Origin: an uncultured Eubacteriales bacterium
GTDB taxonomy: Bacteria; Bacillota; Clostridia; Christensenellales; CAG-138
Direction of reading: 5' to 3'
DNA length: 35,055 nt
Assembly (NCBI GenBank): GCA_902761365.1
Contig: CACWJZ010000022.1
Location: 1 to 35,055 of the forward strand
Shown here piece after piece: positions 1-35,055 of the stretch; within the stretch, counting starts at the first letter, position 1, and each line of letters starts with the position of its first letter. Position numbers and translations under genes: made by a program. The notes under the pieces were generated by a model. The model worked only from the letters and a program-made list of their open reading frames with translations. It was not told the DNA's origin and searched no databases.

Positions 1-1
1 A

Positions 2-1654
2 TCCTCCTATCCGGGCACGCCCTCCACGGAGATCACCGAGGAAGCGGCCAAGTTCCCGGAGGTCTACGCCGAATGGGCGCCCAACGAGAAGTGCGCCCTT
101 GAGGCCGCCCTGGGCGCGTCCATCGCCGGGGCCCGGGCCATGTGCGCCATGAAGCACGTGGGCTTGAACGTGGCCGCCGACCCCCTCTACACCGCCGCCT
201 ACACCGGCGTCAACGGGGGCTTGGTCATCGCCGTGGCCGACGATCCGGGCATGCACTCCTCCCAGAACGAGCAGGATTCCCGGCACCATGCCATCGCGTC
301 CAAGGTGCCCATGGTGGAACCCGCCGACTCCGGGGAGTGCCGGGACTTCATGAAGCTGGCCTTCGAGCTCTCGGAGGAGTACGACACGCCGGTGCTGTTC
401 CGCACCTGCACCCGCGTTGCTCACTCCCAGAGCCTGGTGGAGCTCCACGACCGGCAGGAAGCGCCCCTCAAGGAGTACGTGAAGAACCCCCGCAAGTACG
501 TCATGGCCCCCGGCAACGCCATCCCCCAGCACGTGGTGGTGGAGGCAAGGACCGAGAAACTGCGTGAATACGGGGAAAACTGCCCCTTCAACCGGGTGGA
601 GATGGGCGACACCACCTGGGGCGTCATCACCTCCGGCATCAGCTACCAGTACGTGAAGGAAGCCCTGCCTGAGGTGAGCGTGCTGAAGCTGGGCCTGGTG
701 AACCCCCTGCCGGAAAAGATCATCCGGGACTTCGCCAGTAAGGTGGACAAGCTGGCCGTGGTGGAGGAGCTGGACCCCATCATCGAGACCCATCTTCGGA
801 ATCTCGGCATCCGGGTGGATCTGGGCAAGGCGGAGCTGGGCCTTTTGGGCGAGTTCTCCCAGAACCGCATCCGGGCCGCCTTCGGCCGCCCCCTGCCCGA
901 GAGCGACAAGCTGGACGCGGCGCTGCCCGTCCGGCCGCCGGTGCTGTGCCCCGGCTGCCCCCATCGGGGCCTGTTCCATGTGCTCCACAAGCTGAAGGTC
1001 ACCGTCTCCGGCGACATCGGCTGCTATACTCTCGGGGCCTCCGCGCCCCTGTCCGCCATGGATTCCACCATCTGCATGGGCGCGTCCATCGGCGTGCTGC
1101 ACGGCTTTGAGAAGGTCCGCCCCGAGGCGGCCAAGAAGATGGTGGCCGTCATCGGCGACTCCACCTTCATGCACAGCGGCATGACCGGTCTCGTGAACCT
1201 GGTGTACAACCAGGGCGTGGGCGTGGTGCTGATCCTGGACAACTCCATCACCGGCATGACCGGCCATCAGCAGAACCCCCTCACCGGCATGACATTGAAG
1301 GAGCAGCCCACGGCCCAGCTCTCCGCGGAGAAGATCGCGGAGGCCTGCGGCGTGAAGCGGGTCCGGGTCGTCGATCCTCAGGATCTGAAGGCCACGGAAG
1401 CGGCCATTAAGGAGGAGCTGGCGGCGGACGAACCCTCGGTCATCGTGGTCCGGCGGCCCTGCGCTTTATTGAAGTGGGTGAAGCATAAGCCGGCCTTCCA
1501 CATCGATCAGGACAAGTGCCGGAGCTGCAAGGCTTGCATGCAGATCGGCTGCCCCGCCATCGTCTTCGACGGCAAGGCCTCCATCGATCCCACCCTCTGC
1601 GTGGGCTGCGGCCTCTGCCAGCAGCTCTGCAAGTTCGGCGCCATCTCAGAGTAA
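2..1654 (+). CDS. iorA: Indolepyruvate:ferredoxin oxidoreductase, alpha subunit (5' truncated)
   Basis: This is the large subunit of the thiamine-diphosphate enzyme that oxidatively decarboxylates arylpyruvates from aromatic amino-acid breakdown to aryl-acetyl-CoA and reduces ferredoxin. The reading frame is open from base 2, so the N-terminus lies outside the window; the Met at 140 is internal, because the codons before it already read as conserved IorA sequence (SYPGTPSTEI). Visible parts are the pyrimidine-binding region, then the TPP-binding half with GDIGCY near 1012 and a GDS...N metal/TPP motif at about 1156-1245, and a C-terminal two-cluster ferredoxin domain (about 1513-1640) with CxxCxxCxxxxCP and CxxCxxC runs for two 4Fe-4S clusters. 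It is followed 16 bases later by iorB, its obligate partner. The assignment is firm. Confidence 0.95.
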   Translation, partial: SSYPGTPSTEITEEAAKFPEVYAEWAPNEKCALEAALGASIAGARAMCAMKHVGLNVAADPLYTAAYTGVNGGLVIAVADDPGMHSSQNEQDSRHHAIASKVPMVEPADSGECRDFMKLAFELSEEYDTPVLFRTCTRVAHSQSLVELHDRQEAPLKEYVKNPRKYVMAPGNAIPQHVVVEARTEKLREYGENCPFNRVEMGDTTWGVITSGISYQYVKEALPEVSVLKLGLVNPLPEKIIRDFASKVDKLAVVEELDPIIETHLRNLGIRVDLGKAELGLLGEFSQNRIRAAFGRPLPESDKLDAALPVRPPVLCPGCPHRGLFHVLHKLKVTVSGDIGCYTLGASAPLSAMDSTICMGASIGVLHGFEKVRPEAAKKMVAVIGDSTFMHSGMTGLVNLVYNQGVGVVLILDNSITGMTGHQQNPLTGMTLKEQPTAQLSAEKIAEACGVKRVRVVDPQDLKATEAAIKEELAADEPSVIVVRRPCALLKWVKHKPAFHIDQDKCRSCKACMQIGCPAIVFDGKASIDPTLCVGCGLCQQLCKFGAISE

Positions 1655-1670
1655 GGTAAGGAGGTTAGCT

Positions 1671-2240
1671 ATGGAAACAAAGTCCATCATGATCGTCGGC
1701 GTGGGCGGCCAGGGCACCCTCTTGGCCTCCCGTCTCATCGGCAACGCCCTCATCTCCACGGGCTGCGACGTGAAGCTCAGCGAGGTCCACGGCATGTCCC
1801 AGCGGGGCGGCTCCGTGGTGACCTACGTGAAGTACGGCGACAGCGTCCGCTCCCCCCTCATCGATCTTGGGGAGGCGGACTATATCCTCTCCTTCGAGGC
1901 CCTGGAAGCGGGCCGGTTCCTGCCCTATCTCAAGAAGGGCGGCACCATCATCACCAACACCCAGCACATCCTGCCCATGCCCGTGATCACCGGGCAGATG
2001 GCCTACCCCGAGACCGTCCTCGAGGACCTGAAGGCGAAGGCCAACGTGATCGCCGTGGACGCCCTGGCCCTCGCGGAGCAGGCGGGCAGCCCCAAGGCCG
2101 TGAACGTGGTCCTGACCGGCGTCCTCTCCAAGGCCATGGACCTTCCGGAGTCCGTCTGGCAGCAGTCCCTGGAGACCACCGTCCCCCCCAAGTTCCTGGA
2201 ACTCAACAGGAAGGCGTTCCGCCTGGGCCGGGAGTCCTGA
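1671..2240 (+). CDS. iorB: Indolepyruvate:ferredoxin oxidoreductase, beta subunit
   Basis: This is the small (gamma/beta-type) subunit of the IorAB complex, 189 residues, the usual size. It opens with a glycine-rich loop (GVGGQGTLLASR, residues 9-20) and carries the SEVHGMSQRGGSV signature seen across the pyruvate/2-oxoacid:ferredoxin oxidoreductase gamma family. The start is set by AAGGAGG seven bases upstream. It lies in the same transcription unit as iorA and ends just before a strong hairpin terminator. With IorA it would supply reduced ferredoxin in the cytoplasm during amino-acid fermentation; this role is taken from the family. Confidence 0.93.
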   Translation: METKSIMIVGVGGQGTLLASRLIGNALISTGCDVKLSEVHGMSQRGGSVVTYVKYGDSVRSPLIDLGEADYILSFEALEAGRFLPYLKKGGTIITNTQHILPMPVITGQMAYPETVLEDLKAKANVIAVDALALAEQAGSPKAVNVVLTGVLSKAMDLPESVWQQSLETTVPPKFLELNRKAFRLGRES

Positions 2241-2256
2241 CGCACTGATGCCACAA

Positions 2257-2286
2257 AAGCCTCCCAAGATCGGGAGGCTTTTTTGT
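2257..2286. terminator. Terminator at the end of iorAB, probably bidirectional
   Basis: The inverted repeat GCCTCCC...GGGAGGC is preceded by an A run and followed by TTTTTT on the plus strand. Because of the flanking A tract it can also end the convergent lipoprotein gene, whose stop is at 2308. Confidence 0.88.
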
Positions 2287-2307
2287 GTGCGATTCCATTC
2301 TTTTGGA

Positions 2308-3447
2308 TCACCGTACCGGCGCGAAGACGATCGAAGGGTCGTATCGAAGGTCGGTCCTTCCGCAGGCCTCCGTCTGTTCGATCCGCCAGCCAAGAGAGCC
2401 GTCTGCCGGAACGACCCGCACACGGATCGCTTTCCAATAATCGTCGTTGATCCCGGTGCAGCCATATAGGGTGATAGAGCCATCCTCAGAGAGGACCGCC
2501 TGCCTGAGCTCCGCCCACACATACCAATCGTTATCCCCGACCGGCACCTGTCCGGGCAGCAGGCTCGACCAATCCTCCTCCACAAATATCATATCGTCCT
2601 GAAGTGCCGGATATGCCCGATCCGGCACCAGATTCGGTCGATCGATGATGCAGCGGAAGAAGCTGTCCAGCTCCGTCTGCGTCAAAACACAATACTTTCC
2701 TTTTACTTCTCCGGAGAGATACGGCGGAAGCGCGTTGTCGTGCAGCGTGTACAGCGCATCGAGGATCGTACGCTGACACAGGGGCTCCCAATCGTCCGAC
2801 GGCTCCTCTGCAAAGGATTTCGGCCCGGCATCATACAAAACGCCGATCACCATCACATCTTCAAAAACGAGCCTTTCCTGTTCCGAAAGCGTCAATTCCG
2901 GTTCGTTCGTCACCGGATAGAAGTCTGAACCGTCCGACGCCGGATGATGGATGCAGAAGATACGCTCCTCCCCGCTTATGTCAAGATAATGGATATAAAA
3001 CGAAGCTTCCGACTGGTGTTCATCGGCTTCGGGCCGGATCTCCGTCACGGTGAGATCGTCGAGGCCCGACGTGCTGGGAAGCCTCTGATAGATGTAATTG
3101 TGCCCGACCCAGGTGAATTCCTCCAGGATGATCCCCCAGGAATCGTCGGACCGCCCGCGAAACAGGTTCACATGCTCCCCTCCATAGAGCAGCGCGGCTT
3201 CCCTCTCCCCACCCGGCAGGGAAGACGGTGTTGCAGACAGCTTGACCGTTTTGGAGGCGGCAGGGATCGTTATAACGATGGGGGTCTGCCCCGCTTCCGG
3301 TACGGCCATCGTCTCGGGGGCTGCCTGTTCCGGTGCCGCAGCGCTTTCCGGCATCGAAGCGCTCGCCAGAGGCGCTTCGCCCTGCTTCCCTATGGGTGCG
3401 CAGGCGATCATGGCAAAACATAGGCTGAGGATAAGGATGCGTTTCAT
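2308..3447 (-). CDS. Unrecognised secreted lipoprotein
   Basis: The protein is 379 residues and of unknown family. The start at 3447 is chosen because it is preceded by CGGGAGGAACG and begins a clear lipoprotein-type leader: MKR, a hydrophobic stretch, then a cysteine at residue 16 (MIAC, a weak lipobox). A longer frame reaches upstream but its extra residues are Pro/Arg-rich and overlap the next gene. After the leader comes a low-complexity Ala/Glu/Pro/Ser linker (about residues 20-65), then an acidic globular domain with many Tyr, Trp and Asp. No catalytic motif was recognised. It stands alone between two hairpins and faces iorB convergently. Likely anchored outside the membrane; function unknown. 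Confidence 0.75.
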   Translation of the reverse strand: MKRILILSLCFAMIACAPIGKQGEAPLASASMPESAAAPEQAAPETMAVPEAGQTPIVITIPAASKTVKLSATPSSLPGGEREAALLYGGEHVNLFRGRSDDSWGIILEEFTWVGHNYIYQRLPSTSGLDDLTVTEIRPEADEHQSEASFYIHYLDISGEERIFCIHHPASDGSDFYPVTNEPELTLSEQERLVFEDVMVIGVLYDAGPKSFAEEPSDDWEPLCQRTILDALYTLHDNALPPYLSGEVKGKYCVLTQTELDSFFRCIIDRPNLVPDRAYPALQDDMIFVEEDWSSLLPGQVPVGDNDWYVWAELRQAVLSEDGSITLYGCTGINDDYWKAIRVRVVPADGSLGWRIEQTEACGRTDLRYDPSIVFAPVR

Positions 3448-3485
3448 TTCGTTCCTCCCGTTCGCAATGGTCGCACGATTTAAGT

Positions 3486-3951
3486 TCAGAGCCGGGACAG
3501 CCACTGCTCCGCCTCCTGGCGGGCGGTGAAGATCAGGGCGTGTTTGTCCGGGTATTGGGCGAGGAGGGAAAGGATTTGGGGCCGGTTGTCCCGGCGGTAG
3601 TTTTGGACCAGGGCAACCAGCTCGGGGTCTAAGGACTGCTCCGCCCAGGGCATGTCGGGGCGGGGCTGGCCCACCCGGGCGCGGATGCCGTCCATGCACA
3701 CGGCTTCGGGGTAATCGAGGAAGATCACCGTGTCCGCGGCCCGGATGCGGACTTCATAGGTCCGGCTGTAGTCGCCGTCCGTCCAGCGCCCGGTCGAAGT
3801 CCTCCCGGGGGATATGGGTTCCGTCCGCCCGCCACCAGACGGTATCGAGATGCACCAGCGGCAGCCCCGTCCGCGCCGCCAGGGCCCGGGCGAGGGTGCT
3901 CTTCCCGCTGCCGGGGCAGCCCAGGATCAGGATACGGTCGCCGATGGACAT
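3486..3951 (-). pseudogene. Frameshifted P-loop kinase of the DNA-topology-modulation (FlaR-like) / adenylate-kinase-like type
   Basis: Two adjacent frames together make one recognisable small P-loop protein. The N-terminal part (start 3951, [10 protein letters not shown]) holds the Walker A loop GCPGSGKST and [11 protein letters not shown], and runs out of frame after REDFDRAL near 3780. The C-terminal part continues in another frame from about 3785 with [18 protein letters not shown], then VIFLDYP and QPRPDM, all typical of this family. Compared with the family as I know it, roughly ten residues of the helix before the DGNY motif are missing, so this is probably a small deletion with a frameshift and not a single-base error. 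A repeat element begins 28 bases upstream of the start. Read as a decaying gene; a sequencing error is possible but would not explain the missing residues. Confidence 0.7.
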
Positions 3952-3978
3952 AGCATAAGCCTCCGTTTCAAAATTACT

Positions 3979-4022
3979 ACGTTCAGAGGTCCCTCCACTC
4001 GCTACGCTCGGTCGGGATGACA
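3979..4022 (-). repeat. Dispersed repeat, copy A (diverged)
   Basis: On the minus strand it reads TTGTCATCCCGACCGAG..., has a small variable palindrome in the middle and ends GGACCTCTGAACGT. It matches the ends of three other copies in the window (4039, 4435, 30774). It lies in direct tandem with copy B. Confidence 0.75.
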
Positions 4023-4038
4023 AGCGGGAGAGCCTAAT

Positions 4039-4087
4039 ACGTTCAGAGGTCCTTCGACTCGGCCTACGGCCTCGCTCAGGATGACAG
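4039..4087 (-). repeat. Dispersed repeat, copy B
   Basis: On the minus strand it runs TGTCATCCTGAGCGA, a central palindrome (GGCC GTA GGCC), then GTCGAAGGACCTCTGAACG. It ends six bases from the stop codon of the GIY-YIG gene and is in inverted orientation to copy C on the other side of that gene. Confidence 0.85.
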
Positions 4088-4092
4088 ATGAA

Positions 4093-4407
4093 TTAGTGGG
4101 CAGCAGGAAGGGTTGTGAACCAGTCTCCCGCCAGGTCCTGCCAGGCAGGGTTGGCGCTCTCGATCAAATCGTTCTTTTTGGCTCTGCGCCACCCCTTCAG
4201 CTGCTTCTCCCGAGCGATAGCTTCATTCACATCCGTGGTGCATTCATAATACACCAGTTTATGAACGTGATACTGCTTGGTGAAGCCGTCAGCCATATCG
4301 TTGCGATGTTCCCACAAGCGACGCATGAGATCGTTCGTTACACCGATGTCGACAACAGCGTTGGTCTTGTTGGCGAGGATATACACATAATAGTTTTTCT
4401 CCTGCAT
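4093..4407 (-). CDS. Small GIY-YIG domain protein (COG2827/YhbQ-like), altered YIG motif
   Basis: The protein is 104 residues, a whole single-domain GIY-YIG nuclease-like protein. It shows the first-strand tyrosine (YYVYI, residues 6-10), the IGVTNDLMRRLWEH segment (21-34) with the conserved arginine, GFTKQYHVHKLVYYE, and the EAIAREKQLKGWRRAKK helix containing the conserved metal-site glutamate. In most relatives residue 20 is tyrosine (YIG); here the codon is GAC, giving DIG, a single-base change from TAC. That residue is usually part of the active site, so activity may be reduced or lost. The gene stands alone and is bracketed by inverted copies of a dispersed repeat six and about 28 bases away. 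Its cellular role is not known. Confidence 0.85.
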   Translation of the reverse strand: MQEKNYYVYILANKTNAVVDIGVTNDLMRRLWEHRNDMADGFTKQYHVHKLVYYECTTDVNEAIAREKQLKGWRRAKKNDLIESANPAWQDLAGDWFTTLPAAH

Positions 4408-4434
4408 TATCTTTCACCCCCCAGCAAATAAACT

Positions 4435-4479
4435 TGTCATCCTGAGCGAAGCGAAGCGGAGTCGAAGGACCTCTGAACG
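4435..4479 (+). repeat. Dispersed repeat, copy C
   Basis: Plus-strand copy with TGTCATCCTGAGCGAAGCG at the left and AGTCGAAGGACCTCTGAACG at the right. It forms an inverted pair with copy B around the GIY-YIG gene and lies just beyond the end of the GNAT gene. Confidence 0.85.
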
Positions 4480-4501
4480 CAAAAGCTTGTGCGCGTATCG
4501 G

Positions 4502-4906
4502 TCATCCCTTCGGCGCCTTCACCATGACCCGTTCGCTGGCGGGCTCGAAGCCGAATTTGCGGTAGAGGCCGTGGGCGTCCCGGGTGAAGAGGAAGCCCCG
4601 GAGAGGCGCGTAAGCCGGACAGGTTACGATATGGGATACCAGGGCCGTGCCCAGGCCCCGGCCGCGCCAGGCTTCGTCCACCACCATGTCGGCCAGGTAG
4701 TACATGGTGGCGCCGTCGCTGACCACCCGGGCAAAGGCCACCAGCCGGTGGTCGCCCGGAAGGCAGACGCCGTAGCAGTCGGAGTTTTGCACGGCCGCTT
4801 CGATGACCTCCGCCGGCCTTTCCCCGGCCCAGTAGGTGGTCCGCAGGAGCCGCACGATGTCCGCCAGCGCCATGTTGTCCAAGCCGTCCACGATCCGATA
4901 TTCCAT
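4502..4906 (-). CDS. GNAT family N-acetyltransferase
   Basis: A compact single-domain acetyltransferase of 134 residues. The acetyl-CoA pyrophosphate-binding signature RGRGLG is at residues 81-86, preceded by the beta-strand LADMVVDEAW that leads into it in this fold, and followed by the C-terminal GLYRKFGFEPAS motif typical of the last helix and strand. It starts at 4906 after GGAGGAGCTGT. The substrate cannot be told from sequence. It appears monocistronic: a hairpin pair separates it from the upstream reductase and a repeat lies downstream. Confidence 0.88.
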   Translation of the reverse strand: MEYRIVDGLDNMALADIVRLLRTTYWAGERPAEVIEAAVQNSDCYGVCLPGDHRLVAFARVVSDGATMYYLADMVVDEAWRGRGLGTALVSHIVTCPAYAPLRGFLFTRDAHGLYRKFGFEPASERVMVKAPKG

Positions 4907-4975
4907 ACAGCTCCTCCTTTCGATCTACAGTATCCTGTGCGTCAACGCGAATCATGTATCGAAAGTGTAAGTCAT

Positions 4976-5018
4976 GCCCGCCAGGCAACTCATAGCAGGC
5001 GGGCGATCCGAGGATCGC
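4976..5018 (-). terminator. Two overlapping hairpins after the flavodoxin-fold reductase gene
   Basis: The inverted repeat GCCCGCC/GGCGGGC (4976-4982 with 4998-5004) shares bases with a second one, GCGATCC/GGATCGC (5003-5009 with 5012-5018). They lie between the stop of the reductase gene and the GNAT gene. There is no U-run, so this could be a weak terminator, an RNA processing site or simply a repeat. Confidence 0.4.
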
Positions 5019-5059
5019 GCCTGCGGTTCGCTGCTCCATGGGCGCTCACAACATGATAC

Positions 5060-5644
5060 TCACAGCGCCTTTGCCGCCTGTGCTGCCCGCTCACAGGCCT
5101 CAGCCAGGATGCCCGTGGTCTTCGACGGGTCCATGTCCACGCCGTCGGCGGCGATGCAGCGGTAGACGCCCGTGCCGAAGAAGCGGCACATGGCCTCCAT
5201 ATACCGGGAGCCCATCTCGTCGGGGCTGTTCTCGTAGAAGCCTCCCCGGCTGGTGAGGAAGGTCATGCTGGTCGCCCGGCAGGCGCCGCGCAGGCCGTTC
5301 TCGTCGCATTCAAAGGTGATGCCGTCCACGGACACGTTCTCAATGTATACCTTGAGAAGGGCCGGGATGGACAGGTCGTAGAAGGGCGCGGCGATGAGGA
5401 TGGCGTCTGCCTTCTGGAACTGCCAGGCATAGTCGAACCGGCGGTGTTTGAGATTCCCCTGCTGCAGCAGCTGGTCCCGCTGGGCAAAGCCGCCCTCCAT
5501 GAGGGGCAGCAGGGGCTCGTCCATGAGTGTGACTTTCTCCACCTTCCACCCCTTGGGCAGGTTCCCCAAAAACGCTTCCGCCAGTTTCCGCGTCCTGGAC
5601 GCTTCCCTTCGAATGCAGCAATCTACATATAGCAGTGTTTTCAT
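5060..5644 (-). CDS. Flavodoxin-fold NAD(P)H-dependent oxidoreductase (azoreductase/quinone reductase type)
   Basis: A cytoplasmic FMN-type reductase of 194 residues. The start at 5644 is preferred over a longer frame because MKTLLYVDCC begins the first beta-strand of the fold and GAGGTCC lies just upstream. After the strand come a phosphate-binding turn with REASRTRKLAEAF, a middle segment ADAILIAAPFYDLSIPALLKVYIENV (family-typical 'AP.y....P..lK.yiD'), and a C-terminal strand LTSRGGFY. These match the AzoR / NAD(P)H dehydrogenase (quinone) group, which moves electrons from NAD(P)H to quinones or azo compounds through FMN. The exact substrate is unknown. It looks monocistronic. Confidence 0.82.
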   Translation of the reverse strand: MKTLLYVDCCIRREASRTRKLAEAFLGNLPKGWKVEKVTLMDEPLLPLMEGGFAQRDQLLQQGNLKHRRFDYAWQFQKADAILIAAPFYDLSIPALLKVYIENVSVDGITFECDENGLRGACRATSMTFLTSRGGFYENSPDEMGSRYMEAMCRFFGTGVYRCIAADGVDMDPSKTTGILAEACERAAQAAKAL

Positions 5645-5765
5645 TTGGACCTCTTTTATTATGGAATGATTGAAAGCTTCCTTACCTTCTCTTGAAAGAA
5701 AAGGCAAGACCCAAAGAACTTCAATTGGGATAAGCTGTTTGTCAACCTTTACTATTATCCCAAAA

Positions 5766-5795
5766 GGCTTTTCTTTTCACCTGAAAAGAAAAAGC
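5766..5795 (-). terminator. Likely terminator of the alcohol dehydrogenase gene
   Basis: The nearly perfect inverted repeat CTTTTCTTTTCA...TGAAAAGAAAAAG lies 16 bases past the stop codon at 5811. On the minus strand it is followed by CCTTTTGGG. The stem is A/T-rich, so the call is moderate. Confidence 0.5.
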
Positions 5796-5810
5796 GGCAA
5801 CAGAAAACTA

Positions 5811-6851
5811 CTAAGGCACCAAAACCACCTTGATGACCCCGTCCCGCTTCGCCTCGAACAGGTCGTAGGCCGCCGTGGCGTCCTTGAGGGCGTAGCGGTG
5901 GGTGATGAGGAAGCTGGGGTCCAGCCGCCCGGCCTTGATAAGCTTCAAGATCTCCTCGCACTTGTTCCCGTCCACGCCGCCAGTCTTGAAGATCAGGTTC
6001 TTGCCATACATGTCGGGCAGGGGGATGGTCTGGGGCTCATCGTAGAGGGCCACCACGCAGACCACCGCGTTGGGCCGGGCAATCCGCCAGGCGAGCTCAA
6101 AGGTGTTCTTCGCACCGGCCACCTCCAGCACCGTGTCCGCGCCTCGGCCCTCGGTCAGAGCCTTGACCTCCGCCTCCACGTCACATGTGAGCGGGTTCAG
6201 CGTCACGTCCGCCAGGCCCTTCTCCCGGGCCAGCCGGAGCCTGTCCTCGTTGGTATCGATGGCGATGAGCGTGGCCGGGCTGTAGAGCCGGCAGCTCATA
6301 AGGGTGCACATGCCCGTGGGCCCCGCGCCGATGACGGCCACCGTGTCGGCGGGCTGTATTTCGGCGAGCCCCGCAGCCCAGTACCCCGTGGCCAGGATGT
6401 CGCCGGTGAAGAGGGCCTTCTCGTCGCTGATCCCCTCGGGGATGGGCGTAAGCCCATTGTCCGCGAAGGGCACCCGCACGTAGGGCGCCTGGCCGCCGTC
6501 GATCCGGCACCCCAGGGCCCAGCCGCCGTTTTTATCGGTGCAGTTGTTCACGAACCCCCGCTTGCAGAAGAAGCACTCCCCGCAGAAGGTCTCCACGTTG
6601 GCGGCCACCCGCATGCCGGGCTTCAGCTTCCTGACGCCGGGGCCCACCTCCTCCACCACGCCCACGAACTCATGGCCCACGGTGGTGCCGGGCACCGCCC
6701 GGGGGACGCTGCCGTGCTTGATGTGGATGTCGCTCTGGCAGATGGAGGAAAGGGTCACCCGCACGATGGCGTCCTTTTCGTCCAGCAGCTTCGGCATGGG
6801 CTTTTCCAACAGGGCGAAGTCGCCCTTGCCGCGATAGACGACAGACAGCAT
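5811..6851 (-). CDS. Zinc-dependent medium-chain alcohol dehydrogenase (threonine/sorbitol/secondary-alcohol dehydrogenase-like)
   Basis: The protein is 346 residues, full length for the family. Catalytic zinc ligands are visible as Cys38 (SICQSD), His60 and Glu61 (GHE). The structural zinc lobe has four cysteines at 90, 93, 96 and 104. The Rossmann motif GAGPTG (175-180) is followed by an acidic residue at the end of the second strand (IAIDTN, Asp199), which favours NAD over NADP. A YGKNLIFKTGGVD segment is typical of the secondary-alcohol/threonine-dehydrogenase-like branch. The start is supported by AAGGAGAG upstream. Substrate is undetermined. It is likely cytoplasmic and monocistronic, with a hairpin after its stop. 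Confidence 0.88.
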   Translation of the reverse strand: MLSVVYRGKGDFALLEKPMPKLLDEKDAIVRVTLSSICQSDIHIKHGSVPRAVPGTTVGHEFVGVVEEVGPGVRKLKPGMRVAANVETFCGECFFCKRGFVNNCTDKNGGWALGCRIDGGQAPYVRVPFADNGLTPIPEGISDEKALFTGDILATGYWAAGLAEIQPADTVAVIGAGPTGMCTLMSCRLYSPATLIAIDTNEDRLRLAREKGLADVTLNPLTCDVEAEVKALTEGRGADTVLEVAGAKNTFELAWRIARPNAVVCVVALYDEPQTIPLPDMYGKNLIFKTGGVDGNKCEEILKLIKAGRLDPSFLITHRYALKDATAAYDLFEAKRDGVIKVVLVP

Positions 6852-6938
6852 AGCAAAACTCTCCTTCGTTCAGATGCCCCTACCATATCACAAACAGGCC
6901 GTTTCTTCAAGGCGGATATGGAGATATATAGGGGGGCG

Positions 6939-6988
6939 CTTTTTTCTCTCTCGCCGAAGGCGCTCTCTCGCGTAGAGAGAGAAAAAAG
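6939..6988. repeat. 14-bp perfect inverted repeat with nested hairpin
   Basis: CTTTTTTCTCTCTC (6939-6952) pairs exactly with GAGAGAGAAAAAAG (6975-6988) across a 22-base loop, and the loop contains another CTCTCT that can pair with the same right arm. It lies in the 331-base gap between the divergent dehydrogenase and MoxR genes, 88 bases from the dehydrogenase start. It could stop transcription entering from either side, but no gene ends here. Confidence 0.7.
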
Positions 6989-6989
6989 T

Positions 6990-7040
6990 CCTTGTCTTTT
7001 TCTTTTTCTTTATCTTTATCTTTGTCTTTGTCTTTGTCTT
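6990..7040. repeat. Pyrimidine microsatellite of 6-base units
   Basis: A strand-asymmetric tract made of TCTTTT, TCTTTA and TCTTTG units in blocks of two or three. It is non-coding, although translated in the opposite sense it gives an artificial Lys-Asp/Lys-Glu repeat. It is 70 bases upstream of the MoxR promoter. Confidence 0.8.
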
Positions 7041-7112
7041 GCCCCGATACGGAGATAACGATCCCCGTAACGGGCCTTCCAGAAAAAGGTTTACGCGATC
7101 TTAACCTCCATG

Positions 7113-7142
7113 TTGCAATTTTGTGATATATTGGATTACAAT
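7113..7142 (+). promoter_or_regulatory. Sigma-A-type promoter for the MoxR operon
   Basis: TTGCAA (-35, 7113-7118) and TACAAT (-10, 7137-7142) are separated by 18 bases in an A/T-rich patch that stands out from the GC-rich surroundings. The first gene starts 41 bases downstream after a GGGAGG ribosome binding site. Confidence 0.65.
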
Positions 7143-7182
7143 ATATAGGTAGAATATTGACGCCAAAAGGCGGGAGGCATAT

Positions 7183-8112
7183 ATGAACGATCCCAAAGGC
7201 ATCCTGGATGAAGTGAAGAAGGCGGTGGTGGGCAAGGACGGCGTGCTGGTGATGGCGCTCCTTGCGATCCTGGCCGGGGGACACATCCTCCTGGAGGACA
7301 TCCCCGGCGTGGGCAAGACCACCATGGCCCTTGCCTTCTCCAAGGCCCTGAACCTCAAATACAACCGGGTCCAGTTCACCCCGGACGTGCTGCCCTCGGA
7401 CATCGTGGGTTTCTCCGTGTACAACAAGGCCACCGGCTCCATGGAGTACAAGGACGGCGCCATCCTCTGCAACCTGTTCCTGGCGGACGAGCTCAACCGG
7501 GCCACCAGCCGGACCCAGAGCGCCCTGTTGGAGGCCATGGAGGAGCGGACCGTCACCGTGGATGGAGTCACCCACCCGGTGCCCGATCCCTTCGTGGTCA
7601 TCGCCACCCAGAATCCCGTGGGCGCCTCCGGCACCCAGCTGCTGCCCGATTCCCAGATGGACCGGTTCATGGTCCGCCTGTCGCTGGGCTACCCCAAGCC
7701 CTCCGACGAGAAGGAAATGTTGACCCGCAAGCAGCAGGGGAACCCCCTTGAGAAGGTCCGCTGCATGGCGGACAAGGGGAGCCTCGCCGCCATGCGCCAG
7801 GAGTGTGAGCGGACCTACGTCAGCGAGAAGATCTTGGAGTATATCATCCGTCTCAACAACGCCACCCGGAACAACCCCGCCATCCTGCAGGGGGCCAGCC
7901 CCCGGGCGTCCCTGGCGGTCACCTCCATGGCCAAGGCCGCGGCCTGGGTCCAGGGCCGGGACTACGTGCTGCCGGCGGACGTGAAGCTCATCTATCCCGC
8001 TACCGTCACTCATCGGATCATCCTGACCCCCGATGCGGAGGCCGCCGGCCGCAAGGCGGAGGCCCTCATCGAGGACATCCTCAAATCCGTGCCCGCCCCC
8101 GTGGCCAAATGA
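7183..8112 (+). CDS. MoxR-type AAA+ ATPase
   Basis: The protein is 309 residues. It has the MoxR-family Walker A loop PGVGKTTM (41-48), Walker B LFLADE (98-103) followed by LNRA, the sensor-1 strand VIATQNP, and the SPRASLAV segment with sensor-2 arginine near the C-terminus. MoxR ATPases act as chaperone-like factors that mature or activate partner proteins and are typically encoded with DUF58 and transglutaminase-like membrane proteins, exactly as here. It is the first gene of a tight operon; its stop overlaps the next start by four bases (ATGA). Cytoplasmic. The client is unknown, though the downstream proteins are the obvious candidates. Confidence 0.93.
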   Translation: MNDPKGILDEVKKAVVGKDGVLVMALLAILAGGHILLEDIPGVGKTTMALAFSKALNLKYNRVQFTPDVLPSDIVGFSVYNKATGSMEYKDGAILCNLFLADELNRATSRTQSALLEAMEERTVTVDGVTHPVPDPFVVIATQNPVGASGTQLLPDSQMDRFMVRLSLGYPKPSDEKEMLTRKQQGNPLEKVRCMADKGSLAAMRQECERTYVSEKILEYIIRLNNATRNNPAILQGASPRASLAVTSMAKAAAWVQGRDYVLPADVKLIYPATVTHRIILTPDAEAAGRKAEALIEDILKSVPAPVAK

Positions 8113-9080
8113 TGGGCAGCCGCCGGATCATCTATCTCACCGGCCTTATCATGGGCGTGGTGTTCCATAGCCTGTACGGACAGTATCTGTCCTTTCTGTT
8201 GCTGCGCTTTTTGATCCTGATGCCCTTCGTTTCCCTGCTGGTGAGCCTGCCCGCCATGCTGCGGGTCCGGGTCCTGCTGTCCGCCTCCGGAGCCTCCCCC
8301 CGGGGCGAAAGCGCTGCCGCCCGGCTGAAGGTGGACAGCCGATGCTTCCTGCCCGTAGGGTGCCTGTCCATGACCTTCAGCGGGGAGAACCGGTTCACCG
8401 GCGATCAGTTGAAGAAGCGCAAGTGCAGCTACTGGGGCGTGCTGAAGGCGGAGGAAAGTCTGCCCCTGCCCAGCGAACGGTGCGGAGTCATCTCCTGCAG
8501 TCTGGGACGGGTCTGGGCCTGGGACTATATGGGCATCTTCGCCATCCCCGTCCGGCGCTGCGACCCCGCCGTGTACACCGTGTTGCCCATCCCCCAGAAG
8601 CCCCAGCCCATGCCGGAGCTCGATCAGGACTCAGCCATCACCCTGAAGCCCAAGCCCGGCGGCGGCTATTCCGAGGAGCATGAGCTTCGGCCCTACCGAC
8701 AGGGGGACCCCCTCAACGTGATCCACTGGAAGCTCAGCTCCAAGCTGGACGACACCATCGTCCGGGAGCCCCAGCTCATGAAGCGCAAGCGCATCACCCT
8801 GTCCATCACGGCCAGCACCGATCCCAAGGAGCTGGAAAGCCAGATGGATCAGTTGTTATACCTGAGTACAGCCCTGGTGGAGAAGGGCATCCCCCACCGC
8901 ATCTGCTTCGGGGCCCATCTGGAGGCCTACATCAAGGATAAATACAGCCTGGACGAGTTCATGGAGACCATCCTCTCCCGCCGGCCCGACAAATCCAGGG
9001 GACCTGTGGACCGGAACAAGCCCGATGAGCTGGTCTACAGCATCCGGCCCATGGCCAAAGAGGGGGCGAAGCAGCTATGA
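8109..9080 (+). CDS. DUF58 domain membrane protein
   Basis: The protein is 323 residues. It has one or two N-terminal membrane segments (about residues 5-55, including LSFLLLRFLILMPFVSLLVSL), a beta-rich extracellular-like region, then the DUF58 core with HELRPYRQGDPLNVIHWKLSSK (about residues 190-213), the hallmark of the family. The C-terminal part resembles a vWA-like fold, as in other DUF58 proteins. It is coupled to the MoxR gene before it and overlaps the transglutaminase gene after it by four bases. Function in the family is poorly defined; the trio is usually linked to cell-envelope or secreted-protein processing. Confidence 0.88.
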   Translation: MMGSRRIIYLTGLIMGVVFHSLYGQYLSFLLLRFLILMPFVSLLVSLPAMLRVRVLLSASGASPRGESAAARLKVDSRCFLPVGCLSMTFSGENRFTGDQLKKRKCSYWGVLKAEESLPLPSERCGVISCSLGRVWAWDYMGIFAIPVRRCDPAVYTVLPIPQKPQPMPELDQDSAITLKPKPGGGYSEEHELRPYRQGDPLNVIHWKLSSKLDDTIVREPQLMKRKRITLSITASTDPKELESQMDQLLYLSTALVEKGIPHRICFGAHLEAYIKDKYSLDEFMETILSRRPDKSRGPVDRNKPDELVYSIRPMAKEGAKQL

Positions 9081-11305
9081 AAAAGTTCCCCTATCTCGCC
9101 TTCTTCGGCACCTGGCTGCTGGTCTTCTGCGGCACCCTGGGCGCACCCCTCTGCGTGGTCACGGCCTATGATCTGCCCTATCATCCAGTCGCCCTTATCC
9201 TGACCGCGCTCATCATCAGCGGCTTTATGACGCTGCTCTTCACCGTGCCCGAGCTGGGGACCTACATGCTGATCCCCTTCGGCGCTACTGTGCTGCTCAT
9301 CAGCATCTTCCGCTGGCGGAAGCTCTACAGCGGGGCGGTGGTGGCCATCCGCACCATCCAGAGCGTCCTCGCCCGCACCATCCCCTTCATCAGCGATTCA
9401 GGTACCATGCCGACGGGCGTGGAGAACTACGCCTACTTCATCGGTTTCTTCGTGGGGGCGATCATGGTGGCCGTGGCCCTGCTCATCAGCTGGGGGCTGG
9501 TGTCCGGGGAGTCCATGTTTTTGCCTTTCCTGGTGCCCATGCCCTTGGTGGCCCTGGCCCTCATCTATACGGACATGCAGCCGTCTGGCTGGGCCGGGGT
9601 GCTGGTGGGCCTCTATTACGGCGGCGTGCTCTTCACCAGCGGGCTCAGGCTCCACCGGGGCGGCGGCATCGGCCGGGTCACCTTCCTGGCGTTGGCGGCG
9701 CTGTTTTTGACCGTGTTGCTCTTGACCAAGATCTACCCCAAAAAGGAATATGAGCCTCTGTCCACCCAGGAGCGTGTGGAACAGGTCATGCGCCAGGCGG
9801 CCAGCGTCTGGGAAAGGATGAACCGTCTCTTCGACAGGGACGTTCGAGAGCGGGAGGACCTGACGCGGGAGGGCGAACTCAAGGCCACCGGCGAGCATGT
9901 AATGGACGTGAAAACGAGCTCGACCGGGCTGCTGTATCTCAGGGGCACCTCCTACGGCCGGTACGACGGCCGCTATTGGTCCCTGACCAGCGAGTACGCC
10001 GACGGAGAATCCCTGTTCACCCTGGGCGGGTCCCTGCCCGATCCCCGGCAGTGGCTGGAGGTCCGCGGCGCCGATACGTCGCTGCTGTACACCCCCTATG
10101 CCGTGGTCAAGGGTGCCGCCGTTCCCGGAGAGGTGCGGGAGAACTATATCGTGGCCGACCGCAAACTGTCCGCCTACAGCTGGGCCTACCGGTCCCTGCC
10201 CGACCGTTTGGTGCCCCGCATGGGGAGCGAGGCGGAGCAGGCCTACGCCGCCTGGGCGAAGAAGACCTATGTGACCCTGACCAAGACCCGACGGGAAGCG
10301 TTCCAAGCCTTTTTGAAGCCCTACGAGCTGCCAGGCACGGACGACCCCTATGCCTTGGCCCAAGCCATAGCGGCCATCCTCCGGGGCACGGCGGAATACG
10401 ATCTGGAGCCGGGGGACACGCCCAAGGACCAGGACTTTGCCCTGTACTTTTTGACGGTGAGCAAGCGCGGCTACTGCGTCCACTACGCCAGCGCCCTGAC
10501 CGCCCTGCTGCAAGCGAAGGGGGTCCCGGCCCGATTCGTCATCGGCTTCGCCCTGACGGTGGGGGAGGCGGATACCTGGGTGGAGGTCACGGACCGGAAC
10601 GCCCACGCCTGGACCGAGGTCTATGTGGAGGGCTGGGGCTGGGTGCCCATTGAGGCCACCGGCGGCGACGATCCGCGGCTGGATATACCCGCCCCCGAGG
10701 CGGGCCCCGGCGACGAGCCGGAACAGGAGACTCCGCCGCCCACGGTCGCCCCGGAGGAGACCCTGGGGCCGAAGGATACGCCAAAGCCGGAGGAGACCCC
10801 CGAGCCCACGCCGAAGCCTACGCCCGAAGACACGCCCCAAGGCGGGGAGACCACGCCCACGCCCACACCGGAGCCGCCCCAGGGCGGGGCGGCCACACCC
10901 ACGCCCACGCCGGAGCCCGAGGCGCCTGAGCAGGACCCGGAAGACTCTGGAAGGTCTTGGCTGTTGTGGCTGTTGTGGCTGCTGCTGCTGCCGCTGCTGG
11001 TGTTCCTCTATATCAAGCTCCGCAAGCGGGTGTGTCGAAACCGCATGCGGCGGATACTCCAAGGGGACGGACGAAAGGCCGTACTATATGGGTATGGCGA
11101 GCTGTTGCGGCTGGTCCGTCACGGGGCCACTCCCAGCGAAAAGGCCCAACGGCTGGCGGACGAAGCCGCCTTCTCCGATCACATCCTGGACGAGAAGCAG
11201 AAAAAGACCATGGCCGGGCATGTAAAGGCCGCCCAGCGAGAACTGGAAGAGAAGCTGCCCAGGTATAAGCTATGGTATCTTCGATACTTATTGTGGCTGT
11301 GGTAA
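9077..11305 (+). CDS. Membrane-anchored transglutaminase-like protein (TgpA-like)
   Basis: The protein is 742 residues. It has about seven hydrophobic segments in the first 225 residues, then an extracytoplasmic region with a transglutaminase core: catalytic Cys467 (RGYCVHYASAL), His510 (NAHAWTEVYV) and, at the third position, Glu526 (WVPIEAT) where many transglutaminases have Asp. Next come a long Pro/Thr/Glu linker (about residues 535-625) with a repeated QGG-PTPTPEP block, one more membrane helix rich in Leu/Trp (about 630-652), and a basic cytoplasmic tail. Together with MoxR and DUF58 this is the classic three-gene set. It probably crosslinks or cleaves amide bonds outside the membrane; the substrate is unknown. 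Confidence 0.9.
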   Translation: MKKFPYLAFFGTWLLVFCGTLGAPLCVVTAYDLPYHPVALILTALIISGFMTLLFTVPELGTYMLIPFGATVLLISIFRWRKLYSGAVVAIRTIQSVLARTIPFISDSGTMPTGVENYAYFIGFFVGAIMVAVALLISWGLVSGESMFLPFLVPMPLVALALIYTDMQPSGWAGVLVGLYYGGVLFTSGLRLHRGGGIGRVTFLALAALFLTVLLLTKIYPKKEYEPLSTQERVEQVMRQAASVWERMNRLFDRDVREREDLTREGELKATGEHVMDVKTSSTGLLYLRGTSYGRYDGRYWSLTSEYADGESLFTLGGSLPDPRQWLEVRGADTSLLYTPYAVVKGAAVPGEVRENYIVADRKLSAYSWAYRSLPDRLVPRMGSEAEQAYAAWAKKTYVTLTKTRREAFQAFLKPYELPGTDDPYALAQAIAAILRGTAEYDLEPGDTPKDQDFALYFLTVSKRGYCVHYASALTALLQAKGVPARFVIGFALTVGEADTWVEVTDRNAHAWTEVYVEGWGWVPIEATGGDDPRLDIPAPEAGPGDEPEQETPPPTVAPEETLGPKDTPKPEETPEPTPKPTPEDTPQGGETTPTPTPEPPQGGAATPTPTPEPEAPEQDPEDSGRSWLLWLLWLLLLPLLVFLYIKLRKRVCRNRMRRILQGDGRKAVLYGYGELLRLVRHGATPSEKAQRLADEAAFSDHILDEKQKKTMAGHVKAAQRELEEKLPRYKLWYLRYLLWLW

Positions 11306-11320
11306 AAGCTGGAGGATGAC

Positions 11321-11782
11321 ATGGGGAAAACGGGGGGATCTAACCAACACGCGGAAAACCTGGCCCTGGCGGATCTGTTGCGCTTTATCAGCCGAATGGT
11401 ACTGGCGGCGGCGCTGGCCGTCCTGCTGCTGGGGGGCTTCGTCTTCGACAGGGACAAGAAGGATCGGGACGCCCGGAACGAGGCTGTGGCCACCGTCATA
11501 GAGATGTACGTCCACGGTGGCGCCTATTACGTGACCTACGAGGCGGACGGCGCTACCCGGGAGGCCCTTCTGCCCTATAAGGACAAGACCTTGGCCCCGG
11601 GCGATCAGATCCCCATCCTCTACGACCCCACCTGGTATGGAGATATTCGCCTGGACACACCGGCCTCCGAGCCCCTGCTCCTGCTCAGCATAGGCTTTCT
11701 CTGCGCCGTCCTCGCCGTTTTAGGCCTGGGAGGCGCCAGTTACCTGCACGGAAAGGATGAGAACCCATGGAGCGGCGTATAG
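11321..11782 (+). CDS. Small membrane protein, DUF3592-like
   Basis: The protein is 153 residues with two hydrophobic helices (about 25-44 and 118-140) flanking a hydrophilic loop that reads VIEMYVHGGAYYVTYEADG...LAPGDQIPILYDPTWYGDIRLD. This layout, with a 'G..V.v.YdP..p...rl' ending, resembles DUF3592-type proteins. The start follows GGAGGA and lies 15 bases after the transglutaminase stop, so it is probably the fourth gene of that operon. Role unknown. Confidence 0.7.
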   Translation: MGKTGGSNQHAENLALADLLRFISRMVLAAALAVLLLGGFVFDRDKKDRDARNEAVATVIEMYVHGGAYYVTYEADGATREALLPYKDKTLAPGDQIPILYDPTWYGDIRLDTPASEPLLLLSIGFLCAVLAVLGLGGASYLHGKDENPWSGV

Positions 11783-11890
11783 GTTTTTCCTGCGGCTTCT
11801 TCTTTTCAGAGGGACACGCCTGCCTGCCGAACGTATCGAAAACAGCGCTTCGAACCGAGGTATGAGCTCAACATCCAATCAGGGAACAAC

Positions 11891-11934
11891 AAAAGCAGCG
11901 TCCACGCTCGTATGATCGGGAACGCTGCTTTTTT
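11891..11934. terminator. Terminator between the convergent MoxR and cobalamin operons
   Basis: AAAAGCAGCGT (11891-11901) pairs perfectly with ACGCTGCTTTT (11922-11932), followed by further T residues on the plus strand and by a matching T run on the minus strand. It sits between the ends of both long operons and can serve both. The remaining bases 11783-11971 hold no gene that I can see. Confidence 0.9.
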
Positions 11935-11971
11935 CTATGCAATATGATTCAAGAAAGCCGAAGCCTGACCC

Positions 11972-12607
11972 TTAGCTGCCCCGAGCGGGGTCCAGGTCGT
12001 AGAGGAGGGCGTTGACGATGCAGGCGGCCACGTTGCTGCCGCCCTTGCGGCCCCGGGCCACGATGCAGGGGACGGAGGTCTCCATGATCAGCTCCTTGGA
12101 CGCCACCACGTTCACGAAGCCCACGGGCACGCCGATGATGAGCTTGGGGCGATAGCCCCCGTCGATGAGCTCCCGCAGGCGGATCAGGGCCGTGGGGGCG
12201 TTGCCGATGGCGAAGATCACGTCGTCGCCCAGGCGGGCAGCCTTGTCCATACAGATGCGGGCCCGGGTGACCCCCAGGCGCCGGGCCTCCGCCGCCACGT
12301 CCTCGTCGGACATGAAGCAGCGGGCCTCGCAGCCAAAGCGAGTAAGGGTTTTCTTATTGATGCCGGCCAGAGCCATCTGGGTATCGGTGACGACGGTAGC
12401 CCCGCCGCGGATGGCCGCCTTGCCGCGGACCACGGCGTCAGGCGAGAAGTACAGGGTGTCGGCGTAGTCGAAGTCCGCCGTGGTGTGGATGACCCGCTTG
12501 AGGATGGGCGCCTGCTCCGGGTCCAGCGGCCGGTCCCCCAGCTCCGCCGTGATGATGCGAAAGCTCTCCTTCTCGATCTCCATGGGCGGCAGATTTTGAA
12601 TGTTCAT
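11972..12607 (-). CDS. cbiC: Cobalt-precorrin-8 methylmutase
   Basis: CbiC moves the C11 methyl group to C12, turning cobalt-precorrin-8 into cobyrinate. It is 211 residues, normal length. The catalytic histidine is His41 in [13 protein letters not shown], and the family blocks [18 protein letters not shown] and GVPVGFVNV...SKELIME are all present. Its start overlaps the cbiP stop by four bases, and it is the last gene of the cobalamin operon before the terminator. Confidence 0.95.
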
Positions 12608-14106
12608 GCGATCCCCTCCTCCAGGATGCGATAGATGGTTTTCATGTCCATGTGTTCCCGCAACGTTTGAGCCAACAGGTTATATTGCCGCTCCTTGTGC
12701 TCGGCCCCGGAGACCTTGCCCAGCAGCGCCGGGTCGATGCCCTTTTTCTCCGCCAAAGCCCGGATGACGGCCCCCGCCACATCGTCGTGGTCCAGGATGC
12801 CGTGGACGTAGGTACCGTAGACGCTGCCCTGCTGGCAGCCGTCCGGGTGCGCTTCGCCCGAAAGCTCGTTGGCAAAGCCGGTCAGGGGCGCGCCGCCCGT
12901 GCTCTCGCCCATGTGGATCTCGTACCCCTCGAAGGGCTGATGGGACAGGGACGCGAGGACGCCGCCCACGGCCCCGAAGGCGCCGCTGACCCGGGTGCGG
13001 GTCTTTTGCTCGGTGAACACGGTCTTGACAGGCAGCAGACCCATGCCCCGGAGGGTCCCCCCCTGCTCCACACCCAGGGGGTCGGAGAGCTCCTCCCCCA
13101 GCATCTGATAGCCGCCGCAGATGCCCAGCACCGGCCCGCCGGCATGGCTGAAGCGCAGCACCTTGCCCTCAAGGCCGCTCTGTCGGAGCCAGAGGAGGTC
13201 CGCCATGGTGTTCTTAGTGCCGGGCAGGATCACGAGATCGGGCTCCTCGAAGGCGGCGGGCTTGTCCACATACCGGACCGACACGCCCTCCACTGCTTCC
13301 AGGGCCCTGAAGTCGGTGAAGTTGGACAGCCGGGGCAGCCGGATGACGGCGATGTCGATGAGCTGGGCTGCCCGGTTGGTGAGGCGCTCGGAGAGGCTGT
13401 CCTCGTCGTCGATGTCCAGCTTCACATAGGGCACCACCCCCACCACGGGGATGTGGATCAGGTCCTCCAGCTGCCGAAGGCCGGGGGTCAGGATGCGCTC
13501 GTCCCCCCGAAACTTGTTGATGACGACCCCCTTCACCATGGCCCGCTCCGCCTCATCGAGGAGAGCCACGGTGCCGTAGAGCTGGGCGAAGACCCCGCCC
13601 CTGTCGATGTCCCCCACCAGGAGCACGGGGGCCTTGGCCGCCCGGGCCATGCCCATATTCACGAACACGTCGTCGTTCTTCAGATTGATCTCTGCAGGGC
13701 TTCCCGCCCCCTCGATGACGATCACGTCATTTTGGGCGGACAGGGCGTCGTAGGCGCGCATGACCTCGGGCAGCAGCTGCCGCTTCACGGCGAAGTACTC
13801 CCGGGCGCTCATCTGCCCCCAGACCTCCCCGTTCACGATGACCTGGGAGCCCATATCATTCGTGGGTTTGAGCAAAATGGGGTTCATCAGCACCGAGGGC
13901 TCCACCCCCGCCGCCTCCGCCTGGACCACCTGGGCCCGGCCCATCTCCAAACCTTCCCGGGTGATGAAGGAATTGAGGGCCATGTTCTGGGCCTTGAAGG
14001 GGGCCACCCTCCGGCCGTCCTGCCGGAACACCCGGCAGAGGCCCGCCGCCAGCAGGCTCTTGCCCGCGTTGGACATGGTGCCCTGGACCATGATCGATTT
14101 CGCCAT
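12604..14106 (-). CDS. cbiP: Cobyric acid synthase (glutamine-hydrolysing)
   Basis: CbiP/CobQ amidates the b, d, e and g carboxylates of adenosylcobyrinate diamide using glutamine and ATP. It is 500 residues. The N-terminal dethiobiotin-synthetase-like ATPase domain has a P-loop variant ([15 protein letters not shown], residues 9-23) and the [13 protein letters not shown] and [13 protein letters not shown] blocks. The C-terminal class-I glutaminase has nucleophile Cys330 ([10 protein letters not shown]) and the histidine in [10 protein letters not shown]. It starts directly after the TAG stop of cbiA with a ribosome binding site (GGAGGT) inside that gene's end. Confidence 0.96.
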
Positions 14107-15459
14107 CTATACCTCCTTGGCGCAGGCGCGCAGGAATCGTTCTATGAGCTTGGGGTTCGAGGGATAATAGAGGTGGGGAAAGCCCATGAGCAGGTTCCCC
14201 CGGCTGTGGCCGCAGTCCCAGCCCCGGTTGCCCGTGGGCTTCTGGGCGTGGAGGGCGTCGCCGCAAGCCTCGCTCTCGAAATAGTGGAACTCGTGGCCCC
14301 GCACGCTCTCCCCCGCGGGGAGAAAGGCGGTGTCCTCCCTGGCGCTCAGGGTGATGTAGCCGAACCGGCCCAGGCGACTTGTCCGATACGCCCTGGCGTC
14401 CAGGACCCCCGCCATGGGATGGAAACGACCCTCCATGTCCTCCAGCTCCCGGTGGAGGTAGAGGAAGCCGCCGCACTCGGCAAGGCAGGGCAGACCCCCT
14501 TGGATGGCCTCCCGGATGCTCCGGCGCATGGGCTCGTTGGCGGACAGGGCCGCGGCATACAGCTCCGGGTAGCCCCCGGGCAGGAGCAGGCCCTGGGTCT
14601 CTTCGGGGAGGGCCCTGTCATGGAGGGGGGAGAAGAAGGTCAGCGCCGCGCTGCAGTCCTCCAACAGGTCCAGATTGTCCCGGTACAGGAAGCAGAAGGC
14701 CTCGTCCCGGGCCACAGCGATACGGGTGCGGGGCAGGATCGGCAGGGGCGGCGCCGGGGGCACAATTAGGGCCGGGGCCTCGGCGGCCAGCTTCAATAGG
14801 CCGTCCACATCCACGGTCCTCTCCAGCAGGGCGGCCAACACATCCAGCTTTTGGCCCAAATCTTCGATCTCGCCCGGGGTGACCAAGCCGAGATGCCGGC
14901 TCTCCACCATGACCTCCGGGGCCCGGGGCACATACCCAAGGGACCGAAGGCCCAGCTTTTCCACCTCGGGCTTCAGGGCGCCGTACACGCCCTCACTCAT
15001 GCGGTTGAAGATGACGCCCCGGATGCGGCTGTCGAGCCGGAACCGGAGAAAGCCAATTAGGGCAGCGAGGGCGGACAGGCTTTGGCCCCGGCTGTCCACG
15101 ACGAGCACCACGGGGGCGTCCAGAGCTTTGGCCACCTCGTAGGACGAGGCCCGGTCCGTGGCGGCCCCCAGGCCGTCGTAATAGCCCATGACCCCCTCAA
15201 TGAGGCTGATCTCGGCCCCGGCGGCGTGGCGGCAGAAGAGGCGCCTGAGCTGGTCCCGGTCGCTGAAAAACAGGTCCAAGGTGCCCGAGGGCACGCCCAC
15301 CACGGTTTCATGGAACAGGGGATCGATGAAGTCCGGCCCGCACTTGAAGGCCCGAACCCCCTTGCCCCGGTTCTTCAAGGCCCGCAGCAGGCCGCAGACG
15401 ATGGTGGTCTTGCCGCTCCCTGAAGCAGGGGCGGCGAACAGCAGGCGGGGGCTAACCAT
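14107..15459 (-). CDS. cbiA: Cobyrinate a,c-diamide synthase
   Basis: CbiA amidates the a and c side chains of cobyrinate using glutamine and ATP. It is 450 residues. The P-loop is FAAPASGSGKTT near the N-terminus, followed by FKCGPDFIDPLFHE and LIEGVMGYYDGL, which are diagnostic for CbiA/CobB. The C-terminal glutaminase domain has nucleophile Cys329 in LAECGGFLYL. The start ATG overlaps the end of the upstream fusion gene by eight bases. The anaerobic setting implies that the cobalt-containing substrate is used. Confidence 0.95.
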   Translation of the reverse strand: MVSPRLLFAAPASGSGKTTIVCGLLRALKNRGKGVRAFKCGPDFIDPLFHETVVGVPSGTLDLFFSDRDQLRRLFCRHAAGAEISLIEGVMGYYDGLGAATDRASSYEVAKALDAPVVLVVDSRGQSLSALAALIGFLRFRLDSRIRGVIFNRMSEGVYGALKPEVEKLGLRSLGYVPRAPEVMVESRHLGLVTPGEIEDLGQKLDVLAALLERTVDVDGLLKLAAEAPALIVPPAPPLPILPRTRIAVARDEAFCFLYRDNLDLLEDCSAALTFFSPLHDRALPEETQGLLLPGGYPELYAAALSANEPMRRSIREAIQGGLPCLAECGGFLYLHRELEDMEGRFHPMAGVLDARAYRTSRLGRFGYITLSAREDTAFLPAGESVRGHEFHYFESEACGDALHAQKPTGNRGWDCGHSRGNLLMGFPHLYYPSNPKLIERFLRACAKEV

Positions 15460-17434
15460 TGGGCTGTCCTCCCCGGCAGGAGAAAAGGTATACGGGGTTC
15501 TGGGCGGTCATCAGGTGATACCCGCCCACCTTCCGGCCCCGGGATACGGAGAGCTCCACGATCTCCACGTCCGTGACCGGCAATTTCTTCAGGGCGTCCA
15601 GAGCCAGGGCGAAGGTCTCCGCCGTCACCGTGTTCACCACGATCCGGGCGGCGGGGTTTTTGTCCAGGACCAGGGCCATGATCTCCTTCAGCTCTCCCCC
15701 GCTGCCGCCGATGAAGACGTGGGTGGGCGCAGGCAGGTCCCGGAGGGCGTCAGGGGCGGCCCCCTCGATCACCTGCACGTTGGTGACGCCCAGGTGCTTC
15801 TTGTTCGCTTCGATGAGGGCGCAGGCCTCGGGCTTCCGTTCGATAGCGTAGACCATGCCGTCCTCACAGACCTCCGCCATCTCCAGGGACACGGAGCCGG
15901 TGCCGGCCCCCACGTCCCAGCAGAGGGCGTCCCGCGTCAGGCGGAGCTTACTTAGGGTCACGGCGCGGACCTCGGACTTGGTCATGGGCACCTCGGTGCG
16001 GAGGAAATCTTCGTCGGGGCGGCCCTGGGTCAGCACGGCGCCTTTGGCGTCGGGGTTCTCCACCAGCACCAGGGCGAGGGGCGCAAAGGTCTGCGCCGCC
16101 AGCTCCCCGGCGGTGCCCCGGACGATCCGTTCCTCGGGATAGGACAGGTTTTCGCCCACGGTCACGGGAAGATGGCCCAGGCCGTTGTCTCGCAGCACGC
16201 AAAGCAGGTCCTTCACGCCCCGATCCCCGCCCACCAAAACGATGGTCTTGGGGGATCGACGGATCTTCGTCACATAGTTGCAGGGCCGGCCGTGGGCGGA
16301 GAGGAGCAGGGCGTCATCCCAGCTCGTGCCCGCTTTGGCGGTGAAGCAGGAGATGGAGGAGATGCCCGGCAGGACGGTGGGCTGCAAATCCGAAATCAAG
16401 GGCAGCAAGCCCTTGGTGCCGCTGTAAAAGCCCGTGTCCCCGGACATGGCCACCGCAATGTTTTCGGCAGGCGTGGTCCGGATGATCCTTTCGATCTCCC
16501 GGGCCGCCACGGCGTTTTGGGTGGGCTTGCCGAAGCGCTGAAGAGCGTCCGTCACCCGCTGAGCGCCTACGATCAGGTCCGCCTGGCGGCAGGCGTCCTC
16601 GGCGGCCCGCGTCAGGGTGCCGGGGTCCCCCATGCCCAAGCCTACCATGGTGATGTGCTTTTTCGCGTCCGCGGCCCAGCCGCAGCGCTCGCCCAGCAGG
16701 CTCAGGCACTGGGCCACGCTGACCCCCGTCTCGACGAGGGGCCGGCGGATGACCACGGGCGTCACGCCGCAGGCCCTGGCGGCTTTGAGCTTCTCCGAGA
16801 AGCCCCCTGCGGCGCCGGTGTCCTTGGTGATGAGATACCGGGCGTCCAGCATCCGCAGCATGGCCTCGTTGATCTCCTGAGAGAAGGGGCCCTGCATGCA
16901 GATGAGGTGGCTCCCCTCCATGCCCAGCTCGAAGGCCAGCTGCACGGAGGCGGGCAGAGGCAGCACCCGGGCGTAGAGCCGGTTTTGCCAGTCCCGCACC
17001 GCCATATAGGCGGGCAGCTCCTTGCTGCCCACGGTCAAAAGCACGTTCCCCTCCGTGCCGTTCAAATAGGCCACGGCCCCCTGGGTGTCGTCCACGAACA
17101 CGCAGCCAGTCATATCCTCGTGGTCCTCCCGGCGCAGGATGCGCAGATACGCCACGTTCTCCTGGGCACATACCGCCTGCAGGGTCCTCGTCACCTCCGC
17201 GGCGTAGGGGTGGGTGGCGTCGATGACCAGCTCCGCCCCGGTCTCCCGGATCAGGGCGGCGATGCCGTTCCCGTCCTTGCGGCCCGAGATCACATGCACG
17301 TTGTCCGCTGGATCGATGAGCGTCTCCCCATACTCCGTGGCCACGCTGACGGTCAAATCTATGTCCTTTCCCCGGCACCCTTCGGCAATCTTGCGCCCCT
17401 CGGTGGTGCCCGCAAACAGCAGCGCCTTAGTCAT
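15452..17434 (-). CDS. cbiJET: Fused cobalt-precorrin-6A reductase / C5-methyltransferase / C15-methyltransferase-decarboxylase
   Basis: The protein is 660 residues and joins three enzymes. Residues 1-250 are CbiJ (cobalt-precorrin-6A reductase), with LLFAGTTEGRKIAE at the start and DATHPYA at 72-78. Residues about 259-460 are CbiE (C5-methyltransferase), with VGLGMGDPGTLT, a GDTGFYSG loop and LPGISS. Residues about 470-655 are CbiT (C15-methylation with C12 side-chain decarboxylation), with the SAM motif WDVGAGTGSVSLE at 506-518 and the VFIGGSGGEL block. CbiE-CbiT fusion is common; the added N-terminal reductase is rarer. The three steps are consecutive or nearly so, so the fusion may channel an unstable intermediate. 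There is no frameshift across the junctions, so it is a real single chain. Confidence 0.94.
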   Translation of the reverse strand: MTKALLFAGTTEGRKIAEGCRGKDIDLTVSVATEYGETLIDPADNVHVISGRKDGNGIAALIRETGAELVIDATHPYAAEVTRTLQAVCAQENVAYLRILRREDHEDMTGCVFVDDTQGAVAYLNGTEGNVLLTVGSKELPAYMAVRDWQNRLYARVLPLPASVQLAFELGMEGSHLICMQGPFSQEINEAMLRMLDARYLITKDTGAAGGFSEKLKAARACGVTPVVIRRPLVETGVSVAQCLSLLGERCGWAADAKKHITMVGLGMGDPGTLTRAAEDACRQADLIVGAQRVTDALQRFGKPTQNAVAAREIERIIRTTPAENIAVAMSGDTGFYSGTKGLLPLISDLQPTVLPGISSISCFTAKAGTSWDDALLLSAHGRPCNYVTKIRRSPKTIVLVGGDRGVKDLLCVLRDNGLGHLPVTVGENLSYPEERIVRGTAGELAAQTFAPLALVLVENPDAKGAVLTQGRPDEDFLRTEVPMTKSEVRAVTLSKLRLTRDALCWDVGAGTGSVSLEMAEVCEDGMVYAIERKPEACALIEANKKHLGVTNVQVIEGAAPDALRDLPAPTHVFIGGSGGELKEIMALVLDKNPAARIVVNTVTAETFALALDALKKLPVTDVEIVELSVSRGRKVGGYHLMTAQNPVYLFSCRGGQPNG

Positions 17435-18158
17435 GGTCGTACCCCCGGGGCGTGACCATCCTGCCGCCGATGATCCTGGTCTGGGAATTGCCGATGAACA
17501 CGGTGGAGAACATGTCCACCTGGGCGTCCCGCAGGGCCTGCAGGGTCATGGTGCGGATGTTCTCCCCCTCTCGGCCGATGTTTTGCGCCACGCCGCAGAC
17601 GGTCTCCGGGGACGCCGCTTCGAGGACGATCTCGCAGGCCCGGGCCAGATAGTCCTTTCGCTTGTGGCTCGACGGGTTGTAGAGGCAGATGACGAAGTCC
17701 GCCGCGGCCGCCGCCCGAAGCCGCTTCTCGATGGTGGCCCAGGGGGTCATAAGGTCGCTCAGGCTGATGACGGCAAAGTCGTGCATCAGGGGGGCCCCCA
17801 GGATGGCGGCGCCGCTGAGGACCGCGGACACGCCGGGGACGGTCACCACCGCCACACCGGGGTGCTTCGCCGCAAGCTCCTCGCAAAGGCCGCTCATGCC
17901 GTAGACCCCGGGGTCGCCGCTGCAGACCATAGCCACGGTCTTGCCCTTCGCCGCCTCGGCGAGTGCCAGCTCCACCCGCTCCACCTCCCGGCGCATGGGG
18001 GTGGTCAAAAAGGTCTTGTCCGGGAAACGGTCCTTCACCAGGTCCACGTAGACCGTGTAGCCCACGATCACGTCGCTCTCCTCCAGGGCCCGGGCGGCCT
18101 CGTACGTCATGCCCTCGACCTTGCCGGGGCCGATGCCCACCACATACAGCTTACTCAA
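17427..18158 (-). CDS. cbiH: Cobalt-precorrin-3B C17-methyltransferase
   Basis: CbiH methylates C17 and performs ring contraction on cobalt-precorrin-3. The protein is 243 residues with the start taken as TTG at 18158, because GGAGGAGG lies at good distance and LYVVGIGPG is where family members begin; an ATG at 18191 would add eleven mostly basic residues inside cbiG. SAM-binding and family motifs are GIGPG, VCSGDPGVYGMSG, VTVPGVSAVLSGAA and CLYNPSSHKRK. It overlaps cbiG by eight bases and the fusion gene by eight bases. Confidence 0.93.
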   Translation of the reverse strand: MSKLYVVGIGPGKVEGMTYEAARALEESDVIVGYTVYVDLVKDRFPDKTFLTTPMRREVERVELALAEAAKGKTVAMVCSGDPGVYGMSGLCEELAAKHPGVAVVTVPGVSAVLSGAAILGAPLMHDFAVISLSDLMTPWATIEKRLRAAAAADFVICLYNPSSHKRKDYLARACEIVLEAASPETVCGVAQNIGREGENIRTMTLQALRDAQVDMFSTVFIGNSQTRIIGGRMVTPRGYDHD

Positions 18159-19179
18159 ATCGGATCGCCTCCTCCTTCTTGGCCAGGGCAAAGGTCATGC
18201 CGTCCTTCGCCACCTTTCGCACCGCCAACGTCCCGCCGGACGCCAGCACCGCCGCCCGCTCGCACACCGAATCCACGCCCGTCACCTCCTGCACGAAGGC
18301 GGAGGGGGTGAAGTCCCCGGGGGCAGCTTTCAATTCTTCCGCCGAATAGGTCACAAAGGGCAGGCCCAGCTTTTGGCTGAGGGCCGCCAGCCCCGGCTCG
18401 TCCTTCTTCAAATCGATGCTGCCGAGGGCCCTGAGCTCATGGAGCCCCACGCCGCATTTCTGCAAGTTGTCCAGCAAAAACATTTCCAACTCCTCCGCAC
18501 TCTTGCCCCGGCGGCAGCCAAGGCCCACGGCATAGGGTCGGGGTGTGAGCCGCAGGGTCCGGGGAAAGGGCTGGCCGTTTCCTGCCGAAACGTATATGCC
18601 CAGGTCCGCGTCCCCTGTGGTCAGGCCCATAGGCAGCGCGCCCTCCACGGGAAGATCGGAGCGAAAGCCCACCTTCTCCCCCGCCAGCAAAGCGGCGGAG
18701 ACGGCCTTGCAGAGGGCCATGCTCTCGATATGCAGGCCGTTTGCTTTGGCGAACACGTCCACGGCAAAGAGGCCGTTCACGTCCGTGGCCGTGGTCAGCA
18801 CGGGGGTGGCGTGCAGTTGGTTCGCCACGTCCAGCGCCAAAGCGTTCGCCCCGCCCAGATGCCCGCTGAGCAGGGGGATCACGAACCGGCCGCCCTCGTC
18901 CAGCACCAGCACCGCCGGGTCCGTCCGCTTGTCCCGCACATGGGGGGCGATGACCCGGACGGCGATGCCGGAGGCGCAGCAGAACAGCAGGGCGTCCGCC
19001 TCCGCAAAGCCCGCCCCGGCCCAGTCCGCCCCGGACCGGGTCAAGGGTTCGTCCCCGTCGCCGCAGAACTTGGGGAGGGCGAAGGTCCGACAATCGTGGC
19101 CTGCCCCTTTCAAAATTTCCGCCGCACGCGCCGCCAGGGCCCGGCCCCGGGCGGTGTAGGAAATGAGCCAGATGGTCAT
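18151..19179 (-). CDS. cbiG: Cobalt-precorrin-5A hydrolase
   Basis: CbiG opens the lactone ring of cobalt-precorrin-5A and releases acetaldehyde, a step that marks the anaerobic pathway. The protein is 342 residues. It has the N-terminal CbiG domain (IWLISYTARGRALA), the central block with DKRTDPAVLVLDEGGRFVIPLLSGHLGGAN (the strongest family signature, split here by position about residues 85-115), and a C-terminal CobE/GbiG-like domain beginning VGLGCRRGKS and ending LAVRKVAKDGMTFALA. It starts after AAGGAGTGATCT, three bases beyond the cbiF stop. Confidence 0.94.
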   Translation of the reverse strand: MTIWLISYTARGRALAARAAEILKGAGHDCRTFALPKFCGDGDEPLTRSGADWAGAGFAEADALLFCCASGIAVRVIAPHVRDKRTDPAVLVLDEGGRFVIPLLSGHLGGANALALDVANQLHATPVLTTATDVNGLFAVDVFAKANGLHIESMALCKAVSAALLAGEKVGFRSDLPVEGALPMGLTTGDADLGIYVSAGNGQPFPRTLRLTPRPYAVGLGCRRGKSAEELEMFLLDNLQKCGVGLHELRALGSIDLKKDEPGLAALSQKLGLPFVTYSAEELKAAPGDFTPSAFVQEVTGVDSVCERAAVLASGGTLAVRKVAKDGMTFALAKKEEAIRFE

Positions 19180-19182
19180 AGA

Positions 19183-19941
19183 TCACTCCTTGGCCGGCCG
19201 ATATTCCGTGGAGAAGGTGGGATCATAGAGCCTGGAGCGGGCGTAGCCGCTCTGCTGCACCGCGTCCCCCACGATGATCAGCGCCGTCTTGGAAATACTG
19301 TTCTCCTTGGCGCAGTCCGCCAGGGTGGATACGGTGCACAGGCACCTCTTCTCGTCGGGCCAGCTGGCCTTGTAGACGATGGCCGCCGGGGTGTCGGGGC
19401 CGTAGCCTCCCGCCAGCAGCTCTGCCTGTGTCTCTCGCAGCAGGCCGGCGCTCAGAAACAGGACCATGGTGGCCCCGTGGGCGGCGAAGGACCGAACGCT
19501 CTCCCGCTCGGGCACCGCGGTCCGCCCCGCCATGCGGGTGATGACGACGCTCTGGGAAACCTCCGGCAGGGTGTACTCCATCTTCAGGGCCGCCGCCGCC
19601 CCGGAGAAGGCGCTGACGCCGGGGCAGTAGTCGTAATCGACGCCCCGCTTGTCCAGCTCGTCCATCTGCTCCCGGATGGCCCCGTAGAGGCAGGGGTCCC
19701 CGGTGTGGAGGCGCACGGTGGAAAGGCCCGCGGCCTCCGCGTCCAGCATGACGGCCAGCACCTCCTCCAAGGTCATTTTGGCGCTGTTGTACACACGGCA
19801 GCCTTCTTTTTTATACTCCAGTAGCGCCGGATTCACCAGGGAACCGGCATAGATGATCACGTCCGCCTGCTCCAGCAGGGCCTTGCCCCGCACGGTGATG
19901 AGATCGGCCGCCCCGCAGCCCGCGCCTACAAAATGGATCAT
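19183..19941 (-). CDS. cbiF: Cobalt-precorrin-4 C11-methyltransferase
   Basis: CbiF methylates C11 of cobalt-precorrin-4. The protein is 252 residues, normal size. The start at 19941 (MIHFVGAGCGAADL) has GGAGAAAGAGCT upstream; a longer frame reaching into cbiD is not supported. Motifs are VGAGCGAADLITVRG, YAGSLVNPALL, LHTGDPCLYGAIREQMDEL, CPGVSAFSGAAAAL and the TRMAGRT loop, which separates CbiF/CobM from the other methylases. It overlaps cbiD by four bases. Confidence 0.95.
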   Translation of the reverse strand: MIHFVGAGCGAADLITVRGKALLEQADVIIYAGSLVNPALLEYKKEGCRVYNSAKMTLEEVLAVMLDAEAAGLSTVRLHTGDPCLYGAIREQMDELDKRGVDYDYCPGVSAFSGAAAALKMEYTLPEVSQSVVITRMAGRTAVPERESVRSFAAHGATMVLFLSAGLLRETQAELLAGGYGPDTPAAIVYKASWPDEKRCLCTVSTLADCAKENSISKTALIIVGDAVQQSGYARSRLYDPTFSTEYRPAKE

Positions 19942-21101
19942 AGCTCTTTCTCCTTCCCCTCTCCCCTTGTTTTCAGCCATTCTTTGGCCGCACCGGCGGC
20001 GCACAGAGGCCCATAGCCATCCGAGAACACCAGCACGCCCACGGTCAAAAGGTCCTTCACCCGGGCGCTCACATACAGCTCTATCCGCTGGGCCATGTGC
20101 TCCATGGCCGGGGCCAGCAGCCCCTTCTCCCGCAGGATGCGCAGCATCTCGTCCGTGGTGACGCAATCAAGGATGGCCCGGGCCGTGTCGGCGTCGCATC
20201 CCGCCCGGAGCGCGCAGGCGGCCATGAGCTCCGCCCGGCCGTCGCCCTCCCGGGAGTGGGTGTTCATGATGCCGCCGGAAAGCTTGATGAGCTTGCCGAT
20301 ATGGCCCGCCAGCAGCACCTTGGAAAACCCCGCCTCCGCCGCGGCGTCCAGGGCCCGGCCGATGAAGTTGGAAACCTTGACGATGCGGTCCTCGCCCACG
20401 CCGAAGGTGTCCCTGAGAAAGTCCGTGCCGTAGTTGCCCGGGGCCAGGATCAGGCGCTCGTCCCCCAGGGCCTTGCGCTGGCGAATCTCCAGGCGGATGC
20501 TGTCGATCAGCGCCTCCTCGCTCATGGGCTCCACGATGCCGCTGGTGCCCAATATGGAGATGCCGCCCACGATGCCCAGCCGGGGGTTGAAGGTCTTCGC
20601 CGCCAGGGCTGCCCCTTCGGGCACCGAGATCACCACGTCCAGTCCCGGCACGGGCTCCCCTTCCTCCAGGGCCTCCCGGACCGCCTGCTCGATCATGGCC
20701 CGGGGGCCGGGGTTGATGGCCGCCGCGCCTACATGCACCTTGAGCCCGGGCTTTGTCGCCCGGCCCACGCCCTCGCCGCCGTCGATATGGATGCCCTGGG
20801 TGGCGCTGACGCGGACCTGGGCGCACACCAGGGCCCCGTCGGTCACGTCCGGGTCGTCGCCGCTGTTCTTGCGGACGGCGCAGCGGGCAGCGTCGCCTTC
20901 CCGCTTCGATTCTTCGATAGGCAGCCGCAAGTCGATGCCCTTGGGGGTGTGTATCTTCACTGCCACAGGCGCTTGGCCCGTGAGCAGCAGCAGGGCAGCC
21001 GCCTTGGCCGCCGCCGCCGCGCAGGTGCCGGTGGTGTAGCCGAAGCGGAGCTTTTTCCCGTCCACCAGGGCGTAATGGCCCTCTATGCCCGTCTCAAACA
21101 C
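19938..21101 (-). CDS. cbiD: Cobalt-precorrin-5B C1-methyltransferase
   Basis: CbiD methylates C1 of cobalt-precorrin-5B and occurs only in the anaerobic pathway. The protein is 387 residues. It begins with the family signature LRFGYTTGTCAAAAAKAA (18-35) and continues with GGEGVGRATKPGL, GGISILGTSGIVEPMSEEA and LAGHIGKLIKLSGGI. The start codon is GTG at 21101, with GGAGGAGGCGC just upstream inside the end of cobD; the two genes overlap by eight bases. Confidence 0.95.
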   Translation of the reverse strand: MFETGIEGHYALVDGKKLRFGYTTGTCAAAAAKAAALLLLTGQAPVAVKIHTPKGIDLRLPIEESKREGDAARCAVRKNSGDDPDVTDGALVCAQVRVSATQGIHIDGGEGVGRATKPGLKVHVGAAAINPGPRAMIEQAVREALEEGEPVPGLDVVISVPEGAALAAKTFNPRLGIVGGISILGTSGIVEPMSEEALIDSIRLEIRQRKALGDERLILAPGNYGTDFLRDTFGVGEDRIVKVSNFIGRALDAAAEAGFSKVLLAGHIGKLIKLSGGIMNTHSREGDGRAELMAACALRAGCDADTARAILDCVTTDEMLRILREKGLLAPAMEHMAQRIELYVSARVKDLLTVGVLVFSDGYGPLCAAGAAKEWLKTRGEGKEKEL

Positions 21102-22146
21102 GCAGCGCCTCCTCCATGGTCCTCAACAGTTCCTCGTTCTCCGCCCGGGTGCGGACGGCGATGCGGCAGTCGTCCGCCTGCAAGCCCCGATAGTTTCCGC
21201 AATCCCGGATGAGCACGCCCTGACCGAGCAGCTTCCCATACAGCCCGGGCACCCCCGTGACGAAGAGGAAGTTGGCGTCCCCCGGCAGCACGCCCAGGCC
21301 CAGCTGGGTCAGCCGCCCATACAGCCAGGGCTTCTCCGCCTGGAACAGGGCTCGGGCCCGCTGCGGCCAGTCGGGGCAAGAGAGGGCCGCGAGGCCCGCC
21401 GCCTGGGCGGGGGTGGATACGTTCCAGGGCTGGGAGAGGCGGCTCATCCTCTCCAGCAGCGCCCCATCCTTGCAGAGGCCGTAACCCAGGCGCAGGCCCG
21501 CCATGCCGTAGGCCTTGGTGAAGGCCCTGAGCAGGAAGACCCGGTCTCCCGCCGCCAGATGCTCCGCCAGGGAGAAGGCCTTGTCCTCGTCCACCAGCTC
21601 CAAAAAGCACTCGTCCAAAAACAGCCAGGTCCCCGTCTTGCGGCACCGATCCAGGATAGCAAGCAACAGTTCCCGGGGCACGGACCGGCCCGTGGGGTTG
21701 TTGGGGGAGCAGAGCATCAAAAGGTCCGTGTCGGGGCCGATGGCGTCCAAAATGTCCGGGCCCAGCAAAAAGCCGTTCTCCCGCTGAAGGGGGTAGAAGG
21801 TCGGCTCGCAGCCCGCCGCCACGAGAGCGCTCTCGTAGTCCGCGAAGGAGGGCACCGGGAGCAGCGCCTTCTTCGGCTGCAGGGCCGCGGCGAACTGGTA
21901 GATCAGCTCCGCCGCCCCGTTGCCGCAGATGACGTTCTCCCGCGTCACCCCGTTCACCGCCGCCAGCTTCTCCCGCAGGGGGCCGCAGCAGGGGTCGGGA
22001 TAGGCGGAGAGGCCCTCTGCCGCCGCCCGGACCGCCGCCCGCACCGCCTCCGGGGTGCCGAAGGGGTTCACGTTGGCGGAAAAGTCTAGGCGGATGGGGC
22101 GGGAATAGATGTCGCCCCCGTGGACGTAACCCTTGTCGAGGATCAT
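21094..22146 (-). CDS. cobD: L-threonine-O-3-phosphate decarboxylase (PLP enzyme)
   Basis: CobD makes (R)-1-aminopropan-2-yl phosphate, the linker between the corrin ring and the nucleotide loop. The protein is 350 residues and belongs to the class-I/II aminotransferase fold. It has HGGDIYSR and LDFSANVNPFG at the start (typical of CobD rather than HisC), the SPNNPTG loop (147-153), FLDECF, and the PLP Schiff-base lysine Lys211 in AFTKAYGMAGLRLGY. A histidinol-phosphate aminotransferase is the only close alternative, but the N-terminal signature and the location between cbiD and cbiB favour CobD. Confidence 0.93.
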   Translation of the reverse strand: MILDKGYVHGGDIYSRPIRLDFSANVNPFGTPEAVRAAVRAAAEGLSAYPDPCCGPLREKLAAVNGVTRENVICGNGAAELIYQFAAALQPKKALLPVPSFADYESALVAAGCEPTFYPLQRENGFLLGPDILDAIGPDTDLLMLCSPNNPTGRSVPRELLLAILDRCRKTGTWLFLDECFLELVDEDKAFSLAEHLAAGDRVFLLRAFTKAYGMAGLRLGYGLCKDGALLERMSRLSQPWNVSTPAQAAGLAALSCPDWPQRARALFQAEKPWLYGRLTQLGLGVLPGDANFLFVTGVPGLYGKLLGQGVLIRDCGNYRGLQADDCRIAVRTRAENEELLRTMEEALRV

Positions 22147-23120
22147 AGCAGTGCCCCTCCCAGCAGCAGGATCATCCCATAGAGAGCCAGCAGCAACAGG
22201 TTGGTCCCGTACATCAGAATGCAGGCCCGCGCCACGTCCGCCCGCTCTATGGGCCGGAGCGGGTCCCCGATGGTGGGCTTCTCATGGAGCTTGCCGAAGT
22301 AGCTGGCGTTGCCGCCCAGCTGCACGCCCAAGGCCCCGGCGCAGGCGGACTCGGTCTGGGCGGAGTTGGGGCTGGCGTGGTTGCGCCGATCCCGCCGCCA
22401 CACACGCAAGGCGCCTTTCCCGTCCAGCCGCAGCAGAAAGGCCGCGCCGATCATGGCGAGGGCCGACAGCCGGGCGGGGACATAGTTCACTACGTCGTCG
22501 AATTTGGCGGCGCAGCGGCCGAAATGCAAATATCTGTCGTTCTTATAGCCCACCATGGAGTCCATGGTGTTCACGGCCTTGTAGAAGAGCCCGCCCGCAG
22601 CGCCGAAGAGGACCATCCAAAAGAGGGGGGCCACCACCCCGTCGGAGGTGTTCTCGGCCACGGTCTCCACGGCAGCCTTCACCACCTGGGGTTCCGTCAG
22701 ACTGTCCGTGTCCCGGCCCACCAGCATCCCCACCTGGCGGCGGCCGGCGGAAAGACCCTCCTTTTCCAGGCAGGTCACCACCTTCTTCGCCTCCGCCATC
22801 AAACACCGGGCGGCGAAGCACTGCCAGCAGAGAAAGGCGCTCACAGCGAAGTAAGCCCAGGGGTGGACCCGCCAGGCCAGATACAGCAGCAGAAGGCCCG
22901 CGCCTGTGCTGATGAGGGGCACCGCCAGGGCCATGATGGTCCCCGCGGTCCGCTCGCCCGGGGGCGTCTGGGGGAACCGGGGGCGCAGCTGCTTTTCAAA
23001 CAGAGAGATCAGCTTACCCATGAGCACCACGGGATGCAGGCGGCTCAGGGGGTCCCCCAGCAGGCAATCCAGCCCGAACCCTGCGAAGACGGACAGAGCG
23101 GTGAGGGCATAGAGGTTCAT
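22143..23120 (-). CDS. cbiB: Adenosylcobinamide-phosphate synthase (integral membrane)
   Basis: CbiB joins the aminopropanol (phosphate) arm made through CobD to adenosylcobyric acid. The protein is 325 residues. The start at 23120 (MNLYALTALSVFAGFGLDCLLGDP) is chosen because GLDCLLGDPLSRLHPVVLMGK is the conserved N-terminal block; longer frames run into the ATPase gene. It has several membrane helices and the conserved loop segments RDTDSL, ETVAENTSDGVVAPLFW and NTMDSMVGYKNDRY. It overlaps the ATPase gene and cobD by four bases each. Confidence 0.95.
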   Translation of the reverse strand: MNLYALTALSVFAGFGLDCLLGDPLSRLHPVVLMGKLISLFEKQLRPRFPQTPPGERTAGTIMALAVPLISTGAGLLLLYLAWRVHPWAYFAVSAFLCWQCFAARCLMAEAKKVVTCLEKEGLSAGRRQVGMLVGRDTDSLTEPQVVKAAVETVAENTSDGVVAPLFWMVLFGAAGGLFYKAVNTMDSMVGYKNDRYLHFGRCAAKFDDVVNYVPARLSALAMIGAAFLLRLDGKGALRVWRRDRRNHASPNSAQTESACAGALGVQLGGNASYFGKLHEKPTIGDPLRPIERADVARACILMYGTNLLLLALYGMILLLGGALL

Positions 23121-24256
23121 GGCGCTTCCCCTCCCGTCCAAAGGTCGCTGAGCCGGTCCAAAGGCAGGAGCTTGCCCCGGGCCGCCGCCTCGTCCCGCAG
23201 GATGCGGTTGCCCTCGTTCGTGGTTCCAAATCCATCCAGGCAGCAGACCACATGGGCACAGGTCGAAATCAGCGCCCGCACCCTGTCCATGGCCGCCTCG
23301 CCGACGGGCGTGAAGGCGGGCACGGACACCGTCTCCACGGCCAACGCCCGGGCCACCCCGTAGTCCACATCGTTCTCGGCCAGCACGCCCGCGGCGAAGG
23401 GTACGCCCCGCCGCTGCAGGGCCCGGTAGACGGGGATGCCGCTGCCGGCGCCGCCGATGACGAAGACGCGGGGCTCGCCCGGTACCCGCGCCATCTCCAG
23501 GGAGCCGAAGAGGGCGTTGTAGCTGCCCTTCTCCATGCCGTAGAGGGCTTCGATGTATTCGTTGGTAAAGATCTCCTCCGGCGTGCCGCACCGGTCCACG
23601 GCGTTGTTGGCCACGCAGACCACCCGGTCGGAGATCTTTTGCGCCAGATCCAGCTCGTGGAGGGACATCAATACGGCCACGTTCCGCTCCCGGACCAGCC
23701 CCTTCAATATCTCCAGCAGCTCCAGCTTGTGCTTCACGTCCAGGAAGGAGGTGGGCTCGTCCAGCACGATGACCTCCGGCTCCTGGCAGACCGCCCGGGC
23801 AAGGAGCAGCCGCTGCCGCTGCCCGTCGCTGATCTGGTGAAAGGGCCGCTGGGCGAACGCCTCCCCGTGGACCAGGGCAATGGCCTCCTGCACGATGGCT
23901 TTGTCCGCTTTGGTCAGGATGCCCAGGCGGCCCGTGTAGGGGTAGCGGCCCGTGGCGACCACGTCCTCGCCGGTCATGAGCTCCGCCCGGAGCCGCTCGG
24001 TCATGACGATGGCCATCTTGCGGGCGATCTCCCCCTCCCCCATGGCGGCCATGGGCCGGCCGTCCAGGACGACCATGCCCGCCAGGAGCTTGAGCTGGCA
24101 GATCATGCTCTTCAGAATGGTGGATTTGCCGGAACCGTTGGGTCCGATGAGGGTCAATATCTCCCCCCGACGGACGCCGATCTCGATGTCGCGGATGAGG
24201 GGCACCCCGTCGTAGCCCACGTCCATATGCTCGGTGCGAATGTACCAGGTATCCAT
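23117..24256 (-). CDS. Iron/corrinoid-type ABC transporter ATPase with an extra C-terminal domain
   Basis: The protein is 379 residues, about 120 longer than a plain FecE/BtuD ATPase. Residues 1-240 are the nucleotide-binding domain: Walker A GPNGSGKS (38-45), signature ISDGQRQRLLLARA (142-155), Walker B VIVLDE (162-167) and the switch histidine His200. Residues about 245-379 form a second domain that starts with RVFVIGGAGSGIPVYRAL (263-280), a Rossmann-like glycine loop, and continues with AAGVLAENDVDYGVARAL and CCLDGFGTTNEGN. I have the impression that similar extensions occur in clostridial heme/iron ATPases, but I do not know a function. It pairs with the FecCD permease just upstream and the binding protein, and precedes cbiB with a four-base overlap. 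Corrinoid, heme or metal-chelate uptake is inferred. Confidence 0.88.
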   Translation of the reverse strand: MDTWYIRTEHMDVGYDGVPLIRDIEIGVRRGEILTLIGPNGSGKSTILKSMICQLKLLAGMVVLDGRPMAAMGEGEIARKMAIVMTERLRAELMTGEDVVATGRYPYTGRLGILTKADKAIVQEAIALVHGEAFAQRPFHQISDGQRQRLLLARAVCQEPEVIVLDEPTSFLDVKHKLELLEILKGLVRERNVAVLMSLHELDLAQKISDRVVCVANNAVDRCGTPEEIFTNEYIEALYGMEKGSYNALFGSLEMARVPGEPRVFVIGGAGSGIPVYRALQRRGVPFAAGVLAENDVDYGVARALAVETVSVPAFTPVGEAAMDRVRALISTCAHVVCCLDGFGTTNEGNRILRDEAAARGKLLPLDRLSDLWTGGEAP

Positions 24257-24265
24257 GGGCCCTCC

Positions 24266-25273
24266 TTACAGGTTTTCCTTCTGCCGTCTGAGCATGACCA
24301 GGATCACCACCGGCGCTCCGAACAGGGCCGTGACGGAGCTGATGGACAGCTCCGTGGGCGCGAAGGCCGTCCGGGCGATCAGGTCACATAGAAGGCAGAA
24401 CACCGCCCCGCCCAGGAAGCAGGCGGGGATCATGACGAGGGGCTTGGCGGTCTTGAAGATGCTGCGAACGAGATGGGGCACCGCCACGCCCACGAAGGAG
24501 ATGGGGCCCGCGAAGGCCGTGACCGCGGCGGAGAGGACGCTGGACAGGAGGATCAGGGCCGCCCGGAAGGCGCGGACGTTGACGCCCATGTTCTGGGCAT
24601 AGACCTCCCCCAGCTGGTAGGCGCTGATGGGCTTGCTGAGCAGGAAGGCCGCAACCAGGGCCGGCAGGATCACCGCGGCCATGACGCCCACGTTGCTCCA
24701 GGTGATGCCAGAAAAGCTGCCCAGCGACCAGTGGTGGAGGTTGATGATGTTGGCGTCGTCGGCGAAGGTGATGACGAAGTCCGTCACGGCGGAACAGATA
24801 TAGCCGATCATGACGCCGGAGATGATGAGCAATGACATCCGCTTGACCTTGGAGGAGATCAGCAGTACGAAGCTCATGGACAGCATGGCCCCCACGAAGG
24901 AGGCCAGGATAAGGGCGATGGACCCCACGGCCACGCCCCGGGAGAGGAAGCCGATGAGGGTCAGGGACAAAACCAGCTTCGCCCCCGAGGAGATGCCCAG
25001 GATAAAGGGGCCGGCGATGGGGTTGGCAAAGAAGGTCTGCAGCAGAAAGCCAGACAGGGCCAGGGCCCCGCCCAGCAGGGCCGCGGCCAGGATGCGGGGC
25101 AGGCGGATGCTGCGGACGATGACATCGTTGTCGCCGCCCCGCCCCAGGAGGATGGACAGTATCTCCCCCGAGGACACGTGGACGCTCCCCGCGTTCACGT
25201 TCCAGACGATCAGCCCCAGCAGGGCCACCAGGAGGCCCAGAAAGCCGATCCACAGCCGCACCCGTCTATCCAT
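24266..25273 (-). CDS. FecCD/BtuC-family ABC transporter permease
   Basis: The protein is 335 residues with about ten membrane helices, the usual architecture of iron-siderophore, heme and cobalamin permeases. Motifs include RLPRILAAALLGGALALSGFLLQTFFANPIAGPFILGISSGA near the N-terminus (positions about 58-100), the cytoplasmic GPISFVGVAVPHLVR coupling helix, and a TELSISSVTALFGAPVVILVML ending. It lies two bases after the binding-protein gene and nine bases before the ATPase gene. The substrate cannot be read from sequence; B12 control suggests a corrinoid or a cobalt-containing chelate. Confidence 0.92.
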   Translation of the reverse strand: MDRRVRLWIGFLGLLVALLGLIVWNVNAGSVHVSSGEILSILLGRGGDNDVIVRSIRLPRILAAALLGGALALSGFLLQTFFANPIAGPFILGISSGAKLVLSLTLIGFLSRGVAVGSIALILASFVGAMLSMSFVLLISSKVKRMSLLIISGVMIGYICSAVTDFVITFADDANIINLHHWSLGSFSGITWSNVGVMAAVILPALVAAFLLSKPISAYQLGEVYAQNMGVNVRAFRAALILLSSVLSAAVTAFAGPISFVGVAVPHLVRSIFKTAKPLVMIPACFLGGAVFCLLCDLIARTAFAPTELSISSVTALFGAPVVILVMLRRQKENL

Positions 25274-25275
25274 GG

Positions 25276-26445
25276 TCAGTTGCCTCCCGCCGTCAGCTTA
25301 TGCAGATACGTGAGCTCCCCAGGCGCGTTTTCGTCCGTCAGCACCCGGTGCATGTCCAAAATGAGCTTGCCGAGGCCCATGGGCTCCTGGAACAGGTTTT
25401 TGCCCGTGCACCAGACGTTCCCGGTCCGGACGGCCTTGAAGTCCTTCAGAAAGGCGCTCTTTTGCAGGAGCTCCTCCAGGGTGAACAGCTCCCCGTCGAT
25501 GGTGCTGTTGTAGATGAGCAGGTCCGCGTCCTTGGCCCCGTCATAGAAGGATTCCATGGTCATGTTCACGGTGGACAGGGCGCTGCCGCTGCTAAGGTCG
25601 GGGAACACGTAATCGCCCCCCGCAAGGCTGATCATCCGGGGCACATAGTCGTCGCTCTTGCGCACGTTCACGGTGCCGGTGGCGGTGATGTAGAAGAAGG
25701 CCACGGTCTTGCCGGTTTGGGGCTGATCGAGCAACGGTTCCACCGCCTTGACCTCCCCGTCGAACAGCTTCTCCGCCTCCTCGAGCTTGCCCAGCAGGGC
25801 GCCGTAGACCTTGATCCACTCCATGCGGCCCAGGGGGTCCTCCTCGTAGCTGCTGCGCTCCACCAGCACGGGGACGCCCAGCTTCTCCAGCTGCTCCTTT
25901 ACCTCAGGGCTGTGATAGATCATGGTGGACTCGATGGCGAGGTCGCACTTCTCCGCGAAGATCAGCTCGTAGTCGGGGGCGCTGTACTTGCCCGCGAAGC
26001 GCATGGCGCCGCTACTCAGGGCGTCCTTGGCCTCCTGGATGTACCAGCCGTTGACATCCGTGCCGGAGAGGCGGATGGCGGGCACGCTGCCCAGGGCCCG
26101 GAAGAAGTCCATGGAGGAGGTGGCGGCCAGGTACATCCTGTCGAGCGGAGCGTGGAGCGGGACCACGTCAGCGTCCAGCCCCTGGGGCACCCCGGCCCCC
26201 GCGGGGACGATCAAAAACCGGCCGCTGGTGGGGATGTCCAGCAGGGTGTAGCCCTGATCGTACTCCGTCAGGGAAAACTGGGTGGCGTGCTGCAAGGGCA
26301 CCTGCCGCACCACGGAAAAGGTGCTCCAGTCGGGGCCGGCGGCTTGCGTCTGAGCCGTTTTTTCCCCGTTGCATCCCGAAAAGAGCCCCAGCACTAAGGC
26401 TCCCAGGAGCAGCAGGCAGATGATCCTTTTCGTCAGCATCTTCAT
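25276..26445 (-). CDS. ABC transporter substrate-binding lipoprotein (metal-chelate/corrinoid class)
   Basis: The protein is 389 residues. The signal peptide MKMLTKRIICLLLLGALVLG ends in lipobox LFSGC with Cys25, so it is attached to the outer face of the membrane. The mature part follows the two-lobe, single-helix-linker fold of class III binding proteins: VVPLHAPLDRMYLAATSSMDF, then CDLAIESTMI and VLVERSSYEEDPLGRMEWIKVYGALLG (the connecting segment, about 185-215), and a second lobe with LAGGDYVF. It overlaps the small lipoprotein gene by four bases and is followed by its permease and ATPase. Ligand unknown. Confidence 0.9.
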   Translation of the reverse strand: MKMLTKRIICLLLLGALVLGLFSGCNGEKTAQTQAAGPDWSTFSVVRQVPLQHATQFSLTEYDQGYTLLDIPTSGRFLIVPAGAGVPQGLDADVVPLHAPLDRMYLAATSSMDFFRALGSVPAIRLSGTDVNGWYIQEAKDALSSGAMRFAGKYSAPDYELIFAEKCDLAIESTMIYHSPEVKEQLEKLGVPVLVERSSYEEDPLGRMEWIKVYGALLGKLEEAEKLFDGEVKAVEPLLDQPQTGKTVAFFYITATGTVNVRKSDDYVPRMISLAGGDYVFPDLSSGSALSTVNMTMESFYDGAKDADLLIYNSTIDGELFTLEELLQKSAFLKDFKAVRTGNVWCTGKNLFQEPMGLGKLILDMHRVLTDENAPGELTYLHKLTAGGN

Positions 26446-26849
26446 TTGCCGGAGGCCGCCAGGGAGGCGGCGTCAAAGGTGATCGTATACTCGATCTCAT
26501 GGGGCGCGCTCATGGCCACCGTGTCCGCCACCACAGGGAGAGGTTCCTCCAGGGAAGCTACGGGCACGGTGAACGCCGAATGGCCGTCCTCGATCACGGC
26601 GTCGTAGCGGACGCCGTTCACCTTCATATAATCGTAGTTGGCGCTGCTCCAGACGAGGGTGGCCGTGATCTTGCCGTCCTGGACCGTGAGCTGCAGGGGG
26701 GAGGCGATCTTCGCCTTGCCGGTGCCGCCGTTCAGGGTGGCGGCCACGGTGTAGGTCCCGTCCGCCAGGGCCTTGGCCTTCTTCTCACAGCCCGCGGCCA
26801 GCGCCAGCAGCAGGAGCACAAGCGCGATGCAAAGCGTCTTCCTTCTCAT
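26442..26849 (-). CDS. Small lipoprotein with a DGTY/NEAT-like domain
   Basis: The protein is 135 residues. The start at 26849 (MRRKTLCIAL) is supported by AAAGGA eight bases upstream; a second ATG lies three codons earlier. Lipobox LAAGC places the lipidated cysteine at residue 21. The mature protein is a single beta-rich domain: DGTYTVAATLNGGTGKAKI, LTVQDGKITATLVWSSANYDYMKVNG, and EIEYTITFDAASL. The core pattern DGTY...LTV.DGK reappears in the C-terminal domain of the neighbouring CbiK-like protein, and the overall order of strands recalls NEAT heme-binding domains, but the YxxxY heme motif is not obvious (HEIEY instead). It probably helps pass ligand to the ABC transporter encoded just downstream; this is inference. 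Confidence 0.8.
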   Translation of the reverse strand: MRRKTLCIALVLLLLALAAGCEKKAKALADGTYTVAATLNGGTGKAKIASPLQLTVQDGKITATLVWSSANYDYMKVNGVRYDAVIEDGHSAFTVPVASLEEPLPVVADTVAMSAPHEIEYTITFDAASLAASGK

Positions 26850-26886
26850 GTGAAGCATCCTTTCTACGCAAAAACTTTTTTCTTTG

Positions 26887-26937
26887 AATACAGCTATGCG
26901 GCACGGCAGCCTGAACAGCCGCCGCGCCGCTTGTATT
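26887..26937 (-). other. Strong intercistronic hairpin between the chelatase and lipoprotein genes
   Basis: GCGGCACGGCAGC (26898-26910) pairs along all 13 positions with GCCGCCGCGCCGC (26918-26930), allowing two G-U pairs, over a 7-base loop. AATACA and TGTATT extend it outward. No U-run follows on the minus strand, so it looks more like an mRNA stability or processing element than a terminator. Confidence 0.6.
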
Positions 26938-26962
26938 GAGGGTTTGTCTGTGCCTTCCGCGC

Positions 26963-28207
26963 TTACGCCTCGGGCACGGGGTTGGTGACGATGACCTTGT
27001 GGTCGTACCACTTGCCGGCCTTGCCGATGAGGGCCAGGTCGAACTCCTCGCCGATGGCGGGCACCTCAACGTCGAAACCAAAGACCTCCTCGGTGGTGCC
27101 GTCGTCATAGGTCACGGTGTCCACCGTGGGCTGCAGCCAAACGGCGCCCTCCTTCTGGGCGTCCTCCTTGAGGCCGGGGAACAGGTTCACGATGTTCTTG
27201 GAGGTCAGGCTGATGTGAATGACCATCTTGCCGTCCTTCACGGTCAGGGTGCCCTGGCCATTCTGGGTCTCGTTCACCTTGAACATGGAGCTGTCCAGGC
27301 ACTTAAAGGTAGCCTTGTAGGTGCCGTCGGCCAGGACGGAGGCGGCGGTGTCCGCAACGGCCTCCACCTTCAGACCGTTCTCATCCATGGCGGCCTGGGC
27401 GTGGGCCACGTAGATGGCCTGGACGTCCGCAATGGAGCCCATGCCGTTGATCTGGCAGTCGATCTTCTCAAAGAGCTTGGACGCGGTGAACTGGCTCACC
27501 CAGGACTCCTCATCCTCGGGGTCGGCCATGTCGTTGTTGGCGTGATCGCCGGCCACGACCATCAGAGGCCGCAGGATGACCTTGGTGTAGCCCGCCTCGT
27601 TGACGGCTTTGATGATGTTCTCGCAGGCGGTCTCCTCGGGCTCGCCCTCCACGGTGCCGATGAACACGTTCTTGTAGCCCAGCTCATTCATCTGGGTCTG
27701 CATCTGGGAGTAGGTCACCTTCGCCACGTGGGCGGTGCCGTGGCCCATGAGCACGATGGCGGTGCCGTCCTTCTCCAGGGCATCCAGGGACTCGGCCCCG
27801 GCGGCCTTCACCGCGGCCTCCACCACGGCCTTCGCCACGGTCTCCTTGTCGGTGTTGACCTCGGCGGCGTCCTTGCCCACTTTACCCAGCAGGGGCTCGG
27901 CCACCACCACGTTCATCCTGTCGGCGTACTTCGTGACGGCCTCCACCAGCTCATCATACTCGGCGCCGTGCATGAGGTGGGTAGGCTGGATGACCAGGTT
28001 CTTGACGCCGTTGTTCACAGCCCGCTCCAGGGCCTGGTCCATGTTGTCGATGAACTCCCCGTCCCGGGCCTGGACATGGTTGATGATGATCTGGGCGGTG
28101 AAGGCCCGGCGCACGGCCCAGCCGGGGAACGCGGCTTCGAGAGCCTTCTCGATGCCGCCGATGTCCTCCGCCCGGCTGTCGTTGAAGGACGTGCCGAAGC
28201 TCACCAC
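26963..28207 (-). CDS. cbiK: CbiK-type cobaltochelatase, second tandem copy, with C-terminal DGTY/NEAT-like domain (5' end disrupted)
   Basis: CbiK inserts cobalt into sirohydrochlorin in the anaerobic pathway. The 414 residues here hold a complete CbiK domain (1-270) with QPTHLMHGAEY, the metal-site MGHGTAH (His156 and His160) and VAGDHANNDMADPEDEESW (His222). Residues about 290-410 are a beta-rich domain with DGTYKATFKCLDSSMFKV, LTVKDGKMVIHISL and KWYDHKVIV. The GTG at 28207 is only the first possible start after a four-base deletion near 28239; its sequence (VSFGTSFND) is internal to the domain and has no ribosome binding site, so the natural start is the signal-peptide gene at 29536. It is 1023 bases away from, and very similar to, the first copy. 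Whether this copy is translated on its own is doubtful. Confidence 0.82.
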   Translation of the reverse strand: MVSFGTSFNDSRAEDIGGIEKALEAAFPGWAVRRAFTAQIIINHVQARDGEFIDNMDQALERAVNNGVKNLVIQPTHLMHGAEYDELVEAVTKYADRMNVVVAEPLLGKVGKDAAEVNTDKETVAKAVVEAAVKAAGAESLDALEKDGTAIVLMGHGTAHVAKVTYSQMQTQMNELGYKNVFIGTVEGEPEETACENIIKAVNEAGYTKVILRPLMVVAGDHANNDMADPEDEESWVSQFTASKLFEKIDCQINGMGSIADVQAIYVAHAQAAMDENGLKVEAVADTAASVLADGTYKATFKCLDSSMFKVNETQNGQGTLTVKDGKMVIHISLTSKNIVNLFPGLKEDAQKEGAVWLQPTVDTVTYDDGTTEEVFGFDVEVPAIGEEFDLALIGKAGKWYDHKVIVTNPVPEA

Positions 28208-28701
28208 CAGCAGCTCGTTTTCACCGATGCCGTCCGCACAAAGTAGTCGGGATCGGCTTCTTCACCCTCGACCAGCTCCTTCTGAGCGTCGGTCAGGGCG
28301 TCCCAGGCGGCCTTGGCGGCGGCGCACTGGGCGTCGGTGTCCTCGGTCCGCTGCTGGACGTAGATGGCGTCGATCAGGGCGCCCACCCGCTTGCCGGCTT
28401 CCTCGTCGGTCTCATTGGCGGGCTTCATGGCGTAGACGGCGGCCTTGGCGTGGTCTACATAGAGCTTCTGGACGGCCTCGATCCGGCCCAGGCCCTCGAT
28501 CTGGCAGTCGATCTGTTCGAACTTGCCGGAGGCGGTGAACATGCTCAGCCAGGATTCCTCGTCCTCGGGATCGGCCATGTCGTTGTTGGCATGGTCGCCG
28601 GCGACCACCATCAGGGGCCGCAGGATGACCTTGGTGTAGCCCGCGGCGCTGACGGCCTCGATGACGGCCTCGCAGGCGGTCTCCTCGGGCTCGCCCTCCA
28701 C
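28201..28701 (-). pseudogene. Out-of-frame middle of the tandem CbiK gene
   Basis: This frame carries the second half of the first CbiK copy (EGEPEETACEAVIEA, VAGDHANNDMADPEDEESW) and then the helical linker of the second copy (ALIDAIYVQQR, WDALTDAQKELVEGE, DPDYF). It is separated from the first half by a 29-base deletion at about 28700-28710 and from the second CbiK domain by a four-base deletion at about 28239. It has no credible start of its own. Confidence 0.75.
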
Positions 28702-29536
28702 GTTCTTTCATCTGGGTCTGCATCTGGGAGTAGGTCACCTTCGCCACGTGGGCGGTGCCGTGGCCCATGAGCACGATGGCGGTGCCGTCCTTCTCCGCGG
28801 CATGGAGGCTGGAGAACCCGGCCGCCTTCACGGCCTCGGCCACCACGGCTTCCGCCACGGCCTGCTTGTCGTTGTTCACGGCGGCGGCGCTGGCGCCCAC
28901 CTTGCCCAGCAGGGGCTCAGCCACGGTCACGGTGGCGAACTTGTCCGCGTACTTGGTCACGGCCTCCACCAGCTCGTCGTACTCGGCGCCGTGCATGAGG
29001 TGGGTGGGCTGGATGACCAGGTTCTTGACGCCGTTGTTCACGGCACGCTCCAGGGCCTGGTCCATGTTGTCGATGAACTCCCCGTCCCGGGCCTGGACGT
29101 GATTGATGATGATCTGGGCGGTGAAGGCCCGGCGCACGGCCCACTCCGGGAACGCCGCTTCAAGAGCCTTCTCGATGCCGCCGATGTCCTCCGCCCGGCT
29201 GTCGTTGAAGGACGTGCCGAAGCTCACCACCAGCAGCTCGTTTTCACCGATGCCGTCCGCACGGCCAAAGTAGTCGGGATCGGCGAACTCGCCCTCGACG
29301 AGCTCCTTCTGGGCGTCAGTCAGGGCGTCCCAAGCGGCCTTGGCGGCGGCGCAGTCCGCGTCGGTGGTCTCCGTCCGCTGCTGGACGTAGATGGCGTCAA
29401 TCAGAGCGGCCACCTTGGCGGCGGCAGCCTTATCGGCCTCAGAGGGCTCCTCTCCCTCCGCCATGGCGGGCAGCGCCGTCACGCCGACCACAGCCAGCAT
29501 GACGAGGGCCAGAAACAGTGCGATCTTTCTTTTCAT
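28412..29536 (-). CDS. cbiK: Exported CbiK-type cobaltochelatase, first tandem copy (frameshifted, truncated)
   Basis: The start at 29536 has AGGAGG and follows the riboswitch leader. A cleavable signal peptide (MKRKIALFLALVMLAVVGVT..., cut after AMA at residue 26) sends the protein out of the cell. Residues about 36-90 form a helical linker with ALIDAIYVQQR and AKAAWDALTDAQKELV, resembling repeats of Gram-positive surface proteins. A CbiK domain follows from about residue 98 with FGTSFNDSR, QPTHLMHGAEYDEL and MGHGTAH (His259, His263). After TYSQMQTQMKE (residue 278) a 29-base deletion relative to the second copy shifts the frame, and the remaining 97 or so residues are Arg/Gly-rich nonsense to the stop at 28412. 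The second metal-site histidine is therefore lost from this product. If both indels were restored, the locus would encode one chain of about 868 residues with two chelatase domains. Confidence 0.8.
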   Translation of the reverse strand: MKRKIALFLALVMLAVVGVTALPAMAEGEEPSEADKAAAAKVAALIDAIYVQQRTETTDADCAAAKAAWDALTDAQKELVEGEFADPDYFGRADGIGENELLVVSFGTSFNDSRAEDIGGIEKALEAAFPEWAVRRAFTAQIIINHVQARDGEFIDNMDQALERAVNNGVKNLVIQPTHLMHGAEYDELVEAVTKYADKFATVTVAEPLLGKVGASAAAVNNDKQAVAEAVVAEAVKAAGFSSLHAAEKDGTAIVLMGHGTAHVAKVTYSQMQTQMKERGGRARGDRLRGRHRGRQRRGLHQGHPAAPDGGRRRPCQQRHGRSRGRGILAEHVHRLRQVRTDRLPDRGPGPDRGRPEALCRPRQGRRLRHEARQ

Positions 29537-29618
29537 TGGTTCCTCCTCCTGTTTTTTCTTGGGACGCCTGAGCATCCCCCGATGTATGTGATGCGTACAT
29601 CAGCAAGATCCACGGCAC

Positions 29619-29646
29619 GAAAAAAGCCCTTCGCCATGCGGCAAAG
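29619..29646 (-). terminator. Intrinsic terminator in the riboswitch leader
   Basis: On the minus strand CTTTGCC and GGCGAAG form a seven-pair stem (one G-U) with loop GCAT, followed by GGCTTTTTTC. It lies between the aptamer and the first gene, 83 bases before the start codon, and is the obvious expression platform for transcriptional attenuation by cobalamin. Confidence 0.75.
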
Positions 29647-29729
29647 AGACTGCGTGTAAAGAGCGCCCCAAGACGGGAGCATGGTACACGATCAATCCCT
29701 CGTGATCTGGAAAAACATTTTTCCGTACC

Positions 29730-29913
29730 GACAGACGGCAGGTTTCCTGGCTCGCGGCCCTTCGCCCATCGCCTTCCCGGTCTCCCAGTGGCTGCGCCCA
29801 TGGCGCTCGATGGACTCTTCCGCATACAGTGACGAGATCGCACAGGCTTCTCACCTGTTTCCCTTTTACCCTCTGCCCCCGAACCCGGCGGCAAAGGCAC
29901 CGACTGCTGTATT
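29730..29913 (-). promoter_or_regulatory. Cobalamin (B12) riboswitch
   Basis: Minus-strand features fit the adenosylcobalamin aptamer: an opening CGGTGCC near 29906, AAGGGAAACAGGTGAGAAGCC and CACTGTATGCGG in the core (about 29810-29865), GCCACTGGGAGACC, GGGAAGG, and the B12 box AGCCAGGAAACCTGCC at 29737-29752. It sits right after a strong promoter and before the chelatase gene, so it should control the whole biosynthesis/transport operon, lowering expression when cobalamin is abundant. Confidence 0.95.
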
Positions 29914-29925
29914 CAATTCTGAGAT

Positions 29926-29955
29926 ATTATATCCCTATTCTTTTATCTCTGTCAA
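29926..29955 (-). promoter_or_regulatory. Sigma-A promoter of the cobalamin operon
   Basis: On the minus strand TTGACA (29950-29955) and TATAAT (29926-29931), both exact consensus, are 18 bases apart. Transcription would begin about ten bases before the first riboswitch helix. Confidence 0.85.
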
Positions 29956-30050
29956 GCAGAAGGCTCTATATATGAAAGCGACTGACCACCTCACATGTAA
30001 AAAACAGCACGTGTTCACGACTGCGCCTCCGCCCAAAATTCCGCATATAT

Positions 30051-30083
30051 TTTACAACGCCATTACAACTTATCTGATATACT
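30051..30083 (+). promoter_or_regulatory. Operator-promoter of the two-component operon
   Basis: TTTACA (30051-30056) and ATTACA (30062-30067) are repeated with an 11-base step, and a TATACT -10 box (30078-30083) begins ten bases after the second. There is no good -35 box: the repeat takes its place, as in promoters activated by OmpR/PhoB-type regulators. The same layout occurs at 31976-31997. Confidence 0.7.
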
Positions 30084-30115
30084 GATGATCAAGAAGAGGA
30101 ACAGAGAGGGAAAAC

Positions 30116-30763
30116 ATGGCGAAGATACTGATCGTAGAGGACGAAAAGGCCATCAACGATTTGCTGAAGCTGAATCTGGAGATGGTGGGCCACCAGTGCG
30201 TGTCCGCCCTGACGGGCCGGGACGCCATCCACGCCGCGGGGGAGCAGGGATTCGACCTGATGCTCCTCGACGTGATGCTGCCGGACATGGAGGGCTTCGG
30301 GGTCATGGAGAAGGTGCGGGACGTGCCCACCATCTTCCTCACCGCCCGGGGTGCCACCACCGACAAGGTCCGGGGCTTCGGCCTGGGCGCCGACGACTAC
30401 ATCGTGAAGCCCTTCGAGGTGGCGGAGCTCCTCGCGCGGGTCCAGGCGGTCCTTCGGCGGACCCATCGGGAGGAAACGGAGTACAGCATCGACGATCTGG
30501 TCATCCGTTGGAACGCCCATGAGGTCTTCTTGCGGGGGGAGCGGGTGGACCTGACGCCCCAGGAGTTCACGCTCCTGCACATCCTCATCGAGAATCGGAA
30601 CGTGTGCCTCAGCCGGCAAAAGCTCCTTTCCGAGGCCTGGGGCACGGACTTTCTGGGCGAGAGCCGGACCGTGGACGTGCACATCCAGAAGCTCCGGCGG
30701 AAGCTGGATCTGGACGACCATATCAAGACCATCTACAAGAACGGCTACCGTTTCGAGGAATAA
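30116..30763 (+). CDS. OmpR/PhoB-family response regulator
   Basis: The protein is 215 residues. The receiver domain (1-115) has the acidic pocket Glu8-Asp9, phospho-acceptor Asp52 (LLDVMLPDMEG), Thr76 and Lys98 (VKPF). The C-terminal winged-helix domain (about 120-213) has LTPQEFTLLHIL, the recognition helix region ESRTVDVHIQKLRRKL and the final YKNGYRF wing. It is the first gene of the unit, with GAGAGGGAAAAC before the start, and is followed by its histidine kinase after a 71-base gap that contains a dispersed repeat. The direct repeats in its own promoter suggest autoregulation. Confidence 0.93.
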   Translation: MAKILIVEDEKAINDLLKLNLEMVGHQCVSALTGRDAIHAAGEQGFDLMLLDVMLPDMEGFGVMEKVRDVPTIFLTARGATTDKVRGFGLGADDYIVKPFEVAELLARVQAVLRRTHREETEYSIDDLVIRWNAHEVFLRGERVDLTPQEFTLLHILIENRNVCLSRQKLLSEAWGTDFLGESRTVDVHIQKLRRKLDLDDHIKTIYKNGYRFEE

Positions 30764-30773
30764 GCCCCCCGTT

Positions 30774-30817
30774 TGTCATCCTGAGCGAGCGAAGCGAGTC
30801 GAAGGACCTCTGAACAC
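30774..30817 (+). repeat. Dispersed repeat, copy D, between the regulator and kinase genes
   Basis: TGTCATCCTGAGCGAGCGAA...GTCGAAGGACCTCTGAACAC matches copies A-C around the GIY-YIG gene. It fills most of the gap between two genes that should be co-transcribed and leaves the kinase with only a weak ribosome binding site (AGGCAG). Confidence 0.85.
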
Positions 30818-30834
30818 AAAAAGGCAGTACACCC

Positions 30835-31965
30835 ATGAAACTCTGGCAAAAAACCTATCTGCTGTCCACCCTCCTCTGCGCCCTGATCCTCTACGGGTGC
30901 ATGTTCGGCGTCACCGCGCCGGCCCTCACCGCCACCGTGAAGGGGGCCACGGACACCGCCCTGCGGGAGGAGCGGGCCATCGCCGGCGCCCTGGAGGTGA
31001 CCATGGCCAAGGCGCCGGAGGGGCGGCAGATCCCGGTGCTGCGCACGTTTTTGGACTACTACGCCAACACGGGCCTGACCTTTCAGGTGACCCAATCGGC
31101 AGCTCCCCTGTACAGCACCCTGCCCTTCCCCGTGGACAAGGCCCCCGGCACCGTGGGCTTCCTCCGGGAGCAGGGGCGGCTGTACCTCTTCGTCAGCGAC
31201 CGGCTCCCCTCGGGCTTTGAACTCCTGTACATGAAGGAGGCGGCGGCCACGGACGCCCTGCTCAAGCGCCAGGTCACGGCGGCGGCCCTCACCGGCACCC
31301 TGGTAGCCCTGGTCATGGCCGCGGCCCTCTACGCCCTCCTCTACCGGGTCAACCTGCCCGTGAGCCGGTTGGCCCACGAGATGCGTACGCCGCTGACCGC
31401 CATGAAGGGCTACGCCGAGACCCTGCGGGACGTGAAGCTCTCCGAGGAGCAGCAGTACATGGCGGCCAGCTATATCGCCGAGGAGAGCACCCGGCTCTCC
31501 AACATCTCCGCCCGGCTCCTGACCCTCCACAACGCCCGGGAGGAAAGTACCCCCTTCGGCCCCGTGGACGTGGAGGAGCTCTTCGACCACATCCGGCAGA
31601 CCTACCCCACCGTGACCTATGCGGTCCGCTGGCCCACTCTGTTCGGGGACCGGGCCATGCTCTCCTCCCTCCTCAACAACCTGGTGGACAACGCCGTGAA
31701 GGCGTCCCCGGCGGGGGCGCCCGTGGAGCTCCTGGCCGCGCCCAACGTGCTCACGGTCACGGACCACGGCCGCGGCATGACCGACGAGGCCCTGAACTAC
31801 GTGAACCACCCCTCCAAATTCAAGAAGCTGCACCCCACCGGGGGCCTGGGCGTGCCCCTCTGCCACCAGATCGCCAAAGCCCACGGGGCCAAGCTCACCT
31901 TCGCCCGGGGCGCGGACGGGGGGACCGTGGCCACGTTGACCTTTTACAACTCCCTTACAAGTTGA
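30835..31965 (+). CDS. Membrane sensor histidine kinase
   Basis: The protein is 376 residues. Two membrane helices (about 7-29 and 147-169) enclose an extracytoplasmic sensor region of about 115 residues. There is no clear HAMP domain: the second helix runs nearly straight into the H-box LAHEMRTPLTAMKGYAE with phospho-acceptor His181. The ATPase part has the N-box LLNNLVDNAVKA (279-290), G1 TDHGRGM (309-315) and a GGLGVPLC G2 loop (336-343). It is the partner of the upstream regulator. The sensed signal is unknown. Its last codons overlap the operator repeats of the next gene. Confidence 0.92.
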   Translation: MKLWQKTYLLSTLLCALILYGCMFGVTAPALTATVKGATDTALREERAIAGALEVTMAKAPEGRQIPVLRTFLDYYANTGLTFQVTQSAAPLYSTLPFPVDKAPGTVGFLREQGRLYLFVSDRLPSGFELLYMKEAAATDALLKRQVTAAALTGTLVALVMAAALYALLYRVNLPVSRLAHEMRTPLTAMKGYAETLRDVKLSEEQQYMAASYIAEESTRLSNISARLLTLHNAREESTPFGPVDVEELFDHIRQTYPTVTYAVRWPTLFGDRAMLSSLLNNLVDNAVKASPAGAPVELLAAPNVLTVTDHGRGMTDEALNYVNHPSKFKKLHPTGGLGVPLCHQIAKAHGAKLTFARGADGGTVATLTFYNSLTS

Positions 31966-31997
31966 TGAAGACTCCATTACAAGTCCCGCTCTATACT
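31943..31997 (+). promoter_or_regulatory. Operator-promoter upstream of the membrane-anchored protein gene
   Basis: TTTACA (31943), CTTACA (31954), a degenerate ATGAAG (31965) and ATTACA (31976) fall on an 11-base grid, and TATACT (31992-31997) begins ten bases after the last. The ATTACA-N10-TATACT spacing is identical to that in front of the response regulator gene, so both are probably controlled by it. The left repeats overlap the end of the kinase gene. Confidence 0.72.
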
Positions 31998-32032
31998 GAC
32001 GGTGTCAACTTGAGAAAGGAGCGAACAAGACC

Positions 32033-33526
32033 ATGAAACTTTTCTGGATCAAAAACAAAGTGCTGATCACCACCCTCCTGGCTGTGCTGGCCCTGGGCTT
32101 CCTCTTCTGGGGCGGGCTGCGCCTCTTTGAGGGGGAGCAGATGCAGGACGCCTTCATCCGCACCTCCGCCGCCGAGGCGGAGGCCACGACCAATCCCACG
32201 GAGGCCCCCGGCACCATCGGGCTGACGGAAGCTTCCCCCGCGCCCACGGTCATGCCCGCGGAGCTGGTGTCCGAGGACATCCTGCATTTGGAGTGGCGGT
32301 ATAAGGACATCTTCCCCCGCATCACCAACACCTTCTCCTACCAGGCCAAGACCTGGAAGGAGGGGGACAAGGTGGACGACGCCCTGGCGGAGGCCGCCCG
32401 GAAGAAGGTCAAGGACGTCTACTACCTGCTGTTCAACGACGGCGGGGACTATCACGACTTCGCCGACGCCGCCGTCACCCGGTATGTGGACGAGGCGGGC
32501 TACCGGGAGAACGTGCTCAGGGTCACCGGCACCAACAACAGCTTCGTCTGCGTGCTGACGGAGAAGGACTTGAACCTGCTCATCGCGGACAACGCCAAGT
32601 TCCCGGCCACCGCGACCCTCCATGAGAAGGAGGACGCCAAGGAGGTGGCGGAATACCTGGGCACCACCCTGGGCAAGGGGATGGAGAACATGGGCGGCAG
32701 CCGGGATCGGGCTGGGAATTGGATCGAGCAGTTCTTCGCCTTCGAGCTCAGCGACGGCCGGTGGATCACCCTGTGCTACACCATGAACACCCTCCACGGC
32801 ATCCTGGTCCATCAGGATACGTACAGCATGCAGGAGGGGGTCTGCTTCCAGGCGGACATCCGCCACAGCCCCGAGGTGGTCCATCTGGTGGCGGAGCCGA
32901 ACTTCGTCCAAGGCAGCCCCAACGAGGTGGCCGAGGGCGATATGACCGTGGCGCAGGTGACAGGGCTCTACCGCGCCTTCCTATCCGCCGCCAACGGCCG
33001 GGCTGCCGAGCGCCGGGACGCCGAGGGCAAGGCCGTGGAGGAGCTGGACTACAATCTGAAGGACTGGGAGATCACCTACTTCCTGGACAAGTCCGGCTAC
33101 CGGGAGAACTTCTACCACATCCACAAGGACGGCCTCGTGGACATGGAGATCGCCGCCAAGTCCGGCTACATCGTCCGGGCCACCTGCAACGAGCTCTATA
33201 ACCCCGACGACGATCTGAAGCTCATCAACATCCCCTATGACGAGATGGGCGGCGTGGAGTACATCCACTACGTGAAGTACGTGGCGGAGCAGACCTTCGG
33301 CAAGGAGAACGTGCGGACCGTGGACGTGAACGCCGTCTACGACGGCCACGGCTGCACCATCGACGCCTACATGATGGACGGCCGCTGGTACGAGTTCGGG
33401 TTCACGGACGGCCGGCTCATGTACATCGAGCACTACGCCACGGAGCGCAGCGGCATCATGGGCTGGGGCGCCGACAGCCTCTATGTGAACACCATCACTG
33501 GCGAGGAGTTCTATCAAGAGTATTGA
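32033..33526 (+). CDS. Unrecognised membrane-anchored protein with an internal duplication
   Basis: The protein is 497 residues. A single N-terminal helix (about 9-28, LITTLLAVLALGFLFWGG) anchors it, followed by a Thr/Pro/Glu-rich stretch and a large extracytoplasmic part. I do not recognise the family. Two halves look homologous: AVTRYVDEAGYREN (to residue 160) matches EITYFLDKSGYREN (to residue 359), and SDGRWITL (241) matches MDGRWYEF (449), giving a period of about 200 residues. The start follows AAAGGAG. It has its own promoter with repeats matching those of the two-component regulator, so it is likely the output gene of that system. Enzymatic activity is not evident. Confidence 0.75.
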   Translation: MKLFWIKNKVLITTLLAVLALGFLFWGGLRLFEGEQMQDAFIRTSAAEAEATTNPTEAPGTIGLTEASPAPTVMPAELVSEDILHLEWRYKDIFPRITNTFSYQAKTWKEGDKVDDALAEAARKKVKDVYYLLFNDGGDYHDFADAAVTRYVDEAGYRENVLRVTGTNNSFVCVLTEKDLNLLIADNAKFPATATLHEKEDAKEVAEYLGTTLGKGMENMGGSRDRAGNWIEQFFAFELSDGRWITLCYTMNTLHGILVHQDTYSMQEGVCFQADIRHSPEVVHLVAEPNFVQGSPNEVAEGDMTVAQVTGLYRAFLSAANGRAAERRDAEGKAVEELDYNLKDWEITYFLDKSGYRENFYHIHKDGLVDMEIAAKSGYIVRATCNELYNPDDDLKLINIPYDEMGGVEYIHYVKYVAEQTFGKENVRTVDVNAVYDGHGCTIDAYMMDGRWYEFGFTDGRLMYIEHYATERSGIMGWGADSLYVNTITGEEFYQEY

Positions 33527-33590
33527 TCCATACACGCCAAAGCCACCGCGGTTTCCTCCCCGCGGCGCAGGCCGTCACAAAAGAAGGTAG

Positions 33591-33616
33591 AAAGGACGCA
33601 TAGCTGCGTCCTTTTC
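33591..33616 (+). terminator. Terminator after the membrane-anchored protein gene
   Basis: AAAGGACGCA (33591-33600) and TGCGTCCTTT (33605-33614) form a perfect ten-pair stem with a four-base loop, followed by more T. It lies 65 bases past the stop codon. Confidence 0.88.
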
Positions 33617-33637
33617 CGATGTAAACATCGCAAATCA

Positions 33638-33679
33638 GCCGTTTTTTCGGCCCTTCGCATAGCTAACTATAAAAACGGC
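33638..33679. repeat. Inverted repeat, possible terminator
   Basis: GCCGTTTTT (33638-33646) pairs exactly with AAAAACGGC (33671-33679). On either strand the right-hand arm ends in a T run, so it could act as a backup terminator for both flanking units. A smaller palindrome CGATGT/ACATCG lies at 33617-33630. Confidence 0.5.
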
Positions 33680-33720
33680 TTCTGCCATCCTTCCTGACGG
33701 CCTGCTTCAGTGCACAAAAG

Positions 33721-33993
33721 CGGGCGGATCGTGATCCGCCCCTACGGATGTGGGACAAGGGTGCCTCGTAGGGGAGGGGCTTGTCCCCTCCCGCAATACA
33801 ACGATGCACTAATCTTTTCCCGTAGGGGCGATTCACGAATCGCCCGCCCGAGTATCGCTCCAACGCGGGCCGGGCAAGCCGCGGCCCCTACGGATGTGGG
33901 ACAAGAGTGCCTCGTAGGGGAGGGGCTTGCCCCTCCCGCAGAACAACGATGCACTAATCTTTTCCCGTAGGGGCGATTCACGAATCGCCCGCC
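33721..33993. repeat. Cluster of GTAGGGG hairpin repeats, including a 110-base direct duplication
   Basis: A unit of about 110 bases occurs twice (33739-33848 and 33885-33993), 146 bases apart, with only a few differences and one length change. Each unit contains a GGGGAGGGG/CCCCTCCC hairpin and a GGGCGATTC/GAATCGCCC hairpin, each preceded by CGTA. Extra hairpins (GGCGGATC/GATCCGCC at 33723-33740 and a GC-rich one near 33865-33890) make five in total. The array begins right at the spoVT stop codon and has no coding potential. Confidence 0.85.
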
Positions 33994-34527
33994 TCACACG
34001 TTCAGCAGCTTCCCCAGATACAGCGCCCCGGTCTTGAGGCTCTGCAACGCGCTCTCCCCCAGGGCCGGGCCGCCTTCGGCGCTCAGCAGAAACACGCCGC
34101 CCACGCTGTCCCCCTCCAGGAGGATGGGCACCCCCAGCAGGGCCGTGAAGGGCGATTCCTGCCCCTCCGCTAAGAGGGCGTTGCGCTCCTCGATGACCTG
34201 TCGGCCCAGGAGCCGCCGTCGCACCGCGTCCAGCAGGGGCTTGTCCTGGAGCCACCGGCGCTGCCGCCCCGCCGCCGCCACGCAGCTTTCCTTGTCCGTC
34301 ACCGCCGCCGTGAGCCCGAAGACCCCGTTGAGGGCCTGAACGTACTCCTCCGCCACCTCCTTGAGGCCGCCCACGGAGGAGTATTTCTTCAGCTGGATGC
34401 ATCCGTCGTCCCCCATGTAGATCTCCATGGGGTCGCTCTCCTGTATGCGGAGCGTCCGCCGTATCTCCTTGGGGATCACGATCCGCCCCAGCTCGTCTAT
34501 CCTGCGCACGATCCCGGTCGCCTTCAT
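33994..34527 (-). CDS. spoVT: Stage V sporulation protein T (AbrB-type regulator)
   Basis: The protein is 177 residues, as expected for SpoVT. The N-terminal AbrB swapped-hairpin DNA-binding domain (1-50) reads MKATGIVRRIDELGRIVIPKEIRR and EIYMGDDGCIQLKKYS. The C-terminal 120 residues are a GAF-like domain, which distinguishes SpoVT from the shorter AbrB and Abh. In Bacillus it tunes sigma-G gene expression in the forespore; here it is the best evidence that the organism makes endospores. The start follows GAGGTGAAAG. The hairpin array begins just after its stop and may end the transcript. Confidence 0.94.
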   Translation of the reverse strand: MKATGIVRRIDELGRIVIPKEIRRTLRIQESDPMEIYMGDDGCIQLKKYSSVGGLKEVAEEYVQALNGVFGLTAAVTDKESCVAAAGRQRRWLQDKPLLDAVRRRLLGRQVIEERNALLAEGQESPFTALLGVPILLEGDSVGGVFLLSAEGGPALGESALQSLKTGALYLGKLLNV

Positions 34528-34605
34528 CTTTCACCTCGTCTTGCAATCATTTTGTTCCTATTCTGAGCAGGTTTTGACAGAAGTATGCAACCAGAGCATA
34601 GAAAT

Positions 34606-34639
34606 AAGCACACACCTTTTTGTGAAAAGGCGCGTGCTT
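34606..34639 (-). terminator. Terminator of the GyrI-like gene
   Basis: AAGCACACACCTTTT (34606-34620) pairs with AAAAGGCGCGTGCTT (34625-34639) in a 15-pair stem including two G-U or A-C-type weak positions, with loop TGTG. On the minus strand it is followed by ATTTCT. It lies 20 bases past the stop codon at 34660. The rest of the gap to spoVT (34528-34605) probably holds the spoVT promoter, which I cannot place with certainty. Confidence 0.7.
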
Positions 34640-34659
34640 TCCGAAACGTTTCTATCTTT

Positions 34660-35055
34660 CTATCTGCTGCGCACCGGCACCCAGATGGCGCTGTGGTAGT
34701 CGGGGTCATTTTTCTCGCCGTGGATGCAGTCGTACCACTCCACGGTGGCATTGCCGCTGAGCTCGTAGGTTGGGTTGCCGGGCAGCCACTCCCGAAAGAT
34801 GCGGGTGTTGACGCTTTGGAGGGTCTGGGGGTTGGGGCCCACGCAGTCGAACACGGCCCACTCCCCCCGGGGGAACTCGTAGAGCACCATGCCCTCTGGC
34901 ACGGGGCCGCCGGTGTACTTGCCCGCGATCAGGTAGCGGAACCGGCCGCCGCCCAGATCGTCGATGCAGACGCCGTACTCGCCGATGCAGTTGTCCACCA
35001 ATGCCTGCTCGTAGGGGTTGGCGGGCGGGTTCCCGGCGTAGACGTTGTTGGCGTA
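34660..35055 (-). CDS. GyrI-like / AraC effector-binding domain protein (5' truncated)
   Basis: The frame is open to the right edge of the window, so the N-terminus is missing; the GTG at 35001 is internal, because the 18 codons before it read as the same domain (YANNVYAGNPPANPYEQAL). The visible 131 residues match the effector-binding fold: YGVCIDDLGGGRFRYLIAG, EGMVLYEFPRGEWAVFDCVG, QSVNTRIFREWLPG and a C-terminal DYHSAIWVPV strand. In many clostridial proteins this domain follows an AraC-type helix-turn-helix pair, so the missing part may be a DNA-binding domain; a free-standing GyrI-like protein is the alternative. Confidence 0.82.
   Translation of the reverse strand, partial: YANNVYAGNPPANPYEQALVDNCIGEYGVCIDDLGGGRFRYLIAGKYTGGPVPEGMVLYEFPRGEWAVFDCVGPNPQTLQSVNTRIFREWLPGNPTYELSGNATVEWYDCIHGEKNDPDYHSAIWVPVRSR

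Follow-up and report, generated by a model that had tools for sequence, protein, structure and literature searches.

Exported CbiK proteins of Clostridia and a possible outside route to the tetrapyrrole ring of vitamin B12

Exported CbiK proteins form a widespread family of Clostridia, usually with a single CbiK domain and sometimes with two in tandem. Our analysis suggests that a number of gut and rumen bacteria, apparently unable to make the B12 ring precursor, obtain the ring externally and supply it with cobalt ahead of import. We lean towards the view that an external sirohydrochlorin-like ring is captured, loaded with cobalt outside and imported into the corrin pathway. More tentatively, as a possibility that we would rate somewhat short of even, cobalt insertion, which comes early in cobamide synthesis, may have moved outside the cell in many Clostridia. 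The exported CbiK, in many cases joined to NEAT domains and by way of these to the binding protein of the importer, would load a scavenged sirohydrochlorin-like ring that is then imported and turned into B12. This would give precorrin-2 type salvagers an uptake route in which NEAT domains serve a B12 precursor and not heme.

The tandem CbiK gene and its intact relatives

The gene occupies 26963..29536 on the minus strand of the window (the whole stretch of DNA analyzed, 35,055 nucleotides). It starts with a Sec-signal-like N-terminus (MKRKIALFLALVMLAVVGVTALPAMA; signal peptide at 29459..29536, without lipobox, called from the sequence and a hydrophobicity scan), followed by a first CbiK domain (28435..29236, with a 29-base gap near 28700), a second CbiK domain (27386..28213) and a C-terminal domain of predicted NEAT fold, here CT (26963..27358). 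PF06180 matches the first copy in two pieces (28697-29236 and 28435-28704; 129.4 and 72.6 bits) and the second with 210.8-216 bits, against a cut-off of 26.2, which places the second domain in the CbiK family; for both domains the scores rule out chance. The sirohydrochlorin cobaltochelatase equivalog NF047852 gives the second domain frame 160 bits, under NCBI's cut-off of 400. The sequence-only reading had described a clear Sec signal, a pair of CbiK domains separated by 1023 bases and, at the C-terminus, a NEAT-like domain. The first two are borne out by the scan, the PF06180 scores and the repeat distance of 1023 bases, and the third by the NEAT fold predicted for the domains of relatives. 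Unlike in that description, the gene is split in the window over three frames (28412-29575, 28201-28701 and 26963-28207) instead of running through one.

Compared with four intact genes of the same genus, the window's gene is short of 36, 29 and 40 bases, and the three gaps lie directly at the termini of the two longest stretches that the copies share exactly (100 and 90 bases). Since gaps at repeat ends are typical of a short-read assembler facing an unresolved repeat, the frame breaks are probably an assembly error, a true mutation being the alternative. The complete arrangement of signal peptide, two CbiK domains and C-terminal domain, which had been proposed for a search in related genomes, is present as an open gene in G002 (942 aa), G003 (941 aa), G004 (908 aa) and G008 (941 aa), with the copies spaced by 1089-1092 bases. 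Among the best 80 of at least 593 loci, two CbiK domains in one frame were found in L023 (one of these four genomes) and in seven more. A single cytoplasmic CbiK at this locus had also been considered; a single-CbiK form does occur in the genus (G010, 540 aa), but it is exported and not cytoplasmic.

The operon around the gene

The exported CbiK gene is the first of the window's cbi operon, with importer genes adjoining, all on the minus strand. The operon leader contains a cobalamin riboswitch (RF00174; 29720..29919; 93.8 bits, gathering threshold 31.5); such riboswitches let an operon be read when B12 is short. After CbiK come a NEAT-like lipoprotein with HxxxY replacing YxxxY (26442..26849, start codon picked by eye; Pfam NEAT 23.1 bits, below the cut-off of 32.8, the fold being predicted from relatives), a BtuF-like substrate-binding lipoprotein (25276..26445; Peripla_BP_2, 100.2 bits), a FecCD family ABC permease (24266..25273) and an ABC ATPase (23117..24256). 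The best NCBIfam relatives of the latter two are BtuC and a corrinoid ATPase, each scoring under its cut-off.

The corrin genes follow: CbiB (22143..23591; TIGR00380, 237 bits, over cut-off), a CobD-like aminotransferase (21094..22146; TIGR01140, 269.2 bits, cut-off 290.55), CbiD (19938..21101; PF01888, 343 bits), CbiF (19183..20166; TIGR01465, 330 bits), CbiG (18151..19179; PF01890, PF11760, PF11761), a tetrapyrrole methylase that by elimination is probably CbiH (17427..18191; PF00590, 147.9 bits), a fusion of CbiJ with a methylase-methyltransferase pair, probably CbiE-CbiT (15452..17434; PF02571, PF00590, PF13847), a CbiA-like (14107..15459) and a CbiP-like amidase (12604..14106), both with PF07685 and PF01656 and named by size and order, and CbiC (11972..12607; PF02570, 260.6 bits). 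The start codons of CbiB and CbiF probably lie further in.

Spread, export and gene context of the family

One scan of the genome collection returned at least 593 stretches encoding a relative of the exported CbiK, and a double-domain surface form, which the sequence-only reading had thought unusual in a Gram-positive, thus belongs to a widespread family. Export was called by a rule based on hydrophobicity and lipobox, followed by inspection by eye. Among the best 80 of these at least 593 relatives, 66 were called as lipoproteins, 13 as carrying a Sec signal, and one has its N-terminus cut off, so that every relative with its N-terminus present (79/79) has an export signal. The rule also flagged L203, L154 and L264, which we discounted as false, doubtful or fragmentary hits; no group includes L154, L264, L265 or the short matches (among them G060, G085 and G192). 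In a class-wide draw of 393 genomes, the window's CbiK type occurred in 11 and a short lipoprotein CbiK (type B) in 16. A cobalamin riboswitch lies upstream in 30 of the 33 type A loci scanned (1/1, 8/8, 6/8 and 15/16), the Rfam scan covering 16 of the 80 loci L022-L101 and, within the genus, the window, L136 and L140. For type B, with about 1 kb upstream present, it was found in only 7 of 17 loci, a point against the mechanism proposed below.

The neighborhood is recurrent as well. In the best 80 of at least 593 loci we found a NEAT-like part at 66, a binding protein at 62, an ATPase at 58, a permease at 56 and CbiP at 28; an exported CbiK beside a binding protein and ABC importer is hence seen in the window and in 56-62 of these loci. 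Several parts share one frame (same best 80 of at least 593): CbiK-CT in 46, CbiK-CT-NEAT in 10, CT-NEAT in six, NEAT-SBP in 30 and CT-NEAT-SBP in one. These fusions of CbiK, CT, NEAT and SBP in various species link the chelatase to the importer. Five lipoprotein CbiKs (G536, G286, G223, G481 and G030) lie in the tree among cytoplasmic ones, and to judge from this tree CbiK export arose more than once. HemC is absent in the first three of these genomes; the other two have HemC and a second CbiK.

Ring synthesis in the genus and across the class

HemC was found in none of the 12 genomes of the genus, nor was CobA over its cut-off (11 of 14 controls were positive for each), and the best match to a CysG/Met8-type protein in the 12 genomes reached 27.9 bits. 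Candidates for the latter (20-28 bits) lie in frames of 535-996 aa, or in shorter ones of 434-497 aa that look like TrkA where inspected (G000), and were rejected; matches to CbiX as a second chelatase turned out to be the CbiKs. With no HemC or CobA found, the known way of making the ring inside would be lacking. Together with the cbi operon in the window, these counts fit the definition of precorrin-2 type salvagers, for which a review gives 0.6% in the part of its text available (PMC8123684). In G002, G003, G008 and G010 (90-97% complete) the exported CbiK is the only one found, and no other CbiK, CbiX or Met8-grade match was detected there. A further, cytoplasmic CbiK is encoded in another operon of G000, the genome to which the window belongs, and of G007, so the exported CbiK is not alone in them; no riboswitch was found at the two loci of this second CbiK. 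No CbiK was found in three of the 12 genomes (70-75% complete). CbiL exceeded its cut-off in only four of the 12, with none in G003, G007 and G010 (90-93% complete). The second CbiK of G000 and G007, the genomes showing no CbiK and the sparse CbiL weigh against the mechanism proposed below.

The class-wide comparison comprises 80 genomes with CbiK: 34 with an exported form, drawn outside the genus (whose genomes, G003 and G007 among them, were left out), and 46 cytoplasmic-only genomes, out of 68 listed before every third was dropped ahead of the search; the owners of L022-L101 are in neither set. HemC is absent in 22 of the 34 exported versus 5 of the 46 cytoplasmic-only genomes (Fisher 6e-7, uncorrected for kinship). 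Exported forms occur in 12 families, and the 22 genomes are spread over 10 of these. CobA over the cut-off was found in none of the 22, and in all 22 the exported CbiK is the sole CbiK found. CbiC is present in 34/34. HemC in the remaining 12 indicates that export does not require its loss. Each of these has another inside candidate: a second CbiK that looks cytoplasmic in eight (five by N-terminus, three by frame length alone: G299, G481 and G523) and a Met8-type protein of 83-110 bits in four. The lack of HemC in five cytoplasmic-only genomes speaks against the mechanism proposed below.

Metal site and NEAT-like domains

E89, H145 and H207 of S. enterica CbiK, which we take to be its metal-site residues, have equivalents in 113/113, 113/113 and 112/113 (one gap) type A domains, in an alignment where a few rows represent the same genome twice, and all three are kept in 13/13 second CbiK copies. 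The metal-site His pairs, singled out by the sequence-only reading for a check in both domains, are thus conserved in both copies of relatives. CbiKP His96, presumably a heme ligand, was not found in the exported family, which has Asp at the aligned place; an extra His of type A (HLMHGAEYD) was rejected as its counterpart, as the positions do not align.

The CT and lipoprotein domains are predicted to adopt a NEAT fold, based on models of relatives' domains and not of the window's own. One such model (pLDDT 90.6, pTM 0.57) matches IsdH N2N3 in Foldseek at 1.5e-7, single-domain models reach a TM of up to 0.67 by target length, and the CT end of a tandem model matches Hbp2 N2 at 1.2e-4. Scores against Pfam NEAT (PF05031) stay below the cut-off of 32.8, at 17-29 bits (17.1 for the window's CT), and the L023 CT gave no match at E 0.05. 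YxxxY is the classical NEAT heme-ligand motif. It was not found in the lipoprotein NEAT-like domains, of which 66 of 69 carry H[ED][IV].Y, as counted with a search pattern in which the His is fixed; of the remaining three, two read HLIEY and RLIDY and one is cut off.

A proposed mechanism and its alternatives

When B12 is short, the riboswitch would let the operon be read. CbiK would be exported, through a lipobox-free Sec signal in the window's genus and as a lipoprotein in most relatives. NEAT-fold domains, whether part of CbiK, of a lipoprotein or of the binding protein of the importer, would bind an external tetrapyrrole of the sirohydrochlorin or precorrin-2 stage. The exported CbiK would then put cobalt into this tetrapyrrole outside the membrane, and the product would be handed to the BtuF-like protein, enter through the FecCD/BtuCD-type importer and meet CbiL and the remaining corrin pathway, which is kept though HemC and CobA were not found. 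We infer the catalytic activity, the substrate, the insertion outside and the importer's cargo. The sequence-only reading had argued that a chelatase outside the cell is unable to serve the pathway inside directly, which is probably wrong in view of the riboswitch, the place of CbiK as first gene of the cbi operon, the adjoining importer and the missing HemC and CobA; its suggestion of a surface role with cobalt or tetrapyrroles remains the best guess. A demonstration of free sirohydrochlorin in gut or rumen was not found in open-licence PMC text.

An unlikely alternative is that CbiK works in reverse, with CbiK and NEAT domains removing iron from heme or siroheme and the importer carrying the iron or the freed ring. 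FetB is the closest solved relative, the matched NEAT structures are heme-binding proteins, and iron removal has been put forward for IhtB in the available text of PMC10913741, but the cobalamin riboswitch and cbi operon context argue otherwise, and the association with absent HemC and CobA and a retained CbiC points to a ring needed for corrin. Iron taken from siroheme followed by cobalt insertion would join this idea with cobalt loading. It is likewise improbable that the exported CbiK only binds, handing an apo-tetrapyrrole to the importer for cobalt insertion inside by other means: outside binding would suffice for uptake and a cytoplasmic CbiK is still present in G000 and G007, but the metal-site Glu and His are kept throughout, and the four genomes G002, G003, G008 and G010 offer no other CbiK, CbiX or Met8-grade match. 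We give still less credence to the import of finished cobamides or cobinamide with CbiK as a corrinoid-binding part, of which a BtuFCD-like transporter and riboswitch are the usual signs; it leaves unexplained both the intact metal site and an exported CbiK in genomes that miss HemC and CobA but keep a corrin-ring gene. The ABC parts resemble cobamide importers and might carry finished corrinoids, which also counts against the proposed mechanism. It is very improbable that the tandem form results from misassembly or that the gene is decaying: the window's frame is broken with gaps at repeat ends and the copies in G007 and G009 are broken too, but the gene is open in four genomes of the genus and seven further loci are tandem, and we rejected an artefact, which the sequence-only reading had weighed, for the gene itself while retaining it as likely for the window's frame breaks.

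Relation to known systems

The best PDB match by sequence is IhtB/FetB of Porphyromonas gingivalis (9b86; 3.9e-36 for one domain), an exported CbiK-family lipoprotein accompanied by a binding protein and the ABC importer IhtC-E according to the available text of PMC10913741; its owner is without the steps to precorrin-2 in the part available of Shelton et al. (PMC6461909). The system differs in belonging to a Gram-negative with a TonB receptor and in being described for heme and iron, and the accessible portion of PMC10913741 leaves NEAT domains, tandem CbiK and a cobalamin riboswitch unmentioned. The tetrapyrrole precursor salvagers of Shelton et al. share a corrin pathway minus its first steps, but are defined by gene absence; the available text names uroporphyrin and ALA, describes no uptake machinery or exported chelatase, and leaves open tetrapyrrole uptake versus a novel route for bacteria without the first steps (PMC6461909). 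In open-licence PMC text, which omits most subscription papers, we found no description of a clostridial exported CbiK combined with NEAT domains.

The module is a concrete, testable candidate for tetrapyrrole uptake in gut and rumen bacteria. The B12 producer rule of a human gut reconstruction, as given in the text available, names CbiK/CbiX together with cbi genes and includes no hem genes (PMC6593275). If the proposal is true, genomes scored as B12 producers by CbiK to CbiP may rely on neighbors to supply the ring, ring makers and B12 makers would be connected by a common pool of sirohydrochlorin-like rings, and NEAT domains would have roles beyond heme uptake.

Salmonella CbiK is a cytoplasmic, single-domain enzyme that works on a ring made inside. 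Its structure (1qgo) has the same fold (TM 0.90 by target length) and the same metal-site residues as the exported CbiK. CbiKP of Desulfovibrio vulgaris (2xvx, 2xvz) is exported by its PDB title, and the window's protein has an export signal too; it differs in His96 and in a solved chain of 269 residues without a NEAT domain. One B12 element in Desulfovibrio controls cbiK-cbiL and btuCDF, with the CbiK concerned unspecified in the available text (PMC545781). The Isd/Hbp NEAT domains match in predicted fold; the domains here differ in scoring below the Pfam cut-off, in the HxxxY of the lipoprotein domain and in their B12 context.

The tandem CbiK gene and its relatives

The tandem CbiK gene of the window (minus strand, start codon 29536, stop 26963) encodes a Sec-type signal peptide, then a pair of CbiK domains and, at the C-terminal end, a beta-rich domain. 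The sequence-only reading had described an exported tandem CbiK with a NEAT-like end, and these parts stand. In the present assembly the gene is split over more than one frame. Alignment with four intact genes from the same genus shows the window copy to be short of 36, 29 and 40 bases. Gaps one and three lie at the start of a 100-base exact repeat, in the first and second CbiK copies, and gap two at the end of an exact repeat of 90 bases; no exact repeats shared by the CbiK copies are longer than these two. Both DTGDASKDDPRN-type linkers, kept by relatives, are lost within the gaps. The frame breaks are taken as probable assembly errors.

The tandem itself, which the same reading had allowed might be an assembly artefact, is real, since two CbiK domains share one open frame in four genomes of the genus (G002, 942 aa; G003, 941 aa; G004, 908 aa; G008, 941 aa). 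Genome G010 encodes a 540-aa form with a single CbiK, the tandem gene is broken in G007 and G009 and interrupted by contig ends in G006, and the same-genus search found no copy in G001, G005 and G011. Of the 80 related loci taken from named genomes (L022-L101; the best 80 of at least 593 confirmed stretches), eight have one frame with two CbiK domains, ordered CbiK-CbiK-CT (CT, C-terminal NEAT-fold domain) in five, CbiK-CbiK in two and CbiK-CT-CbiK in one; L023 and G004 are one genome, with identical domains. The unusual CbiK-CT-CbiK order occurs in L071 (frame from 7476, 931 aa). The copies of L066 pair together in the tree, as do those of L037, so duplication occurred more than once or the copies were homogenised.

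Types of exported CbiK

In 79 of the 80 loci, CbiK is preceded by an export signal and a segment some 65 residues long (LIDAIYVQ... to DPDYFGRDTGDASKDDPxN...); the remaining locus, L025, is cut. The acidic end of this segment (DPDYFGRDTGDASKDDPxN) could bind metal. A simple rule, which mistakes some lipoproteins for Sec type, predicts 66 lipoprotein and 13 Sec-type signals, with one cut off; the window's genus has a Sec-type signal without lipobox. Exported CbiKs with the preceding segment are referred to as type A (L150 and L151 have its end only) and short lipoprotein CbiKs as type B. Of 393 genomes drawn class-wide, 121 had a CbiK match at E <= 0.001; by N-terminus these sort into 11 type A, 16 type B and a remainder of cytoplasmic, fragmentary or weak CbiKs. 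From an order-level draw, type A gained G002, G008, G090, G177, G058 and G094, and type B gained G030.

In a tree of 135 CbiK domains, including 42 type A domains (a subset of that type), type A forms a single group (support 92/50). Twelve of the 17 type B rows adjoin it in a supported clade (98/93), together with four rows counted as cytoplasmic; the other five are placed among or near cytoplasmic CbiKs, which means that export had more than one origin. In the genome of the window itself, the cytoplasmic CbiK falls inside the exported clade. It lies at 9810-10604 of L130 (G000:C3:22000-41999), beside two Peripla_BP_2 proteins, BtuCD-like ABC genes and a CGGC protein, and a search of the 20 kb of that stretch gave no cobalamin riboswitch.

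Metal site and predicted folds

An intact metal site in both domains, a point the earlier reading had raised, is borne out in relatives. Equivalents of E89, H145 and H207 of Salmonella CbiK, which we take to be the metal-site residues, occur in 113/113, 113/113 and 112/113 type A domains (one gap) and in all 13 second copies, counts that include some genomes twice. An additional histidine (HLMH) is present in 104/113 type A domains, 1/17 type B and at most 7/76 others; its equivalence to His96 of CbiKP, the periplasmic CbiK of Desulfovibrio vulgaris, was rejected for its different alignment position. The best structural matches of the L023 tandem model (mean pLDDT 83.6, pTM 0.57) are Salmonella CbiK, FetB and CbiKP, and its CT end matches Hbp2 N2. 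A model of the CT-NEAT protein of L086 (pLDDT 90.6, pTM 0.57) matches double and single NEAT structures, with NEAT sequence scores below the Pfam cut-off. The classical NEAT motif is YxxxY; the NEAT-like domain of the lipoprotein (26442-26849 in the window, with relatives in L022-L101) has HxxxY instead.

Operon organization and gene fusions

A cobalamin riboswitch is located at 29919-29720 (minus strand), and 30 of the 33 type A loci scanned have one ahead of the gene; the exceptions are L066 (one several kb upstream), L072 and L247. In L258, a divergent pair of cobalamin riboswitches separated by about 125 bases (10325-10861) lies upstream of the exported CbiK. The window gene is followed by genes for the NEAT-like lipoprotein, a BtuF-like binding protein, a FecCD permease, an ATPase, CbiB, a CobD-like protein, CbiD, CbiF, CbiG, a probable CbiH, CbiJ with a probable CbiE-T, CbiA-like and CbiP-like proteins and CbiC. 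In the 80 loci, many of them shortened by contig ends, tblastn matches cover the NEAT-like part (66 loci), the binding protein (62), the ATPase (58, a few of them weak or on the opposite strand), the permease (56) and CbiP (28). Fused open frames comprise CbiK-CT (46), CbiK-CT-NEAT (10), CT-NEAT (6), the HxxxY domain with the ABC binding protein (30) and CT-NEAT with that protein (1). The modules are thus joined in turn by gene fusion, which suggests a joint role for the chelatase and the binding protein of the importer.

Ring-synthesis genes

HemC was found in none of the 12 same-genus genomes (controls positive in 11/14), nor was CobA over the cut-off (controls 11/14); completeness is limited in several of them, with 69% for the genome of the window. 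CysG/Met8-type matches reach at most 27.9 bits, versus 83-110 bits for Met8-type proteins found elsewhere, and the CbiX matches were discarded as the CbiKs themselves. Uroporphyrinogen III and precorrin-2 would therefore not be makeable in the known way, with the corrin genes kept. CbiL is over the cut-off in 4/12 and was not found in G003, G007 and G010 (90-93% complete). CbiK is present in 9/12, a cytoplasmic one only in G000 and G007, and the exported protein is the sole CbiK found in G002, G003, G008 and G010.

HemC, CobA and CbiC were also searched in a class-wide set of 80 CbiK genomes (17 type A, 17 type B, 46 cytoplasmic-only). HemC is absent from 11/17 genomes of each exported type, pooled 22/34, versus 5/46 cytoplasmic-only ones (Fisher p = 6e-7, uncorrected for kinship); these five show that the link between export and missing HemC is not strict. 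The 22 HemC-less exported genomes span 10 of 12 families with exported forms, and all have CbiC, no CobA over the cut-off and the exported gene as the sole CbiK found. All 12 exported genomes with HemC have CobA. Eight of them encode a second, apparently cytoplasmic CbiK, called by N-terminus in G446 (by eye, against the rule), G555, G030, G291 and G394 and by frame length alone in G299, G481 and G523; the other four (G543, G531, G461, G414), to which the class-wide Met8 search was confined, have a Met8-type protein alongside HemC and CobA.

Proposed function

We lean slightly towards a scheme whose chemistry, substrate and place of metalation are read from gene content, signals, residues, context and fusions: the NEAT-fold domains would capture a sirohydrochlorin-level tetrapyrrole from outside, the exported CbiK would insert cobalt into the captured ring, and the cobalt-ring would be imported for CbiL and the corrin pathway. 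Shelton et al. (2018; PMC6461909) defined the tetrapyrrole precursor salvagers, mostly Firmicutes, examined three species for ALA dependence, gave Porphyromonas gingivalis as lacking the steps to precorrin-2 and did not decide between uptake and a novel pathway. A less likely rival is reverse chelation of heme or siroheme. PMC10913741 offers a parallel in the CbiK-like lipoprotein IhtB, thought to remove iron from heme and described along with the IhtC-E proteins; the present module lies among corrin genes. Pure binding by the exported CbiK is another less likely rival, against which the kept metal site speaks. Corrinoid uptake, also less likely, would fit the BtuF-like protein but would not explain the missing HemC. 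In Desulfovibrio, according to PMC545781, one B12 element controls cbiK-cbiL and btuCDF. No earlier account of an exported CbiK-NEAT-importer module was found in the open-licence PMC literature searched.

Elsewhere in the window, response regulator and histidine kinase genes (the latter by eye) lie divergent from the operon at 30116-31965 (plus strand), and a MoxR-type AAA protein, an unmatched 323 aa frame and a transglutaminase-core protein are encoded in a row at 7183-11305 (plus strand).
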